A DNA stretch of 64,000 nt from Haliea alexandrii (GTDB lineage: Bacteria; Pseudomonadota; Gammaproteobacteria; Pseudomonadales; Halieaceae): contig NZ_RFLW01000004.1 of the NCBI RefSeq assembly GCF_003719295.1, positions 186,001 through 250,000 of the forward strand, written 5' to 3'. The notes under the pieces were generated by a model. That model was not told the DNA's origin. It saw only the letters and a program-made list of their open reading frames with translations, and did no database searches. How positions within the stretch are numbered: position 1 is the stretch's first letter; every line of letters begins with the position of its first letter. This document shows positions 1-64,000 of the stretch, one piece after another. The translations under genes and the position numbers were made by a program.

Positions 1-2949
1 GCGACAGCCGAAAAAGTGCTAACGGCTCCCGTCGAGGAGTGGCTTGGCTGGCAGCAGGAGGCGGCGAACAGTTTTTTTAAACGTCTCTTTCTGAAGAGCA
101 AGGTCAACAAAGCTGCCCGCACCGCCGGATTTGAAAAGTTTAGTGATCTCATTGTCCTTGAGGATTTGAAAGCGGCCCGCGATACACTAGAAAAAGTACA
201 GAATGGCACGAAAGAGTTCGAAAAGGCCGGCATCTGGAGTGGCTGGGACACGGATCCTACCTTCCTTAATGAACGTTTCGTGTCCGGCGAGAAGGCCAGG
301 CAGTGCATCGGCGAAGCGCTGAATCTTGTCGACGACGCCGTCGACCTAATGGTTGCCCTGAAGAAGCACCTCGTTGATGCGCGTGATTTCCTCGACACTT
401 CGAGTGTGAACTCTAAAACCACACAGTACGAGCAGGCAAAGGAGGCCTTCGACGATCTGATGTCCCGACTCGCAGACTTCGGAGTTGTTTTCCCGGAAGA
501 GATGACACTCGCCGAAATGAATGATGCCTTGCTGCAGGTATCCAACAACGCTCAGAAGCTCAAAGCCTGGGTGAATTGGATGAGCGCCAAACGAGAAGCT
601 TCAAAGCTGAAACTTGACGCCATGGCAGATGGTCTCGAATCAGGTCAGATTCCGCTGCATGAGGCCGATCAGCAGCTGCTCACGGCATTTTGCGCTTGGC
701 TTGCGCCTCGCCTGATCGACGCCGACGAACACCTGGTCAACTTTGACGCCATCAGTCATGAGAATCTTATCGACACCTTCCGCAAGATGGACAGCGACCT
801 GGCGGACATCACGAGCGACTACATAAGAATGCAGGCAGCCAAGCAGGCGCCAGACATCAATAGCAAAGAGAATGCTCCTTACTTCAGCACTTTGTCACGG
901 GAGCTGCAGAAGAAGACGCGTCACAAGCCCATTCGTGCGCTCTTTGAGGACATGGGAGATAGAGTCTTGGACCTGTGCCCCGTCATGATGATGAGTCCAC
1001 TCTCCGTCGCACAGTTTCTGCCTAGCACGTTCTCGTCCTTCGATCTTGTGGTCTTCGACGAGGCGAGCCAGATCACGCCATGGGATGCAGTAGGCGCTAT
1101 CGCCCGTGGCAAGAATGTTATTGTCGTTGGCGACCCGAAGCAGATGCCGCCGACGAACTTCTTCAACAAGACAGTTGATGTCGAAAATCCTGACGAGGAC
1201 GATCTCGAGTCGATCCTAGACCAAGCGCTTGCCGCTCGGCTCCCGCACTTACGGCTTCTGGGGCACTACCGCAGCCGCCATGAGACGCTGATCGCGTTCT
1301 CGAATGGTCGCTACTACGAGAACTCGCTCATAACGTACCCCTCGGCTTCTACAAAGGCCTCCATGGTGACCTTTCACCGTGTGGATGGGGTCTACGCCAA
1401 GGGTAGGGGGCGCAACAATCCGATTGAAGCCAAGGCAGTCGCATCCGAGGTCGTACGGCGGCTTCTACATCCCGAGCTCAGCAAGTTCAGTATAGGCGTC
1501 GTGACCCTCAACTCAGAGCAGCAGCGTACCGTAGAGGACTTCCTTGATGAAGCGCGTCGGAAGTATCCAGAGATTGAACAGTTCTTCCGCGGCACCGATG
1601 ACTATGATCCCGTCTTTGTAAAAAACTTGGAGTCTGTCCAGGGTGATGAGCGCGATGTGATCATGTTGAGTGTGGGGTACGGACCGATTTCGCCTGGCGG
1701 CCGTACCATGAGCATGAACTTTGGCCCCCTGAACAAAGCGGGCGGAGAGCGTCGATTAAACGTCGCAATTACCCGGGCAACGACTGAAGTGTGTGTATTT
1801 GCGAGCCTTGATCACAGCATGATCGATATGAGTCGCACATCGGCCATCGCTGTAGAGCACCTGAAACACTATCTCGAGTACGCTGAGCATGGTCCGATGG
1901 TCCTGCCGGAGCAGGCAACGGCTGAATACGGTGTTGATCAGTTTGACAGCGACTTTGAGGAGGCCGTCGCTTGGTCGTTGCGTGATCTCGGCTGGAAAGT
2001 GCAAACGCAGGTGGGCGTGAGCAAGTTCCGCGTAGACCTCGGAATCATTCATCCGGAATACCCGGGTGTTTATCTTGCGGGTATCGAATGCGATGGTGCC
2101 ACCTATCACGGTTCTCCTTCGGCCCGGGACCGAGATCGCGTGCGTCACTCGGTGCTCGAGAATTTGGGCTGGACACTCGTGCGCATCTGGTCGACTGAGT
2201 ACTTCACTGATCCGGATGAAGTAATCCGGCGCGTACATAACAAGCTTGAAGAACTTCTTGCGAAGGATCGAACCAAGCGATCAGATGTCGACATAATCAA
2301 TCAGAGTGAAGACGAGTTCAAGATTGATTGGGAGAGTGATGAGGAAGTCGAGCATGGCGACGCAGCCGCGACCGCGTCAAGTGACGACTATGAGCAGTCT
2401 TCAAGCCAGCATGATGAGGTCGACGATGGTGACAAGTCGTCGGGCAGTTTCGCTCATGCCGAGCGTACCGACTATGATGCGCGCAAGTACTACGATTCAT
2501 CGGAGCGAATGAACATCAACAGCTTGGCAAAAGAGATCTTGGCTGAGCAACCAGGTATTACACTAAAGGATCTTTCTTTGCAAGTTGCTGCGGCATACGG
2601 CCGAAATAAGACCAGTGCAAAGCAGAGAGATCACTTGCTTAACATAATCGAAAACTGGGCAGGTAAGTCAGGTCCATTCAATGGCCAGTGGGTCATGTGG
2701 CCTTCTCCTGGAGACATACGAGAAGAAGTTCCCTGGCGTGGGGTTGATGCTTTTGGTGGCGATAGAAAGTGGAATGAAATTGCTTATCCAGAAGCGCTCG
2801 GTCTTGCCCGCGAAGCTCTTGAGAAGGCTCCTCACGACCCAGTGGATTACATATGTAACGTATTCAAACTGCAGCGTCGCTTTGAATCAACGTTGAAGGA
2901 ATTCCGGCAATGGGTCAGTGCAGTCGCAGCCAAACTGCATTCGGAATAA
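1..2949 (+). CDS. SF1 helicase with Vsr-like nuclease and DUF3320-type C-terminus (5' end outside window)
   Basis: The frame is open from the first base, so this is the C-terminal ~980 residues of a larger protein. Counting from the GTG at 16: Walker B (FDEASQ) near residue 347, motif III (GDPKQMPP) near 372, GHYRSR near 416, motif V (ESVQGDERD) near 538 and motif VI (LNVAITRA) near 581, all typical of UvrD/AAA_12-type SF1 helicases. Walker A is not seen and should lie upstream. Residues ~645-738 form a Vsr/DUF559-like endonuclease (FRVDLG, IECDGATYH, LGWTLVRIWSTEYF). A low-complexity acidic linker follows, then a DUF3320-like end (EEVPWRGVDAFGG). Families with this layout (DUF4011/helicase/Vsr/DUF3320) are frequent in defence islands, and similar single-gene anti-phage systems have been reported (I recall the name Hhe, unverified). 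It converges on a type I R-M operon, which fits a defence role by inference. Confidence 0.88.
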   Translation, partial: ATAEKVLTAPVEEWLGWQQEAANSFFKRLFLKSKVNKAARTAGFEKFSDLIVLEDLKAARDTLEKVQNGTKEFEKAGIWSGWDTDPTFLNERFVSGEKARQCIGEALNLVDDAVDLMVALKKHLVDARDFLDTSSVNSKTTQYEQAKEAFDDLMSRLADFGVVFPEEMTLAEMNDALLQVSNNAQKLKAWVNWMSAKREASKLKLDAMADGLESGQIPLHEADQQLLTAFCAWLAPRLIDADEHLVNFDAISHENLIDTFRKMDSDLADITSDYIRMQAAKQAPDINSKENAPYFSTLSRELQKKTRHKPIRALFEDMGDRVLDLCPVMMMSPLSVAQFLPSTFSSFDLVVFDEASQITPWDAVGAIARGKNVIVVGDPKQMPPTNFFNKTVDVENPDEDDLESILDQALAARLPHLRLLGHYRSRHETLIAFSNGRYYENSLITYPSASTKASMVTFHRVDGVYAKGRGRNNPIEAKAVASEVVRRLLHPELSKFSIGVVTLNSEQQRTVEDFLDEARRKYPEIEQFFRGTDDYDPVFVKNLESVQGDERDVIMLSVGYGPISPGGRTMSMNFGPLNKAGGERRLNVAITRATTEVCVFASLDHSMIDMSRTSAIAVEHLKHYLEYAEHGPMVLPEQATAEYGVDQFDSDFEEAVAWSLRDLGWKVQTQVGVSKFRVDLGIIHPEYPGVYLAGIECDGATYHGSPSARDRDRVRHSVLENLGWTLVRIWSTEYFTDPDEVIRRVHNKLEELLAKDRTKRSDVDIINQSEDEFKIDWESDEEVEHGDAAATASSDDYEQSSSQHDEVDDGDKSSGSFAHAERTDYDARKYYDSSERMNINSLAKEILAEQPGITLKDLSLQVAAAYGRNKTSAKQRDHLLNIIENWAGKSGPFNGQWVMWPSPGDIREEVPWRGVDAFGGDRKWNEIAYPEALGLAREALEKAPHDPVDYICNVFKLQRRFESTLKEFRQWVSAVAAKLHSE

Positions 2950-3177
2950 CTGTAGGCGAATTTCGAGTCCTGCGTGCTCAGCCGTATTAGAGCGGTCCGT
3001 GGAAAAGGGGGTAGAGCCCCTTTCATTAGCTTGATGTTCACGGATGAGCTTCATCTCCTTCGCAAGTCGTTCGGATTTAGAACAATTCGCCGACTCCCAG
3101 AGTGTCTGCTTACAGAGGGCGTAATCTTCACGGACAAATTCAGGGAGCTTGGCAAAGTCTTCATTGACTAGGTGCAT
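2887..3177 (-). CDS. Small uncharacterised ORF at the end of the hsd operon (96 aa)
   Basis: I do not recognise this protein. Its first ~50 residues (MHLVNEDFAKLPEF..., ending near LAKEMKLIREHQANE) have a protein-like charged/hydrophobic pattern. It then runs through the 3003-3024 hairpin and into the 3' end of the helicase gene, where the translation looks non-natural. The start codon overlaps, in another frame, the end of the 30-aa frame at 3168-3260 that begins on the hsdR stop codon. The two pieces together look like one ~80-residue protein broken by a frameshift, or two translationally coupled mini-genes. Confidence 0.35.
   Translation of the reverse strand: MHLVNEDFAKLPEFVREDYALCKQTLWESANCSKSERLAKEMKLIREHQANERGSTPFSTDRSNTAEHAGLEIRLQLFRMQFGCDCTDPLPEFLQR
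3003..3024. terminator. Hairpin between convergent operons
   Basis: AAAGGGG (3004-3010) pairs with CCCCTTT (3017-3023) around a 6-base loop. On the minus strand the stem is followed by TTTT, so it could end the hsd operon; on the plus strand it could also serve the helicase gene. The stem is short (7 bp), so strength is uncertain. Confidence 0.5.
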
Positions 3178-3260
3178 TCCCTGACTGCCGTAATAGCGTA
3201 GCTACCGTTGCTGTCCTTGCCAATGCAGACCCTGCCGTAGCTCCTGTAGACTTTCTTCAT
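3168..3260 (-). CDS. 30-aa ORF overlapping the hsdR stop codon
   Basis: The ATG at 3260 shares an ATGA overlap with the hsdR stop, the same coupling used elsewhere in this operon. The product begins MKKVYRSYGRVCIGKDSNG and stops at TAG (3168-3170). The next frame (ATG at 3177) opens just before that stop. Conservation is unknown; the coupling is the only evidence that it is translated. Confidence 0.35.
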   Translation of the reverse strand: MKKVYRSYGRVCIGKDSNGSYAITAVRECT

Positions 3261-6200
3261 CGACTAGCCGGTTGATCAGCTGCGCCGGGCTCCAACAATC
3301 GACCACGCCCCGCCAGCATCTCCAGAATCAACAAAGCAAACTGCCTACTCTTCTCCTCACTGTCCAGGATAGGCTCAGATAGCTTGCCATTGTCCCCCAG
3401 AGCATCCAGCACCGCATCGGTCACCCGCTTCGGGAACAGACCGTGCATGATCTTCTCCGTTGAGTGGTGCCGGATCTGAGCCATGACTTCTTCATCACGC
3501 TCGATCCTGTCGGCGATGCCGTTTGCAAAGTGCAGCTTGTCGTCATCACCCACCTCGGCACCGAAGAGGTCATTGAGCCTGCCGATGATCTCTGACAGTC
3601 GGGCCTTCTCGGGGTCGTGTGGTTTGCCAGTGCCCACATCCTGAATCGACTTGAGGCCGTGCTCTGTCTCTTCATCAGCAAGCCTTAACTGCTGCTCCGC
3701 GCGCTTGGTGAGGCGGTAGTGGGTCAGTGCCAGCTCAGCCACATCCACCGGCTCGCCTTCAACCCTGTCTACCCGCAGCAGTGGGTGCAGGTGTTTGGCG
3801 TAGACACAAAGCTGCTCCAGCTCCCTGTCGTCATAGTGGACGATCTGCGACAGGAACTCATAGGCCCGGACATAGCTCTGCAGGTTCTTCCGGAACAGGT
3901 CCAGGGTGTCCTTGGTTTGGCCTGCCTCTTCCAAGGCACGTTCTGCCTGCTTGAGCCCCTCCCGGTCTCCGCTTGCCTCTGCGGCATTGCGAGCCTGGGT
4001 CCAGTGCTGCATGTCATCGAGTGCCGCCCGGTACCGGACACTGTAGCGCTCGACAGCGGGTTGGCAGTGAAAACTGAGCCTGGATGCCGGTGCTCTGGGA
4101 TCAAAGAACGCTGACGCGAAACCAGTAACCTCCTCCCCGTGGTAGATCCCCTCCTGGTCCAGGCTGCGTTGCAAATCATAGACCACCTGGGTATCCGACA
4201 CGTCCTCAAGCTCCGCCTTGCCATAGTAGGGAACGAAGGCTTCGAGAATGTCCTGGGGATCATTGAAGAAGTCGAGGATGAAGGTCTCCTTGCCCGGGAA
4301 GATCCTGTTGAGCCGGGACAATGTCTGCACACAGTCCACGCCCTGCAGCTTCTTGTCCACGTACATGGCGCACAGCTTGGGCTGATCAAAGCCGGTCTGG
4401 TACTTGTTGGCGGCAATCATCACGTTGTAGTCAGCCGTGTCGAAGGCGTCCGCCAGGTCTCTACCTTTCAAGCCAGGATTGAGAAGGCTACTGGTTTCCG
4501 ACACTTCCTCCGGGGTCACCTCATCAGCCGGCACAGTCCCAGAGAATGCCACCAGGGGATGCACGTCCCTGTAGCCTTTGGCTTCGACATACTGGCGCAT
4601 GGCCAGGGCATAGCGCACAGCTTCCTGGCGGCTGCCGGTGACCACCATGGCTTTGGCCTGGCCATCTAGCAGGTGCCGGACATGCTCCCGGAAATGCTCC
4701 ACGATGATCTCCACCCGCTGACTGATGTTGTAGGGGTGCAGACGTACCCAGCGAGCCAGTGCCGTCGACGCCTTGCGGGACTCTACCTCCGTGTCGTCAC
4801 CGTGGGGGTGCGACAACTTCCAGGCCGTGTTGTAGGTGATGTACCGCTTCAGGACATCGAGGATGAACCTTTCTTCTATGGCTTGACGCATGGAGTAGAG
4901 ATGGAAAGGCTCCGGCAAGTTCTCCTTGCCCGCAGGCAAGTTCGGGTCCGGTGGACGACCAAACAGCTCCAGGGTCTTGGCCTTGGGGGTAGCGGTAAAC
5001 GCATAGTAGCTGATGCTTTCACTTGGCTTACGGGCCTGCACCGCGGCATCCAGTAGGTCCTCAGCGCTGATCTCGTCTCCCTCGGGCCTGTCAGCACCCA
5101 GGATTGCCTTTAGCTTGGTGGCAGAGGAACCAGTCTGTGAGGAGTGCGCCTCATCGGCAATCACGGCGTAGCGGCCACTGGCCAGCTCCGGATACTTGTC
5201 CAGAGCATCGAACAGGGCCGGGAAGGTCTGGATGGTGACGATGATGATGCGGGTCTGTTTGGCCAGAGCCTCGGCGAGTTGCTCCGACTTGCTCTGGTTG
5301 CCGATGTCCCGGGTAATGGGCCTGACTACACCCTGGGCATGTTCGAACTGATAGATGGTGTTCTGCAGCTGCGTGTCCAGCACCGTGCGGTCGGTGACAA
5401 CGATGACAGAGTTGAACAGCTTGCTGGCACCATTGGCGTCATACAAGGAAGCCAACTGATGAGCCAGCCAAGCAATTGAGTTGGACTTGCCGGAACCAGC
5501 ACTGTGTTGCACCAGGTACTTGTGCCCGGCACCCTCCTCCCGAGTTGCCTCAATCAGCCGGTTCACTACCTGCCACTGGTGGTAGCGAGGAAAGATCAGG
5601 GCCTCCTTGATGTCCTTGGTGCCGTCGAAGTGTTGGACCTCCTGCCGGTCCAGGTGCAGGAAGCGGCCCAGGATAGCCAGCCAGGCATCCTTCTGGAAAA
5701 CCTCCTGCCAGAGGTAAGCCGTGGCGTAGGTGTCACCATCCGGTGGTGCAGGGTTGCCTGCTCCACCTTCCTCAGTCCCCCGGTTGAAGGGCAGGAAGTA
5801 CGTCGCCTTGCCATCCAGCTTGGTAGTCATGGCCACCTCGGCCTGACTCACGGCGAAGTGGACCAGGGCTCCGCGCTTGAAGGTCAGTAGTGGTTCTGGC
5901 TTCCGGGTCACCGGGTCCTTCACTGGCCGGTCATTCTGGTACTGGCGCTTGGCATTCTCCACTGACTGCTTGAACTGGCTTTTGAGTTCCAGGGTGGCCG
6001 TGGGGATCCCGTTCACGAACAGCACCAGGTCCAGGCGCGGGTTGTACTCCCCCTCCCGAGCATGAGGTGAGTAGGAGACTTCCTGCACCACCCGCAGGCG
6101 ATTGGCGGCATACCGGGCCTGGGCTTCTGGATTCATGCCGTGGTCGGGGCGGAAGCTGCAGAGGTCGATCTTGACCCCTGGAACCTTGAAACCATGACGA

Positions 6201-6457
6201 AGCACTTCGAGAGTCCCGTGCCGATCCAGCTCTCTCACCACGGCCTTCACCAAGGCACCGGCAGGATCCTGGGGATTGTTCTTGCAGTACTTCTCCCAGC
6301 GGTCCGGGTAGGCTTCCTGGACAAAGGCCAGCAGGTCCTCGGTGTACAGAGCAGTGGCACGGTCGTAGCCTGAGGCAGGTCCCGTCACCCAGCCTGCTGA
6401 AGCCACCATCTGGTTGATGATGTCCTGCTGGAATTGTAGCTCCCGGCTGTCTGCCAC
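3257..6457 (-). CDS. hsdR: Type I restriction enzyme, HsdR (R) subunit
   Basis: This is the 1066-aa motor and nuclease subunit of a type I restriction-modification complex. It translocates DNA with ATP and cuts DNA unmodified by HsdMS. Visible features: an N-terminal HsdR nuclease domain with the D...ExK core (RLDLVLF...ATLELKSQ, ~142-162), Walker A (SAGSGKSNSIAW, ~320), the DEAH box (ADEAHSSQTG, ~434), the SF2 FTATPKAK motif (~486) and a C-terminal R-subunit helical region. Length is normal for the family. The start is GTG at 6457, 10 bp after the PLD-like gene. All main motifs look intact, so the gene is probably functional. Confidence 0.95.
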   Translation of the reverse strand: MADSRELQFQQDIINQMVASAGWVTGPASGYDRATALYTEDLLAFVQEAYPDRWEKYCKNNPQDPAGALVKAVVRELDRHGTLEVLRHGFKVPGVKIDLCSFRPDHGMNPEAQARYAANRLRVVQEVSYSPHAREGEYNPRLDLVLFVNGIPTATLELKSQFKQSVENAKRQYQNDRPVKDPVTRKPEPLLTFKRGALVHFAVSQAEVAMTTKLDGKATYFLPFNRGTEEGGAGNPAPPDGDTYATAYLWQEVFQKDAWLAILGRFLHLDRQEVQHFDGTKDIKEALIFPRYHQWQVVNRLIEATREEGAGHKYLVQHSAGSGKSNSIAWLAHQLASLYDANGASKLFNSVIVVTDRTVLDTQLQNTIYQFEHAQGVVRPITRDIGNQSKSEQLAEALAKQTRIIIVTIQTFPALFDALDKYPELASGRYAVIADEAHSSQTGSSATKLKAILGADRPEGDEISAEDLLDAAVQARKPSESISYYAFTATPKAKTLELFGRPPDPNLPAGKENLPEPFHLYSMRQAIEERFILDVLKRYITYNTAWKLSHPHGDDTEVESRKASTALARWVRLHPYNISQRVEIIVEHFREHVRHLLDGQAKAMVVTGSRQEAVRYALAMRQYVEAKGYRDVHPLVAFSGTVPADEVTPEEVSETSSLLNPGLKGRDLADAFDTADYNVMIAANKYQTGFDQPKLCAMYVDKKLQGVDCVQTLSRLNRIFPGKETFILDFFNDPQDILEAFVPYYGKAELEDVSDTQVVYDLQRSLDQEGIYHGEEVTGFASAFFDPRAPASRLSFHCQPAVERYSVRYRAALDDMQHWTQARNAAEASGDREGLKQAERALEEAGQTKDTLDLFRKNLQSYVRAYEFLSQIVHYDDRELEQLCVYAKHLHPLLRVDRVEGEPVDVAELALTHYRLTKRAEQQLRLADEETEHGLKSIQDVGTGKPHDPEKARLSEIIGRLNDLFGAEVGDDDKLHFANGIADRIERDEEVMAQIRHHSTEKIMHGLFPKRVTDAVLDALGDNGKLSEPILDSEEKSRQFALLILEMLAGRGRLLEPGAADQPASR

Positions 6458-6467
6458 TGCTGGCCCC

Positions 6468-7256
6468 TTATATTTTCAGGTTGCCTTCGATGAGCGGCCT
6501 ACATTCAGCGAATGCCTGCCGTGCGACGTTCGGATCATCCACGACAAAGCTCTTCTCCCGGTTCATGAATGCACGGTTGGAAAGCCAGTTGTGGCTCCCA
6601 CAGACAACTTCCTCGCAATCTCGGATCAGAATTTTTTGGTGGTTGTTAAACTCTCCAACCTTCAAAACTCCTTCCATCCCTCTAGCAGCGTCAGCGACAG
6701 CGCGTAGTGAGTTCATGGCCTGATGACTTTTAGGAGAGGCTTCATGTTGGCCGCCTGAGTTTTCGTAGCCAAATCCAAGGTAGACATTCACTCCTCGGGA
6801 CAGGGCATCTCTGATAGCAACACAGAAGGTCTCATCGACTACGCTTGACGACAACCATCCAGACAAAATGAGCAATGACTTCTTCGACTCTTTGATGGCT
6901 CTCAAAAGGTACTCGTAGTGCTCGGAATCCTGCAGAGGCGTCACTTTCCCGTGGCTCTCAGCCGATCTCGCAAGATCACGCACTTGCCCCGAGAAACCCG
7001 CCGTCGCAGCTTCAAAGCCTGCGAGTTTTTCTCTGGCCTGGGCCAGGTCAGTGGAGGACGTTTTCAGTCTACCGACTACGAAAAACGTGCCCCAGGTGGA
7101 AGCTAACTGCACCATGATCAGGGGTTCATAGTTAAGCATTGCAAGGGTCCAGACTGTCCAGCCAGCGCCTACCCATAGCGCCGCCTGTCGAGAAACTAAA
7201 AGGTAAGCGCCTGCCATTGATCCAATCACAAGGATCTGCCAATACATCACTTGCAT
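6468..7256 (-). CDS. Membrane-anchored phospholipase D-like (HKD) protein in the hsd operon
   Basis: The 262-aa protein starts with two hydrophobic segments (about residues 4-30 and 33-60), then a short coiled-coil-like stretch and a PLD-like domain. One HKD motif is clear near residues 205-213 (HQKILIRD, H-x-K-x4-D), followed by CGSHNWLS. A single HKD suggests a dimeric nuclease or phosphodiesterase of the Nuc type, tethered to the inner membrane. It lies between the GIY-YIG gene (23 bp) and hsdR (10 bp), so it is co-transcribed with the R-M genes. Its role in restriction is inference; PLD-family nucleases occur in other defence systems. Confidence 0.8.
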   Translation of the reverse strand: MQVMYWQILVIGSMAGAYLLVSRQAALWVGAGWTVWTLAMLNYEPLIMVQLASTWGTFFVVGRLKTSSTDLAQAREKLAGFEAATAGFSGQVRDLARSAESHGKVTPLQDSEHYEYLLRAIKESKKSLLILSGWLSSSVVDETFCVAIRDALSRGVNVYLGFGYENSGGQHEASPKSHQAMNSLRAVADAARGMEGVLKVGEFNNHQKILIRDCEEVVCGSHNWLSNRAFMNREKSFVVDDPNVARQAFAECRPLIEGNLKI

Positions 7257-7279
7257 CAGTACTTCTCCTACTTATTTTT

Positions 7280-8194
7280 CTAAGAGGCTCCGAGAGAGCT
7301 TACCTGCTGATCCTGCCACTCTCCATAGGTCTGCCCACTACCTTCTACCTTCCATTGTGTCCGACCATTGGCGGCTCTCCCCGAGACCACAGCCGCTGCT
7401 GCACTTGGGCTGGAGAACATCTGGTCAGCGGTAAACTCCAGGGAGCCAGATGAATGCGGGGCAAGTACACCGTCTTGGATCAACTGCTCATAGAGGTCTC
7501 TGTAGGTGTGACTGTTCGGGGACCAGCTGGCTCTGGCGATGCTCCCGGCCAGGACGAAGAACTCGCCATCTATCTCCTGGGCCCTGGCTGTGATCTTGTG
7601 TTTGGGTATCTCCAGCACGAATACAGGTGACTCCAAAGCAGTGCCAGCTACGGCAGTTGTGACTGGCTTGCTGGTATCCCGCAGGAAATCGAAGCCCAGG
7701 ACAGGCAACACGGTCCGGATCTGCTCAGCAAAGAAAGCCATGTCGGCAAGGTCCGACTCCGGCAGGCTGCTATAGTCATGCGCGGTACCATTGACCAGCC
7801 TGCAGCGACCGACCTGTCCAGCCTTGGAGATGAGCACACTCTCCAGGTGCTTTGCATGAGCCTTGGTGAGGTTCTGGTCCTTACTGGTAATCAGGCAGAC
7901 CTTCTCCCAGAAGTCCTTGCCCCCTTGATCTTCTGGCTTGTTGTGCTGCTTCAGCCGCTTGCCGACATCATCAGACTCCCCAATGTAAACCAAGGGTCTG
8001 AAGCTGTTCTCCGGGTCAGGGCCTACCAGGAAGTAGATCCCGGTGCGCCCCACTTCAGGACGCTGTACAAGCTCGCTGAGCTTGCTGCGGGGGCCAGTGA
8101 GGACATGGCCTGTCCAGTTCATGATCTCGGCGGTGAGGAGGCCGTTGGGGGTGCCATCGACCAGGAACAGGCGGATGCTGCGGCCCTGGCTCAT
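7280..8194 (-). CDS. GIY-YIG nuclease-family protein with DUF4357 C-terminus
   Basis: In this 304-aa protein the GIY-YIG core is visible at residues ~52-75 (GIYFLVG...LVYIGES), a following arginine region (VGKRLKQHN) and the probable catalytic glutamate in AKHLES (~118). The C-terminus (SGRAANGRTQWKVEG...TYGEWQ) matches the DUF4357 pattern. Such GIY-YIG/DUF4357 proteins are often encoded beside type I R-M genes; their function is not established. The start overlaps the hsdS stop by 4 bp, so it is part of the same operon and probably translationally coupled. Confidence 0.88.
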   Translation of the reverse strand: MSQGRSIRLFLVDGTPNGLLTAEIMNWTGHVLTGPRSKLSELVQRPEVGRTGIYFLVGPDPENSFRPLVYIGESDDVGKRLKQHNKPEDQGGKDFWEKVCLITSKDQNLTKAHAKHLESVLISKAGQVGRCRLVNGTAHDYSSLPESDLADMAFFAEQIRTVLPVLGFDFLRDTSKPVTTAVAGTALESPVFVLEIPKHKITARAQEIDGEFFVLAGSIARASWSPNSHTYRDLYEQLIQDGVLAPHSSGSLEFTADQMFSSPSAAAAVVSGRAANGRTQWKVEGSGQTYGEWQDQQVSSLGAS

Positions 8195-9615
8195 GACGCC
8201 ATCTCCAGGCCAGCCTGGCGAACTTCTTCATCAAAGGCGCTCTCGTCAGCCGGTGGCTTCCAGTTACGGACATCGATCTTGCCGGTGACGGCGGCGGAGA
8301 TGAGGGCGGATCGGCGTTCAACAAGCAATTTGATGTTGAGGCCAGCCTCAGTTATCAGTTGATCGAAACTTTCAGACTGGCTTTCCACCCACCTGACGAC
8401 TGAGTCTTGCTCAGAGGGTGGAGGTATTGGAAGCCAAATGTCGCTCAGGGTCGCAATGTTTATGATGTCCATCGTTCCACCACGACTAAACAACGAAAAT
8501 TGTTCAAAGACGATATAGCTCTTGAGTGTAACTTCGATAAACTGAGGGATTGTATGGTCTAGGACTCGGACCCGAATAAGGCGTGGATTAATAATCCCAG
8601 GTTCTACATCTGCGGGGACAATTGCAATTTTCCCAAAGGTGCCCACACAGCTGATCAGAATATCTTGGGGCTCGACCGAGTACTGCTGAAGCTCGCGGTA
8701 GTACTCGTCACTTATGAAGTAGTCACCCACCTTGAAATCCCCGGGTATCACCTGTTCCTGCCCATACACACGATACCCGGACGAGGTGTACATATCCTTG
8801 GTCAGCGCTGAGCCAAATGGTCCGGCCTTGATGCTTCGCGCAATGTGCTTAAAACGAACTACCTCCCAATGCTCCGGCACCTCCCCCAACCACTCCACCC
8901 CCGAGTCCTTCATCGGCACCGAGGGATCCAGTCCCTTGGTCACGGCATGGGAAATCACCGCCTGGCGCTTCTCCTTCAGCAGTTCTATCAGACGCTGCTG
9001 CTGCTGGATCAGGGCATCGATCTTTGCGGTTTCGTGGTCGAGGAAGCGGGCTATTTGGTTTTGCTCAGTTGCTGGAGGGAGCCAGATACGAAGCGACTTC
9101 AAACTGCCTAGGTTCATATTTGGCTGTGCGACACTGTCAGATGACAAGATAACGTGAGCGAACATTGGCTCGGAGGCAAAAACATAAAAAAGGAAGTCGG
9201 CGACAACAGCGCCAGTACTTGGTCTAAACCTGAGTTGATTTGGAGAAATGAGTGCTTTTGGTACAGCTTCGGGGACTATGCCAACCTTACCTACCGTGCC
9301 CCGAGCAGTGAAAATAACGTCACCCGGAATAGCTTTACAGCGTTTTAGGCTCTCAAATTTTTCGTCGTTGACGTAAACATAATCCTTGTCGTAAAACTTG
9401 CTGTTTGCATGTAGCGCCGTATTTACTCCTCGAATGACTGGAACACCGGCATCAACGTAATCATCAGAGCCTAAAGATGATCCGAACGGGCCCGAAACAA
9501 AATCTTCCCCACTACTTTCCAAATACGCCATTCTAACGATGGACCAATGGCGTGGTATTCGGCCTAGACCTGCCACATCGACCGGGGCGTAATGATCATA
9601 GACTGGGAAACTCAC
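8191..9615 (-). CDS. hsdS: Type I R-M specificity subunit HsdS
   Basis: This 474-aa protein has two target recognition domains, each opening with the usual P-x-H-W element ([10 protein letters not shown] near residue 19 and [10 protein letters not shown] near 240) and each followed by a conserved helical spacer ([40 protein letters not shown]). It sets the bipartite recognition sequence for both methylation and cleavage. It overlaps hsdM by 4 bp upstream and the GIY-YIG gene by 4 bp downstream. The recognition sequence cannot be read from the protein alone. Confidence 0.95.
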
Positions 9616-11627
9616 GCCGACAGCTCCTCGATCATAGCCTTGATCCGGTCCGTGCAGGCCTTGAGGTCAGCATCGATCTCCTCCAGTGGCCGGGGCGGCA
9701 CGAACGTGTAGAAGTGCCGGTTGAAGGGAATCTCGAAACCAACAATACCAACCTCACTATCCAGGGGATCCGTCTTGCTCTCATCGATCCAGGCATCCGG
9801 GACGTGGGGCTTTACCTCACGGTCGAAGTACTCGTAGATGGATTCACCCAGGGGCACGTTCTCGTTGTCACGCAGGCTGGTGTCTGGCTCAGGGTTGCCG
9901 TCCTTTTCGGTACAGATGGCGGCCTCAGGATCACGCTCCGCCAGGGCATTCATGACCGACTTCAGCTGTGGTGCGCGCAGCTTGAACCTCAAAGGCTTGA
10001 GAGCGGCCTTCAGGGCCTTGCTGAATACAGCACGGTCTGTGTACACCACCTCTGCATCAAGACTGCCACAGGCAGCCTCCAGGGCCTGTAGCTGGCCACC
10101 CTCCAGCTTCTGTAGTGGCTTCTCCTCTGCCAGCCTGGCAAGCCGTTCAGGGCTGGCCTGGAAGTTAAGACGCAGGGGGCGCTCCACGGTGATGCGCCGG
10201 TACCCGAAGGCATCCACCGGGAAGATCTTGCTCTCCTCGGTTTCCTCGAAGGCCCCATAGGCACGGACGATGGCATCACTGTTGGCCTCATCCACATACT
10301 GGCGCTTCGACCCCAGGGACTTCCTCATCTTACTGTAGCGGCTGGTGGCGTTGATTAGCTGTACCTTGCCCCTTCTCTCTACTGGCTTGTTGTTGGACAG
10401 TATCCAGATGTAGGTGGCAATACCGGTGTTGTAGAACATGTCCGTGGGCAGGGCCACAATGGCCTCAACAAAGTCTCTCTGCAGCAGGTAGCGGCGGATC
10501 TCCGATTCCCCACTACCGGCACCGCCGGTAAACAGAGGGGAACCATTCAAGATGATGCCTATCCGGGAACCTCCCTGCTTGGGATCCTGCATCTTGCTGA
10601 CCAGGTGCAACAGGAACAACAGGGAGCCATCAGAGACCCGGGGCAAACCAGGACCAAAACGGCCATCGAAGCCGCGCTGCTCGTGTTCCTTTACCACGTC
10701 CTTCTGGACTTTCTTCCACTCCACCCCAAACGGGGGGTTGGCCAGCATGAAGTCGGCCCGCAGGGTTGGCAGCTGGTCATCAGAGAGGGTGTTACCCAGC
10801 TTGATGTTGTCCACGCCCTGTCCCTTGATCAACATGTCCGCCTTGCAGATGGCGTAGGACTCCGGGTTGAGCTCCTGGCCGTGCAGAGACACAGTAACCC
10901 CGCTACTCACCTTCTGGATGTACTCGTCACCCTCCGACAAGAAGCCCCCGGTACCTGCTGTTGGGTCATAGATGGTGACAATGCTGGAGGGCTTGAGCTT
11001 GTGTTCCTGCCCGGTCAAAACCAAGGAAGTCGTTAAGTGCACAATGTCCCTGGGAGTGAAGTGCTCCCCTGCAGTCTCGTTGGAGCTCTCGGCAAACTTC
11101 CGGATCAGCTCCTCGAAGATGATGCCCATGCCGAAGTTGGTGATGCGGGCCGGGTTCAGGTCGATACTGGCGAAGCGTTGCACCACCTGGTACAGGAGGT
11201 TAGCTCCGGATAACTGCTGGACGAAGTCCTCAAAGTGGAAGTGCTCGAAGATCTCCCGGGCCGCCTGGCTGAAGGACTGGACATAGCTCATCAGGTCATC
11301 AGCTGTCTGGGTATCGGACAGAGTGGACAGGGTAAGCGGTGACGCATTGAAGAAGTCCTTGCCTGCAGCACGCAGCAGAAGGCGCTCTCTCACGGCCTCA
11401 GTCTTGTCGGCACTGGTCTTGGCTTGCGCTAGGACCTTGTGCCTGGTCGGCTCCAGGACGCACTCCAGGCGCCGCAGGAGGGTAAAAGGCAGAATGACCC
11501 GCCCATACTGCGACTGCTTGAAATCACCCCGCAGGAGGTCTGCCACGGACCAGATGAAGGCTGCGGTCTGAGAATGGTTCTCGGTGTTCAAGTCGGCTGT
11601 CCTTGTCTGGCTTGGAGGGTCAACCAA
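9612..11627 (-). CDS. hsdM: Type I R-M N6-adenine DNA methyltransferase HsdM
   Basis: This 671-aa modification subunit transfers a methyl group from S-adenosylmethionine to adenine N6. The SAM-binding motif ([13 protein letters not shown]) lies near residue 222 and the catalytic NPPF (ANPPFGVEW) near 297. An HsdM N-terminal helical domain precedes the fold. It is longer than the classic ~520-aa HsdM because of a C-terminal extension of ~150 residues, as in some long HsdM proteins. It is the first gene of the minus-strand operon hsdM-hsdS-GIY-YIG-PLD-hsdR. Confidence 0.95.
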
Positions 11628-11696
11628 GGATCATACCCAAGGAGGGTTGGACTGTCGCGCACGTGGTGCTGAAGCCAGAACCTGAAGGGTAGGCAG

Positions 11697-11734
11697 CCTT
11701 GCCCGGGCGCAGCGGAGCGGGAGCCCGGGCAGGG
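11697..11734. repeat. REP-like imperfect palindrome
   Basis: CCTTGCCCGGGC (11697-11708) pairs with GCCCGGGCAGGG (11723-11734), 11 of 12 positions, around a 14-base purine-rich loop. It lies upstream of hsdM between genes, as REP-type elements do. Only one copy is evident here; whether it is dispersed in the genome cannot be seen. Confidence 0.45.
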
Positions 11735-11879
11735 ATGCCCCTACGCTACAAGGAGGGAAGAAATCTGTATTGCGTCACGCGCTTGGCGTCCGCCCACGTA
11801 CCGCTCCGCTCAACCTGGACGGACGCCACTGCGGAGAAGTGAGGAACTGTGGAGGCGAGTTGTCCGGATGACAGCCAGG

Positions 11880-12008
11880 CTAGATGGAGATGGAAACCAG
11901 GTGCTTCAGCAAGCTAAATAGTATGTAAACCCCGCCTGCAATCATGGCGGTCTCGTAGCACTTGATGGAGAACCGAACGGCGGGGTGGGTGATGATTTTC
12001 ATGAACAT
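11880..12008 (-). CDS. Possible 42-aa membrane miniprotein
   Basis: An ATG at 12008 opens a 42-codon frame ending at TAG 11880-11882. The product has a basic N-terminus (MFMKIITHPAVRFSIKCYE) and a hydrophobic segment (TAMIAGGVYILFSLLKHLV) with the look of a single transmembrane helix. No strong ribosome binding site is visible. It sits alone between hsdM and the att site and is unrecognised. Confidence 0.35.
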   Translation of the reverse strand: MFMKIITHPAVRFSIKCYETAMIAGGVYILFSLLKHLVSISI

Positions 12009-12203
12009 GGTTTGGCGTCGCCTTCTTGAGTTGGGGCGCCAGCTACCATACTCAAAGTGCTGAGCGTTTTCTGGGATGATTGCCTGTTCAAGTGATGGGA
12101 GAACCTGCCGCCAGTCTGGCTACGCACTGCTGATGCTGGTACGCTTCGTTCAGCTGTGGCGAGACCAGCTCAAAGCTCAATTGAACCCGAGCAAGAAAGA
12201 CAA

Positions 12204-12226
12204 TTGACGGTATATTTGGCGGTATA
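12204..12226. repeat. Two adjacent 11-bp direct repeats TTGRCGGTATA
   Basis: TTGACGGTATA (12204-12214) and TTGGCGGTATA (12216-12226) are separated by one base and lie ~55 bp inside the putative att site. Such tandem motifs near att sites can be arm-type binding sites of an integrase or excisionase; here that is inference from position. Confidence 0.4.
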
Positions 12227-12280
12227 CCTCGCAGAAGCCCATGAAATAGCTCCAATTAAAACATAGAGTTATGCTTAACA

Positions 12281-12303
12281 TTCAACTCCCGCCGCCTCCA
12301 CCA
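12281..12303 (+). mobile_element. att site: 3' end of a tmRNA (ssrA) gene
   Basis: The stretch contains ACTCCCGCCGCCTCCACCA, the T-arm 3' strand, acceptor stem and CCA end typical of tmRNA, preceded by TTCA of the T-loop. No tmRNA 5' part (GGGGxxGATTCTGGATTCGAC-like) is present upstream, so this is only the 3' fragment left at one end of an element integrated into ssrA. The orientation places the intact gene to the left, outside the window, making 1-12.3 kb the right part of the island. It is followed by a matching terminator. Confidence 0.7.
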
Positions 12304-12347
12304 ATCACATTTCCCGCAGCATCCAAGCAAGTCCAAAGAAGTCCACG

Positions 12348-12381
12348 AAAGCCGCGCCCCACAAGGGTTTGCGGCTTTTTT
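12348..12381 (+). terminator. Rho-independent terminator after the tmRNA fragment
   Basis: AAAGCCGC (12348-12355) pairs with GCGGCTTT (12371-12378), with a T run to 12381. It is probably the original ssrA terminator, now separated from the intact gene by the island. Confidence 0.75.
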
Positions 12382-12803
12382 ATTATCCATCGCGGTCCAT
12401 CAGCGTGCTGCAAAATCCTGCGCATTTAGGAACACCGGCACAGAACACCCTGAGGCGGTGTCCCTAAAATGCCAAAAGGGATGTGGAAATGGCCCGTACC
12501 AGTGACAATAACTGCTCGGGCGCCAGGGATTCTGGCCAATAGCTGCCGGGCCGGAAAGACATATCGATTGTGTTCACGGTCAGTGCTCCGCTAAAAGTTC
12601 ATCGGGAGCATCAAGGGGACATACGGAACCTGTTTGGTTGCCTAATGGCCACATCTCCTTACGGAAACCACCTTGCCCAGGTGGGCAGGTTGGCAGGGCA
12701 TAAAGCCCTTCTTGATGCTGTGGGCGCAGTATAGTCAGAAACTGCATGTACTGTTTTCAAACGGGTGCGAACGGGCAGCCCATGTCGGGCTGGCCTACGC
12801 AAC
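12382..12803. other. Intergenic, no gene seen
   Basis: About 420 bp between the att region and the Tat-exported protein gene. Short frames here have no convincing start signals or protein character. A weak inverted repeat (ACACCG / CGGTGT around 12433-12462) is the only structure noted. Confidence 0.4.
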
Positions 12804-13493
12804 TCAGCCACGTGATTTTTTGAAAAAGGCCTCTATTTCCTCCTTCGACATCATTTCAACTATTTCCCATTTTTCGTATTCCGGAGTGACGCCATGGCAT
12901 AAAACACTGTCATAGATCGGGTCGTCAACTGCACATTCATTCCACTCACCCGTGGCGAGATCCCAGTCAGCCCAAAGAAGGTCAAAATCGTCTCGGCGAT
13001 CTCTAATCTGAATCTCATCGGTTGCGAGCCATCTAGCAATATCTCTGGTTAAGGTGGCCTTCACAAATCGAGGTATGTCCGCTGTCCAAAAACCATCCAC
13101 AGGATAGGTCTCCACTAGTTCAGGCCATAACCAATAGTCTGGCAGAACAGGTTTCTCTTGTGGAAAACCCGGTGTTCTATAGATGTTTGGTATACGGTGA
13201 TGAGCTCCTGAGATCCAATTAGCCATCGGGTGACTGTGTATTTGATCAAATTCCCCGCAGACCTCGTACTCCCCCGTGGAAAGATCCAAGTCAACCCATA
13301 TAAAGTGACCCGCAAGATTAAACCGATATTCCAAATCCAATGGGTGGATCACAGCCAAGACGCGAAGAAGCGATGTGCCTTTCCTCCTCGGCGTTTGTTG
13401 GGTGTTCTCCTGCAATGATGCGTTAGCGCCCTGAACAACAGCGAGACCCGTTAAGGCTCCCGTCGATAACTTCATGAATTCTCTGCGTTTCAT
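12804..13493 (-). CDS. Tat-exported protein of unknown function
   Basis: The ~229-aa product begins MKRREFMKLSTGALTGLAVV, a twin-arginine signal (RR followed by a hydrophobic stretch and an Ala-containing cleavage region), so export in folded form is likely. The rest is rich in Trp, Asp and Tyr with repeated elements such as WVDLDLSTGEYEVC and WADWDLATGEWNEC. These two copies of a 'W-DLxTGExxxC' unit suggest an internal duplication. No known family is recognised. The ATG at 13493 is preferred over the in-frame ATG at 13508 because it gives a canonical Tat n-region and sits 2 bases after the stop of the upstream small frame. Confidence 0.75.
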   Translation of the reverse strand: MKRREFMKLSTGALTGLAVVQGANASLQENTQQTPRRKGTSLLRVLAVIHPLDLEYRFNLAGHFIWVDLDLSTGEYEVCGEFDQIHSHPMANWISGAHHRIPNIYRTPGFPQEKPVLPDYWLWPELVETYPVDGFWTADIPRFVKATLTRDIARWLATDEIQIRDRRDDFDLLWADWDLATGEWNECAVDDPIYDSVLCHGVTPEYEKWEIVEMMSKEEIEAFFKKSRG

Positions 13494-13494
13494 A

Positions 13495-13677
13495 TCAGAG
13501 CCATCCAATCAGCGACGGCCGATGAATCGGAGTCAGGGCGCTGAACACGCGTAATACGCTAAGCAACTGCTGCCGGGGAACCAGCGTTATGATTGAAATA
13601 CGGTAACAGGCTAGGCCACACACTCCGGCCCCGTAATAAGGGGGAAAGCGAAAGACAGGCGAAGGTAGACTGGGCAT
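13495..13677 (-). CDS. Possible 60-aa leader ORF coupled to the Tat protein gene
   Basis: The ATG at 13677 is preceded by a strong Shine-Dalgarno (AGGAGAACGTCATG), and the frame stops TGA one base before the ATG of the Tat protein gene, a layout that favours translational coupling. The product (MPSLPSPVFRFPPYYGAGV...) resembles no known protein and could be a leader or a decayed gene. Confidence 0.3.
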   Translation of the reverse strand: MPSLPSPVFRFPPYYGAGVCGLACYRISIITLVPRQQLLSVLRVFSALTPIHRPSLIGWL

Positions 13678-14123
13678 GACGTTCTCCTATGTGTTCCACG
13701 CACGGTTGTGCGCATGGCGCATCGTTTTACCACCGTTCCCGGAGTGGGCGGTTGGTGGAGCTATTGCTCCTCTTGATGCTGGGGTCAATCTACCAACGTA
13801 ACCGGCCGTCTGCAACAAGAAAAGACGGGGAGCATTTTTGGTTCAGCCTGCTTGAACAAGCCTCGTCGCGGGACAGTACACCATCGAGCAAGGAGTTTTG
13901 GCTCTTGTCCACAGCCCCAGCAGAACCTGCCTGAAAACTGTACCTGTACGTCCGTCCACTACTACGATCGTCGGGTTGATCGTCTATAGTCGACACTGAG
14001 TGGCGTTAATGGCAAACCGACGCTGACAGAAAACGTCAAACTGCCCAACCAGGGAGAACCGGCGACACATGTCTGCACAGCGCTCAACACGCTAGAGCGA
14101 AATTACAGCCAAGGAGACATCGG
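13678..14123. other. Intergenic, no supported gene
   Basis: About 450 bp between the leader frame and the NPY-repeat gene. The frames that cross it are short, lack ribosome binding sites and look random. The promoters of the divergent flanking genes should lie here, but no clear -35/-10 pair was identified. Confidence 0.4.
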
Positions 14124-14549
14124 ATGATTCGTTTCAAGCTCAGCATCCTGCTAGCGGCCTTGTACGGCTGCTCCGCGCTTGCTCAGGGTAACCTCAGCGC
14201 CAATCCCTACAATAGCAGTTCCAACAGCAATCCCTACGGAGCAGGCAGCCGCTACCACGCGGACAGCATCAACAACCCCTATGGCGCCTACGGTATTAGC
14301 CACAGCAATAAATCGGCTACCAATCCCTACGCGACCGATGCCCCGAAGCTTTACGACAGCCAGGGCCACTACCGTGGAAAGCTGAGCAGCAACCCATACG
14401 ACCCCGAATCCACCTCAAATCCCTACGGACGCTATGGCAGCCCTTACTCCGCCGATTCCATCAACAATCCTTACGGTGCTGGCAGCCCGTACCGGACAGA
14501 CAGCCCAAACAATCCGTATGGCCAGGGACTGAAAATATTGGGGCAGTAA
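14124..14549 (+). CDS. Secreted NPY(G)-repeat protein
   Basis: This 141-aa protein has a signal peptide (MIRFKLSILLAALYGCSALA, cleaved before Q). Almost the whole mature chain consists of degenerate repeats with the core S-x-x-NPYG: eight NPY motifs are present (six followed by G or N, others by A or D), spaced ~10-20 residues and joined by Ser/Asn/Tyr-rich linkers such as GSPYSADSINNPYG. Such short tyrosine- and asparagine-rich repeats occur in exported proteins of unknown function in several proteobacteria. The start has a good ribosome binding site (AAGGAGAC). The gene converges on the HEPN-type gene with a 5-bp gap. Confidence 0.8.
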   Translation: MIRFKLSILLAALYGCSALAQGNLSANPYNSSSNSNPYGAGSRYHADSINNPYGAYGISHSNKSATNPYATDAPKLYDSQGHYRGKLSSNPYDPESTSNPYGRYGSPYSADSINNPYGAGSPYRTDSPNNPYGQGLKILGQ

Positions 14550-14554
14550 GATTT

Positions 14555-14932
14555 TCAGCTTGCCACCACCGGATAACAGGCATCGCCCCAAAGCACGTTG
14601 GGGTTATCCAGCATCAGTAGAATCACGAAGGGCACCAGCTTGCCTAAAAAGGCGTTGCAATCGCGCAGCTGGTCGCGATTCAGGTCCACCAGTTTCTGTA
14701 AAAAACCCTCAAAAACCTGCAGTTCCGGGGCGCGTTCTCGGTCACCGATCTCGTTGGCATAGGCGGCATTAAAAGCAATCCAGAGGAATATGAAGCGCCC
14801 GTCCTGATCTTCGCAACGCTCGGCCCTGTCCAGCCAACTGAGCGCACGATGTACACGCAATGCCAGATTGGTGGGGTGATTTTCTCGCTCCTCGCGTTGT
14901 CGTTTCTTGAGTGACTGGTGGTCCAATAGCAT
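14555..14932 (-). CDS. HEPN-type protein, probably internally deleted (125 aa)
   Basis: The N-terminus (LDHQSLKKRQREER...ALSWLDRAE...GRFIFLWIAFNAAYA) is typical of a family of ~210-220-aa HEPN-like proteins as I remember it. The C-terminus (NRDQLRDCNAFLGKLVPFV...NPNVLWGDACYPVV) matches the end of the same family. The segment expected between them, which carries the R-x4-6-H type motif (LRNQLIHG in relatives), is absent, and the join is near residues 85-90. I infer an in-frame internal deletion of ~90 residues that would remove RNase activity. This comparison is from memory and was not aligned. Confidence 0.6.
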   Translation of the reverse strand: MLLDHQSLKKRQREERENHPTNLALRVHRALSWLDRAERCEDQDGRFIFLWIAFNAAYANEIGDRERAPELQVFEGFLQKLVDLNRDQLRDCNAFLGKLVPFVILLMLDNPNVLWGDACYPVVAS

Positions 14933-15338
14933 CTATCTGATCCCCCTGTGCTTGAATATGAGGCGACAAGATTCAGGCATTAATCCGGCAGCCAGCCGGA
15001 GAATACAACAGGTCGCCCAAGACTCTATAGCCCTTGCCAAATGCGCCCTTTAAGGCGCCCGCATGCCGCTAGCTTTCGCTAGTACAAGACACCACCGTTA
15101 AAAAAACCATAATTCGAATAAAAAACCACGCCCAAGATTGACGCGAAATACTCAATACCCTGAGTGAATTTCCGCGGGTGGTGAAACGTAGCGAGTGGCA
15201 TCGTGTTGGTGAGGTTTTTGCCAAGAGCGTGTGCTTCAATTACGGCGATGGCCGGGATCAAAAGAGCATCGATGATTTACTGCAACCATTCCGCAGCCCC
15301 ACTCGCTCAGCGTACAAGCCATTCCAAAGGGAATTATC
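14933..15338. other. Intergenic with a gene-remnant-like open stretch
   Basis: A plus-strand frame without an obvious start is open from 15142 to its TGA at 15340-15342, where it overlaps the ATG of the next gene as ATGA. Its translation (SEFPRVVKRSEWHRVGEVF...) looks protein-like for ~40 residues but is unrecognised. It may be the tail of a lost gene. Nothing else is seen. Confidence 0.3.
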
Positions 15339-15713
15339 ATGAATAACAACAACACAACCGACCAGACCGAGACCAACGATCTCATGACCCCCGCCAAGGG
15401 ACTGCTGGTGCTGCTGGGCGTCATCATTGTGGTCGCGGGGTTCATCGCTCTCAATACGGCGCTCGGTGTACACGAGTTCTGGGCCGGATTCTTGTTCCTG
15501 CTCTACTGGGCGGGAATCGAGCATTTCGCCTGGGACAAGCTGTTCGCTTGTGTGGTGGGCGCCATTGTGGGATTACTGATGGCGTGCTTGGTGTTCGCGC
15601 TGCCCCGCTGGCTAGGTGATGCCGACGGGTTGGTCGTCCTCGCTCTGATTTTGGTATGGCCTTACTATACTTCATCGGCCTGGTGTGGGTCGGTATGCGA
15701 GTCATGGCAATGA
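15339..15713 (+). CDS. Small membrane protein, 3' end possibly frameshifted
   Basis: The 124-aa product has three likely membrane segments (KGLLVLLGVIIVVAGFIAL; EFWAGFLFLLYWAGI; LFACVVGAIVGLLMACLVF) and a fourth that breaks off at VVLALILVW. From ~15655 another frame continues with MALLYFIGLVWVGMRVMAMK and stops at 15739, which looks like the true end of the last helix and a basic tail. This suggests a one-base indel (natural or sequencing error) near 15655. Family unrecognised. Confidence 0.6.
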   Translation: MNNNNTTDQTETNDLMTPAKGLLVLLGVIIVVAGFIALNTALGVHEFWAGFLFLLYWAGIEHFAWDKLFACVVGAIVGLLMACLVFALPRWLGDADGLVVLALILVWPYYTSSAWCGSVCESWQ

Positions 15714-15829
15714 AGACAGCGACACCGGCTAACCAATAGAGCAAGAATACGCAGTTATCAGGTTAGGCAGGCCATGATCTTCATGGCCTTTCCCCCGCGT
15801 TAGCACCACCCTTTATTGGAGATTTACGA

Positions 15830-16369
15830 GTGGATTCTCAAGCGAAGATACGGCGCGCTATCTGGGAGCAACTGCAGTGCGCGACTATTGACCGACATCA
15901 TGCTTGGCGCTTGCCCGTTCTGGCGAACGTCGATGAGCATGGCTTACCCCAGGCTCGCACGGTGGTGTTACGCGACGCGCAGGAGACGTACCAGCGCCTG
16001 ATGATCTACACCGATCATCGCAGCCCCAAGGCCTTGGCTCTGGCCGCCAACCCGTCGTCGGTGCTGGTCTTTTGGAGCAAAGCGCTGAGCTGGCAACTAC
16101 GTGTGTCGCTGAGCACCCGAATCGAAACCCGGGGCGAGAGGGTAGAACAGGCCTGGGAAACCGTTGTTAAAACCGCTGCAGCAGCCGATTATCTTGCGCC
16201 GCAAACCCCGGGGTCACCAATGCCCGTCCATGCTGGAGAGCCTGCTGAGTCGCCTGCCTTCGCTATTATTATCGCCAACGTTCTCAGTATCGATTGGCTG
16301 GAACTGGCCGCGGAAGGGCATCGGCGGGCATTGTTGACCCCTGATGAATTCCAATGGCTGGTTCCCTGA
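15830..16369 (+). CDS. Pyridoxamine 5'-phosphate oxidase-like flavoprotein
   Basis: The 179-aa product has the split-barrel FMN-binding pattern of the PNPOx superfamily: LPVLANVDEHGLPQARTVVLRD, then YTDHRSPKALALAANPSSVLVFWS, in which the R-T-V-x-L-R and D-x-R-S-x-K elements bind the FMN phosphate in relatives. The C-terminal substrate-specific part differs from true PdxH, so I call only the superfamily. The start is GTG at 15830 after a TGGAG ribosome binding site. A strong hairpin follows the gene. Confidence 0.8.
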   Translation: MDSQAKIRRAIWEQLQCATIDRHHAWRLPVLANVDEHGLPQARTVVLRDAQETYQRLMIYTDHRSPKALALAANPSSVLVFWSKALSWQLRVSLSTRIETRGERVEQAWETVVKTAAAADYLAPQTPGSPMPVHAGEPAESPAFAIIIANVLSIDWLELAAEGHRRALLTPDEFQWLVP

Positions 16370-16407
16370 CGCATAAGCTCCAGCACATCGCGGTTGAGAT
16401 CACTGAT

Positions 16408-16441
16408 AACCTGTCAGTCCACCACCGTGGACTGACAGGTT
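16408..16441. terminator. Perfect 15-bp hairpin between convergent genes
   Basis: AACCTGTCAGTCCAC (16408-16422) pairs perfectly with GTGGACTGACAGGTT (16427-16441) around a 4-base loop. There is no U-tract. Its position between the convergent oxidase and Bax-like genes suggests a bidirectional transcription stop. Confidence 0.6.
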
Positions 16442-16459
16442 CGAGAGAGTGTGCGTAAC

Positions 16460-17578
16460 TCAGTCCAACCGCATGCCATCTACCAGTTCCTGCAGTTTAC
16501 CGTTAGCACGCATCGCCTCGATGTCAGCCCGCAGTTTTTCCGCCGCCACAGGGCTCTCGGCGCCCAGCAGGAATCGAACCGGCTCGTCGCGCAGCACCGC
16601 GCCATCCGCACGGTCGAGCTTGTTGTGGCGGATCATGCCTTTAAGGGAGTCCACGTACTCCTGGCCGCGCTCGGAATAGCGCAGCAGACCGTCTGCCAGC
16701 GCCAGCGAAGACAGCGGTTCGCCGCGTCCGCGCATCTCGGCCCGCAGGTCCCTGAAGTCTTCATAGGCGGGGTGGGACATCAGGTTGATGAAGTAACCGC
16801 GCACGCTGTCGAACGGCCAGTCGAAAGCCTTGATAGAATAATCACCCTTGTAGCTGCGGTGCTCCTTAGCCTTGATCCCATCCCCTTGGTAAGTCCACTG
16901 GCCGAAGAGTGAATTCCCCTGTACCGCAAAGCGGGAGGTGCCATAGCCGCTTTCGTATGCCGCCTGCCCCAGCGCAAGGCCCGCAGGTACGGTATCGACA
17001 CGGTACAGCAGGTCGTCGATCATGCCTTTTAGCTCCGGGGTATTCTGCTGCAGGGCAGCTACATGCTCCTCAGTCTCGCCAGGCAGCAACAACGCCAGCC
17101 GCCGCAGCAGGACGAGGCTCTGCTCCGACACTCGGCCATCGCTGGCCAATTCCTGTTGCGCCTGCTCCAGCCCGGCACGAAACTCCATGACCATATGGTT
17201 GGCATGCGTTACCAGCGGCAGCATCAGGCGATAGAACAACGCCTTTTTCTGTTGCACAGGAATATTCTTCGACGCCTCTTGCCAGTTCGGCTTGATCGCA
17301 GTGATCAGCAGGTGCGGCACTGCCAGCGGCTCGTCGGTTTTGGGTTCGCCCCACCAATCCTCACCCTCAAGCAGCGCGATCATGTCCTGCACCGAAGAGG
17401 CAACGAGCACCTCGGTGGTGCTTATCACAGGTGCATCCGCGTGGGCCGGAGTCGTTGCTGGCGCCGAAACCTGAGCGGCTGATTCAGAGGCCGGTGTGGA
17501 GACCTCTACGAGTTCATCACCGCCACAGCCGGCGAGCAGTGCGAGACTGGTCAGCAAGAGGGTAATTTGTACGGGCAT
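16460..17578 (-). CDS. Bax-like glucosaminidase lipoprotein
   Basis: This 372-aa protein has a lipoprotein signal (MPVQITLLLTSLALLAGC, lipid-modified Cys18), a variable Ala/Pro-rich linker, and from ~residue 195 a mannosyl-glycoprotein endo-beta-N-acetylglucosaminidase domain of the Bax/FlgJ type. The probable catalytic Glu is in AAYESGYGTSRFA (~211), followed by NSLFGQWTY and the C-terminal YSERGQEYVDSLKGMI. Role: peptidoglycan hydrolysis at the outer membrane face or in the periplasm. It stands alone, with the divergent retropepsin-like gene 151 bp away. Confidence 0.88.
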   Translation of the reverse strand: MPVQITLLLTSLALLAGCGGDELVEVSTPASESAAQVSAPATTPAHADAPVISTTEVLVASSVQDMIALLEGEDWWGEPKTDEPLAVPHLLITAIKPNWQEASKNIPVQQKKALFYRLMLPLVTHANHMVMEFRAGLEQAQQELASDGRVSEQSLVLLRRLALLLPGETEEHVAALQQNTPELKGMIDDLLYRVDTVPAGLALGQAAYESGYGTSRFAVQGNSLFGQWTYQGDGIKAKEHRSYKGDYSIKAFDWPFDSVRGYFINLMSHPAYEDFRDLRAEMRGRGEPLSSLALADGLLRYSERGQEYVDSLKGMIRHNKLDRADGAVLRDEPVRFLLGAESPVAAEKLRADIEAMRANGKLQELVDGMRLD

Positions 17579-17729
17579 ACAGGTTCTCTCATGGCGGTAA
17601 AGACGTTGGGATTATGCGCGACACAGAGCCGGGGAAGTCAACCCCGCCGGCATCGCTCAATGAGCCACCAAGAAATGCATTATTATAGGTCTGTATACCC
17701 CACTCAACATTGAGCACCTCATCAACCCA

Positions 17730-18275
17730 ATGAGCGACGACAAGGAAATTCAGGAACAGAAACGCATGGGCCTCGGCATGCAAGCCATGGCATGGATAGT
17801 TCTGCTGGGGCTGGGCGTTCTGTATTTCAGCGACGTGCTGGAACGGCAACTCAACCCGAACCCGCGCCCCGAGACTCTGTACGCTGAGGACGGCATCCGC
17901 GAAGTGACACTGCAACGCAACCGCTTTGGGCACTATGTCACCAGCGGCGAGATCAACGGACAGCCGGTCACCTTCCTGCTGGACACCGGAGCCACCGGGG
18001 TGGCGATTCCGGAGACGCTGGCAGGCCGTCTGGGGCTACAGCGCGGGCGAGCCTACCGCACGCAAACCGCCAACGGTATGGCGATAAGCTACGCCACCGT
18101 GCTGGACGAGGTGGCCGTCGCGGACATACGGCTCCCCGATGTTCGCGCCGGCATTGTACCGGGGTTGCAAACAGACGAGGTTCTGCTCGGTATGAGTTTC
18201 CTCAAACACCTGGAATTCACGCAGCGCGGGGATAGCCTCACGCTGCGCCAGTACCCCGCCCTACCCTCCCGTTAA
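17730..18275 (+). CDS. Membrane-anchored retropepsin-like aspartic protease
   Basis: The 181-aa protein has a transmembrane segment at ~18-36 (MQAMAWIVLLGLGVLYF) and a clan AA aspartic protease domain (TIGR02281-type): GEINGQPVTFLLDTGATGVAIP with the catalytic Asp near residue 85, then YRTQTANGMA and a C-terminal GMSFLKHLEF. These single-lobe enzymes act as dimers, here in the periplasm. The start is the ATG at 17730. Confidence 0.88.
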   Translation: MSDDKEIQEQKRMGLGMQAMAWIVLLGLGVLYFSDVLERQLNPNPRPETLYAEDGIREVTLQRNRFGHYVTSGEINGQPVTFLLDTGATGVAIPETLAGRLGLQRGRAYRTQTANGMAISYATVLDEVAVADIRLPDVRAGIVPGLQTDEVLLGMSFLKHLEFTQRGDSLTLRQYPALPSR

Positions 18276-18280
18276 AGCCT

Positions 18281-19333
18281 TTAGGAAAAGCCGCCCAGCA
18301 GCGCCGTCGTCACATCGCCCGACAGAGCGGCAACGCCTGCGGCATAGGAAGGAACATCGGCTTCCAGAGTATAACGGGTCGTCTTCGACTGCCGGCCGGA
18401 GCCGCCCAACACAGACAATACATTCCCTATGCCCTGCGCAGCCTGTGTGACACCGTCTGTAGTATCGGTCAGGCTGCCTACGCCACCTTGAATACCGATT
18501 TCCTCCTCCGTTCTGACCTGCGCCGGCTTGCCGCTGGTGGGAAACACCTCCAGACGGGTAAGCAGGGGGTGCGATGAGAGACCGGTCTCCGTGCTCAGCG
18601 CGCCTGTGCGCGTCAGACCGCCGTTGCCAAACGCATCGGGGACACGCCAGTCGGAGCCAAAATCCGCTTCTATCCGCACAGGGCTAACACCAATCAGAAT
18701 TCCAAGTATCGGCACCCCGTCTTCAGCTGCTCGCTGGGAGAAAAGCGTGGCCACACGATTCGCCGACATCACCAGCCCCATGGACCCCATACCCGCCAGG
18801 CCCGGCGCAGTCGGTGTCCATTCCGGGAGTGGCACATAACCGCCAAACGCGCTCGCGCCGTACATCACTGCCTTGCTGCTCTGCTTGTTGCCTTCAGGGA
18901 AGGCGTACTCGGCCCCATTGGCCTGTACAGGCTCACTCTCCTGCAGTGATGCCAACAGGGCACTGTTGTCCAGCACCTCCACTCCATTCGCGCACAGCGC
19001 GGCGATGACCGCTGTATAGGCCGCGTCTGCCGCCGCCTGGAAGTCCGCGTCGGTCAATCCGCTGAGGTTTGTTTGCACGGTGGCCTGAGAGGCGCCGCCC
19101 ATGCTGCGGAACCCACCCCCAACCGATATCTGGCGCCTGCGCTCTGTCAGGCATGCCAGCGCCACGCTCCCCAACCTCACCTGCTTGATATTGGCCAGGC
19201 CACGTTTGTTGGAGGTCTTCAATTTTACGCCGGCCACTGCCGCCGGCGAGCTGATGAACAAACCGGTGCTCAAAGCAGCTCCGGCGAGTGCCGTGGCAAT
19301 AAGTTTGCGTCGTGTGATCTGTAGCGCGTCCAA
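18281..19333 (-). CDS. Exported protein of unknown function (350 aa)
   Basis: The N-terminus (TRRKLIATALAGAALSTGLF...AAVAG) is a twin-arginine-like signal peptide with an AxA-type cleavage site. The mature chain is Gly/Ala/Ser-rich with no cysteine pattern or catalytic motif that I recognise; it includes GGGFRSMGGASQATVQTNLSG-like and SAFGGYVPLPEW segments. It converges on the protease gene (5-bp gap) and is divergent from the unknown membrane gene at 19529, with which it may form a functional pair. Confidence 0.75.
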   Translation of the reverse strand: MDALQITRRKLIATALAGAALSTGLFISSPAAVAGVKLKTSNKRGLANIKQVRLGSVALACLTERRRQISVGGGFRSMGGASQATVQTNLSGLTDADFQAAADAAYTAVIAALCANGVEVLDNSALLASLQESEPVQANGAEYAFPEGNKQSSKAVMYGASAFGGYVPLPEWTPTAPGLAGMGSMGLVMSANRVATLFSQRAAEDGVPILGILIGVSPVRIEADFGSDWRVPDAFGNGGLTRTGALSTETGLSSHPLLTRLEVFPTSGKPAQVRTEEEIGIQGGVGSLTDTTDGVTQAAQGIGNVLSVLGGSGRQSKTTRYTLEADVPSYAAGVAALSGDVTTALLGGFS

Positions 19334-19528
19334 GGTCCATCTCCTGCGTCTATGTGAGTCGCCGATTGGCGATGCGTAGCTTTAGCAGAAACCACACCGT
19401 CCGCCTAGCCAGCGCAGAGAAAATATTCACCCGCCACGCAATTGGTTGGGCTTGTGCATACACCATTGGGCCAAATAGCCGAACGGGGGCGCACCGTGTA
19501 GTATTGAGAAAAACAATGGCCAACGCCT

Positions 19529-21160
19529 ATGTCTGTTCTACAGTCCTTCACTGATCGCACTGTTTTCCAGAGCCTGCGCAGTACCACCCTCACCATCACT
19601 GGCTCGGCCTGCACAATTGGTGGGCTCGTCGCCGATGTCCTGCAACCCATTGCACCGTTCGCATCCTACTTGTTCGGGATGTCCGCGCTGGCATTCGTGC
19701 TGTTGTTTATTCTTTATCGCCGCGGGAACGAGGATCTTCTGGGCGGAGTTGCTTTTACCGGTCTAGCCGCCGGTGTGTTTGGACTGATTGTGCTCTTCCA
19801 GTCTGGTGAGGGCGCGGAAGAAACCGGGTTTATCGCGGTAGCCGTCCCCGGCATCGCTGAACTACAGTCACGCCTCGGCATCATTGATGCGAAGCTTGAC
19901 GGAATTGCCGAGGACACGCTGAGCCTGCGCGAAAGCGCTGCGCGCCTTGAAGGCAGTTCCGCGCAGGTGCTCCGTACCCTGGAAGAAATGCGGGAGAACT
20001 TCGCCAGCGGCGGCGTGATCGACAACCCCCGTTCGCCGGAGGACTACTATCACAACGCGCGTCTACAGGAACTCGGCGGCGACTACGCTGCCGCACAACG
20101 TTCCTATATCATTTATTTCCGCAGTGATTTACCACTTCTGGACCCACACCTCCGATTTCTCGCGTTTCTAAAAGTGCAAGAAGGCACAGCAGGCGCCCGC
20201 GAGACCTACACCACCCTGATGACAGGCAAGGAGGACGGCATGCCCGCCTACGTCCGCCTGCTGCTACTCGAAGCGCCACAGCGCGTGCTTGCGCTCGAAA
20301 ACCATGCCGAGCAGCACCCGGATTTCGCACCTGTTTATTATCATCTCAGTGAGGACGTGTCCGCGCGCCGCCTGGGCTTTCAGACACTCGCTGATAAACG
20401 TGCAGAACGACGTTACCTGCAGCAATTCCAGGCAGTCGATGAAGCCGGCGGTCTGCTCAAGTACATGATCGATCAGTCGCTGGTTGAGCAATGGCGCAAT
20501 GACGCCAGTGCCCGCCTGCAAGCGCTGAACGCGTTGGGTGATGGCACCCTGGAGAACCCCTTATCCCTCTCCTTCGCCGCCAACAACGCCGGCTACACCG
20601 CCCAGGTGACTATCGCCGAGCCTGCTCTTGAGGTGCTCTGGAATGTGCAGGGCAGTACTGAGCCTCGCAGTACTGGGGACAGTGGCGTGATCAATCCGCA
20701 AACGGGCAAACCCGCGCCCAACCTGTTCTTCAACTTGCCCGCCGGCCAGCCCGACACCACCATTGATGTGCGCTACCGCGACCTCAGGGGCAACTTGCAA
20801 GGGCCCTACAGCGTTGAGTTCAAGGGAAAGAAACAGAGCGAAGATGCGAACCAGCGCGTGCTTGAGGCAACGAACACAAGCTGGGTGAGCTTCAGGGACT
20901 ACGACGGCAAGCGTCTACTGTATTTCACCCACCTGATGAGCTATCGGGGCAGTATCGAGAAGATTCAGTACGGATTGAACGCTGCCCAGCCGCACCGGAA
21001 CTTTCGCTTTCCACCCTGGCGCAAACCCGGCCTGGCACCTATTGACGCCAAAACACCGGTGCATATTACGGTGCCCCGCAGCACGCGTTACGTTACCGTG
21101 CAACTGACCTACAAAAATGGCGAAAAATCCGCCGTACAGCGCTTCAACTATCCCGGTTGA
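19529..21160 (+). CDS. Membrane protein with coiled coil and TPR-like region, unknown function
   Basis: The 543-aa product has two or three membrane segments in residues ~20-95 (ITGSACTIGGLVADVL; YLFGMSALAFVLLFILY; AFTGLAAGVFGLIVLF), then a coiled-coil-like stretch (~105-155, LQSRLGIIDAKLDGIAEDTL...LRTLEEMRENF). A helical TPR-like region follows (PEDYYHNARLQELGGDYAAAQRSY), then a C-terminal part rich in beta strands. Family unrecognised. The downstream K+ channel gene follows at 31 bp and may be co-transcribed, which could hint at a sensing or membrane-tension role; that is inference. Confidence 0.75.
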   Translation: MSVLQSFTDRTVFQSLRSTTLTITGSACTIGGLVADVLQPIAPFASYLFGMSALAFVLLFILYRRGNEDLLGGVAFTGLAAGVFGLIVLFQSGEGAEETGFIAVAVPGIAELQSRLGIIDAKLDGIAEDTLSLRESAARLEGSSAQVLRTLEEMRENFASGGVIDNPRSPEDYYHNARLQELGGDYAAAQRSYIIYFRSDLPLLDPHLRFLAFLKVQEGTAGARETYTTLMTGKEDGMPAYVRLLLLEAPQRVLALENHAEQHPDFAPVYYHLSEDVSARRLGFQTLADKRAERRYLQQFQAVDEAGGLLKYMIDQSLVEQWRNDASARLQALNALGDGTLENPLSLSFAANNAGYTAQVTIAEPALEVLWNVQGSTEPRSTGDSGVINPQTGKPAPNLFFNLPAGQPDTTIDVRYRDLRGNLQGPYSVEFKGKKQSEDANQRVLEATNTSWVSFRDYDGKRLLYFTHLMSYRGSIEKIQYGLNAAQPHRNFRFPPWRKPGLAPIDAKTPVHITVPRSTRYVTVQLTYKNGEKSAVQRFNYPG

Positions 21161-21191
21161 TGTACCAGTCTGAACCACAGGGAGAGCGAGT

Positions 21192-21932
21192 TTGACTGCC
21201 GAGGCACCCAGCCTGCGAACGCGGCTACAGACGGTTTTTGCCGGCAATAGAACGCTGTTCGGGCGCGCGTGCCAGGCTTTCATTCAAGCGCTGATCGTAC
21301 TTTCCATTGTCGCATTTACCGTTGAAACGCTGCCCGACCTTCCGCCAGACGTACGCAGCAACCTGCACCGGTTCGAAGTGTTCGTGATTATCGTCTTCAC
21401 CATCGAATACCTGCTGCGCCTGTGGCTTAGCGAGAGACGCCTGGCCTTCATCTTCAGCTTTCATGGCCTTATCGATTTGCTGGTGATTCTGCCATTTTAC
21501 CTGCAGCTCGGGCTCGACCTGCGCAGTTTGCGCATTCTCTGGCTGTTTCGGCTTTTCCGCTTGTTCAAACTCGTTCGCTATGTCGACGCAGCCAAACGCA
21601 TTGGCGATGCCTTCCGCCTGGTACGCGTGGACCTCGCTGTGTTCGGTATTGGCGCGCTATTCGTGTTCTACCTCGCCGCCGTCGGAATCTACTTTTTCGA
21701 GCGGGACGCGCAACCCGACACCTTCGCCTCGGTATTCCATTCATTCTGGTGGGCACTGGCGACACTCACGACCGTGGGTTACGGCGATGTGTACCCAGTG
21801 ACTGTGGGGGGGAAGATATTCACCTTCTTTACCCTCATGATCGGATTGGGCGTGTTTGCGGTACCCACGGGGCTGATCACCATGGCCATCGTCAGCACAC
21901 GCGAGGCGACACTCAAGGATGATGCCAGCTGA
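21192..21932 (+). CDS. Voltage-gated-type K+ channel, six TM
   Basis: The 246-aa protein carries an S1-S4 voltage-sensor-like domain with a charged S4 (LRILWLFRLFRLFKLVRYV) and a pore with the K+ selectivity filter TVGYGD near residue 193. Length matches bacterial Kv-type channels without a cytoplasmic RCK domain. The start is TTG at 21192 supported by GGAGAG 7 bp upstream. It conducts K+ across the inner membrane. Confidence 0.92.
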   Translation: MTAEAPSLRTRLQTVFAGNRTLFGRACQAFIQALIVLSIVAFTVETLPDLPPDVRSNLHRFEVFVIIVFTIEYLLRLWLSERRLAFIFSFHGLIDLLVILPFYLQLGLDLRSLRILWLFRLFRLFKLVRYVDAAKRIGDAFRLVRVDLAVFGIGALFVFYLAAVGIYFFERDAQPDTFASVFHSFWWALATLTTVGYGDVYPVTVGGKIFTFFTLMIGLGVFAVPTGLITMAIVSTREATLKDDAS

Positions 21933-22015
21933 CGAAGCAGGGAGCATCAATACTGAATATCAACTGCGCAGCCGGGCTTTCACAACCCAGCGGCTAACGG
22001 CACGGAGCTCTAGCT

Positions 22016-22387
22016 ATGAAGTACCTGATAACCGTTTTTTTGCTGTGCGCCAGCACTGCCTCACTGGGGAACAACCTGGAGGCGCTGGTCGATGAGCTGC
22101 AGAGCCGTGAACTTTCGCTGGAAACCATTGCGGCACTGGTGCAGCTCGACAACCCCGGGTTGAAGGTTGGCTACGGCCTCTGTGAAGCGGCTGGGCAGCC
22201 TCTTTGCAAACCCGACGGCTCACTAGGCTATGGTCTGTGTGAAGTGGCAGACGGCACCCTGTGCAAGAAAAATGGCAGCCTGGGTTACGGCCTTTGCATG
22301 CTGGCAGGCAGCAAAAACTGCCGCGAGAACGGCAGCCTGGGCTACGGGTTGTGCGTTATGGCGGGGGAGAAGAACTGCAAGCCGTGA
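22016..22387 (+). CDS. Secreted cysteine-rich GYGLC tandem-repeat protein
   Basis: The 123-aa protein has a signal peptide (MKYLITVFLLCASTASLGN) and a short helical region (LEALVDELQSRELSLETIAALVQ), then four tandem ~19-residue repeats of the form GYGLCxxAxxxxCxxxGSL (last copy truncated at GEKNCKP). Each repeat has two Cys, eight in all, consistent with disulphide formation in the periplasm or outside the cell. Family unrecognised. The start has an ACGGAG ribosome binding site. Confidence 0.78.
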   Translation: MKYLITVFLLCASTASLGNNLEALVDELQSRELSLETIAALVQLDNPGLKVGYGLCEAAGQPLCKPDGSLGYGLCEVADGTLCKKNGSLGYGLCMLAGSKNCRENGSLGYGLCVMAGEKNCKP

Positions 22388-22419
22388 AGCCTGGTGGCAG
22401 CGTAATCCAGAGAGGTTGG

Positions 22420-22803
22420 CTACGGATCGGTGTCGGGCGCCAGCAATAAAAACAGCATAAAAAACCCACAAACCGTACCGTAGCGCGTCGCCCCGGCTAT
22501 CGGCCCGGCACCTGCCTGACTTTGCCAGAGCATGAAATAGCCCTCGCCAATGACGACGAACAGTCCAAACCAGACCAGCATGCCCACGGCACACGCGGCC
22601 ACCGCCGGACGTGTGGCATCGGCAAAAACCTCAGGCGCCGCCAAGCGGCTTCTCAGCATCCTGTACACGCCGGCCGATGCAAGCGCCGCAACCGCCGCCT
22701 CACCGGCAAGAATCATAGCCAGCACAGCAACGTGGAGAACGTTTGACGCAATCGGGGGACCATAGAGCGCATAGTAAGGTTGATCCCCCGCGGCGGTGAC
22801 CAC
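22420..22803 (-). CDS. DUF2165-like small membrane protein, N-terminally truncated
   Basis: The C-terminal ~100 residues resemble DUF2165 integral membrane proteins (three hydrophobic segments; GMLVWFGLFVVIGEGYFMLWQSQ is the characteristic end). The first transmembrane helix expected in the family is missing: the frame starts at GTG 22803 and a TAG stop lies just upstream. In another frame directly upstream (22804-22957) is a second copy of the same motif (FGPPISLHVLRAAVLALLL versus YGPPIASNVLHVAVLAMIL), suggesting a decayed tandem duplication. It may be a pseudogene. Confidence 0.55.
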   Translation of the reverse strand: MVTAAGDQPYYALYGPPIASNVLHVAVLAMILAGEAAVAALASAGVYRMLRSRLAAPEVFADATRPAVAACAVGMLVWFGLFVVIGEGYFMLWQSQAGAGPIAGATRYGTVCGFFMLFLLLAPDTDP

Positions 22804-23003
22804 GGCGACAATTACAACCTAGCCGGCAACTTGAAAACACACCAGTCCGGGTGCCATCCACCCTGGCCCATCGACATAACAGCAAAGCCAGGACAGCAGC
22901 ACGGAGAACATGCAACGAGATCGGCGGGCCAAAAGGCACGCAGTAAGGGTAACTCATCGCAGAGGCGGCACACGGCAGTTTATATTCCGCCGCTCGCCCA
23001 TGA
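22804..23003. other. Intergenic with decayed DUF2165-like fragment
   Basis: This holds the minus-strand frame beginning at 22957 (MSYPYCVPFGPPISLHVLRA) whose start resembles the start of the downstream DUF2165-like gene and then degenerates. No promoter or terminator for the antiporter operon could be identified. Confidence 0.35.
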
Positions 23004-24383
23004 TCAAGCCGACATGACCGCCGTTACAGTGGGCAAATACCAGAACACTACGGTACTGCAGAGCACCGCGAGCATCCAACCCAGCCAGCGCGTCGCACGG
23101 ATATTGCCTCGCTCCAGCTGCTGCCACAACAGCCAGCCGTAGCGAACAAGGAGCACCAGCGTCGCCAGCGTAGTCGCCTGCAACAACAGCGGCAGCAGCC
23201 CATACAGCGGCAAGCCCGGCTGCCCCAGCAAGGCATCCTTCATCACGCCCTTCGCGAATTGGCCGCTGGTTAACGGCACTCCCAACAAGGACAGGCCCGG
23301 CAGGGCAAGCAGCAACCACACCACCCATCTCAGAAGACGGTGAGCGGGAAGTACCAGGCCCACTGCCAGAAACAGGCAACCCTTGGCCAAACCGTGATGC
23401 AGAACAAACACGCCAATCACCGGTAGCAGCCCCGATACCTGCCCTGGCACCGCCAGCGTTGCGCCTGCCAGCACCGTCAGCAATCCCATCTGGCTGATAC
23501 TGGACCAGGCCAGCACGGTCTTGGGATCCCGCTGCCTTACACCGAACACGGCCGCCCCGAGAGCGCCAGCAAAGCCCATCAGCATCAGAAATTGCCCCCA
23601 GGCAAACCAGCCGGCCTCACCGACAGGCAAGGTCAGCAGCCAACCCAGTAGCCCCGCCTTGACCATCGTCCCGCTGAGTACGGCGCTTGCCGGTGTTGGC
23701 GCCACCGGATGTGCCAGAGGCAGCCAGAAGTGCAGCAGCGGCAAGCCCGCCTTGACCCCGAAACCAACGATGAACAGCGCCGTCATCAGCTCACTGTTGG
23801 CGCTGCCGGCGATGCCGACGTTCAGATCCTTCAGTAACAAACTGTCCCCGGTGCTCGCCGCCAGCAGGAATCCAGCCAGCATGGCCATTTCACCGCAGAG
23901 CGCCATCACCAGATAGACGCGCCCGGCAAAACGCGCACGGCCGCTGCCCACATGAACAATCAGGCCATAGGCGGCAAAGGTCATCAAGGTGAAGAAGGCA
24001 TAGAAGCTGGCGATGTCTGCGGCCAGCACAAGGCCGAGGTTGCCGGAGAGGGTCAGCCCCCAGAACACGCAAAACCTGCGCACATGTTGCGCACCCAGAT
24101 AGCCGACCGCGTACAACCCCGCCACACCCCACAGCAGCGCCGTCAACAACAGGAAGCTGCGCCGCAGCTCATCCAACATCCAGGTACTGCCCAGCAACAG
24201 CCAAGGCAATTCCAGTGTCCAGGGCGCGGCCGACTGGAAGGCCAGTAACAGCGCCGGCACGGGCAGCAGCGGCAGGGCACCGCGCAGGGCGCGGTGCCAG
24301 CCACGGCGTGTCGCCAGCAGTGGATACAGCAGTGGCAGCAGCACACTGACGGCAACCAACACGAGCGGTGGAGATCCGTTCAC
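23004..24383 (-). CDS. NuoL/MrpD-like proton-conducting membrane subunit (third of operon)
   Basis: This is a ~459-aa polytopic protein of the NADH-quinone oxidoreductase/Mrp antiporter family. The conserved core GFGVKAGLPLLHFWLPLAHPVAPTPASAVLSGTMVKAG carries the family's lysine and histidine proton-path residues. It is more divergent than the two upstream homologues. GTG at 24383 is preferred over GTG 24419 because it overlaps the preceding stop as GTGA, the coupling used throughout this operon. It is the last gene of the operon. Confidence 0.85.
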   Translation of the reverse strand: MNGSPPLVLVAVSVLLPLLYPLLATRRGWHRALRGALPLLPVPALLLAFQSAAPWTLELPWLLLGSTWMLDELRRSFLLLTALLWGVAGLYAVGYLGAQHVRRFCVFWGLTLSGNLGLVLAADIASFYAFFTLMTFAAYGLIVHVGSGRARFAGRVYLVMALCGEMAMLAGFLLAASTGDSLLLKDLNVGIAGSANSELMTALFIVGFGVKAGLPLLHFWLPLAHPVAPTPASAVLSGTMVKAGLLGWLLTLPVGEAGWFAWGQFLMLMGFAGALGAAVFGVRQRDPKTVLAWSSISQMGLLTVLAGATLAVPGQVSGLLPVIGVFVLHHGLAKGCLFLAVGLVLPAHRLLRWVVWLLLALPGLSLLGVPLTSGQFAKGVMKDALLGQPGLPLYGLLPLLLQATTLATLVLLVRYGWLLWQQLERGNIRATRWLGWMLAVLCSTVVFWYLPTVTAVMSA

Positions 24384-25876
24384 GGCAGGTACATCCTCAC
24401 CACAATGAGCCGCGCCCACGACAGGGGACTAAACGCTGTCGCCGCCAGCAGGCCGACCAGTATCAGCATCAGTGTGGTAACCAGCGGCGGCCAGAGTAGC
24501 CAGGCACTGGTTTCCAGCCGGCCCCAGCGCCGCTCTGCCGGCCACGGTGCGACAACCGGGCTGAACCAGAGTCGATAGACGATTGGCAGGAAATAGGCGG
24601 CATTGAGCAGACTACTCAGGAGCAGAACTAGAATGACCCACTCCATGCTGGCGGCAAGCGCACCAGTACCCAACACCCACTTGGTAACAAAACCAGCCAA
24701 CGGCGGCACCCCGATCATGCCGAGGACCGCCAGAGTAAAGGCTGCCGACGTTGCGGGCATCCGGGCGCCGGCGCCGTCCAGCTCATCGACCCGATGCACC
24801 CCCAGCGTCTCGGCGTAGTTGCCCGCGCAAAAAAACAGGGTGATTTTCATGATGCCCTGGTGCAACAGGTGGACGAGGCCACCCACCGTGCCGATCGGAC
24901 CGAACAGGGTCACCCCCAGGATAATGTAAGACACCTGGCTAATGGTGGAAAACGCCAGACGGCGCTTGAGGTCGATCTGTGTCAGGGCCCGCACCGAGCC
25001 GTAAAGAATGGTAAAGGCCGCCAGCCAGGCGAGGGGCTGCAGCAAACCGAGCGCAAAGGCGAAGTCGATGCCGTAAATATCGTAGACCACACGCACAATG
25101 CCAAAGGCCCCTGCCTTGACCACCGCCACCGCATGCAACAGCGCACTGACAGGCGCGGGCGCCACCATGGCCTGGGGCAACCAGCCATGCACTGGAAACA
25201 TGCCGGCCTTGACCCCGAGACCCGCGATGAGCACGACGAAAATCAGTGTTAGCTGGCCGTGCAACGCGGGGTCTGATCCCTGGAAATGCCCCGTCTCCCG
25301 AAATGCCAGATCCCCTGCCAGACCGTGCAGCCAGGCTATCCCCAGCAGCAGGACCACGCCACCACCGAGCGTGTAAATGATGTAGTTTCGCCCCGCCTGC
25401 AGAGCCTTCTCGGTACCCCGGTGCACGACCAGCGGATAGGTCGACAGTGTGAGCATTTCGTAGAACAGGAAAAATGTAAACAGGTTACCCGCCAGGGCAA
25501 TGCCCATGGTGCTGGCAACGCAAAGACTGAAGAAGCCGAAGAAGCGGCTGCGATTGGGCGAGTCCTCAAGATAGCCAACCGCATAGATGGTGGTCAACAA
25601 CCAAAGCAGGGCCGAGAGGCCCGCAAACAGCATCGCGAGGGCATCAGCCCGCAGCATGAAACGGACCCCCGGCAGCATGGTGAAACTGACGCTGAAATCA
25701 ATACCCTGGAACACGCCCCAGGTCATCACCGCAACGATACCCAGCTTCAGCAATGCCGCCAACAGGTTGACCAGGGTACGCAAGCGGTGGCTGGTTTCCG
25801 GCAAGGCAAAGATGACCACCGCCGCCAGCAGCGAGCTCAGCAGAGCCAGTATCGGCAATAACGCCCCGGCACTCAC
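24380..25876 (-). CDS. mnhD: Mrp-type Na+/H+ antiporter subunit D
   Basis: A 498-aa protein with ~14 membrane helices. Family signature: GLGVKAGMFPVHGWLPQAMVAPAPVSALLHAVAVVKAGAFG near residues 220-260, and the F-x-L-F-Y-E-M-L-T-L-S-T-Y-P-L helix with the conserved Glu. It pumps protons in the Mrp complex in exchange for Na+ by analogy with MnhD. It starts at GTG 25876, overlapping the previous stop by 4 bp. Confidence 0.9.
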   Translation of the reverse strand: MSAGALLPILALLSSLLAAVVIFALPETSHRLRTLVNLLAALLKLGIVAVMTWGVFQGIDFSVSFTMLPGVRFMLRADALAMLFAGLSALLWLLTTIYAVGYLEDSPNRSRFFGFFSLCVASTMGIALAGNLFTFFLFYEMLTLSTYPLVVHRGTEKALQAGRNYIIYTLGGGVVLLLGIAWLHGLAGDLAFRETGHFQGSDPALHGQLTLIFVVLIAGLGVKAGMFPVHGWLPQAMVAPAPVSALLHAVAVVKAGAFGIVRVVYDIYGIDFAFALGLLQPLAWLAAFTILYGSVRALTQIDLKRRLAFSTISQVSYIILGVTLFGPIGTVGGLVHLLHQGIMKITLFFCAGNYAETLGVHRVDELDGAGARMPATSAAFTLAVLGMIGVPPLAGFVTKWVLGTGALAASMEWVILVLLLSSLLNAAYFLPIVYRLWFSPVVAPWPAERRWGRLETSAWLLWPPLVTTLMLILVGLLAATAFSPLSWARLIVVRMYLP

Positions 25877-27348
25877 GGGTGAACGGCCTCAGCAGCAACC
25901 ACCTCAAACGGCAGCGCCAGCACCGAGAGCACGGGCTCCGCCACCAGCCCCAGCCCCAACGCCAGGAGGGCCAGTATCATCGGGATTGCCTCCAGGCTTT
26001 GTGGCGGATGGTAGAAGTCATCGCTGTTACTGACTTCGAGAAAGGAGGCCCGGTAGATACGAAACACATAGGCCGCCGCCAGAACGCCACCCAGCAACAG
26101 CACCACGACCCACCACCACTGGCCGCTGGCCAGGCTTGCCTGCAGCAGCAGCCACTTGGCAGCAAAGCCACCGGTCGGGGGCAAGCCCATCAGCGACACC
26201 CCCGCGAGACCGAACGAGAACAGGGAGAATGGCAGGAAGTGACTCACCCCCGCTAGCGCTTTCACCCGGTTGCTGCGCACCGACAGGATCAGGTTGCCGG
26301 CGGCGAGGAACATCGCGGCTTTGGCCAGGGCATGGCTGATGACCTGCAGGGTGATGCCCTGCTGCGCGAGCAGGGACACGGGCTCGGCGACCGCGAAGGT
26401 CAGTGGAAACAGCAGGAACAGGTAACCAATCTGGGCCACCGAAGAATAGGCAACCACCTGCTTCAAGTGGGGTTGGCAGAAAGCGAGCCAACTGCCCCAG
26501 ATAACCGCAGCGGCGCCTAGCACACCCATGCCCTGCGCCAGCCACGGGGACCCCAGGCGGTCCCCCAGTTCCATCCAGAGGCGCGCGGCAATATAAAATG
26601 AGGCCTTGATCACAAGCCCAGACAACAGCGCACTGACCGGTGATCGGGCAATGCCGTGGGCCGGCGGTAGCCAGGCATGCAGCGGGAACAAGGCTGTCTT
26701 CAGAGCCAGACCTGCCAGCATCAGCAGCAAAGCCACAATCAGCGCCGGCTCCCCGCCAACCAGCAGCTGGTCGATGACTGCCAGCGACAGGGTGCCGAAG
26801 CGCCCATAGAACAGAGCCACGCCCAGCAGATAAGCCAGCGATCCAAGCAGGGCGGCAAACAAATAACGCAGTGCAGCGCGCAGAGCGGCCGCTTCTCCCC
26901 CCAGGGCGACCAGCCCCACGGCAGAGAGGCTGATGAGTTCCAGGCTGACATAGAGGTTGAACAGATCGGCGCCCAGCCAGACGCCATTGAGGCCCGCCCA
27001 CAGGAACCAGAACAGCGGCCAGAAATAGCGCTGCCAGGGCTTGTCGGCATCCAGGTAGACGCCGGCATGCAGGCCGCAGGCCGTACCCACAGCCGCAGTG
27101 AGCAGCACAAAGGTCACCGCCAGTCCGTCTACCCGCAGGGCGATACCGAGCGGCGCGTTCCAACCCCCCAGGGCATAGTAGAAACCGCCCCCCTCCATCA
27201 CCGCGAACCAGAGGGCAAGGGACACGGCCATCTGAATGGCCATACCCAGCCAGCTCAGCCACCGGCCCTGACGGAAACCCAGCAGCAGAGATAGCGCTGC
27301 CCACGCCAGGGGCGTGAACAGCAGGCCCGCTATCAGCCACTGACTCAA
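25873..27348 (-). CDS. mnhD: Mrp-type antiporter subunit D-like (first copy)
   Basis: A 491-aa polytopic protein of the proton-conducting transporter family. It has LALKTALFPLHAWLPPAHGIARSPVSALLSGLVIKASFY near residues 215-250 and NLYVSLELISLSAVGL with the conserved Glu. It directly follows mnhC with an ATGA overlap, the normal position of MnhD. A second and third homologue follow, so the subunit assignment among the three is uncertain. Confidence 0.88.
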   Translation of the reverse strand: MSQWLIAGLLFTPLAWAALSLLLGFRQGRWLSWLGMAIQMAVSLALWFAVMEGGGFYYALGGWNAPLGIALRVDGLAVTFVLLTAAVGTACGLHAGVYLDADKPWQRYFWPLFWFLWAGLNGVWLGADLFNLYVSLELISLSAVGLVALGGEAAALRAALRYLFAALLGSLAYLLGVALFYGRFGTLSLAVIDQLLVGGEPALIVALLLMLAGLALKTALFPLHAWLPPAHGIARSPVSALLSGLVIKASFYIAARLWMELGDRLGSPWLAQGMGVLGAAAVIWGSWLAFCQPHLKQVVAYSSVAQIGYLFLLFPLTFAVAEPVSLLAQQGITLQVISHALAKAAMFLAAGNLILSVRSNRVKALAGVSHFLPFSLFSFGLAGVSLMGLPPTGGFAAKWLLLQASLASGQWWWVVVLLLGGVLAAAYVFRIYRASFLEVSNSDDFYHPPQSLEAIPMILALLALGLGLVAEPVLSVLALPFEVVAAEAVHP

Positions 27349-27668
27349 GATTCCCCTCCGCCGTCGCCCGCGTTATTTCCCGTATCCAGCGAGGTGCGCC
27401 CGGTCAGGTGAAAATAACGACGAATCAAGACGATGGCCAGGGCAGTGGCGGCAATCGCGACGACAATTCCCGTCAGCACCAGTGCCTGGGGCACGGGGTC
27501 CGGACCATCGCCGTGCTGCGCCAGGCCGACCAGAACCAGAAAAACCCCCGAGCCAAGCAGATTGAAGGCCAGCAAGCGCCGCAGCAGGTGGTTCAGCAGC
27601 AGAAAACCCGCAAGGCCGATGCCACACAAGGCAACACCGGCAAGGGCATACAGCAGATTGAGGCTCAC
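27345..27668 (-). CDS. mnhC: Mrp antiporter subunit C (NuoK-like)
   Basis: A 107-aa protein with three membrane helices of the NuoK/MnhC family (GFLLLNHLLRRLLAFNLLGSGVFLVLVG...VPQALVLTGIVVAIAATALAIVLIRR). The PQALVLTGIVVAIAxTA element is the MnhC signature. It overlaps neighbours on both sides by 4 bp. Confidence 0.9.
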   Translation of the reverse strand: MSLNLLYALAGVALCGIGLAGFLLLNHLLRRLLAFNLLGSGVFLVLVGLAQHGDGPDPVPQALVLTGIVVAIAATALAIVLIRRYFHLTGRTSLDTGNNAGDGGGES

Positions 27669-28366
27669 AACCCGCCTCCCTCCTCCGGCTCGTGCTCATC
27701 GGTAACGGGCGCCGCCACAAACAGGGCCAGTAGAATCATGCCGATGGAGAACGTCAGGCCGATCTCAATTATCAGGATGAGTCCGCCCGCGATCGTCACT
27801 GGGTAGGCGAGAAAGGCTTCGCCGTTCAGGGCACCGGCAACGGCCACCAGCAAAAACACCGCAAAGCCAAGCACCAGGCCGAGCCGCAACAGGATTCCCG
27901 GGCGAATAAACGCCATGGGCAGGCCGCCCAGACGCATGAGCACGCCCGTCGCGGCGAGAACGGCACCGGCCTGAAATGCACCGCCGGGGCGGTCGGCGCC
28001 AGCCCACAGCAGATAGGCTGCCAGCAACAGCATTACCGGCACGAACCAGCGCTGCAGGGCATACAGCAGAGAGTCCGCACTGCGCAGTGCCGGATCCTCC
28101 AGCGCGTTGGTGCTGGCCAGCGAAATTCCCGCCATGCCGGCTATGACCAGCACGCCGATCTCAAGCAGGGTATCGTAACTGCGAAAATTCAGCAGAACCG
28201 CCGTGACCGGATGTTCCACACCACTGCGCGCCAGGCTGGCTTGCAACTGGTCCGACAGTTCCGAGGGCGCTGCGGCTCCGGCGGCACCCAGCACCGCAGC
28301 CGCCAGCGCGACGACAAAGCCCACGCATGCCGCCAAAGTCACAACCACCCGCACTGGCCGCCACAC
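27665..28366 (-). CDS. mnhB: Mrp antiporter subunit B with MrpA-type C-terminal extension
   Basis: This 233-aa protein combines the MnhB domain (GADRPGGAFQAGAVLAATGVLMRLGG, then helices to ~220) with an N-terminal ~95-residue part (NFRSYDTLLEIGVLVIAGMAG) that in full MrpA proteins forms the extreme C-terminus. It starts at GTG 28366, 2 bp after the DUF4040 gene. The arrangement resembles the split MrpA of archaeal membrane-bound hydrogenase antiporter modules. Confidence 0.85.
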   Translation of the reverse strand: MWRPVRVVVTLAACVGFVVALAAAVLGAAGAAAPSELSDQLQASLARSGVEHPVTAVLLNFRSYDTLLEIGVLVIAGMAGISLASTNALEDPALRSADSLLYALQRWFVPVMLLLAAYLLWAGADRPGGAFQAGAVLAATGVLMRLGGLPMAFIRPGILLRLGLVLGFAVFLLVAVAGALNGEAFLAYPVTIAGGLILIIEIGLTFSIGMILLALFVAAPVTDEHEPEEGGGL

Positions 28367-28368
28367 AG

Positions 28369-28635
28369 TTATTCCGTCCCCCGGGACCGATGCTGAGGCC
28401 GCGCGCGCCGGAAATGACTCACCGCATCAAGCAACAGGACTCCGGTGAGCCCGGCGCCAATGGCCACCTCCGCGAGGGCGATGTCCTGTGCCTGCAGGCG
28501 CACCCAGGCCAGAGCCATCAGCAAGCCAAAAGCCATGAACATCACCACCGCGCGAAACAGGTCACGGGACAACAGCACAGCCACCGCCGTCACCAGCAGA
28601 GACACCACGAGAAGACCATCCAGCCACCCGCTCAT
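28369..28635 (-). CDS. DUF4040 subunit (detached MrpA-type fragment)
   Basis: An 88-aa, three-helix protein (LDGLLVVSLLVTAVAVLLSRDLFRAVVMFMAFGLLMALAWVRLQAQDIALAEVAIGAGLTGVLLLD). The DIALAEVAIGAGLTG element is the DUF4040 signature, which in many bacteria is a domain within MrpA. Here it is a separate gene. Overlaps mnhG by 4 bp. Confidence 0.88.
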   Translation of the reverse strand: MSGWLDGLLVVSLLVTAVAVLLSRDLFRAVVMFMAFGLLMALAWVRLQAQDIALAEVAIGAGLTGVLLLDAVSHFRRARPQHRSRGTE

Positions 28636-28946
28636 GCGCGTTCCTCACGATCACGGCTGGCATCGGTAGCGCGCACGGTCCTTGCCACGAGGTGGGCTGC
28701 GGTCGCACTGGCCGCCAGTGCGATGAGCCAGATGAGTAGAATCTTGGCAGCGGTGGCTGGACCGGGCACCGATGGCAACAACCCCAGAACCACAAAACCG
28801 AGACCAAGATTATCCGCCTTGGTCAGCGCATGAATGCGCGTCAAGGTATCCGGCAAACGAAACAGACCGAGCGTACCCACCAGGAAAAACAGGCAGCCGA
28901 TGACCAGCAGAAGCGCCTGTAAAAGCATGATGAGGCTATCAGACAT
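28632..28946 (-). CDS. mnhG: Mrp antiporter subunit G
   Basis: A ~104-aa MnhG/PhaG-family membrane protein: GCLFFLVGTLGLFRLPDTLTRIHALTKADNLGLGFVVLG is characteristic. The ATG at 28946 is chosen because AGGAGAA lies 8 bases upstream and the N-terminus (MSDSLIMLLQALL) matches the family; the frame also extends upstream to 28991. It overlaps the mnhF stop by 8 bp. Confidence 0.9.
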   Translation of the reverse strand: MSDSLIMLLQALLLVIGCLFFLVGTLGLFRLPDTLTRIHALTKADNLGLGFVVLGLLPSVPGPATAAKILLIWLIALAASATAAHLVARTVRATDASRDREERA

Positions 28947-29229
28947 CGCGCCGTTCTCCTCTGCTGTCCGCCCGGGCAACCTGCATGACACGGGTCACAA
29001 ATGCGACGGTAGACAGGACCGCCAGTAACGCCAACACCAGGGCAACATCGCGCAGCGCCGGTTGCGCCTGCGACTCCGCCAATACCAACAGCAACGCCAC
29101 GCCGGTGGAAGCAAAGAGTTGTGAAGCCAACATACGGTCTGCCGGCTCAGGCCCCAGCCAGATACGCAGCAGGCCCACGACAAGTAGCAGCAACAGCACG
29201 ACGGCCACTGTGTCCATCAGTAGTGTCAT
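28939..29229 (-). CDS. mnhF: Mrp antiporter subunit F
   Basis: A 96-aa MnhF-family protein with three helices and the typical RIWLGPEPADRMLASQLFASTGVALLLVLA segment. Part of the cation/proton antiporter complex in the inner membrane. Its ATG overlaps the mnhE stop as ATGA. Confidence 0.9.
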   Translation of the reverse strand: MTLLMDTVAVVLLLLLVVGLLRIWLGPEPADRMLASQLFASTGVALLLVLAESQAQPALRDVALVLALLAVLSTVAFVTRVMQVARADSRGERRDV

Positions 29230-29729
29230 CGGGGAAACATCCGGGCGATGCGCATTTCTACGTGGCCCACCGCAGCAGACACAGGCGCCGTGGTATCCAG
29301 ACAGTGCAGCTCAAGCTGCGGCCCTCGCAAGGTCACACTGAGCGTTCCAGGCAGCAACGAGAGCGTGTTGGCCAACAACCAGCGCGGGCTACCCGCGGGC
29401 AGAGAAGTAGTATAGGTCAAATAGCCGGGGCTAATCGGCAGGCGCGGTGAGAGGAGGCGCCGAGCCACATCCAGGCCCGCAGCAACCGAACCGCAAAGAA
29501 AATAACCGCCAAACGCGAGGGTAGCCAGTACCCGAGGACCCCGGCCTTCTGGCGGAAACAAACGCCACCACAACACGACGATCAGGGGCACCACCCAGAG
29601 CCCGAACGCGACAGCGTCTGCATCCCCCTCTGTGAGCGCCCACCACAACACAAGCAACACGACGGTGCGGACGACCGCGCTCGCAAAGCATTGCAGCACC
29701 GACACCTTACCGGGAACGGGGCCGTTCAT
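29226..29729 (-). CDS. mnhE: Mrp antiporter subunit E
   Basis: A 167-aa MnhE-family protein with N-terminal membrane helices (VVRTVVLLVLWWALTEG; FGLWVVPLIVVLWW) and the family C-terminus LLANTLSLLPGTLSVTL...LELHCLDT. The ATG at 29729 overlaps the P-type ATPase stop as ATGA. The frame is open far upstream but that part is the shadow of the ATPase gene. Confidence 0.9.
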   Translation of the reverse strand: MNGPVPGKVSVLQCFASAVVRTVVLLVLWWALTEGDADAVAFGLWVVPLIVVLWWRLFPPEGRGPRVLATLAFGGYFLCGSVAAGLDVARRLLSPRLPISPGYLTYTTSLPAGSPRWLLANTLSLLPGTLSVTLRGPQLELHCLDTTAPVSAAVGHVEMRIARMFPR

Positions 29730-32404
29730 ACAGCGATGGCCCAACGCGCCCGTACCGCCTTGCCCGCTTCCATCAGCAACAACATGACCACGCCCATGGC
29801 GAGCACCTGCAGCGCCTGCAGGGGCCCCAGCGGCTGCGCCTCGAACCACATTGCCAGCCACGGCAGGTAAGTGAAGGCGAGCTGCAGGCCGGTCACCACC
29901 AGCAGCGCCACCCAGACGGCCCGGGTGCCCTTGATCCCCTCCAGGCTGAGGGAGGTCCCATAGGCGTAGCGGACGCTGAACAGGTAGAAAATCTCCATAA
30001 CCACGAGCGTATTCACGGCCATGGTGCGAGCGGTCTCCAGGGGCAGGTCCTGGGCCAGCGCCAGCCAGAACTGACCGAAAACTCCGGCGCAGAACAGTAG
30101 CGACACCAGCACAATCCGCACCACCAGGCCGCGGGATAAAATGGGGCTGGCCGGATCCCGCGGTGCCCGCTTGAGCGTATCGGGTTCGGTGGGTTCGAAC
30201 GCCAGGGCCATGGCCAGGACCACCGAGCTGACCATGTTGACCCAAAGGATCTGGGCCGCCGTAATCGGCAGGGTCAGGCCGAACAGGATTGCCAGCAACA
30301 GGCTCAGGGATTCGCCCCCGTTTACCGGCAGCAGGAAGGCGATAACCTTCTTCAGGTTGTCATAGACCGTGCGACCGGCGCGGACCGCAGCGACAATGGT
30401 GGCAAAATTGTCATCAACCAGCACCAGCTCGGCGGCTTCCTTGGCCGCCTCACTGCCACCCAGCCCCATGGCAATACCGGCATCGGCGCGCTTCAGGGCC
30501 GGGGCGTCATTGACACCGTCACCCGTCATTGCCACCACCTTGCCGCTGCTCTGCAGCGCCTTGACCAGACGCAGCTTGTGTTCGGGACTGGTGCGGGCGA
30601 AAACATCGGTGCTCAGTACCCGCGCCGCCAGCTCAGAATCGTCAAGTTGGTCGAGTTCGACCCCGGTCAGCACCCGATCAGCATTTTCCAGGCCAATCTG
30701 GCGGCCAATGGCGGCGGCGGTGCCAGCATGGTCGCCGGTGATCATTTTCACGCTGATTCCGGCGCCGGCACAGGCCGCAACGGCAGCAATGGCCTCAGGC
30801 CGCGGTGGATCGATAAGCCCTACCAGCCCCTCCAGAACCAGCCCACTTTCCACATCATCAAAATCCAGGACGTTCTTTTCCTCCGCCACAGCCACCGTCG
30901 CCAGCGCCAGAACACGCTGGCCCTCCTGCGCCAGTGCTTCCGCCCGAGCGTGCCACATATCGTGATCGAAGCTGGCGGTAGAGCCGTCGGGAGCGCGCTG
31001 CGCGCTACAGAACCCGAAGATGGTTTCCGGCGCGCCTTTAACGTGCACACAGGCGTGGTGGTCATGGTCATGGTTGAGAGTGGCCATAAACCGGTGACGG
31101 GTATCGAAGGGAATCAAGTCGGTACGTACCCAGGTGGCGTGAGTGTCCTCCTGATTGAGACCCAGCTTGCCGGCGAAGGCGAGGAGGGCTGCTTCCATGG
31201 GATCCCCCTCGGCCTCCCACACGCCGTCTCGCCGATGCAGTGCTGCATCGTTACAAAGGGCAGCCACCCTGGCCAGTACGTCCAGGCATTGCGGATATTC
31301 ACGGTCAGTGTCGCCGCGCACCTCGCCAACGGGCTCATAGCCGAAACCCTGTACCACAACGTCGGCGCCGGCGATGCTCGCCGCCGCCACCATCATTTCA
31401 TTGCGGGTGAGGGTGCCCGTCTTGTCACTGCAGATCACCGAGACCGAGCCCAGGGTCTCGATCGCCGGCAGACGGCGCACAATGGCGTGTTCGCGGGCCA
31501 TCGCCTGCACGCCGATCGCAAGGGTCACCGTCAGTACCGCCGGCAGACCTTCGGGAATGGCAGCGACGGAGAGCCCCACCACTGCCGTGAACAGCTGGCC
31601 CAGGTCCTGACCCTGAAAAAAATGGCCAAAAGCCAGAATCAGGCCTGCGAGAGCCAGGATGAACAGCGTGAGCCAGCGGGAAAATAGCGACATCTGCCGC
31701 ACCAGCGGCGTGGTGAGGGCCTCCACCCCGATGAGCATACTGCCGATACGGCCAATCTCGGTATCCGCGCCGGTCGCGACCACCACGCCCTCGCCCTGAC
31801 CGGCTGCCACCAGGGTACCGCTGAACGCCATGCAGGCCCGATCTCCCACCACCGCAGCGGCGGCAACAGCCTCGACACCTTTTTCCACCGGTACGGATTC
31901 TCCGGTGAGGATCGCTTCCTGGACGGCGAGACCGTGCGCTCTCAGCAGGCGCAAGTCGGCCGGCACCTTGTCACCGGACTCAAGGAGAACAATATCGCCC
32001 GGCACCAGTGATTCTCCGGGCACTTTCTGACGCTTGCCATCGCGCATGACTGATGCCGTCGGCGCCAGCATGTGGCGGATGGAATCCATGGCTCTCTCGG
32101 CCTTGCCCTCCTGCACCAGGCCGATAACCGCATTCAGTACCACCACCGCCAGGATAACAACGGTGTCCACCCAGTGACCCAGCAGCGCTGTAACGACTGC
32201 CGACCCAAGCAAGACATAGATCAAGACATTGTGAAAGTGCAGCAGAAAGCGCACCAGGAGACCATGCCGCGCTGGTTGCGGGAGGGTGTTCGAGCCATGC
32301 TCGTGCAGCCGCTGTGCTGCAGCGTGCCCGGACAAACCCCGGGCATCGCTGTCAAGATCGCCCAGTACATCGGTGCCATCACGGCTGTGCCACGGCGTGG
32401 TCAT
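29726..32404 (-). CDS. P-type cation-transporting ATPase (P2/PacL-like) heading the Mrp operon
   Basis: This 892-aa protein has the full set of P2-type ATPase motifs: N-terminal cation ATPase domain, TGES (~166), TM4 PEGL (AAIPEGLPAVLTVTLA), the phosphorylated Asp in CSDKTGTLT (~327), GDGVNDAPALK (~628) and a six-helix C-terminal domain with FLLPVNGGES in TM5. Close families move Ca2+ or Na+; the ion cannot be assigned here. The start ATG has GGAGCG upstream. Its stop overlaps mnhE by 4 bp, so pump and antiporter subunits form one transcription unit, which favours Na+ or Ca2+ extrusion by inference. Confidence 0.93.
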   Translation of the reverse strand: MTTPWHSRDGTDVLGDLDSDARGLSGHAAAQRLHEHGSNTLPQPARHGLLVRFLLHFHNVLIYVLLGSAVVTALLGHWVDTVVILAVVVLNAVIGLVQEGKAERAMDSIRHMLAPTASVMRDGKRQKVPGESLVPGDIVLLESGDKVPADLRLLRAHGLAVQEAILTGESVPVEKGVEAVAAAAVVGDRACMAFSGTLVAAGQGEGVVVATGADTEIGRIGSMLIGVEALTTPLVRQMSLFSRWLTLFILALAGLILAFGHFFQGQDLGQLFTAVVGLSVAAIPEGLPAVLTVTLAIGVQAMAREHAIVRRLPAIETLGSVSVICSDKTGTLTRNEMMVAAASIAGADVVVQGFGYEPVGEVRGDTDREYPQCLDVLARVAALCNDAALHRRDGVWEAEGDPMEAALLAFAGKLGLNQEDTHATWVRTDLIPFDTRHRFMATLNHDHDHHACVHVKGAPETIFGFCSAQRAPDGSTASFDHDMWHARAEALAQEGQRVLALATVAVAEEKNVLDFDDVESGLVLEGLVGLIDPPRPEAIAAVAACAGAGISVKMITGDHAGTAAAIGRQIGLENADRVLTGVELDQLDDSELAARVLSTDVFARTSPEHKLRLVKALQSSGKVVAMTGDGVNDAPALKRADAGIAMGLGGSEAAKEAAELVLVDDNFATIVAAVRAGRTVYDNLKKVIAFLLPVNGGESLSLLLAILFGLTLPITAAQILWVNMVSSVVLAMALAFEPTEPDTLKRAPRDPASPILSRGLVVRIVLVSLLFCAGVFGQFWLALAQDLPLETARTMAVNTLVVMEIFYLFSVRYAYGTSLSLEGIKGTRAVWVALLVVTGLQLAFTYLPWLAMWFEAQPLGPLQALQVLAMGVVMLLLMEAGKAVRARWAIAV

Positions 32405-32516
32405 TGCAGGCGCTCCTCCGTCGAATTCTGACCGGTTCCTTGTTTTCTGCTCACCCCTATGAAAGCATGATCTTATATCATTTGGCCTGTTCTCCAGCCA
32501 TCAGAGAGACAACTTG

Positions 32517-34160
32517 ATGGGACTGTTCCCCGACGTATTTACCGAGATAGCGGTGCTGCTGCTCTTCGCGGCGTTCGTAGGTGCCATTGGCGTTCGCCTG
32601 CGCCAACCTTTGATTGTGGCATTTATCGCCGTCGGCATCATGGTTGGCCCCTCCATGCTTGGCTGGGTGACCGCAGACGACCAAATCGATTTGTTGGCGC
32701 AGTTCGGCATTGCGCTACTCCTCTTCGTCGTCGGACTGAAGCTGGATTTGCACATTATCAAAACCATGGGACCGGTCGCGCTGGCAACGGGGCTGGGACA
32801 GGTCGCTTTCACCAGCATTGTCGGCTACCTGATTGCGGTGGCCTTCGGGATGCCACCCGTGACCGCGTTGTATGTCGCGGTAGCCCTCACATTTTCCAGC
32901 ACCATCATCATCGTCAAGCTGCTCTCGGACAAGCGCGAGGTCGATACGCTGCATGGCCGCATTGCGCTGGGCTTCCTGATCGTGCAGGACCTGGTGGTTG
33001 TACTGGTCATGATCGGCCTGAATGCGATGCGGGCCACTGAGGACGTATCGGTGCCAGTAGCGGCCCTGACCGTGCTGTTGAAAGGCGCGGTGTTCCTGCT
33101 GTTTGTGGCCGCTGCCATGCGCTACGTGCTGCCGAAACTCACGCATATGCTGTCCCAGTCGCAAGAGCTGCTTGTGCTTTTCGGCATCGCCTGGGGGCTG
33201 GCGCTCGGGGCACTCGGGGTTACCCTGGGCTTCAGCAAAGAAGTGGGCGCTTTCATCGCCGGGGTATCCCTCGCCTCGACGCCGTATCGCGACGCGCTGG
33301 GTGCGCGCCTCACCAGCCTGCGCGATTTCCTGTTGCTGTTCTTCTTCATCGACCTTGGTGCACACCTTGATTTGGGCATGCTGGGCGCACAACTGCTCGA
33401 ATCTGCCGTCTTCTCACTATTTGTACTGGTCGGCAATCCACTGATCGTATTGATCATCATGGGCGCCCTCGGTTACCGGAGCCGCACCGGGTTCCTCGCC
33501 GGCCTGACGGTGGCGCAAATCAGTGAGTTCTCACTGATCCTGGGCGCTCTCGGGCTCAGCCTTGGCCATATCAGCGCAGAAACCATGGGCCTGATCACAC
33601 TGGTAGGGCTGATTACCATCAGTGCCTCGACCTACATGATCATCTACTCGCACCAACTCTACAACGTGCTCGCACCGTGGTTGCGGCTATTTGAACGCCG
33701 CAAAACGCATAGAGAAATGTCGACGCAAGACCTACCCGATGATGCCGTGCCACAAGCGCTACTGTTCGGCCTTGGACGATACGGTTTCGGTATTGCTCGT
33801 TCGCTGCGCGAACGAGGGTGGCGTGTATTGACGGTAGACATTAATCCGGACCTGACCAGGCATGGAGATCCGGCGGGCTACCCCGTTATGTTTGGTGATG
33901 CCGAAGACCCCGAATTCTCCGCTACATTGCCACTGGAACGTGTGCAATGGATAATCAGTACGGCGCGCGAGAAACGCGCCAACCTGTCCCTCCTGCATTC
34001 ACTGAGACAGCAGGGATACCGTGGCCGTACCGCGATCACTGCTCAATTCGACAATGATGTGGCCGAGCTCGAACAGGCCGGTGCGGATATTGTCCTGTCA
34101 CCGTTCTCTGATGCTGCCTACGAAGCAGCCGACAGGATCACGGAATCGGATTCAACGTAG
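32517..34160 (+). CDS. Kef-type K+/H+ or Na+/H+ antiporter (CPA2) with RCK domain
   Basis: A ~547-aa protein: residues ~10-390 form a CPA2 cation/proton exchanger with 12-13 helices (LTFSSTIIIVKLLSDKREVD; IALGFLIVQDLVVV are typical), and residues ~410-545 a TrkA-N (RCK) NAD-binding domain (LLFGLGRYGFGIARSL). It is transcribed divergently from the ATPase/Mrp operon. The ATG at 32517 is chosen over TTG 32514 as the better start. It probably regulates cytoplasmic cations and pH. Confidence 0.93.
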   Translation: MGLFPDVFTEIAVLLLFAAFVGAIGVRLRQPLIVAFIAVGIMVGPSMLGWVTADDQIDLLAQFGIALLLFVVGLKLDLHIIKTMGPVALATGLGQVAFTSIVGYLIAVAFGMPPVTALYVAVALTFSSTIIIVKLLSDKREVDTLHGRIALGFLIVQDLVVVLVMIGLNAMRATEDVSVPVAALTVLLKGAVFLLFVAAAMRYVLPKLTHMLSQSQELLVLFGIAWGLALGALGVTLGFSKEVGAFIAGVSLASTPYRDALGARLTSLRDFLLLFFFIDLGAHLDLGMLGAQLLESAVFSLFVLVGNPLIVLIIMGALGYRSRTGFLAGLTVAQISEFSLILGALGLSLGHISAETMGLITLVGLITISASTYMIIYSHQLYNVLAPWLRLFERRKTHREMSTQDLPDDAVPQALLFGLGRYGFGIARSLRERGWRVLTVDINPDLTRHGDPAGYPVMFGDAEDPEFSATLPLERVQWIISTAREKRANLSLLHSLRQQGYRGRTAITAQFDNDVAELEQAGADIVLSPFSDAAYEAADRITESDST

Positions 34161-34194
34161 GTCACACAGGCAAGCAAGAGCCGGGGGCACTGCC

Positions 34195-35184
34195 ATGAAG
34201 CGTTTCAAACACATTTTATGCGTATTGGAAGCGGATGCCTCCAGTGAATTGGCGTGGGAACGCGCCGTTGCGCTCGCAGATAGCAATCAGGCAGCACTCA
34301 CGGTCGCAACCGTGATTCCGCGCTTGCCGTCTTTCACGGGTTTGTCGCACGCGGGTTCAGACCCTGTCGACCTGCAAAGCGCGCTGCGTCAGCAACACGA
34401 AGCGCGGCTGGCCTCACTGACTGCGCATCACCAGAGGGGAGCGAGCATTCCGCACACGGTTCTGACGGGGACTTCATTTCTGGAGATTATCCGCGAAGTG
34501 CTGCGCGGGAGCCATGACCTGGTCATCAAGTGCCCCGAGTCACCCGCCTGGCTGGATCGCTTTTTTGCCGGGGATGACATGCAGCTGTTACGCCAATGCC
34601 CTTGCCCCATATGGTTTGTCAAACCCGACATAGCCGGACCCTATAAACGCATATTGGCGGCGGTCGATGTCGCACAGTTTCATCCACCTGAGCAACTCGA
34701 AAGACACCGCCAGTTGAACGTGCAGGTACTGGAAATGGCTGCCAGCCTCGCATTGGCGGAATCCGCAGAACTGCATGTTGTGCACGCATGGGAGGCAATG
34801 ACCGAGCTGGCTCAAAACCTCGCAGTGTCTGCCAGCATACCCAAGGACCGACTGGCCTCGGGCATTGAACAGGAGAGGCTCCAGCATCGACAGCAACTCG
34901 ACAGGCTGTTGCATGACATTGGGGCACAGAATCCTGCGGCTCAGGAGGCCCTGCGCTATCTCGCTCCCCGTACCCACCTCGTCAAGGGGGCCCCCAGACA
35001 GGAGGTCCCTTTGCTCGCCCGACAACTGGAGGTCGACTGCCTGGTGATGGGTACCGTAGCGCGCACGGGGATTCGCGGGTTCTTCATGGGCAACACGGCG
35101 GAAACCATTCTGGAGCAGATAGACTGTTCGGTACTCGCTATCAAACCCGAGGGCTTCGCGACACCCATCACTGCAAACGACTGA
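34195..35184 (+). CDS. Tandem universal stress protein (UspE-like)
   Basis: A 329-aa protein with two Usp domains: the first begins FKHILCVLEADASSELAWERAV, the second YKRILAAVDVAQ. The second domain keeps the nucleotide-binding-like loop MGTVARTGIRGFFMGNTAE. Located 34 bp downstream of the Kef-type antiporter, so probably co-transcribed; Usp proteins often accompany ion antiporters. The ATG at 34195 starts exactly at the conserved domain. Confidence 0.93.
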   Translation: MKRFKHILCVLEADASSELAWERAVALADSNQAALTVATVIPRLPSFTGLSHAGSDPVDLQSALRQQHEARLASLTAHHQRGASIPHTVLTGTSFLEIIREVLRGSHDLVIKCPESPAWLDRFFAGDDMQLLRQCPCPIWFVKPDIAGPYKRILAAVDVAQFHPPEQLERHRQLNVQVLEMAASLALAESAELHVVHAWEAMTELAQNLAVSASIPKDRLASGIEQERLQHRQQLDRLLHDIGAQNPAAQEALRYLAPRTHLVKGAPRQEVPLLARQLEVDCLVMGTVARTGIRGFFMGNTAETILEQIDCSVLAIKPEGFATPITAND

Positions 35185-35259
35185 GGTCCAGTCCGCGTCA
35201 ACGCCTAAAACGCAGGGGAAACGCCGGCAGGGCGCCCCCCGCCCCTGGTCGTTCCAGAC

Positions 35260-36015
35260 TCAAATCGCAGTCTGACCACCATCAATAACCAGCGCCGAGC
35301 CAGTCACGAACCTGGCCTCATCCGATGCGAGGTAAGCAACCGAACCCGCAATTTCCTCGGCCTGGGCAAAATAGCTCGTCAATGGCGACATGCGACCATA
35401 CAGGGCGAGGTCGGCACCTTCGGGGATCTGGAGGCCCTTGATCAACGGTGTATCCACCGCGCCGGGACAAACCGCGTTGACGCGTACACCCCGGCCGGCA
35501 AACTCTACCGCCAGTGACTTCGACAACAACAGCACCGCGCCCTTGCTGGCGCAGTAGGCGCTGTTATAGGGCAGCCCCTGCAAACCCGCCGCGGATGAAA
35601 TATTGACAATATTCCCGCCCGCTTCCAGCAAGTGCGGCATAGCGGCCTGGCAGAGCACAAACACCGAGCGGGTGTTCACCGCCATGACTCGATCCCATTC
35701 GGCCACACTCACGTCCGCAAAGTTCTTGGTCAGTACCATGCCGGCAATATTGCACAGCACATCCAGCTTGCCGAACTGCGTCACGCACTGTTCAACTGCG
35801 GCGCGGCAGTCAGCTTCATCGGTGACGTCCAGCGTACGGCTGTGGATGTCCACGCCCCCCTCGCTGAGCTTCGCCACTTCCTCTGCCAGTTGCCCGGCAT
35901 TGATGTCGGCTGCGAATATTTTCGCACCCTCGCGACCCAGTCGGGTCATGGTTGCCAGGCCAATGCCTGACGCTGCACCCGTCACGAATGCGACCTTGCC
36001 AGCAAAACGTTGCAT
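35260..36015 (-). CDS. Short-chain dehydrogenase/reductase (classical SDR)
   Basis: A 251-aa classical SDR: cofactor motif TGAASGIG (~13-20), DVTD, CNIAG, catalytic Ser in NISSAAG and Tyr-x3-Lys in SAYCASK, C-terminal VTGSALVIDGG. An acidic residue after the second strand (AADIN) suggests NAD+ preference. Substrate unknown. Good Shine-Dalgarno (GAGGAGTGAAAGATG). It follows the acyltransferase gene by 20 bp and may be co-transcribed. Confidence 0.92.
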   Translation of the reverse strand: MQRFAGKVAFVTGAASGIGLATMTRLGREGAKIFAADINAGQLAEEVAKLSEGGVDIHSRTLDVTDEADCRAAVEQCVTQFGKLDVLCNIAGMVLTKNFADVSVAEWDRVMAVNTRSVFVLCQAAMPHLLEAGGNIVNISSAAGLQGLPYNSAYCASKGAVLLLSKSLAVEFAGRGVRVNAVCPGAVDTPLIKGLQIPEGADLALYGRMSPLTSYFAQAEEIAGSVAYLASDEARFVTGSALVIDGGQTAI

Positions 36016-36035
36016 CTTTCACTCCTCTTATTGGT

Positions 36036-36608
36036 TTACCGTTGATCCGCTTCTTCCCGCAGGCGTATCGGCCCCACGTTGGCGGGGAACTTGCCGGCCA
36101 TGCCCGCATAGAACTCGCGGAAATACTGCATATCCGCCACCACGTCACCCGTGGTAATCAGAGACGGACCGAAGCCGCCGCGCTTGCGGGAAAAGTCCAG
36201 AAACGAGGGGACGATCGGCACACGGGCCTGACGCGCAATGTGATAAAAACCGGATTTCCAGTACTCGGCTCGATCGCGTGTGCCTTCAGTTGGCACCACA
36301 AGCACCAGACCCGGGTGCCGCTGAAAGGCCTCGACAAGTGATGCCACCAGGTTACCGCTGCGATGCCGCACAATGGGCATGCCACCCAGCTTGCGCATAA
36401 ACCAGCCAGCTGGCCACGCGAACAGGCTGTGCTTGCCCATCCACCGCACCTGAATATCAAACGCCGCGGCGTATAACAACATCAGCGGGAAATCCCAGTT
36501 CGAGGTGTGTGGCGCTGCAATGAGCACATAGCGCGCGTGCGCTGGCCGCACACCCTCCAGGCTCCAGCCGGCCCTGCGCAGCAGCCAGCGGGCGATTTTC
36601 TGCTTCAT
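36036..36608 (-). CDS. PlsC-like 1-acylglycerol-3-phosphate acyltransferase family protein
   Basis: A 190-aa acyltransferase with the H-x4-D-like catalytic motif (APHTSNWDFPLML, ~33-46) and the substrate motif PTEGTRDR (~106). It lies in the small-subfamily size range with a membrane-associated N-terminus. ATG 36608 is the first Met that begins the conserved domain; the frame extends upstream to 37211 but that part is antisense to the DUF6351 gene. Role: transfer of acyl groups to a lysophospholipid, substrate not proven. Confidence 0.88.
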   Translation of the reverse strand: MKQKIARWLLRRAGWSLEGVRPAHARYVLIAAPHTSNWDFPLMLLYAAAFDIQVRWMGKHSLFAWPAGWFMRKLGGMPIVRHRSGNLVASLVEAFQRHPGLVLVVPTEGTRDRAEYWKSGFYHIARQARVPIVPSFLDFSRKRGGFGPSLITTGDVVADMQYFREFYAGMAGKFPANVGPIRLREEADQR

Positions 36609-36813
36609 GTATCTGGCACTCCCGGAGTGTATGCGGGTTGTGGCCCGACCGATTCGCGCCACATGGCAGCAGAAAAATCTCCTCTGGAGAATTCTATCAG
36701 ACTCGGGCCATTTCCAAAGGCGCTGGCCAGAAAATTGCACCAGATGAGTGGCGGCCTGCGTCAGGCCATCTACTATTAAAGTACTGCACACCCGAAACAA
36801 TAAGGAGAAAAGG

Positions 36814-39132
36814 ATGCAGACGTTTGGTTCAGTTACCCGCCGTGGCGGGTCACTTCTTGGCAGGGTATTGGCATTGACCGTCCTGCTCACAGCCTGCAGC
36901 GATGGCACCGACCGCACCGACACGGGTGGAGAGCCCGACCTGCTGGGCGCGTTCGCCGTGTCGGTGCTGTCCAGTGCGCCCGAAAGGGTTAGCGGGGGTG
37001 AGGCTCGGGTTGGCATTGAAGTGCCCAAGGCCCTGCCATTGGCGGACGTGGTGATCATGCTGGAAGGCGAGGATGTCAGCGCGCAGTTTGCGGCCCGCAC
37101 GGTAGGCCACAGTCTGGAAGGCCGCGTTGGCAGTCTCATGGAGGGTGATAATGTGCTCGAGGTCACCAGCGTCGAGGGGAACGTGACGGCAGCCAGTGTC
37201 ACCCTGGTCAATCACCCCGCCAGTGGCCCGATTTTTTCGGGGCCCCAACAGGAGCCGTTTTTCTGCGCCACCGATGGCCACCTGGAAGACCTTGAGCTGG
37301 GCCCGGTGATTGATGAGAACTGCAGCGTGGAGACTGTGGTGAGCTACAAGTACTTAAGCGAAGCAGGCGGCTGGATGGACTACCCGGAAAGCGGGGAGCG
37401 GCCTGCCGATGTCGCCACGACCACAACAACGGACGGTGAGGAAGTCGACTTCATCGTGCGCTGGGAACGGGGAACCCTGAACCGCTTCCTCTATTCCATT
37501 GCCATGCTGTCGCCGGCACCGGATGAAGCCGGCAACGCCGACTTGAGCGCCTGGAACAAGCGCCTGATCTATTACTTCCAGGGCGGCGTGGCCATCGGGC
37601 ACTATCAGGGCGGCCCCAGCCGCAGCCGCGCGCTGTATACCGACGGCCTCGCCGCCGGGTATGCGGTGGCCTACTCCACCGGCACGAAAACGGGCACCCA
37701 CTACAATCTGGAACTGGGCGGTGAAACCGCCCTCATGGTGAAGGATCGCTTCGTCTCGGCCTATGGGGTACCGGACTACACGGTGGGTGTGGGTGGATCC
37801 GGCGGCGGCATCCAGCAGTATGTCTACGCCCAGAACCACCCCGGCCTGATCGATGCCGGCGTACCGCAGTATTCCTATTCCGATATGGTGACACAGACCA
37901 TTCACATCGGTGACTGTGAGCTCATAGAGCGCTGGATAGACCTGCAGCTGCGCGATGATCCGGGCGGCAAATGGGCCGACTGGAACAACCGCAGCTGGCT
38001 TATCGGCCTGAATGCCAACAACGACGTGCCCAATGATGTGGTCAGCTTCGGGCTCACACCCTGGGTGCCACAGGGGTCCAGTGAATGCACCGCCTCCTGG
38101 CGCGGCCTCTCCCCCTTGGCGCTGAATCCTTACTTTGGCGAGGCACCCGGAATCACCCCGGAACAGCAGGCCGCCGTCGAGTGGACGCACTTTGCCGATG
38201 TCATCAACATTTACGGACGTGCCGAAGACGGCTTCGCCGCCACCACCTGGGACAACGTGGGTGTGCAATACGGCTTGCAGGCGCTGCTCGATGGCAACAT
38301 CAGCCCCGCTGAGTTCATCGACCTCAACTGGAACATCGGCAGCTGGAAGAATGAACCGGAGATGGTGCAGGAGGGGTGCCCGTTCATTATCGATTTGTGT
38401 TTCGCGCTGGATGACAGCGAACCGCTCTACCCGAATCAGATCGACCCCTGGAGCTGGCGCAACGCCACTACGGCAACGGAAGATGAACCCGCCGCGCGCA
38501 AACGTGCCGACCCGGGCGCCATCCAGGCCGCTTTTGATTCCGGCATGGTGCAGCGGGGCGAGGCCGAAATACCGTTCATCGACCTGCGGCATTACCTGGA
38601 GGACGAGCTGGATATGCACAACACGATCCAGTCCTTCGTCACGCGCCAGCGCCTGCTCAATCACGACGGCGATGCTTCCAACCAGGTGATCTGGTTCATC
38701 GACCGCAATCCGGACGGCAGCGACTACGACAACACCATGCAGGCGTTTGCCGTGCTGGATGAATGGATGGCCAATATCCAGGCCAATCCGGACAGTTCCG
38801 TGGCGGCCAACCGCCCCGCGAGCGCCGTGGACAGCTGCTTCGACAGCGCCGGCGAACTGATTGCCAGTGGCGATACCGTGTGGGATGGCATACTCGACGA
38901 TCAACCTGCAGGTAGCTGTACCGAACGCTTCCCCCCCTACAGCACCTCGCGCATCGTTGCCGGCGCGCCAGTCACGGGCGATGTCTTCCGCTGCGCCCTG
39001 CAGCCGCTGGATGACGCTATCGACGCCGGCCTTTACGGTGACTGGATGCCGACAGCTGAGCAGTACGCACAGTTGCAGGCCATCTTCCCGGACGGCGTCT
39101 GCGACTACAGCCAGCCCGGCATTATCGACTAA
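36814..39132 (+). CDS. DUF6351 family lipoprotein (secreted esterase-like)
   Basis: This ~772-aa protein has a lipoprotein signal (Cys28 in LLTACSDG). The rest fits the DUF6351 family as I remember it: an N-terminal beta-sandwich-like part, a large alpha/beta region with GVGGSGGGIQQYVYA near residue 325 (a nucleophile-elbow-like Ser), and paired cysteines. It is thus possibly an extracellular hydrolase (tannase/polyhydroxyalkanoate-oligomer esterase-like); the reaction is not established. Start: ATG 36814 after AAGGAGA. It is divergent from the acyltransferase gene. Confidence 0.82.
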   Translation: MQTFGSVTRRGGSLLGRVLALTVLLTACSDGTDRTDTGGEPDLLGAFAVSVLSSAPERVSGGEARVGIEVPKALPLADVVIMLEGEDVSAQFAARTVGHSLEGRVGSLMEGDNVLEVTSVEGNVTAASVTLVNHPASGPIFSGPQQEPFFCATDGHLEDLELGPVIDENCSVETVVSYKYLSEAGGWMDYPESGERPADVATTTTTDGEEVDFIVRWERGTLNRFLYSIAMLSPAPDEAGNADLSAWNKRLIYYFQGGVAIGHYQGGPSRSRALYTDGLAAGYAVAYSTGTKTGTHYNLELGGETALMVKDRFVSAYGVPDYTVGVGGSGGGIQQYVYAQNHPGLIDAGVPQYSYSDMVTQTIHIGDCELIERWIDLQLRDDPGGKWADWNNRSWLIGLNANNDVPNDVVSFGLTPWVPQGSSECTASWRGLSPLALNPYFGEAPGITPEQQAAVEWTHFADVINIYGRAEDGFAATTWDNVGVQYGLQALLDGNISPAEFIDLNWNIGSWKNEPEMVQEGCPFIIDLCFALDDSEPLYPNQIDPWSWRNATTATEDEPAARKRADPGAIQAAFDSGMVQRGEAEIPFIDLRHYLEDELDMHNTIQSFVTRQRLLNHDGDASNQVIWFIDRNPDGSDYDNTMQAFAVLDEWMANIQANPDSSVAANRPASAVDSCFDSAGELIASGDTVWDGILDDQPAGSCTERFPPYSTSRIVAGAPVTGDVFRCALQPLDDAIDAGLYGDWMPTAEQYAQLQAIFPDGVCDYSQPGIID

Positions 39133-39300
39133 CCCGCACCGCGGGGGCCGCTACACCGACCGGGTGCGACTCCCGCAATCTCCTTCCCGCCTCACACGGT
39201 GGCGCCGACCCGCGGCCGACGACAGTCGCGGCGCGCGCACCGCGATTTGCGGTATGCTGGCCGCCGCACTGCCCACCACACACTGACAGGAGTCTTGCGA

Positions 39301-41079
39301 GTGGATCAGAATCTGCTGTACATCATCGCCGCCATACTGGTACTGGGCGTGGGCGCCCAGTGGCTGTCCTGGCGCATCAAGCAGCCCTCCATCCTTGCGC
39401 TGCTGGTGCTGGGCATTATCGCCGGGCCGGTCACCGGCCTGGTACGTCCCGACGAGCAGTTCGGTGACCTGCTGTTTCCCATGGTCTCCCTCGGCGTGGC
39501 GCTGGTGTTGTTCGAAGGCGGCATGACACTGAAATTCCGCGACCTCAAAGGCCACGGCCGGGTGGTCACCAACCTCGTGAGTTGGGGTGCCCTGCTCAAC
39601 TGGCTGCTGATGGCGGCAGGGTGCTGGCTGTTGGCGGGCTTCTCGCTGCCCATCGCGCTGCTCTTCGCGGCACTGGTGGTGGTCACCGGCCCCACGGTGA
39701 TCAACCCCCTGCTGCGCACCATGCGCGCCAAACCGGAGGTCAGCCAGGTGTTGCGCTGGGAGGGCATTCTCATCGACCCGGTAGGCGCGCTGCTGGCCGT
39801 GCTGGTTTTTCAGTACATTCTCACCGGGGCGGAATCGTGGGCGGTGTTCGCGCAGAGTATTGGCGTCGGCTTCGTGGCAGGCTTTGCCGGGGCCATCAGC
39901 CTGGGTTTCGTCCTGCGGCGGCACTGGGTACCTGAATATCTTATCAATGTGGTCACCCTGGCCTGGGTCATCATGATGTTCGCCGGCAGCGATTACATCG
40001 CCCACGAATCAGGCCTGTTGACCGTTACCGTTATGGGCATCTGGCTGGGCAACATGAAGGATGTGGGGGTCAGTGAAATTCTCAGTTTCAAGGAGAGCCT
40101 CTCGGTTCTCATCATTTCGGTGCTGTTCATCGTACTGGGGGCCCGTGTGGACCCGCTGGACATTCTGGCAACCGGCTGGAGCGGCGTGGTGGTGTTACTC
40201 GTCGTGCTGCTGGCACGGCCCGTGGTGGTGTGGGCGGCGGCACTGGGTGGCAACTATACGTGGCGGCAGAAAGCGCTGTTGAGCTGGGTGGCGCCGCGCG
40301 GCATTGTGGCCGCCGCGGTATCCTCATTGTTTGCGCTGCGTCTGGAGGACGTGGGTTACCCGGGCGCCTCTGACCTGGTGGCATACACGTTCCTCGTCAT
40401 CATCGCCACTGTGGTGCTGCAAAGCCTCACTGCCGGCGCCGCCACCCGCGCGCTGGGGCTGGCCGAAGCAGAGCCCAATGGCGTGCTGATTGTTGGCGCA
40501 AACGGCGTGGCGCGCGCGATCGGCCAGGCGCTCGTGCGCCAGGGCTTTCGGGTGAAACTCGCGGATACGTCCTATGAAGAAATCCGCAGCGCCCGCATGG
40601 CCGGGCTGGAAACCTACTACGGTGACCCGATTTCCTCACACGCCGATCAGTATCTGGAACTGGTGGGTATCGGCCGCCTGTTCGCCATGTCGCGACGCGC
40701 CCGCTGGAACACGCTCGCCTGCCTGAAATACCGCGGCGAATTCGGCCCCAAGCGTGTGTTCAGCCTGCGCAACGCGGAAGAGCGCGACGTGAGCGACCGC
40801 GAGCGCCCAGCTGACGAGTTCCGTGCACCGCGCTTGTTCGGCGACGACATCACCTACCAGAAACTGGCCAGCCTGCTGGCCCGCGGCGCCGAAGTCCGCG
40901 CCATCAATCTCAACGCGGAGTTCGACCTCGCCGCCTACAAGGAGAAGAACGGCAGCAGCATCCTCCCCATGTTCACCCTCACCGCAGACGGCAAACTGCG
41001 CGTCATCAATGACGATGCCCCCGTCGAGGAGATGTCCGAGGGCAAGCTGCTGGCGCTGGTCTGGTCCGCGGAGGGCTGA
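39301..41079 (+). CDS. CPA1 Na+/H+ antiporter with C-terminal nucleotide-binding domain
   Basis: This ~592-aa NhaP/CPA1-type exchanger has the FEGGMTLKF motif and ~12 membrane helices (residues 5-385), then a TrkA-N-like Rossmann segment (LIVGANGVARAIGQALV, ~393) and a cytoplasmic domain. The start is GTG 39301, preceded by AGGAG, matching the family N-terminus; the frame upstream is not protein-like. Confidence 0.92.
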   Translation: MDQNLLYIIAAILVLGVGAQWLSWRIKQPSILALLVLGIIAGPVTGLVRPDEQFGDLLFPMVSLGVALVLFEGGMTLKFRDLKGHGRVVTNLVSWGALLNWLLMAAGCWLLAGFSLPIALLFAALVVVTGPTVINPLLRTMRAKPEVSQVLRWEGILIDPVGALLAVLVFQYILTGAESWAVFAQSIGVGFVAGFAGAISLGFVLRRHWVPEYLINVVTLAWVIMMFAGSDYIAHESGLLTVTVMGIWLGNMKDVGVSEILSFKESLSVLIISVLFIVLGARVDPLDILATGWSGVVVLLVVLLARPVVVWAAALGGNYTWRQKALLSWVAPRGIVAAAVSSLFALRLEDVGYPGASDLVAYTFLVIIATVVLQSLTAGAATRALGLAEAEPNGVLIVGANGVARAIGQALVRQGFRVKLADTSYEEIRSARMAGLETYYGDPISSHADQYLELVGIGRLFAMSRRARWNTLACLKYRGEFGPKRVFSLRNAEERDVSDRERPADEFRAPRLFGDDITYQKLASLLARGAEVRAINLNAEFDLAAYKEKNGSSILPMFTLTADGKLRVINDDAPVEEMSEGKLLALVWSAEG

Positions 41080-41137
41080 CCTTAATCATCATTTGATCAG
41101 GTAATTGGCACTGGTCTGAACTCGAGAGGCAGAGATC

Positions 41138-41995
41138 ATGAATATGCAAGGCAAACACATCGTCATTACCGGCCCCACAGCCGGCATCGGGCGCAGCGCA
41201 GCACTCAAGCTCGCGGGGCAGGGAGCGGTACTCACCTTGCTCTGTCGCAATCTCCAGAAGGCAGACGCGTTAAAGAAGGAAGTGGTCGCAGCCGGGGGTA
41301 AGGATGTGAACGTCGTCGCGCTGGATATGGCCAGTCTTGCCAGCGTGCGCGAGGCGGCACACGACTGCCTTGAACTGGGCAGGCCCGTCGACGTGCTCCT
41401 CAACAACGCAGGTCTCATGAATACCCGCCGGCGCGTATCAGCCGATGGCTACGAGGAGACGCTGGCAGTCAACCATTTCGCGCCCTTCCTGCTCACCGGT
41501 CTGCTTCTGCCCGCGCTGCAGCAAGCGCCGCGAGCGCGTATCGTGAATGTGGCCTCGGCCGCACATGCGTTTGTACGCGGCATGAACTTCGATGACATGC
41601 AGGCGGAAAAGAACTACAAGGCCTTTCGCGAGTACGGACGCTCCAAGCTGGCAAATATCCTGTTTACGCGCAGCCTGGCGCAGCGGCTGGCGGGTCAGCC
41701 GATCACGGTGAATGCACTACACCCCGGTGCCGTGGCCACGTCTCTGGGGCAGCAGAACGAAGGCTTCCTGAAGTCTATCGCGCCCGCCATCATGAAGATT
41801 TTCTTTCGCTCGCCCGATCAGGGCGCGGAAACGTCTCTCTACCTGTGTACGAGTGACGATGTCGCCGACGTCAGCGGTGACTATTTCGCCAACTGTAAAA
41901 AGGTGCGCCCGCGTGCCTGGGCGCGTGACGACGCCGCGGCCGCCCGGCTGTGGACTTACACGGAAGAGTGTACGGGTTTTACCTATCCGCTCTAG
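41138..41995 (+). CDS. Short-chain dehydrogenase (retinol dehydrogenase-like)
   Basis: A 285-aa SDR: TGPTAGIGR cofactor motif, NNAGLM, NVASAAH (catalytic Ser) and YGRSKLANIL (Tyr, Lys), as in retinol/WW-domain oxidoreductase-like SDRs. The Arg after the second strand (LCRNLQKAD) suggests NADP+. Substrate unknown. Starts at ATG 41138 with a GAG-rich region upstream, 58 bp after the antiporter gene. Confidence 0.92.
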   Translation: MNMQGKHIVITGPTAGIGRSAALKLAGQGAVLTLLCRNLQKADALKKEVVAAGGKDVNVVALDMASLASVREAAHDCLELGRPVDVLLNNAGLMNTRRRVSADGYEETLAVNHFAPFLLTGLLLPALQQAPRARIVNVASAAHAFVRGMNFDDMQAEKNYKAFREYGRSKLANILFTRSLAQRLAGQPITVNALHPGAVATSLGQQNEGFLKSIAPAIMKIFFRSPDQGAETSLYLCTSDDVADVSGDYFANCKKVRPRAWARDDAAAARLWTYTEECTGFTYPL

Positions 41996-42010
41996 CTCAC
42001 CGACAGCCAA

Positions 42011-42033
42011 GCGGAGAGTGGGTGCCTCTCCGC
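42011..42033. terminator. Hairpin between convergent SDR and TonB receptor genes
   Basis: GCGGAGAG (42011-42018) pairs with CTCTCCGC (42026-42033) around 7 bases. It lacks a T-run, so termination is inferred from position between convergent genes. Confidence 0.4.
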
Positions 42034-42050
42034 CCCTGCCGGCATGGATG

Positions 42051-44108
42051 CTAGAGCCGGAAGCGCGCTCCCACTTCGAATGAGCGCTCAGGACCGACGT
42101 AAATCCCCTGGCGCAAGCCGGTGATGTAGCGCTCGTCCGTAAGGTTCTTGACCGAGCCAAACAGTGTCAGGGAATCGCTGATGGCATATTGGGCCATGAA
42201 GTCGAGCAGCGTGTAAGACGGCATTTTCCCGCCCCAGATACCCCCCGCCGCGTCGATCGGGATCTCTACCTGGTTGCTGGCATCGCCAAACTGCGAGCCG
42301 CGGTAGTGGGCAGTCAATGCGGCCTGTAGCTTGTTACCGCTGTAGTTCAGCGCAAGGTTGGCCAGGTGCTCGGGGGCGTAGGGCAACCGGTTGCCGGCAA
42401 ATTCCCCGGTTTCAAACTCGGATTCAGGTACCCAGGTTGCGTTGGCATCAACACTGAAACCGCCGCCGATTTCGTAGCCCAGCACCAGCTCCATACCCTG
42501 GTGGGTGGTTTCACCGGCATTGGACTGGGAAAGATTCGGGTCGCTGTTACCGGTCACTACCTGGTTGTCGAAATCCATGTAGAAAGCGGCGACTTCATAG
42601 CTCAGCTTGCCCTGCAGGCCACGTATGCCGGCCTCGTAGTTATTGGAACGTTCTCCATCCAGGTTCTGGTCGGCAAGGCCATCGAGGGCCACACCGTTGG
42701 CAGCCGGCGAAAACGCGCGATATACACCACCGTAGAGTTGCGCCGTGGGGGTCAATTCGAAGGTGGCGCCAATACCGGGCAGAACCTCGGTATTGGAGGT
42801 TTTGGCCGAGGCGTTATTGTCCGTCAGGACGCGGCGCTTCTGCTCATAGGACTCGACCCGTACCCCCGGCGTCAGTGCCAATCTCTCACTGAGCACCATG
42901 CGGTTCTGGGCGTATACGGCGATGCTGTCGGCGCTGTCGACACGATGCCGGTCATTGAGGCCGGTGCGATCGGTGGCACGGGTGGCGCGAATGCGTGTGT
43001 CGTCCGACTCCTCGCGCATGATCCTGAAACCAAATTCCGCCTCGTTCTCCAGACCGAAAAGTGGGTGGTCAAGCTGCAGCCTCGTATCCAGGCCCAGGCG
43101 CTCAAAACTGCGGTTGTTGCCTGTGAGGGTGTCGGTATACACCCAGCGACCCGCCTCGTTGGAGGCATCGGTATCAACATCGTAGCGCCAGTAATCCCGA
43201 GACACCTCGCTCCAGTAGGCGACTGTTTGCAGCTGCGCCTGATCGTTCAGACGCCAGGCGTGGTTCAGGTCAAAAGCAATGCGGTCAGTCAGGAAATAAT
43301 CGTCGGGCGCCGGATTGTAGGTGCTGCCGGCCTCGTAGTCGCCCAGCAGCAACCCGCGGTAGGAGATATTCGCGTCATTTTCGTACCAGGAGAACTTCAT
43401 CCCTACTTCCTGGGTATCGCTTAGCGCCATGCCGGACTTGACCAGGATATCGGTCATTTCGTAGTCCTTGTCCATGAAGCCATCGCTCTCGGCGCGGGTC
43501 GCCACCAGCCCCGCAAAGGCGTCACCTGAAGCGCTGCGCCCGCCAGCCTCTACCGAAGCCTCGCGGGTATCGAAGGAGCCGAGCCGACCCGAAAGCAGCA
43601 CGCCGTCATCTGGGGTCTTGGTCTGGTAGTTCACTACACCGCCAATGGTAGAGGGGCCGTAGCGCAAAGAAGCCGACCCCTTGAGCACCTCGATGCGCTC
43701 AATGCGCTGGATGCGCGGGTTGAAATAACGCTCGTTACCGATGAACAAACCCGGCGCGACGGGTACACCGTCCTCCAGGATGAGCGATTTGGACTCACTC
43801 GCCGAGAGTCCGCGAATCCCCAGGTTCGCCACGATCGCGGTTTCGTCCTCGGTTGCCGTGTTGATGCCGGCGACGCGACGCAGGGCATCGTCTGTGGAGA
43901 GTGGTTGAATCAGTTCCAGCGCCTCCCGGTCAATCAGCACCACGGAGCCCGTCTGCCGCGACACGGCATCCTCGCTCTTGCCAATCACCTCGATCACCGG
44001 CATGGGGAACTCTCCTCCCTCCTGCGCAGACAGGACGGAGGGCAGAAAAACAGCAGCGACAGCAAGGGGCAGCACCCGTTTTGACGGGCGCAGAAAAGCG
44101 AATTTCAT
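42051..44108 (-). CDS. TonB-dependent outer membrane receptor (ferric siderophore-type)
   Basis: A 685-aa receptor: signal peptide (VLPLAVAAVFLPSVLSAQ), TonB box-like region (PVIEVIGKSE), plug domain (SVVLIDREALEL...LGIRGLSASESKSLILEDGVPVAPG...IERIEVLKGSASLRYG), and a 22-strand barrel ending VGARFRL with terminal aromatic/hydrophobic residue. The FecA/Fiu-like plug plus a Fur-type promoter upstream suggests iron uptake. It lies 16 bp downstream of bfd and is probably in its operon. Confidence 0.93.
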   Translation of the reverse strand: MKFAFLRPSKRVLPLAVAAVFLPSVLSAQEGGEFPMPVIEVIGKSEDAVSRQTGSVVLIDREALELIQPLSTDDALRRVAGINTATEDETAIVANLGIRGLSASESKSLILEDGVPVAPGLFIGNERYFNPRIQRIERIEVLKGSASLRYGPSTIGGVVNYQTKTPDDGVLLSGRLGSFDTREASVEAGGRSASGDAFAGLVATRAESDGFMDKDYEMTDILVKSGMALSDTQEVGMKFSWYENDANISYRGLLLGDYEAGSTYNPAPDDYFLTDRIAFDLNHAWRLNDQAQLQTVAYWSEVSRDYWRYDVDTDASNEAGRWVYTDTLTGNNRSFERLGLDTRLQLDHPLFGLENEAEFGFRIMREESDDTRIRATRATDRTGLNDRHRVDSADSIAVYAQNRMVLSERLALTPGVRVESYEQKRRVLTDNNASAKTSNTEVLPGIGATFELTPTAQLYGGVYRAFSPAANGVALDGLADQNLDGERSNNYEAGIRGLQGKLSYEVAAFYMDFDNQVVTGNSDPNLSQSNAGETTHQGMELVLGYEIGGGFSVDANATWVPESEFETGEFAGNRLPYAPEHLANLALNYSGNKLQAALTAHYRGSQFGDASNQVEIPIDAAGGIWGGKMPSYTLLDFMAQYAISDSLTLFGSVKNLTDERYITGLRQGIYVGPERSFEVGARFRL

Positions 44109-44124
44109 GATGCATTACTCCAGG

Positions 44125-44337
44125 TCAGGCCCAGGCGGCGTCTGCGGCGGGCTTGAGTTCGAAAAACAGGGACTCGGCTATGCTTTCGGCGATGACTTCT
44201 TCGGCACTCTCTTTGCAGGTACCGCAGCACATGCCCACGTCCAGCCGCGCCTGAATGTCCTCGTAGCGGACTGCACCCTGGCGCACCTCGGCGCGAATTT
44301 CGGAGTCGGTCACTCCCCGGCAAAGACAAACGAACAT
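44125..44337 (-). CDS. bfd: Bacterioferritin-associated ferredoxin
   Basis: A 70-aa [2Fe-2S] protein with Cys4, Cys6, Cys38 and Cys41 (CxC...CxxC), the Bfd/BFD-like ligand set. It reduces bacterioferritin to release stored iron. ATG 44337 is preceded by a near-perfect Shine-Dalgarno (AGGAGGTGATTAC). The C-terminal tail beyond the domain is short. It lies before the TonB receptor and opposite bfr, under a Fur-type promoter. Confidence 0.93.
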   Translation of the reverse strand: MFVCLCRGVTDSEIRAEVRQGAVRYEDIQARLDVGMCCGTCKESAEEVIAESIAESLFFELKPAADAAWA

Positions 44338-44360
44338 GTAATCACCTCCTGATTGCGACC

Positions 44361-44388
44361 AGTTTAGTAGAATGCGAATCATTGTCAA
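44361..44388 (-). promoter_or_regulatory. Sigma70-like promoter of bfd
   Basis: On the minus strand TTGACA (44383-44388) and TAAACT (44361-44366) are separated by 16 bp. The -35 is perfect and the -10 is fair. The Fur-like box overlaps the spacer and -35. Confidence 0.6.
44371..44383. promoter_or_regulatory. Fur box-like inverted repeat
   Basis: AATGCGAATCATT is a match to the central inverted repeat of the Fur consensus (AATGATAATCATT, 11 of 13 positions) and lies between -35 and -10 of the bfd promoter, so iron-Fur would block transcription of bfd and the TonB receptor. It may also affect the divergent bfr. Confidence 0.6.
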
Positions 44389-44527
44389 TTGCGTGTGGTA
44401 TTAATTGTCAGTCTCGTATCGGAAAATCACTCGCCCGGCGCAGCCACGCCTGCGCTGCGCAATCCATGGCCTCAGCGCAGCAAGTTGACTACACTGCAGG
44501 AGAACACCACCACACAAGGAGCAGATC

Positions 44528-44992
44528 GTGAAAGGTGACAAACAGGTCATCGCCTACCTCAATCAGGCGCTGAAGAACGAGCTCACGGCCATCAACCAAT
44601 ACTTTCTGCACGCCAGAATGTTCGAGAACTGGGGTCTCAACAAGCTCAACGAAAAGGAGTACGAAGAGTCCATCGACGAGATGAAACATGCCGACATGCT
44701 GATCCGTCGCATCCTGTTCCTCGAGGGGCTGCCCAACCTGCAAGACCTGGGCAAGCTGTTTATCGGTGAAAACGTGGCGGAAATTCTGCAATGCGACATG
44801 AAGCAGGAAGAACTGGCCATTCCGCTGCTCCGCGAAGCGATTGTGCACTGCGAGTCGGTATCCGATTTCGGTACGCGCGACCTGTTCTCGGAAATACTGA
44901 GAAGTGAAGAGGAGCATGTCGACTGGCTGGAAACCCAGCTCGAACTGATCGAGCGCATCGGCAACCAGAATTACCAGCAATCCATGATGTAG
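44528..44992 (+). CDS. bfr: Bacterioferritin
   Basis: A 154-aa four-helix ferritin: ferroxidase ligands Glu18, Glu51, His54 (DEMKHADM), Glu94, and Glu127/His130 region (EEEHVDWLE), with Met52 available as haem ligand. It stores iron as a 24-mer. The start GTG 44528 has AAGGAG upstream. Divergent from bfd, its partner. Confidence 0.95.
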
Positions 44993-44999
44993 AAACGAC

Positions 45000-45030
45000 A
45001 AGGCCCGCCCTGCAAGACAGGGCGGGCCTT
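45000..45030. terminator. Strong GC-rich terminator hairpin after bfr
   Basis: AAGGCCCGCCCTG (45000-45012) pairs perfectly with CAGGGCGGGCCTT (45018-45030), loop 5 bases. It lacks a clean T-run but sits between bfr and the convergent beta-helix gene, so it can stop both. Confidence 0.7.
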
Positions 45031-45053
45031 GGTATTACGCGGCCGCGCCGCGG

Positions 45054-47432
45054 TCAGTCACACCCACCGCTCAAGCTGTTCAACCAATTACGCACCAGCT
45101 CCACCGCTTCGTCGTGAATGATGCTGCGGCCGATTTCCGGCATGCGCACATTAGGCTCATTGGAGTTCATGCGGAATACAGCGATGGAGGCGTCTGCATT
45201 CCCCGGCACCAAGCCGTACTGCAGGCCACCCGAGCCTGCGCCCGCCGCAACCGGAGGCTTGCATACGCCGTAGGTCGCGTTCACTTCCCGCCAGAACTCG
45301 GTGAACATGCCGGAGTTGCTGGCAAAGCCACCGGGGCTGTGGCAGTGCGCGCAGTTGATATCCAGGTAAGCCTTCACCCGTGATTCCAGCGGCTTGGACA
45401 CATCCTCCCAATCAGGCGCCGTGTCGATTGCCGCGAGATCGGCGGGGAGGCCCACCAGAATGCCTTCGTCTGCCATGTGCGCCAACTGGTTCTTTACAGC
45501 GTCACCATACTGCCGGTCGCGATTGAGGAAGCGCGCCTTGGGGCCAATAGGGAGGTTGACGGTTTCCGTGTTGACACCACTGCCGGTTTCGGCCCGTGTG
45601 ACACCGTGGCAGGTTTTGCAGCTGTTGGCATCCGGAATCACATAGTCAGTGCTGCGCGTACTGCCGTCGCTGTGTATCCACTCCAGTGAGCGGCGGCCAC
45701 CGGCGACCGTCAGGTCCGCGCCGCTACCGTCCTCGCGCCAGATATAGGGCAGTGTGGCCCAGCCATCACGACGGTGAATCATCAAACGGGTTTCGATGAT
45801 CACCTCGCCCGATGCCGCATTGAGGAAATCGTTGGGCATGGTGAAGGTCTTCGCGATGATGGTGCCCACCGGGAAATCGAACACATTCTGCGCATTGTAG
45901 GCCGCCTGCAGACCCTCGGGTACAAAGATGAAACGGTATTTGCTGGCGTAATCGGTGAACAGCGCACTGGTCAGCTCATAGCCCACTCCCGCGTTCGCGG
46001 CTGTGCGCGGCTCCAGGGCATCTGCAAACAGGTTGTAGCCGGCAAGTTCCCGACAGCTCACCTCGGTTGCATCGAAATTGGGGTCGGCACCCTCCGGCGT
46101 GCACAAGGCGGCAATTTCATCATCTGTCAGCGGGCGCTCGCCCTCGGCAATTTCCTCTGGCGTGTCCAGTTCAACTGCCGTCAATGAGGCATGGGCACAA
46201 TTGAAGAAGGCGGGGTCCACGCTGGGACCACCGCCACCGGGCTGGAATACAACGCCCATGCGCACCGAATCCTTTTCCGAAACACAGATGCGGTCAGCAC
46301 CCGGGAAGGCGCCTTCGGCTTCGCCCAGTCCGTCATAGACCACCTCGGGCAGACCATCCAGCCCGGCGAACAGGCCGGCCACATCCAGCGCAAGGTCCGC
46401 AGGCGCGTAGGCGTTGTTGCTGTAGAGGTTGTCGTGTACGTGAACGCGTCGGGGATCCGGGTCGTAAGTCACGTCATTGGTCGTGAGACCACTGATATCG
46501 TAGCTGACGATCGCGACCGCCATGGACTGGTTGTTCTCGATGCGGTTGCCGAAAATCTCCACGTCGTCGAAGGCCATGGCCAGGATGCCGGTACCCGCCG
46601 GCACCACGCCGACAATATTACCCGCAGGGGCAAAGTTGGGCGTGTTGTTATCGCGAATGGTATTGTCGAAGATCCGTGCACGCGCGCCGTCCGTCGATAA
46701 GTTCGGCAAATCGAACACGAGAATGCCCCCCGTATTGTTCTCGGCGAGGTTGTCGTACACATCCGAGTCAGTGGAGTTCTCGATTTCGATACCGGCCACG
46801 TTCAGCGACACCGAGTTGCGGCGCACGATGATCTTGTCCGACTGCCCTACGTAAATACCGGCGTCACTGGCACCGATAACCACACAGTCCTCGATAAGCA
46901 CATTCTTGGTCTGCACGGGATACAAGCCGTAGGCGCCGTTGTCCTCGCAGGCGCCGCAGGTCCACTCCACCCTCACAGAACGCAGGGTCACGCCGTTGGA
47001 AAACTTGAACTTGATTCCATCCGACGGGGCATCAATGACGGCAAAATCTTCCAGCACCACATTGTTGCTGGTCACCAGGATACTCTCGCCACCAGACACC
47101 TGGGTACCGAAGTCGAGCAGGGTTTCACCCTGGCCCTGGCCGCGTACGGTGACGTTATCGACATCCAGGGAGAGCTGCGCGTCCAGTGCGTATTCACCGG
47201 CGGGCAGCTCGATGGTCTGCCCGGGCTCAACATTGATAAAGGCTTCTATCAGGCGACGCTGAAAGTCGTCTCCGGGCTCAACAATCACCAGGTTCGGGTC
47301 CGGCACTTCCTCCGGCGTCACCTCCGGCGGCACTACCGGGGCGGGGTCACTGCCGTCGGAGCACCCGATAAGTGCAGCGAGGCCCAGGACGAGAACAGCG
47401 GAGAGAGCAGGGGATCGGGCAAGTATCTTCAT
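45054..47432 (-). CDS. Parallel beta-helix/diheme c-type cytochrome fusion lipoprotein
   Basis: A 792-aa protein: lipoprotein signal (Cys24 in LAALIGCSDG), a right-handed parallel beta-helix in residues ~50-380 (many IEDCVVIGASDAGIYV-type turns; TIGR03805 type), and a C-terminal part with two CxxCH haem sites (SCKTCHG ~605 and NCAHCHS ~695; TIGR03806/SO_2930-like). In many bacteria these two halves are separate neighbouring genes; here they are fused. An extracellular or periplasmic redox role is inferred. It converges on bfr. Confidence 0.88.
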   Translation of the reverse strand: MKILARSPALSAVLVLGLAALIGCSDGSDPAPVVPPEVTPEEVPDPNLVIVEPGDDFQRRLIEAFINVEPGQTIELPAGEYALDAQLSLDVDNVTVRGQGQGETLLDFGTQVSGGESILVTSNNVVLEDFAVIDAPSDGIKFKFSNGVTLRSVRVEWTCGACEDNGAYGLYPVQTKNVLIEDCVVIGASDAGIYVGQSDKIIVRRNSVSLNVAGIEIENSTDSDVYDNLAENNTGGILVFDLPNLSTDGARARIFDNTIRDNNTPNFAPAGNIVGVVPAGTGILAMAFDDVEIFGNRIENNQSMAVAIVSYDISGLTTNDVTYDPDPRRVHVHDNLYSNNAYAPADLALDVAGLFAGLDGLPEVVYDGLGEAEGAFPGADRICVSEKDSVRMGVVFQPGGGGPSVDPAFFNCAHASLTAVELDTPEEIAEGERPLTDDEIAALCTPEGADPNFDATEVSCRELAGYNLFADALEPRTAANAGVGYELTSALFTDYASKYRFIFVPEGLQAAYNAQNVFDFPVGTIIAKTFTMPNDFLNAASGEVIIETRLMIHRRDGWATLPYIWREDGSGADLTVAGGRRSLEWIHSDGSTRSTDYVIPDANSCKTCHGVTRAETGSGVNTETVNLPIGPKARFLNRDRQYGDAVKNQLAHMADEGILVGLPADLAAIDTAPDWEDVSKPLESRVKAYLDINCAHCHSPGGFASNSGMFTEFWREVNATYGVCKPPVAAGAGSGGLQYGLVPGNADASIAVFRMNSNEPNVRMPEIGRSIIHDEAVELVRNWLNSLSGGCD

Positions 47433-47506
47433 CGTGCTTCCGTTTTATTATCTTTTATAGGGAACCCTGCCTGTTTACCACAGGCAGGGCAAAACACAAA
47501 GCGGCT

Positions 47507-47935
47507 TTAACCGATGGCAACCAGCTCGATATCGAAGGTAAGATCCTTGCCCGCCAGCGGGTGGTTGGCATCCAGTACCACCACGTCTTCGCCGACTTCG
47601 GCGACACGTACAGGGATCGCCTGGCCATCGGGCGTTTGCATTTGCAGCTGCAGACCCGGCTCCAACGGAATGTTTTCCGGTATCTGGGAGCGGGCAACCT
47701 CTTGGCGTGCTTCGTCGGCCGGTTGGCCGTAGGCGTCGTCGGCCGCGACGTTCACCTGCTTCTTGTCGCCCACCGTCATACCCTCAATGGCACGATCGAG
47801 GCCGGGGATAATTTGCCCGGAACCCACCTCGAACTGCAGGGGGTCGCGGCCATCGCTGCTGTCGAATACGGTGCCATCGTCGAGGGTACCGGTGTAATGA
47901 ATGCTGACGCTATCGCCTGCTTTAGCTGCGCTCAT
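47507..47935 (-). CDS. FKBP-type peptidyl-prolyl isomerase (SlyD-like)
   Basis: A 142-aa FKBP with the usual SlyD layout: FKBP fold (VSIHYTGTLDDGTVFDSSDG), inserted flap (~70-125) and returning strand (DANHPLAGKDLTFDIELVAIG). It lacks the His-rich metal-binding tail of SlyD. ATG 47935 has AGGAG 8 bp upstream. Role: proline isomerisation and chaperone action in the cytoplasm. Confidence 0.9.
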   Translation of the reverse strand: MSAAKAGDSVSIHYTGTLDDGTVFDSSDGRDPLQFEVGSGQIIPGLDRAIEGMTVGDKKQVNVAADDAYGQPADEARQEVARSQIPENIPLEPGLQLQMQTPDGQAIPVRVAEVGEDVVVLDANHPLAGKDLTFDIELVAIG

Positions 47936-48184
47936 AGTGTGCTCCTGATGCGTAGGGAAAGGGGAAACTACGCAGTGCAGCGCGCAGTCACTCGCGAGCA
48001 CCCCAGTGTAACGGCTGTGCGGGCGATGTAAACCGGAGAGGCGGAAAACCTGCGCCCGCGCCACACTGGAACCCGAAACGGTAATATTGATACGGTGCCG
48101 CGCTGGCTACAGTATCCAATGGTCAGTATCTTGCGGGCAACGACCGGGAGTTGCCCGGTACACACCCGTTTCAGGAGCAGAGTC

Positions 48185-49153
48185 ATGATTGCGTTGGCAG
48201 CCGTTCTCATCGGCCTCGTTATACTGGTCTGGAGCGCAGACCGCTTTGTCTCGGGGGCGGCGGCAACGGCCTGGCACTTCAACGTTCCCCCCTTGCTCAT
48301 CGGCATGGTGATCATTGGTTTCGGCACCTCCGCACCGGAGATGGTGGTCTCGGCCATCGCCTCCAGCCAGGGCAACCCCGGCCTGGCGCTGGGCAACGCC
48401 TATGGATCCAACATCACCAACATTGCGCTGATTCTCGGTGTGACCGCCCTGCTCAGTCCACTTGCCGTGCATTCACAGATTCTGCGCAAGGAACTGCCTG
48501 TTCTGCTGGCGGTAACGGCGCTGGCGGCGTGGCAGGTGGCCGATGGGGTCATTACCCACGGCGAGGCTTTTGTCCTGCTGGGCGTGTTTACCCTGCTCAT
48601 GGGCTGGACCATCTACCAGGGACTGCGCGGCCCCGCCGACACCCTTGCCACCGAGGTCAGCGCTGAACACGAAAGCGCGGGGAACATGGCTCTCGGGCGC
48701 GCGCTGTTCTGGCTGTTCTTTGGCCTGGTGTTGCTGGTTGCGGCCTCGAGGCTGCTGGTTTGGGGCGCGGTACTGATTGCGCAGGGCCTGGGTGTCAGCG
48801 ACCTCGTCATCGGCCTCACCATCGTCGCCATCGGCACCTCCCTGCCCGAGCTGGCATCGTCAGTGATTGCCGCGCGCAAGGGCGAGAGCGACATAGCGCT
48901 GGGCAACGTGATCGGCTCCAACCTGTTCAACACACTCGCCGTGGTGGGCATTGCCGGTGGTATTGCCGAAATCACCGTGCCCCCCGAAGTGCTGGGACGC
49001 GACGTGCTCAGCATGGGCGCGCTGGCCCTCCTGCTCTGCGTGATGGGTTATCGACGGCGCGGCCAGGGGCGCATCAACCGCGTGGAGGGCGCCCTGCTGA
49101 TGCTGTGTTTCGTGGCTTACACGTGCTGGGTACTGTTAACCAGCGCTGCCTGA
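48185..49153 (+). CDS. CaCA family Na+/Ca2+ (cation/H+) exchanger
   Basis: A 322-aa membrane protein with two homologous halves, each with an alpha repeat: GFGTSAPEMVVS (~46-57) and AIGTSLPELASS (~218-229), the YrbG/CaCA signature, and GNAYGSNITN / GNVIGSNLFN. ATG 48185 has AGGAG upstream. Its 3' end overlaps the GGDEF-EAL gene by 18 bp. Confidence 0.93.
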   Translation: MIALAAVLIGLVILVWSADRFVSGAAATAWHFNVPPLLIGMVIIGFGTSAPEMVVSAIASSQGNPGLALGNAYGSNITNIALILGVTALLSPLAVHSQILRKELPVLLAVTALAAWQVADGVITHGEAFVLLGVFTLLMGWTIYQGLRGPADTLATEVSAEHESAGNMALGRALFWLFFGLVLLVAASRLLVWGAVLIAQGLGVSDLVIGLTIVAIGTSLPELASSVIAARKGESDIALGNVIGSNLFNTLAVVGIAGGIAEITVPPEVLGRDVLSMGALALLLCVMGYRRRGQGRINRVEGALLMLCFVAYTCWVLLTSAA

Positions 49154-52100
49154 GGTGATTTGACGCAGCAGTGCCTCGAACTCGCTGGCGGGGAGCGGCT
49201 TGCTGAAATAGTAGCCCTGGAAGTCGTCGCAGCCGTTATCCTTGAGGAACTGCCACTGCGCCTCCGTTTCCACACCCTCGGCGATTGTGCGAAAACCCAG
49301 CCCCCGAGCCACACCGATAATGGCCAGCGCGATCGCCTGGTCCTCGGCATCTTCTGCCACACCGTCAACAAAACTCTTGTCGATCTTCAGTTTCTGTACC
49401 GGATACCGCTTCAGGTAGCTCAGCGACGAGTATCCCGTGCCGAAATCGTCAATCGAGAGCACGACGCCCCGGCGGTGCAGATCGGCGAGTGTTGCCAGGG
49501 TTTTGCCGGAACTTTCCATGGCGATACGCTCAGTCAGCTCCAGATCGAGAAGTCCCGCAGGGACCCCCGCATCGGCAAGCATCTGGCTTACCATATCGGC
49601 AAAGTCGTCGCGGTAGATCTGCACCGCTGAAAGATTCACGGCCACAGGCCCCACGGCTAGCCCCGCCGCCTGCCACAGCGCCTGCTGCGCAATGGCAGTA
49701 CGCAGTACCCAACTGCCTATGTCGAGTATCAGCCCGCTCTCTTCCGCGATCGGGATAAACCGCGAGGGCGGCACGAAGCCCATTGTCGCGTGCTGCCAGC
49801 GAATAAGCGCCTCTACCCCTGTAACCTCGCCGGTGGTAAGGCTTACCTGCGGCTGGTAGTGCAGGCTGAGGTCCCCGTTGGCCAGGGCTTCCCTGAGCTG
49901 GTTCTCGATCTGCAGGGTTTCATGCGCGTGCACGCGCATCTCGTCCTCAAAGACACAGAACGCGTTGCGCCCCGCCAGCTTGGCCCGGGAAAGGGCGGCG
50001 TCGGCTGACTGCGTGAGCTGATCCAAGTCCCTGCCATGTTCAGGGAAACAGGCAATGCCGATGCTGGCAGTAACGCTGAGACGGTGCGCATCGAGTGCGA
50101 GCGGCTCGGCAATCAGGCGCAGCAACCGCACCGCCATAGCGGCCGCCTCGGCCTGTCCTGAGCCAGGCAACAGCAGGAAGAACTCATCGCCCCCCATGCG
50201 ACACAGTGTGGCCTCCAGGTTCAACTCCGCTGTGAGCCGGTTGGACAGCGCCTTGAGTACACCATCACCCACTGCAAGGCCCAGCGATTCATTGATCAGC
50301 TGGAAACGGTCGAGGTCTATATACAACAGGGCCAGCGGCGCCGAGCTGGCCGCAGCCGAGTTCACCGCAAACCGGGTTCTCTCATGCAGTAATTCACGGT
50401 TGGGTAAGCCTGTCAGGGGGTCGTAGTTGCTCAGGAAAAGGATGCGATCGCGGTTGTCCCGGTGCTCGGTGATATCGGTGGATATTCCGCACAGCGCATA
50501 GACCTTGCCGTCCGCATCACGCAGGGGAATCTTCACCGACCAGAAAACGCGACTCTTGCCCGTGCTCCTCACGGTATCGACTTCCTCACGTTCCTGTAAG
50601 ATTCCCGAAGTCAGCACCTTCCGGTCGCTCTCGCGGATGCGCGCCACACTTTCGGGTTCGAGCAGCTCCTCGTCGCCGCGCCCGATCAATTGCTCGCGCT
50701 CGATGCCCCAGGTCGCAAGTACCTGTTGATTGACGAACAGGTATTTACCGTCGAGGTCCTTCAGGTATATGCAGGCCCCGACATTTTCCAAGATGGTCGA
50801 CAGCAGCGATTCGCTATCTCGAATCGCCTTCTCAAAATTCGCGCGCTGCTCCTCGCGGTCAAAGTTGTTCAGCGCAAAGCTGATATCGGCGCTCATCTCG
50901 CGCAGCAGGTCCATCGCTTCATCGTCGAATACATTGCGGTGGGCGTGGTAGACGCTGAGCACAGCGAAAGGCTTGCCACCGCGAGGGATGGGGAAGGCGG
51001 CTGACGAGCGCCAGCCGAACTCGCGGGCACGGTCATGCCAAGGTTCAGTCAGGGAAGGATCGAGGTAGTCGTTGACGACTACGGGCCGATTTTCGCGTGC
51101 GGCGGTGGCCATGGACCCACTCCCGCCGGGATGGTCTGTGTGAATCGACAGGGACTTGCTGTCGAAATATTCGCTCCCCTCACCCGTGCCGGCAACTCCG
51201 ATGATGTCACCCGTATCGGGATCAATCCGGCCGACCCAAGCCAGAGTAAAGCCACCGAATCGAACCGCGACATTGCACACCAGCGGCATGAGGTCTGCCT
51301 CGCTGTCCATGCGCACGATTGCCTGGTTCACCTCGCTCAGTGCGTGATAGAGGTTCGCTAGCCGCTCCGCACGCCGGTCGCTGCGGTCTCGCCCACGAGC
51401 AATCACCAGCACCAGCAGGGCGAGCGCCAGGCTGGCGGCACCGCCCGCCATGAACATCATCGAGGAACGGCCTGACGCGAGCACCGCGGCACGGAAGGCG
51501 GGCGTAGAGCTCACGTAAAAGGTCCAGCGACGAGTGCCCACGGTCAGGCTGCGCTCGATCTGGACCTCGCCACTCGCACCGCGCTCCGCATGGGAAACCG
51601 CGTCAGACAGGTAGAGAAGGCTCTCGGGATCTGCCGGGTCGCCATCAAAAATATCGAAATCCAGACCAGCATTGATTTCCCTCGCCATACCGCCAATCAA
51701 GTCCCGGACGCGAAAGGGTACATCGACGTAGCCGGTAATCCGCTCGCGCCGGGCTGCGAGGGTGTCCGGAACTGCGGATGCACCATAAATGGGCATATAC
51801 ATGACAAAAGAGGGTGACCCCGGTTGCACCGGTTGCTGGAAGTCGTCACCGCTCTGGTCCTGAACCAATTGCAGGGGCCGGGTAATGACGATCTCGCCGA
51901 GGTCACGTGCCTTTTCGGCCGCGGCACGTGCCACCGGAATCTGGTAAATGTCCAGACCGATGGCACGGAGGTTGGCGCCCGCCATCGGCTCGATATAGGC
52001 AATAGGCGCGAGCCAGTCAGCGTCACCGGGGGGCCGAATATCGTAATCCACCGGCAGCTGCGCCCTCATCACCTCCAGGTGTTTGTCGATACCGCTGCGC

Positions 52101-52441
52101 GGCACCAATTGCACCCAGGCGACGCCCTGCAGCCCGGCGAGCTCCGAGGTGGCATTGAGGGCCCGTGTGTATGCCAGAAACTCCGGGTATTCGACGCTCT
52201 CCGAACCCTGGAAATAGCCCTGCAGGCCGCGCATTACAACGGAGTAGGCGTGCAGCTGATTCTCAGCCACCGCCACCAGGCGCTCCGCCTCGGCACTGAA
52301 CGCGGAGTGCAGCAACACCTGTTCTCGCCGGTGGTTGTGCTGCCACATGGCGATGGTGAGAGCCGTGCCCAGAAACAACACAAATACCGACAACAGGGCC
52401 GGTACGAGGTTGTTTGAGCCGTTTTCCTTAACTACGTTCAT
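49136..52441 (-). CDS. Membrane CHASE-GAF-PAS-GGDEF-EAL c-di-GMP protein
   Basis: A ~1101-aa protein. Domain order: N-terminal membrane helix; periplasmic CHASE domain (~45-300, WVQLVPRSGIDKHLEVMRAQ); second membrane helix; GAF-like domain; PAS (~560-680, LKDLDGKYLFVNQQVL); GGDEF (GGDEFFLLL intact, ~750); EAL (EALIRWQH ~878, ELTERIAME, DDFGTGYSS, KIDKSFV). Both catalytic motifs look complete, so it may make and/or degrade c-di-GMP in response to an external ligand. The ATG at 52441 is the likely start; the longer frame to 52522 lacks protein character. No strong ribosome binding site is seen. Confidence 0.92.
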   Translation of the reverse strand: MNVVKENGSNNLVPALLSVFVLFLGTALTIAMWQHNHRREQVLLHSAFSAEAERLVAVAENQLHAYSVVMRGLQGYFQGSESVEYPEFLAYTRALNATSELAGLQGVAWVQLVPRSGIDKHLEVMRAQLPVDYDIRPPGDADWLAPIAYIEPMAGANLRAIGLDIYQIPVARAAAEKARDLGEIVITRPLQLVQDQSGDDFQQPVQPGSPSFVMYMPIYGASAVPDTLAARRERITGYVDVPFRVRDLIGGMAREINAGLDFDIFDGDPADPESLLYLSDAVSHAERGASGEVQIERSLTVGTRRWTFYVSSTPAFRAAVLASGRSSMMFMAGGAASLALALLVLVIARGRDRSDRRAERLANLYHALSEVNQAIVRMDSEADLMPLVCNVAVRFGGFTLAWVGRIDPDTGDIIGVAGTGEGSEYFDSKSLSIHTDHPGGSGSMATAARENRPVVVNDYLDPSLTEPWHDRAREFGWRSSAAFPIPRGGKPFAVLSVYHAHRNVFDDEAMDLLREMSADISFALNNFDREEQRANFEKAIRDSESLLSTILENVGACIYLKDLDGKYLFVNQQVLATWGIEREQLIGRGDEELLEPESVARIRESDRKVLTSGILQEREEVDTVRSTGKSRVFWSVKIPLRDADGKVYALCGISTDITEHRDNRDRILFLSNYDPLTGLPNRELLHERTRFAVNSAAASSAPLALLYIDLDRFQLINESLGLAVGDGVLKALSNRLTAELNLEATLCRMGGDEFFLLLPGSGQAEAAAMAVRLLRLIAEPLALDAHRLSVTASIGIACFPEHGRDLDQLTQSADAALSRAKLAGRNAFCVFEDEMRVHAHETLQIENQLREALANGDLSLHYQPQVSLTTGEVTGVEALIRWQHATMGFVPPSRFIPIAEESGLILDIGSWVLRTAIAQQALWQAAGLAVGPVAVNLSAVQIYRDDFADMVSQMLADAGVPAGLLDLELTERIAMESSGKTLATLADLHRRGVVLSIDDFGTGYSSLSYLKRYPVQKLKIDKSFVDGVAEDAEDQAIALAIIGVARGLGFRTIAEGVETEAQWQFLKDNGCDDFQGYYFSKPLPASEFEALLRQITSGSAG

Positions 52442-52780
52442 GGCAATTGCCGCAGCGCGGCATCGCCCTCCCTTTTGGCGCTGACTGCATCGCATGTAAG
52501 CACGGGTAACAAAACCCCGCAATCACTGTTGCTGGTATTCGTCATTTTCACTCTGGCAAGCGCACCAATTTGGCTCATTCGACTATCCGGCAGGGGCTAT
52601 CGCGACACGGGCGTAAATTTTTACACCTCCGGTACTTGACGCCACAGGCACAAGCAAAGTTAAACTGCGGTTGCAGGTTTTCGATAACACACAATAACTG
52701 CACAAGCCAACACACCGTGTTGGCCAGGGTACCCAGGCGCCCCTCCGGGACGCTCATAATAACGATTACGGAGCCTTACC

Positions 52781-55210
52781 ATGCCGAGATACATGCACAC
52801 CCCCATTGCGGCCGCATTGATTGCCGCTACATCGTTTCCGTTCATCTCCCTGGCTCAGGCCCAGAATCTGGCACTGGAAGAAGTCGTGGTCACCGCACAG
52901 CGCCGGGAAACGCTGTTGCAGGAAACGCCCATTGCCGTCACGGCATTCAACGCCGAGCAGATCGCCGACCTCGGCATTTACAACGTGACCGACCTCAACG
53001 GGTTCGTACCGAACACCAACGTGCAGAAGCAACCGTCTTCCAACTCGAACATGTCCATCTACATTCGCGGTGTGGGCAGTGGCGAAACCTCACTGATGAC
53101 CGATCCGAAGACCAGTTTCTACCTCGACGGCGTCTACATGAGCAAAACGGTCGGCGCAATTTTTGATATCGTCGACCTGCAGTCCATCGAAGTGCTGCGC
53201 GGCCCCCAGGGAACACTGTTCGGGCGCAATAGCACCGGGGGCGCCATTAACGTGACCACGCGCAAGCCCACCGGCGAATTCGGGGGACGGCTTGAGGCGA
53301 GCGTGGGCAACGACGGTTATCGCCGCGTTACAGGCTCTGTCGACCTGCCGCAAATGGCGGACATGCTGTCGGTGAAAATCTCCGGCAGCAAAATGGAATA
53401 CGACGGCTGGGCCACCAACGACTTCCCCGGCGTCAACCCGGATCTGGCAAGCGAGGACAACTCGTCTTACCGCCTGGCGCTGCGCCTGGAACCCACCGAT
53501 GGCCTGACCATCGACTACGCCTACGATGACACCGACAACACCGGGGTACCAACACCTTTTCAGGTCACCAAGGTAAAAGACTCGATCTACAACGGATTTA
53601 CCACAACGCCGTTCCCCTACACGTTCCTGGGCGGCGAGATTTTCCAGCAGATGGCGGCAACCGTGGGTGACCCCACCAAGCGCCGCGAACAGTTCACCCT
53701 GGAAGGGTCCAGCGAAGAGTGGCTGGAGGTGCAGGGCCACAACCTGACCGTGGCCTGGGAGCTGGAACCATTCACACTGAAATACATCTATGCCAACCGC
53801 GACACCGACTCCGGGTACGACTCCACCGACCTCGACGGCGGCGCTTACACCATGCGTGACCTGTTCTACGGCGGTGGCGCGGAAATCCCCACCCAAGGCT
53901 TCCAGGCCGGCATCCCCGAAGGCTGGATTGAAATGGAGAGCCATGAGTTCCAGATCATCGGCGATGCATTTAATGACCGCCTGCAGTACACCGTGGGCGT
54001 ATTCCTCTTCGAGGAAGAAGTCTATCAGGACAACCCGCAAAGCTTCGTACTACCGATCAATTTCCTGGTAGACAGTGCCGTAGGCGGTGCCTTTATCGGA
54101 GCGGGTTTCTGTGACGACTTCGGCACCGGCCCGGTCTGCCAGGGCAGCCAGCGGCTGCCGCTGCCCTTCCCGTTCCCGGGTGCTGATCCCAACCTGAACG
54201 GCTTCCAGGACTTCATCTACGGGCAGACCTCCGAGTCCACGGCGGTGTATGGCCAGGCAACCTACTCCCTGACCGACCAGCTGGATATCACCGCCGGCTT
54301 GCGTTACACCGAGGATGATCGCGAAGCCTTCCTGTTCAATGAAGGCTTGAACCATGTCAGCTTCGATGACCGGTTCACCAACGAAGACACCTGGGACAAC
54401 ATCAGCTACCTGCTGACGGCCAACTACTCGATCAGCCCGGACATGAACGTCTACGCTACCTACTCCACGGGCTACAACGGCGGTGGCTTCAACAGCCGGG
54501 CATCCAGTGCCACGGCCTGGGAAGAGCCCTACGAAGAGGAGACACTGGACTCCTACGAGCTGGGCATGAAGTCCGACTGGCTGGACCGCCGCCTGCGCGT
54601 CAACGGTGCGGTGTTCTACAACAACTACAAGGATATGCAGATCGCGGTGTTTGAAGCCGGCAGTGGCGGCGCCTCCAGCCGCATCACCAACGCCGGTGAA
54701 GCGACCTACATGGGCCTTGAGCTGGAAGTGATCGCACTGCTGACCGAAACCGTGTCCGTGGACATGAACTACGGCTATCTCGATGCGGAGTTCGACGAGT
54801 ACAACGCCCGTAACCCGGTGACCAACCAGATTGAGAACATCAAGGATGTGGTTACCGTCACGCGTGCGCCCGAGAACACCGCGTCGCTCGGCCTGCAGTA
54901 CTCCACCGCCAACACTGGCATGGGGCGCCTGAGTGCTCGACTGGATGTCGCCTACACCGACAGCATGGTTTTTCACCCTTTCCAGAACACGTTTGACGCG
55001 TCCGAGGCGCGCACCCTGCTCAACGCACGCATCACACTGGATGAACTCAGCATGGGCGAGAACGGCGACCTGCGCCTGTCAGCCTGGGTGCGTAACCTGA
55101 CCGACAAAGAGTACCGCGAGTGGGGTATCGACTTCGGCACACTCGGCTGGGCCGGCAACACCTGGGGGCAGCCGCGCACCTTCGGCTTCGACGCGGTGTA
55201 CACCTTCTAG
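52781..55210 (+). CDS. TonB-dependent receptor (809 aa)
   Basis: A TonB receptor with signal peptide (IAAALIAATSFPFISLAQAQ), TonB box-like EEVVVTAQRRET, plug (VTAFNAEQIADLGIYNVTDLNGFVPN...SIEVLRGPQGTLFGRNSTGGAINV) and barrel ending TFGFDAVYTF (terminal Phe). It belongs to the large group found in marine bacteria taking up organic compounds; substrate unknown. The ATG at 52781 is used, preceded by ACGGAG. The neighbouring peptidase and importer suggest peptides as one possible substrate. Confidence 0.93.
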   Translation: MPRYMHTPIAAALIAATSFPFISLAQAQNLALEEVVVTAQRRETLLQETPIAVTAFNAEQIADLGIYNVTDLNGFVPNTNVQKQPSSNSNMSIYIRGVGSGETSLMTDPKTSFYLDGVYMSKTVGAIFDIVDLQSIEVLRGPQGTLFGRNSTGGAINVTTRKPTGEFGGRLEASVGNDGYRRVTGSVDLPQMADMLSVKISGSKMEYDGWATNDFPGVNPDLASEDNSSYRLALRLEPTDGLTIDYAYDDTDNTGVPTPFQVTKVKDSIYNGFTTTPFPYTFLGGEIFQQMAATVGDPTKRREQFTLEGSSEEWLEVQGHNLTVAWELEPFTLKYIYANRDTDSGYDSTDLDGGAYTMRDLFYGGGAEIPTQGFQAGIPEGWIEMESHEFQIIGDAFNDRLQYTVGVFLFEEEVYQDNPQSFVLPINFLVDSAVGGAFIGAGFCDDFGTGPVCQGSQRLPLPFPFPGADPNLNGFQDFIYGQTSESTAVYGQATYSLTDQLDITAGLRYTEDDREAFLFNEGLNHVSFDDRFTNEDTWDNISYLLTANYSISPDMNVYATYSTGYNGGGFNSRASSATAWEEPYEEETLDSYELGMKSDWLDRRLRVNGAVFYNNYKDMQIAVFEAGSGGASSRITNAGEATYMGLELEVIALLTETVSVDMNYGYLDAEFDEYNARNPVTNQIENIKDVVTVTRAPENTASLGLQYSTANTGMGRLSARLDVAYTDSMVFHPFQNTFDASEARTLLNARITLDELSMGENGDLRLSAWVRNLTDKEYREWGIDFGTLGWAGNTWGQPRTFGFDAVYTF

Positions 55211-55229
55211 CGTTTATCGCGCGAACTGC

Positions 55230-55262
55230 AAGGGCCGGCGGCGCAAGCTCCCGGCCCTTTTT
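55230..55262 (+). terminator. Rho-independent terminator after the TonB receptor
   Basis: AAGGGCCGG (55230-55238) pairs with CCGGCCCTT (55251-55259) and is followed by T's to 55262. A strong stem with a short U-tract. Confidence 0.75.
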
Positions 55263-57625
55263 CATTGCCGCAGGCGCATGGCCCTCTGGGGCATATCCAG
55301 CGCCTGCAGGATCTTCATTCGCAATTGCGCGTTGTAACCCGGACGCTCCTGCAAAAAGCGCTGCACCGTGCCAACCGCCCGCGGTGAATGATGATATTGC
55401 AGCGTGGCCTGCAGCCAGGCGGAAGGGAAGAAGATGTCTCCGGTTACCTGAATTTCCTGCAGCCATTCCAGGCTGGGTTCAATGTAACGCTCGGCATGGG
55501 CGATCCGCAGGGGATGGTGAAGATAGCCCACAGCATCCACAACCCAGTTTTCCGTGGCGCGCTGTGCAGGATCGGCGAGGCTGGCAAAAAACGCATCGCG
55601 TACCGCAACATCCGCTGACAGCGCCGGGGCAATAAAGGCAAGGCGACGCCGGCTGTCGGGGTTCTCGATCTGCGCCAGCTGCTGGGCAATGATCGCATGC
55701 GCTTGCTCAGGCAACGCCACGGCCAGCCGTTCCGCTAGACGAATGCGGTCGCGCTCTGCCAGCGTCAGGCCCGCCAGCGACGACTCACCACGCCACACCG
55801 CATAGAGGCGCTGCAGACTGGCCGGTTGCCGCGCCAGTCGCGTCAAACTCTCGAACACCAGGCGCGTTCGTCCCGCATCTGCAGAGGTGTCCATCGCCTG
55901 CCAGAGCACCGCCTCCAGTTCTGGCTGCAGGCGCGCACCGGCGGTATCCGACAACAGCGTTTGCTGCATCCAACCCAGCTGTTCCAGCAGCGTTTGCAGG
56001 AGCAACTGGTTCTGTTCCGTTGCCACCAACGGCAACAACTCAGCCGCGTAGGCCTGCGGTGATACCCCGCCCGCGAGCACCGCTTCAAACAGGTTGAGCA
56101 ACAGGCGACCACGCGCTACGGGCGGCAGCTGCGCCCACTGCCTCATCTGCGCGAGCTCGGCAACTTGTGGTCCATAGAACAGGGCGGCGTCCTCTGCCTG
56201 CTGTGCCGCGTCCGGGAAACCGGCGCGGTGCACCCAGCTGTCGCTCCAGGCTACAAGGTCCAGGTCGGTGCGCTGGTCCAGAATTGTGACCAGCGCGGGC
56301 CAGGTCGCGTTATCGTAGGCAAAGCGCTGCAGGTAATCGGCCAGGCCCGCGCGGAACGCTTCGGCCCCCAGCAAAGACTCCAGCTGACGCATCATGATGG
56401 GCGCCTTGTTGTAGATAATGGGGCCATACATCTGCCCCGCTTCGTTCAGGTTATCCAGCTGCTGGCGAATGGGGTTGGCGCCGGCAGAGCGGTCCACCGC
56501 ATAGGCCGGTGGGTAATGCCGCAGGAGAAAATTCAGCTCGTGGTCAATCTCCGGAAAAACCGGATTCACCATCTTCGCGGCCATGAAGTTGGCAAACACT
56601 TCCTTGGTCCAAACATCGTTGAACCAGCGCATCGTCACCAGATTGCCGAACCACATGTGCGCCACCTCGTGTGCAATCAGGCTGGCCCGGCGCAGGCGAT
56701 CATCATCGGTCGGGTTTTCGTCGAGCAACAACAGTTCGGCGCGGTATTGAATAGCGCCAACGTGTTCCATGCCGCCGTACTGGAACGCCGGAACAAGCGC
56801 GAAATCGAGCTTCTCGAAGGGAAAGGGTACGCCGGTGTAATCCTCCAGCCAGGCCACCGCTTCGCGGTGTTGGCGAAAGATGTCATCCAGGTTGCGGGCG
56901 AGCTTGTCGCTATCGGTTTCCCGGTGCAACAGCGTCATGCCCTGCCCGCGCCATTCCCGGGTTACGGCCTGGAAGCGGCCCGCAACAAAACCGAATAGAT
57001 AGGAGCTGATCGGTTCGCTCGCGGCAAAGTGGTGCAGGCGCCGCTCGCCGGCATCGACAACGGTCAACCGCGGGCCGTTGGCAACAGCCTCCCAGCTGAC
57101 GGGCAAGTCGAGACTCAGGGTCCAACGTGCTTTCAGGTCCGGCTGGTCGAAGAGCGGTAGCGCCGTACGCGCCCGGTCGGGGACAAACAGGGTGTAGAGA
57201 TAATCCGGGTTGCGGTTCAGGGCGCTATCACCCGCCGTGAATTCCAGTACCACGCGGTTCTCACCACTTTGCAGCGCACTGGCGGGAAGCACAACATGCT
57301 CGGTGTCTATAACCGCCGGGAGCGTTGCGCCATTCACCTCAACGCTGTGCAGCGCCGTGCTCTCGGCCCGAAAATCCAGTGCCAGCGACTGCTTGACGTC
57401 CGCGAGATGGAAGCGGATATCGCTGCGCCCGGCAATGGGCTCCGCAGCGGCCTCCGGAACGTTCAGGTGCACACGGTAGTGAATGTCGGTCACACGCTGG
57501 GCGCGCGCCTCGGCCAGCGCCAGCGACACTCCGGGCTGCAATGGCCCGGGCGGCGGCACAACCGCATTACGGCTACAACCCGTCATCAGTACACCCAACA
57601 CAAGGATTAAACAAAAGTTTCGCAT
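55262..57625 (-). CDS. M1 family aminopeptidase lipoprotein
   Basis: A ~787-aa peptidase: lipobox LMTGC, then the M1 domain. Zinc site HEVAH (~317) with the third ligand Glu in WTKEVFANF (18 residues on), and the exopeptidase motif as GGMEH (~283) rather than the usual GxMEN. It lies on the outer membrane or in the periplasm and trims N-terminal amino acids from peptides. ATG 57625 is used (GGAGG upstream). It is divergent from the peptide-importer operon, supporting a role in peptide use. Confidence 0.92.
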   Translation of the reverse strand: MRNFCLILVLGVLMTGCSRNAVVPPPGPLQPGVSLALAEARAQRVTDIHYRVHLNVPEAAAEPIAGRSDIRFHLADVKQSLALDFRAESTALHSVEVNGATLPAVIDTEHVVLPASALQSGENRVVLEFTAGDSALNRNPDYLYTLFVPDRARTALPLFDQPDLKARWTLSLDLPVSWEAVANGPRLTVVDAGERRLHHFAASEPISSYLFGFVAGRFQAVTREWRGQGMTLLHRETDSDKLARNLDDIFRQHREAVAWLEDYTGVPFPFEKLDFALVPAFQYGGMEHVGAIQYRAELLLLDENPTDDDRLRRASLIAHEVAHMWFGNLVTMRWFNDVWTKEVFANFMAAKMVNPVFPEIDHELNFLLRHYPPAYAVDRSAGANPIRQQLDNLNEAGQMYGPIIYNKAPIMMRQLESLLGAEAFRAGLADYLQRFAYDNATWPALVTILDQRTDLDLVAWSDSWVHRAGFPDAAQQAEDAALFYGPQVAELAQMRQWAQLPPVARGRLLLNLFEAVLAGGVSPQAYAAELLPLVATEQNQLLLQTLLEQLGWMQQTLLSDTAGARLQPELEAVLWQAMDTSADAGRTRLVFESLTRLARQPASLQRLYAVWRGESSLAGLTLAERDRIRLAERLAVALPEQAHAIIAQQLAQIENPDSRRRLAFIAPALSADVAVRDAFFASLADPAQRATENWVVDAVGYLHHPLRIAHAERYIEPSLEWLQEIQVTGDIFFPSAWLQATLQYHHSPRAVGTVQRFLQERPGYNAQLRMKILQALDMPQRAMRLRQ

Positions 57626-57727
57626 GGCGCCTCCGGGGAAGCATTCTACCTCGCCTGCGCAGCGATGGTTAACCGGTGGTGTGTTTACTGCTAACATGGA
57701 TGCTGCCTGTCACTCGGATTCACCGGT

Positions 57728-59899
57728 ATGCTCTCCAGATTCGCCGCTCTCTGCACGCGCGCCACACTGCTGCTTGGCGCCGCGCTTCTGCCGGGGTGCA
57801 GCGATGGCCCCTGGAACAACCCCAACCCCGAAAGCCCTCCCGGCCTGCTGACCTACCAGTCAGTGATGTCACCCCTGCCGCCCAAACATCTGGACCCGGC
57901 ACTGTCCTACGCCGCGGATGAATCGCTGTTCCTGATGCAGATCTACGAACCACCGATGGGTTACCACTACCTGAAACGGCCCTACGAACTGCTGCCACTG
58001 GGCGTGGAAGACTTTCCGCTGATCAGCTACACCAACGCCGCGGGCGAGCCCGTTGACCCCGATACAGAAGCGGTCGCCTTTTCGGTCTATGAAATGACCG
58101 TGCGCGCCGATGCCCGCTACCAACCTCATCCCGCCTTCGCGCTCGATGACCAGGGCAACCCTCGCTACCGCTTCACAGATCCCGCCGCGGGACGACAATA
58201 TCGGCAGATCAGCGATTTTCCCGAGTTGGGTTCACGGCCCGTCGCCGCCAATGATTATGCCTATGCCATCAAACGGCTGGCCGACCCGTTCAATGCCTCG
58301 CCCATGCTCGGCTTCATGGCGCAGTACATTGTGGGGATGGAGGCATTCTCCGAGCGCCTCAAGGACATCCCCCGCGATGGCTGGGTGAACCTCGATCAGT
58401 ACCGCATGGATGGCCTGGAGGTGGTCGATGAGCGCACCTTTCGCATTACCATCAAGGGCCGCTATCCGCAGTTCAGCTACTGGCTGGCCATGCACTTCTT
58501 TTCGCCCATCGCCCCCGAGGTGGATCGCTTCTTCCACAACCCCGGCTTTCTTGACCGCAACCTCACACTGGACTGGTGGCCGGTGGGCAGCGGCCCTTTC
58601 ATGATGGTGAAGAACGACCCGAACAGCGAGATCGTGCTGGAGCGCAATCCCAACTTCCGCGAAGACTATTTCCCCACCGAGGGGGCACCGGGCGACGCCG
58701 AGCAGGGCCGGCTGGCTGATGCGGGCAAGCGCCTGCCGCTGATCGACCGCGCCGTGTTCAGGCTGGAAAAAGAGGTGCTGTCGCTGTGGACCAAGTTCCT
58801 GCAGGGCTACTACGACCGCTCGGGTGAAAGCCACGGCAACACCAATCGCGTGTTCGACCAGGCGTTCGTGGTAGGCCCCGACGGCGTTGAGCTGGGGGCA
58901 GAGCTCGCCGAGCACGGCATCACGGTAGCCCCCGATGTGAAACCCGCGATCTATTACTATGGCTTCAACATGCGCGACCCGGTGCTCGGCGGCTACAGCG
59001 AGGAACGGCGCAAATTGCGCCGCGCACTGCAGATCGCCTTCGATACCGAGGAATACCTCAACATCTTCTACAAGGGCAACGGTATCCCCGCCCAGTCGCC
59101 CATTCCTCCGGGCATACCCGGGTTCGTGGAAGGTGAAGCCGGCATCAATCCGTACGTCTATGACTGGGTAGACGGCGCACCACAGCGCAAGTCGATCGCG
59201 CATGCGAAGCAGCTGCTGGCCGAAGCAGGTTACCCCAATGGTCGCGATGCACGCACCGGTGAGCCCCTGAAAATCTTCATTGATGTGCAGAGCCAGGCGA
59301 TATCCAGCACCAGTATGAACTGGATGGACCGGGCCTTCGGCCGTATTGGCGTGCAGGTGGAATACCGCCCGGCGGACTGGAACCGCACGCGAGAGAAGCT
59401 GCTGACCGGCAACACGCAGATTTTCTCCCACGGCTGGCTGGCGGACTACCCGGACCCGGAAAATTTCCTGTTCCTGCTTTACGGCCCCGAAAGCCCGCTG
59501 ATCTGCCAGTGCGATGGCGCCAACAATGCCAGTTACGAGCGACCGGAATACGACGAGTTGTTCCGCCAGATGCGCGTTCTGCCGCCCGGCACGGAACGGG
59601 ATGCGCTGGTCGCCCGCATGGTCGAGCTCTACCGCGAGGACGCCGTCTGGCTGTTCGGCTACTACCCGAAAGACATCTACCTGAACAACCCCTGGGTGCA
59701 CAACAACAAGCGCCACGGCATTTCCAAAAACACGTTGAAGTACGTGCGCATTGACGACGAGCTGCGCGAGCGCAAGCGCGAGGAATGGAACCAGCCCGTC
59801 ATCTGGCCGCTGTACGCCATGAGCGCTTTGCTGATCGCGCTGCTGCTACCCGGCGTTATCGCCTACCGCCGCCGCCTGCGTGCGACGGCCCGCCAATAA
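57728..59899 (+). CDS. Peptide-binding lipoprotein of ABC importer (SBP_bac_5-type)
   Basis: A 723-aa extracellular solute-binding protein with lipobox (LPGCSDG) and SBP_bac_5 (family 5) features: GPFMMVKNDPNSEIVLERNPNF, YGFNMRDPV, RALQIAFDTEEY, YPDPENFLFLLYGP. Unusually it also has a C-terminal membrane helix (PLYAMSALLIALLLPGVIAYRRR). It precedes two permeases and a fused ATPase in the same operon. Confidence 0.9.
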   Translation: MLSRFAALCTRATLLLGAALLPGCSDGPWNNPNPESPPGLLTYQSVMSPLPPKHLDPALSYAADESLFLMQIYEPPMGYHYLKRPYELLPLGVEDFPLISYTNAAGEPVDPDTEAVAFSVYEMTVRADARYQPHPAFALDDQGNPRYRFTDPAAGRQYRQISDFPELGSRPVAANDYAYAIKRLADPFNASPMLGFMAQYIVGMEAFSERLKDIPRDGWVNLDQYRMDGLEVVDERTFRITIKGRYPQFSYWLAMHFFSPIAPEVDRFFHNPGFLDRNLTLDWWPVGSGPFMMVKNDPNSEIVLERNPNFREDYFPTEGAPGDAEQGRLADAGKRLPLIDRAVFRLEKEVLSLWTKFLQGYYDRSGESHGNTNRVFDQAFVVGPDGVELGAELAEHGITVAPDVKPAIYYYGFNMRDPVLGGYSEERRKLRRALQIAFDTEEYLNIFYKGNGIPAQSPIPPGIPGFVEGEAGINPYVYDWVDGAPQRKSIAHAKQLLAEAGYPNGRDARTGEPLKIFIDVQSQAISSTSMNWMDRAFGRIGVQVEYRPADWNRTREKLLTGNTQIFSHGWLADYPDPENFLFLLYGPESPLICQCDGANNASYERPEYDELFRQMRVLPPGTERDALVARMVELYREDAVWLFGYYPKDIYLNNPWVHNNKRHGISKNTLKYVRIDDELRERKREEWNQPVIWPLYAMSALLIALLLPGVIAYRRRLRATARQ

Positions 59900-59912
59900 C
59901 TGGAGCGACCAC

Positions 59913-60890
59913 ATGTTTGCCTATATCGTGCGCCGCCTGCTCTATGCCATTCCGATTTTGATCGGCGTCAACCTGCTCACCTTCACCCTGTTTTTCGTGG
60001 TCAATTCACCCGATGACATGGCCGCCTCCCAACTCGGCGACAAGTATGTCACCCCGGAGGCGATTGCAAACTGGAAGCAGAAGAACGGCTACGACAAGCC
60101 TCTGTTTCTCAACTCACAGGCGGCCGGCGTGGGACAGGTCACCGACACCATTTTCTTCGACAAGTCCGTGCGCCTGTTCGCCTTCGACTTCGGGCGCTCG
60201 GAGAGTGGCCGTGACATCACCACCGATGTCGCCACCCGCATGTGGCCCAGCCTCGCGGTAGCCCTGCCCACCTTCCTTGTGGGTATTGGCGTCAATATTT
60301 GTGTCGCACTGATGGTCGTCATGTTTCGCGGTACCCGGCTGGACCGTGGCGCGGTATTCGTATTTGTGGCGTTGATGTCCATTTCCTACCTTTTCTACAT
60401 CATTGGCGGGCAGTTCCTGGTGGCCAAGACTTGGCGCCTTGTGCCCATATCCGGTTTCCATACCGAAGGCCAGGTGTGGAAATTCCTTGTCCTTCCCGTA
60501 TTGGTAGGTGTGGTCGCCGGCATCGGCGCTGGCGCGCGCTGGTACCGCACCTTGTTTCTTGAGGAGGCGAACCAGGACTACGTGCGCACGGCGCGCGCCA
60601 AGGGCTGCAGCGAACTGTCCATCCTGTTCCGGCATATCCTGCCCAACGCGCTCATTCCCATACTCACCGGCGTGGTGGTGCTGATTCCTTCCCTGTTCAT
60701 GGGCAGCCTGCTGATCGAGTCGTTTTTCGGCATACCCGGGCTCGGTAGCTACATGCTGGACGCCATCAATTCACAGGACTTTGCCATTGTGCGCAGCATG
60801 GTGTTTATCGGCTCCATCCTCTATATCGTCGGGTTGTTGCTGACCGATATTTCCTACACCTGGGCTGACCCCCGGGTCCGGCTGTCCTGA
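59913..60890 (+). CDS. ABC peptide importer permease (first)
   Basis: A 325-aa DppB/YejB-type permease, N-terminal MFAYIVRRLLYAIPILIGVNLLTF as usual for the family, binding-protein-dependent transport domain with the EAA-like loop (ARAKGCSELSILFRHILPNALIPI). Starts at ATG 59913, 13 bp after the binding protein stop; its stop overlaps the next start (TGATG). Confidence 0.93.
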   Translation: MFAYIVRRLLYAIPILIGVNLLTFTLFFVVNSPDDMAASQLGDKYVTPEAIANWKQKNGYDKPLFLNSQAAGVGQVTDTIFFDKSVRLFAFDFGRSESGRDITTDVATRMWPSLAVALPTFLVGIGVNICVALMVVMFRGTRLDRGAVFVFVALMSISYLFYIIGGQFLVAKTWRLVPISGFHTEGQVWKFLVLPVLVGVVAGIGAGARWYRTLFLEEANQDYVRTARAKGCSELSILFRHILPNALIPILTGVVVLIPSLFMGSLLIESFFGIPGLGSYMLDAINSQDFAIVRSMVFIGSILYIVGLLLTDISYTWADPRVRLS

Positions 60891-62275
60891 TGAGTCTGGC
60901 AACGATGAAACCCGTTCTGCTCTGGTCCGATGCGCTGATTTTCCTGCTGGTGATTTCCCTCGCGCTGTTTTTCTGGCGACTGCGCCATGACCCACAGACC
61001 CGCGAACGCTGGGCTGAGGTATTCAGTTCGCGGTTGGGCATGGTGGCATTCACCATCATTGCCGCTTATATCCTGGTCGCCCTCCTCGACTCGCTGCATT
61101 TCCGGCGCGCTCTGGAGAACCCGGAGAGTCTGGCAACGCAGGAGGTGTTCTACGACAACAAGGTCAGCAGTGTGTTCGACGTCCTCACTGGCGGCATGGG
61201 TGATCGCTTCGAGCGCACCTACTCGGCCCCCTTTGCGCTGTTGTCCTTCGAGAAAGAAAATATCAAGGATGCCAGCGGCCGCGACATTCGCGACTTTCCG
61301 CCCCTGCGCCACGCCGGGCAACACCTGGCCCACCCCGATGAGCGCACGGCGGACATTCTCGTCAAGAGTGTCAGCGCCCTGCTCTGGGGCCTGTTGCTGT
61401 GCGCGCTGGTCATCACGCCCCAGTGGCTTCTGCTGCGAGGCAGCGCCCTGCCCTGGGCTGCTTCCTGGCTCACCCAGGGCGTGATTCTCTGCGCGGGCGC
61501 GTGGACAGTGAGCATCAGCCACCACTACCATATTCTGGGCACGGACCAGGGCGGCGCCGATGTGCTGTACCAGTCTCTCAAGGGCATTCGAACCGGCGTG
61601 TTGTTGGGCACCCTGGCGACGCTGGTGATGCTGCCTATCGCCGTCACACTCGGCGTGATGGCCGGCTACTTCAAGGGCTGGGTGGACGATGTGGTGCAGT
61701 ATCTGTACACCACGCTGAGCTCCATTCCGGGCATCCTGCTGATTGCAGCGTCCGTACTGCTGTTCCAGGTGTACATCGACCTCAATCCGGACTTTTTTGC
61801 CGTAGGCATGGAAAAGGCAGACGCCAAGTTCATCGCACTCTGCTTCATTCTGGGTGTCACCAGCTGGTCGACCCTGTGCCGCCTGATACGCGCGGAGACA
61901 CTGAAAATCAGCCAGCTGGGCTACGTGCAAGCGGCACATGCTTTTGGCGTGAGCCACAGCCGCATCCTCGGCCGACACGTATTGCCCAACGTGGTGCACA
62001 TTATCCTCATCACCTTCGTTCTCGACTTCAGCGCGCTGGTACTGGCGGAGGCCGTGCTGTCCTATATCGGCGTGGGTGTGGATCCGTCCATGGGCAGTTG
62101 GGGCAACATGATCAACGGGGCCCGCTCCGAGCTGTCACGGGAACCCACGATCTGGTGGACACTCACCGGGGCATTCTTCTTCATGTTCATTCTGGTGCTT
62201 GCCGCCAACCTGTTTTCCGACCTGGTGCGCGATGCCTTTGACCCCCGCACCAGCCTGCGGAGGGCAGAGGCATGA
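60890..62275 (+). CDS. ABC peptide importer permease (second)
   Basis: A 461-aa DppC/YejE-type permease with a larger extra-membrane insert than usual (residues ~55-165) and the C-terminal transport domain with EAA loop (AAHAFGVSHSRILGRHVLPNVVHII). ATG 60890 overlaps the previous stop by 1 base and the stop overlaps the ATPase start as ATGA. Confidence 0.92.
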   Translation: MSLATMKPVLLWSDALIFLLVISLALFFWRLRHDPQTRERWAEVFSSRLGMVAFTIIAAYILVALLDSLHFRRALENPESLATQEVFYDNKVSSVFDVLTGGMGDRFERTYSAPFALLSFEKENIKDASGRDIRDFPPLRHAGQHLAHPDERTADILVKSVSALLWGLLLCALVITPQWLLLRGSALPWAASWLTQGVILCAGAWTVSISHHYHILGTDQGGADVLYQSLKGIRTGVLLGTLATLVMLPIAVTLGVMAGYFKGWVDDVVQYLYTTLSSIPGILLIAASVLLFQVYIDLNPDFFAVGMEKADAKFIALCFILGVTSWSTLCRLIRAETLKISQLGYVQAAHAFGVSHSRILGRHVLPNVVHIILITFVLDFSALVLAEAVLSYIGVGVDPSMGSWGNMINGARSELSREPTIWWTLTGAFFFMFILVLAANLFSDLVRDAFDPRTSLRRAEA

Positions 62276-63894
62276 GCGAGGCACAGCACAGCCGGCCTGC
62301 GCCGGGCACCGTCTGCCTACAGGTACGCGACCTGACCGTGACGCTCGCGGACACAGGTGCGGCCATCGTCAAGGGCGTCAGTTTTGAATTACGGGCCGGC
62401 AAGGTGTTTGCCCTGGTCGGCGAATCCGGCAGCGGCAAGTCGGTAACGTCTCTGGCCGCCATGCGCCTGCTCCCGGATGCCCTGCGCATCAGCGGGGGCA
62501 GCGTGGACGTGGCAGGGCAGGACCTCTTCGGCCTGTCCGAGGCCCGCATGCAGGAGGTGCGCGGGCGCCGGGTCGCGATGATCTTCCAGAACGCCATGAG
62601 TGCACTGAACCCGGTACAGACCGTGGGCAAACAGGTCGCCGAAACCCTGCAGTTGCACACCCGGCTGCGCGGCGCGGCACTGCGTGAACGCGTGGTGGCC
62701 CTGTTTCGCGAGGTGGGCATCCCCGACCCGGAGCAGCGCTTCGACTTCTTCCCCCACCAGCTCTCAGGCGGGCAGCAGCAGCGGGTGATGATCGCCATGG
62801 CCCTGGCCTGCGAACCGGATGTATTGATTGCCGACGAGCCCACCACCGCTCTGGACGTGACCATTCAGCTGCAGGTACTGAACCTGATACGCGAACTCAC
62901 CCGCTCCCGGCAACTGGCCGTGCTGCTGATTACCCATGACATGGGGGTCGTCAAGAACACGGCTGACGAGGTGGCCGTGATGTACCGGGGCGAGCTGATC
63001 GAGCGCGCCAGCGTGGAAGACTTCTTCCAGCACCCGCAGCAGGCCTATAGCCAACGCCTGATCGATGCCCTGCCCGACCTGACCCAGTTCCGGGAAGCCG
63101 CGGCGGAAGCGCCACTGCTGGAACTGCAGGAGGTGAAGGTACACTTTCCAATCCGTCGTGGCCTGCTGCAACGGGTGGTGGACTACACCCGTGCGGTGGA
63201 TGGGGTATCACTGACCATCGGCCGTGGTGAAACCTATGCCTTGGTAGGCGAATCCGGCAGCGGTAAATCCACCCTGGGGCGCGCCGTACTGAACCTGGAG
63301 GCGATAGCCGGCGGCCAGATACGCTTTCGGGGGGAGGCCATTGAGGGGCTGGGGCGCAACGCGATGCTGCCCTACCGCAAGCAGATACAGGTGATTTTCC
63401 AGAATCCCTTTTCCTCCATGAACCCGCGCATGACCGTGGGTGACATTATTGCCGAGGGCATGATCAGCCTGGGCCTGGGGCTTTCCGAGGAGGCACGTCG
63501 CGAGCGTATTCAAGCCCTGTTGCAGAGAGTGCAATTGGGGGCGGAGCACGCCAACCGCTATCCGCACGAATTCTCCGGCGGGCAGCTGCAGCGCATCGCC
63601 ATTGCGCGTGCACTGGCGGTAGACCCTGAACTGATTATCTGCGACGAGCCGACCAGTGCGCTGGACGTTTCCATTCGTGCGGAAGTGCTGGAGCTGCTGG
63701 CTGAGCTGCAACGCGAGTTCGGTGTGTCCTACCTGTTCATCACGCACGATTTGTCGATTGTGCCTGGCCTCGCCCACAAGGTGGGTGTGATGCAGCGCGG
63801 TAAACTGGTGGAACAGGGCACGGCAGAACAGATTCTTACCGCACCCGCTCACCCCTATACTCAGGAGCTGCTGGCGGCCGTGCCCAGGCTCTGA
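62272..63894 (+). CDS. Fused double ABC ATPase of peptide importer (YejF/DppD-DppF-like)
   Basis: A 540-aa fusion of two ABC domains. First: Walker A GESGSGKS (~47), signature LSGGQQQR, Walker B LIADEPTTALD. Second: GESGSGKS (~325), FSGGQLQR, LIICDEPTSALD. Oligopeptide importers usually have two ATPases; here they are joined as in YejF. Last gene of the operon. Confidence 0.94.
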   Translation: MSEAQHSRPAPGTVCLQVRDLTVTLADTGAAIVKGVSFELRAGKVFALVGESGSGKSVTSLAAMRLLPDALRISGGSVDVAGQDLFGLSEARMQEVRGRRVAMIFQNAMSALNPVQTVGKQVAETLQLHTRLRGAALRERVVALFREVGIPDPEQRFDFFPHQLSGGQQQRVMIAMALACEPDVLIADEPTTALDVTIQLQVLNLIRELTRSRQLAVLLITHDMGVVKNTADEVAVMYRGELIERASVEDFFQHPQQAYSQRLIDALPDLTQFREAAAEAPLLELQEVKVHFPIRRGLLQRVVDYTRAVDGVSLTIGRGETYALVGESGSGKSTLGRAVLNLEAIAGGQIRFRGEAIEGLGRNAMLPYRKQIQVIFQNPFSSMNPRMTVGDIIAEGMISLGLGLSEEARRERIQALLQRVQLGAEHANRYPHEFSGGQLQRIAIARALAVDPELIICDEPTSALDVSIRAEVLELLAELQREFGVSYLFITHDLSIVPGLAHKVGVMQRGKLVEQGTAEQILTAPAHPYTQELLAAVPRL

Positions 63895-63936
63895 GCGGCG
63901 GGCGGCCTGCTGCGGGGGCCGGCCGGCGGGCGCGGC

Positions 63937-64000
63937 CTACATCACCCCGTAAGCAATCATGGCGGCTGCCACCTTGTTGAATCCGGCGATGTTGGCACCC
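63937..64000 (-). CDS. gdhA: Glutamate dehydrogenase, C-terminal end (cut by window)
   Basis: The minus-strand frame entering from the right edge encodes GANIAGFNKVAAAMIAYGVM and stops at TAG (63937-63939). This is a close match to the C-terminus of hexameric NADP-type glutamate dehydrogenase (GANIAGFxKVAxAM). Only ~20 residues are visible. It converges on the importer operon. Confidence 0.8.
   Translation of the reverse strand, partial: GANIAGFNKVAAAMIAYGVM

Follow-up and report, generated by a model that had tools for sequence, protein, structure and literature searches.

The window, i.e. the whole stretch of 64,000 nucleotides that was analysed, begins with a helicase-nuclease gene on the plus strand that converges with a type I restriction-modification (R-M) operon on the minus strand. 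The following features are relevant here:

1..2949, plus strand: 3' part of a gene for a ProA-type SF1 helicase-nuclease, running off the window and convergent with the operon
3257..6457, minus strand: hsdR, type I restriction subunit, 1066 aa (ORF list, Pfam and motifs)
6468..7256, minus strand: gene for a single-HKD PLD protein, 262 aa, a variable cargo item (Pfam, alignment and predicted structure)
6483..7287, minus strand: stretch exchanged relative to the sibling operon L038 (approximate, from blastn alignment ends)
7280..8194, minus strand: GIY-YIG/DUF4357 nuclease-like gene, 304 aa, with a PDC-S14 match, recurrent cargo of the hsdS-hsdR slot
8191..9615, minus strand: hsdS, type I specificity subunit, 474 aa (ORF list and Pfam/PADLOC profiles)
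9612..11627, minus strand: hsdM, type I modification subunit, 671 aa, TTG start as called (PDLC03029, 1.1e-280)
11630..11658, minus strand: sigma-70-like site directly upstream of hsdM, the only one in 6300-12900
12281..12304, plus strand: 24 bp identical to the 3' end of the tmRNA gene (ssrA), probably the right attachment site of the island

The operon, the island and the convergent helicase

None of the five operon frames is interrupted between start and stop; all lie on the minus strand, with 4-bp overlaps between hsdM and hsdS and between hsdS and the GIY-YIG gene, followed by gaps of 23 nt (GIY-YIG/PLD) and 10 nt (PLD/hsdR). The hsdM-hsdS-GIY-YIG-PLD-hsdR set is one operon-like array, and on this the ORFs and Pfam matches agree with the preliminary description, which had placed the five genes in one operon with such short overlaps and gaps. 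Assignment to type I follows from hsdM, hsdS and hsdR being all present, co-oriented and above the Pfam cut-offs (N6_Mtase and HsdM_N in HsdM; Methylase_S in HsdS; HSDR_N and SWI2_SNF2 in HsdR). The NCBIfam matches of HsdM (TIGR00497, 87.5 bits) and HsdR (TIGR00348, 148.4 bits) are below cut-offs (242.75 and 284.55 bits, respectively) that define subfamilies. HsdM contains the motifs DPTAGTGGF and NPPF and HsdR contains DEAH and an ExK-type match; a strict Walker A pattern found no match in HsdR, where AGSGKS is visible by eye. Third-position GC content (GC3) is 0.57 in the PLD gene, 0.55 in hsdS, 0.71 in the GIY-YIG gene and 0.74-0.76 in hsdR and hsdM. The promoter and terminator scan of the operon region gave nothing above chance, and the single sigma-70-like site in 6300-12900 is to be read against 3.3 expected by chance.

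The operon region is the right part of a 24-kb island, as an integrase gene adjoins the tmRNA gene and the 24-base repeat lies at 12281-12304. The island is marked by this tmRNA 3'-end repeat and the integrase gene; the left copy of the repeat is at L002:6341-6364, and the copy in the window is likely to be the right attachment site. The island ends approximately 0.3 kb past the interval 1-12008. A further 25-bp match follows the repeat at 12320-12344.

The helicase with a nuclease domain had also been described as facing the operon, which is borne out by the plus-strand ORF 1-2949 and its Pfam domains (AAA_11/AAA_12 and REase_MTES_1575). The whole gene encodes 1984 aa (full copy at L185:2995-8949), and its product passes the NCBI ProA equivalog cut-off (NF058533; 1823.8 vs. 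1500 bits), with no difference from that family seen. By this profile it is a member of the named anti-phage family ProA, encoded beside the hsd operon and outside it. A literature search with the phrase "anti-phage protein ProA" found no paper.

Variable gene content between hsdS and hsdR

The comparison of related operons used 50 of 76 distinct hsdM matches, window included, selected on their rank and on how much room the contig left around them; nine of them were already known through the GIY-YIG search. Genes were called by our own ORF script, and six of the mapped loci (L141, L145, L147, L151, L162 and L163) were dropped with M, S or R missing as called, leaving 44 complete operons, window included. 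More than 300 nt separate hsdS from hsdR in 30 of the 44, and hsdM from hsdS in eight (paired exact test, 2.7e-5, ignoring kinship). When the ten operons of the GIY clade are left out, the counts are 20 vs. 6 of 34 (2.6e-3 by the same test, again ignoring kinship). In these operons, hsdS and hsdR flank a slot for variable cargo. Among 33 distinct cargo genes scanned with Pfam, a subset of all cargo genes, and in the PADLOC matches, the contents include AbiEi/AbiEii, GmrSD, DUF1016/YhcG, SLFN_AlbA_2, OLD-like AAA, FRG, PIN, PDC-M15A, PDC-M59A and others; several cargo proteins are without any family match.

The closest sibling operon, L038, has an HsdM 91% identical to that of the window and carries a DUF1508 gene in place of the PLD gene. 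In the blastn alignment of the two DNAs, homology stops 8 nt short of the GIY-YIG gene end and resumes for the last 14 nt of the PLD gene. The difference is a near-exact cassette replacement with breakpoints near both gene ends.

The GIY-YIG and PLD proteins and their relatives

The 7280-8194 protein matches DUF4357 (1.7e-18) and, marginally, the GIY-YIG domain of Pfam (1.4e-4; 22.5 bits, just under the cut-off of 22.6). Residues Y54, Y70, G72, R80 and E118, which we take to be the GIY-YIG catalytic residues, are invariant in 12 of 12 aligned proteins. No match was found among the sequences of solved structures. Over residues 1-299 the protein gives a full-length match to the profile of the PADLOC candidate PDC-S14 (4.5e-133), with no difference seen; PDCs are presented, in the available part of the source, as candidates put forward by a "guilt-by-embedding" study (PMC12988326).

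Eight intact and two degraded copies of the GIY-YIG gene lie between hsdS and hsdR in the 43 complete operons other than that of the window. When 38 of the 40 non-window matches were taken as order-level loci, the gene was beside window-type hsd genes in nine. Ten of 38 plasmid records, picked for spread, were opened, one of which (Azospirillum) is without annotation; in four the gene lies between the S and R genes (with IS copies interposed in one) and in a fifth directly after hsdS, so that five records place it within a type I operon or at its end. Recurrence in the slot extends in this way to actinobacterial and alphaproteobacterial plasmids. The gene is also often found away from hsd genes.

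The PLD protein has a PLDc_2 match (2.3e-10) in a domain at approximately residues 105-257, with a single intact HKD motif; H206, K208, D213, G220, S221, N223 and E234 are invariant in seven of seven aligned proteins. Both the HxK(x4)D and GSxN motif and a predicted Nuc-like fold are present. A single-sequence AlphaFold run gave a pLDDT of 41.7, and the AF2 model, with a pLDDT of 82.7, has N-terminal helices at 2-21, 23-40 and 44-84. In Foldseek the model matches Nuc (1byr; TM(target) 0.74, rmsd 2.9) and NucT (6ehi; 0.66), and the top-ranked hits (TrmBL2) superpose badly (rmsd approximately 15). Like Nuc and NucT, the protein has one HKD motif; it differs from them in the three helices (about 84 residues) ahead of the domain. 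These helices probably anchor the protein in the membrane, a location predicted from the helices and mean hydropathy, the maximum of which (1.41 over 19 residues, windows every third residue) is modest for a transmembrane segment. The fold suggests nuclease activity, and includes phospholipases as well. Equivalog cut-offs of NCBIfam were missed for both NucT (23.2 vs. 297 bits) and DISARM DrmC (19 vs. 133 bits), with no other drm matches beside DrmC among the profile matches listed. Among the Pfam, NCBIfam and PADLOC models matched, none is specific to this family.

The search for relatives of the PLD protein used patterns and sampled genomes, and surely missed members of the family. A first scan of genome contigs with the single sequence gave no match, and matches G026 and G090 were dropped as partial and lying, as judged by eye, within cardiolipin synthase-like proteins of 487 and 499 aa. 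None of the seven other full-length PLD loci has a match to the HsdM, HsdS or HsdR of the window within the DNA examined; three of these contigs are only 3.0-6.4 kb long, and the use of the window's own Hsd proteins as queries means that distant or unlike hsd genes could be missed. One relative, L057, for which the neighbour search listed only matches above 60 bits, lies 0.3 kb away from an isolated gene with an HSDR_N domain. The PLD gene was found in one hsd operon only, that of the window, and the other 43 complete operons have no PLD-labelled gene. The preliminary description was right in calling a membrane-anchored PLD protein a non-standard component of type I operons, and a dedicated type I subunit is rejected on the same count. 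There was no match among 50,697 phage records, none of 13 pattern matches in viral contigs was confirmed as a relative, and 2 of 72,556 plasmids had matches, both partial (31-33%); a phage- or plasmid-borne gene is not supported in these collections.

Exchangeable cargo and other readings of the locus

We favour, as the probable reading, a type I operon on a tmRNA island with exchangeable cargo at hsdS-hsdR, in which the PLD protein acts alone. The complete R-M operon would carry along defence cargo in two positions, the first held by the GIY-YIG/DUF4357 gene, which recurs there across phyla, and the second, behind it, where close siblings differ, by the stand-alone PLD protein. The latter may reside in the inner membrane and pair, uniting two HKD motifs in the manner of Nuc and NucT, and would cut nucleic acid, possibly that of the incoming phage or of the host, once infection is sensed. 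From the operon it would gain mainly expression and mobility, and not contact with HsdR, HsdM or HsdS. The reading draws on the gene layout, the cassette replacement, the variable slot, the seven PLD loci with no Hsd match in the DNA examined, the intact HKD motif, and the predicted helices and Nuc/NucT-like domain. The GC3 of the PLD gene, lower than that of hsdR and hsdM, also speaks for it, although hsdS is low as well. The cargo status of the PLD gene itself is read from one insertion and the behaviour of the slot, and a co-adapted component also fits its tight spacing and operon position. The preliminary description had left two roles for the extra proteins, modifying restriction or forming a separate module; separate cargo modules are favoured, and co-occurrence gives no support to PLD as a part or a modifier of the restriction enzyme. 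Rarity of homologues near hsd genes, named there as an argument against a link to restriction, is what was found for PLD (none of seven loci, three on short contigs) and not for GIY-YIG, with its ten slot copies.

In EcoprrI, prrC sits between hsdS and hsdR. As in the window, an extra nuclease gene is inside a type I operon (PMC3874165); according to the parts of the reports available, prrC is part of a type IC operon, and the enzyme keeps PrrC sequestered until T4 infection frees it (PMC3874165, PMC12707154). By analogy, PLD and/or GIY-YIG might be held inactive by the type I complex until phage anti-restriction releases them for abortive infection, which we consider unlikely. The GIY-YIG gene is in the slot of distant operons, and therefore selection for an hsd link is plausible for it; however, it is often away from hsd genes, and its identity tracks that of HsdM less (rho 0.59) than HsdR does (rho 0.95). 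PrrC, an anticodon nuclease, is described in the available text as invariably tied to type IC hsd loci (PMC3874168), whereas PLD shows no hsd operon in the DNA examined at the seven other loci, differs in fold, has N-terminal helices and lacks a consistent hsd link. A PrrC-type guard requires such a link, and this was seen in the DNA examined at none of the seven other PLD loci, and for GIY-YIG at 9 of 38 loci and in 5 of 10 plasmid records. A related proposal, in which the orphan membrane-anchored PLD protein is an anti-phage effector silenced by R-M and freed by anti-restriction, with GIY-YIG as a second nuclease sensing DNA modification, is quite unlikely.

Mokosh consists of a helicase paired or fused with a PLD protein, and the PLD protein with the neighbouring ProA helicase could be a split system of this kind. 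The PLD protein matches the MkoB (1.7e-23) and MkoC (3.6e-18) profiles, whose PLD domains it thus resembles, and the whole helicase matches MkoA (2.5e-28); in Bradyrhizobium (L183/L184) a PLD domain is seen by eye downstream of a kinase-helicase gene. However, the best alignment to MkoB spans 121 of the 610 positions of the profile, the PLD gene is inside another operon on the strand opposite to the helicase, the helicase is of ProA type with a nuclease domain of its own, and none of the seven other full-length PLD loci has a match to it. Moreover, the window protein is short and stand-alone, with its own N-terminal helices and no paired helicase or kinase gene. The Mokosh pairing is rejected as highly improbable. 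A literature search combining Mokosh, phospholipase D and transmembrane found nothing; a PLD-like domain is listed for Mokosh I, Mokosh II and Azaca in the accessible part of one source (PMC10952713). Very doubtful, too, is a membrane-lipid (phospholipase-type) enzyme, i.e. a membrane-damaging toxin with no nuclease activity: it would suit the PLD fold, the N-terminal helices and the structural likeness to viral, bacterial and human phospholipases D, but the protein has a single HKD motif and its closest compact matches are Nuc and NucT.

Embedded defence genes of this kind are already known (prrC, DarTG2 and the PDC genes), and the new cargo item is the stand-alone PLD family. In the RptR-R-M-DarTG2-M48 island of EPEC, as far as the available text goes, defence genes lie between hsdS and hsdR as here, and its authors call that site a potential recombination hotspot; there a toxin-antitoxin pair forms the cargo and a dedicated repressor gene lies upstream, and in the window the cargo is GIY-YIG and PLD (PMC12255303). 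The GIY-YIG gene recurs in the slot and merits testing for a genuine link with restriction; PLD does not recur. Because exchange at the hsdS-hsdR junction is frequent in this type I family, the genes it holds, the PLD family and the cargo proteins without a family match included, are good candidates as new defence or toxin genes.

Organization of the operon and apparent exchange of the PLD gene

The operon comprises five genes, which were delineated by ORF calls as follows.

11627-9612, minus strand, hsdM
9615-8191, minus strand, hsdS
8194-7280, minus strand, GIY-YIG/DUF4357 gene (GIY)
7256-6468, minus strand, PLD gene (single-HKD protein, 262 aa)
6457-3257, minus strand, hsdR

The gene order of the preliminary description, including its overlaps or short gaps, was matched by these calls. 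The hsdM/hsdS and hsdS/GIY junctions are 4-bp overlaps, 23 nt precede the PLD gene and 10 nt precede hsdR, and from this spacing we infer one transcription unit. Pfam and PADLOC were concordant on the gene functions; HsdM and HsdR also matched NCBIfam models with scores below the NCBIfam cut-offs. HsdM has the motifs DPTAGTGGF and NPPF. In HsdR, DEAH is present together with a match of ExK type; AGSGKS is visible by eye, but the strict form of the Walker A pattern had no match there.

The sibling operon L038 (identity to the window: HsdM 91%, HsdR 85%, GIY 83-84%) shares the 4-bp hsdS/GIY overlap, and its PLD position is taken by an opposite-strand DUF1508 gene. DNA homology ends 8 nt short of the GIY gene end and restarts 14 nt before the PLD gene end, 25 nt before hsdR (local alignment ends, hence approximate). 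Since the homology breaks lie near the GIY and PLD gene ends, the PLD gene looks like a cassette swapped after the two operons diverged.

Cargo of the hsdS-hsdR junction

Genes embedded in type I operons are already known as a kind. PrrC is one of them (PMC3874165, PMC12707154), DarTG2 is described between hsdS and hsdR at a site termed a 'potential recombination hotspot' (PMC12255303), and the PDC candidate families stem from 'guilt-by-embedding' (PMC12988326, citing a preprint). HsdM was chosen as the query for related operons because anchoring on the odd genes was to be avoided. At E up to 1e-150, 50 of the 76 matches were mapped (ten known beforehand), and in 44 of these loci our own ORF script called all of M, S and R, making them complete operons. 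Gaps above 300 nt occur between hsdS and hsdR in 30 of the 44, between hsdM and hsdS in eight and at both junctions in five (paired exact test, 2.7e-5, n = 44, kinship ignored). With the ten GIY-clade operons left out, the counts are 20/34 vs 6/34 (p = 0.0026). Neither gap is that long in eleven operons, e.g., L137 (HsdM 79%, hsdS-hsdR gap 77 nt). The hsdM-hsdS junction is a second insertion site, used less than hsdS-hsdR.

By our own count, 22 of the 29 filled hsdS-hsdR gaps outside the window hold at least one gene of a defence, toxin-antitoxin or nuclease family, assigned by a Pfam or PADLOC match or by an intact GIY gene in tblastn. Eight qualify through GIY (L038-L045, some also with an AbiEi/AbiEii or HTH gene) and 14 through other families.

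Other families in the hsdS-hsdR junction (family match unless stated)
GmrSD: L139, L168, L169, L175
DUF1016: L164, L165, L172 (L165 only by likeness to the L164 gene)
SLFN_AlbA_2: L157, L173
OLD-like: L160
FRG and PDC-M15A: L143
PIN: L153
PD-Lambda-5_A: L161
PDC-M59A: L170

The remaining seven include degraded GIY (L058, L138), GNAT (L138), DUF3800 (L149) and HTH (L154) genes. The Pfam/PADLOC scan, which covered these seven gaps apart from L159 and the rest of L058 and of L176, gave no family match for the slot genes of L171 and one of two in L176.

Three slot proteins without a Pfam match, L042:10488-11909 (473 aa, weak PDC-S11 match), L041:10451-11026 (191 aa) and L171:10802-11626 (274 aa), are candidates for new defence genes. 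Two genes downstream of hsdS at L151:7907-9617 are DarT- and DarG-like by eye (cf. the EPEC island); window-type hsdR was not found within this locus. Abi_2 genes lie between hsdM and hsdS at L039:6988-7962 and L142:12902-13873, and an L148 gene is similar by eye.

The window GIY protein matches PDC-S14. Among the other 43 complete operons, GIY is intact in eight (L038-L045) and degraded in two (L058, L138). An order-level search (E up to 1e-20) gave a match in 39 of 390 genomes, own included. Nine of the 38 fetched loci adjoin window-type hsd genes and L047 adjoins hsd fragments; several others have distant hsd-like matches elsewhere in the stretch. Ten plasmid records were opened, and four place GIY between S and R genes.

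Plasmids with GIY between S and R
Rhodococcus p52
Rhodococcus GA1: IS copies downstream of hsdS
Ketogulonicigenium: R gene annotated as DEAD/DEAH helicase
Roseomonas

An A. baumannii plasmid has GIY directly 3' of hsdS (order R-M-S-GIY); of the other five records, three have GIY elsewhere, one has it near but apart from hsd, and one carries no annotation. Pairwise identity follows that of HsdM with rho 0.59 for GIY vs 0.95 for HsdR (36 non-independent pairs, nine operons), and the L039/L043 pair shares 75% in GIY vs 55% in HsdM and 47% in HsdR. The GIY gene is a mobile yet recurrent companion. Its protein has a sub-threshold RAMA match in Pfam (5.5e-4) and may sense modified DNA. GmrSD homologues also carry DUF4357 (PMC4619093).

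Relatives and possible action of the PLD protein

The novelty of the locus is PLD as a new cargo item in a type I operon; judged by title, none of the literature matches listed concerned such an operon. In 97 genomes, own included, a single relative of the gene is full-length and two further matches are partial; among 369 genomes of the class, two relatives are full-length. An alignment-based scan of genome contigs gave eight loci, of which five were new and full-length (L177, L178, L180, L181, L182); L179 is by coordinates the same locus as L056 and was not counted anew. In L183 and L184 (Bradyrhizobium; region at ~5.3-10.5 kb of the loci), likeness is limited to the PLD domain, and a kinase-helicase gene lies upstream, by eye resembling type I Mokosh, an anti-phage system joining helicase and PLD domain.

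Besides the window protein there are seven full-length relatives (L057 included), and window HsdM, HsdS and HsdR had no match in the flanking DNA examined around them. Their neighbours include HNH_2 and AlbA_2 genes in L177, while L178 has a helicase fragment and SRAP. By eye, umuC-like genes lie near the relatives in both L181 and L182, the latter also with an SRAP-like gene. A solitary HSDR_N-domain protein (L057:8211-9296), 0.3 kb downstream of the PLD relative, is the sole hint that may tie these relatives to restriction.

The HKD residues are invariant (7/7 aligned). An alignment-based structure model (pLDDT 82.7) has three N-terminal helices followed by a PLD domain, its predicted fold like those of Nuc (1byr) and NucT. 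Single-HKD PLD proteins act as dimers, as Nuc and NucT do. Beyond the observed gene layout, cassette exchange and intact HKD motif, the protein would be anchored in the membrane, act on nucleic acid, be triggered by infection and work independently of the restriction complex. It is also possible, because PrrC works that way (PMC3874168, PMC3874165, PMC12707154), that the complex keeps the PLD protein inactive until a phage anti-restriction protein frees it; the absence of a consistent hsd link speaks against such control of PLD.

Helicase and integrative element

Convergent with the operon, the window holds the 3' half of a 1984-aa helicase gene. The whole helicase scores 1823.8 bits, passing the NCBI cut-off of 1500 for the anti-phage protein ProA, and its nuclease domain is REase_MTES_1575. 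A tmRNA gene and an integrase gene (L002:6515-7792 in the same genome; integrase-domain model 3.2e-76, 256.6 bits, under the cut-off of 434) lie upstream of the window, and the 24 bases of the tmRNA 3' end have an exact second copy at 12281-12304. Judged from its own genome alone, an integrative element of ~24.0 kb at the tmRNA gene would span G000:C7:174341-198304 (L002:6341 to window 12304), ending ~0.3 kb past the interval 1-12008 of the preliminary description. The island also has, upstream of ProA, a second GIY-YIG-like gene (L185:1619-2302, 227 aa), which scored 22.9 bits against a group I intron endonuclease model (cut-off 56.05). Elsewhere in the window, 22001-30000 combines strong AT skew (0.28-0.38) with high GC over 8 kb and is perhaps a single very large repetitive gene.
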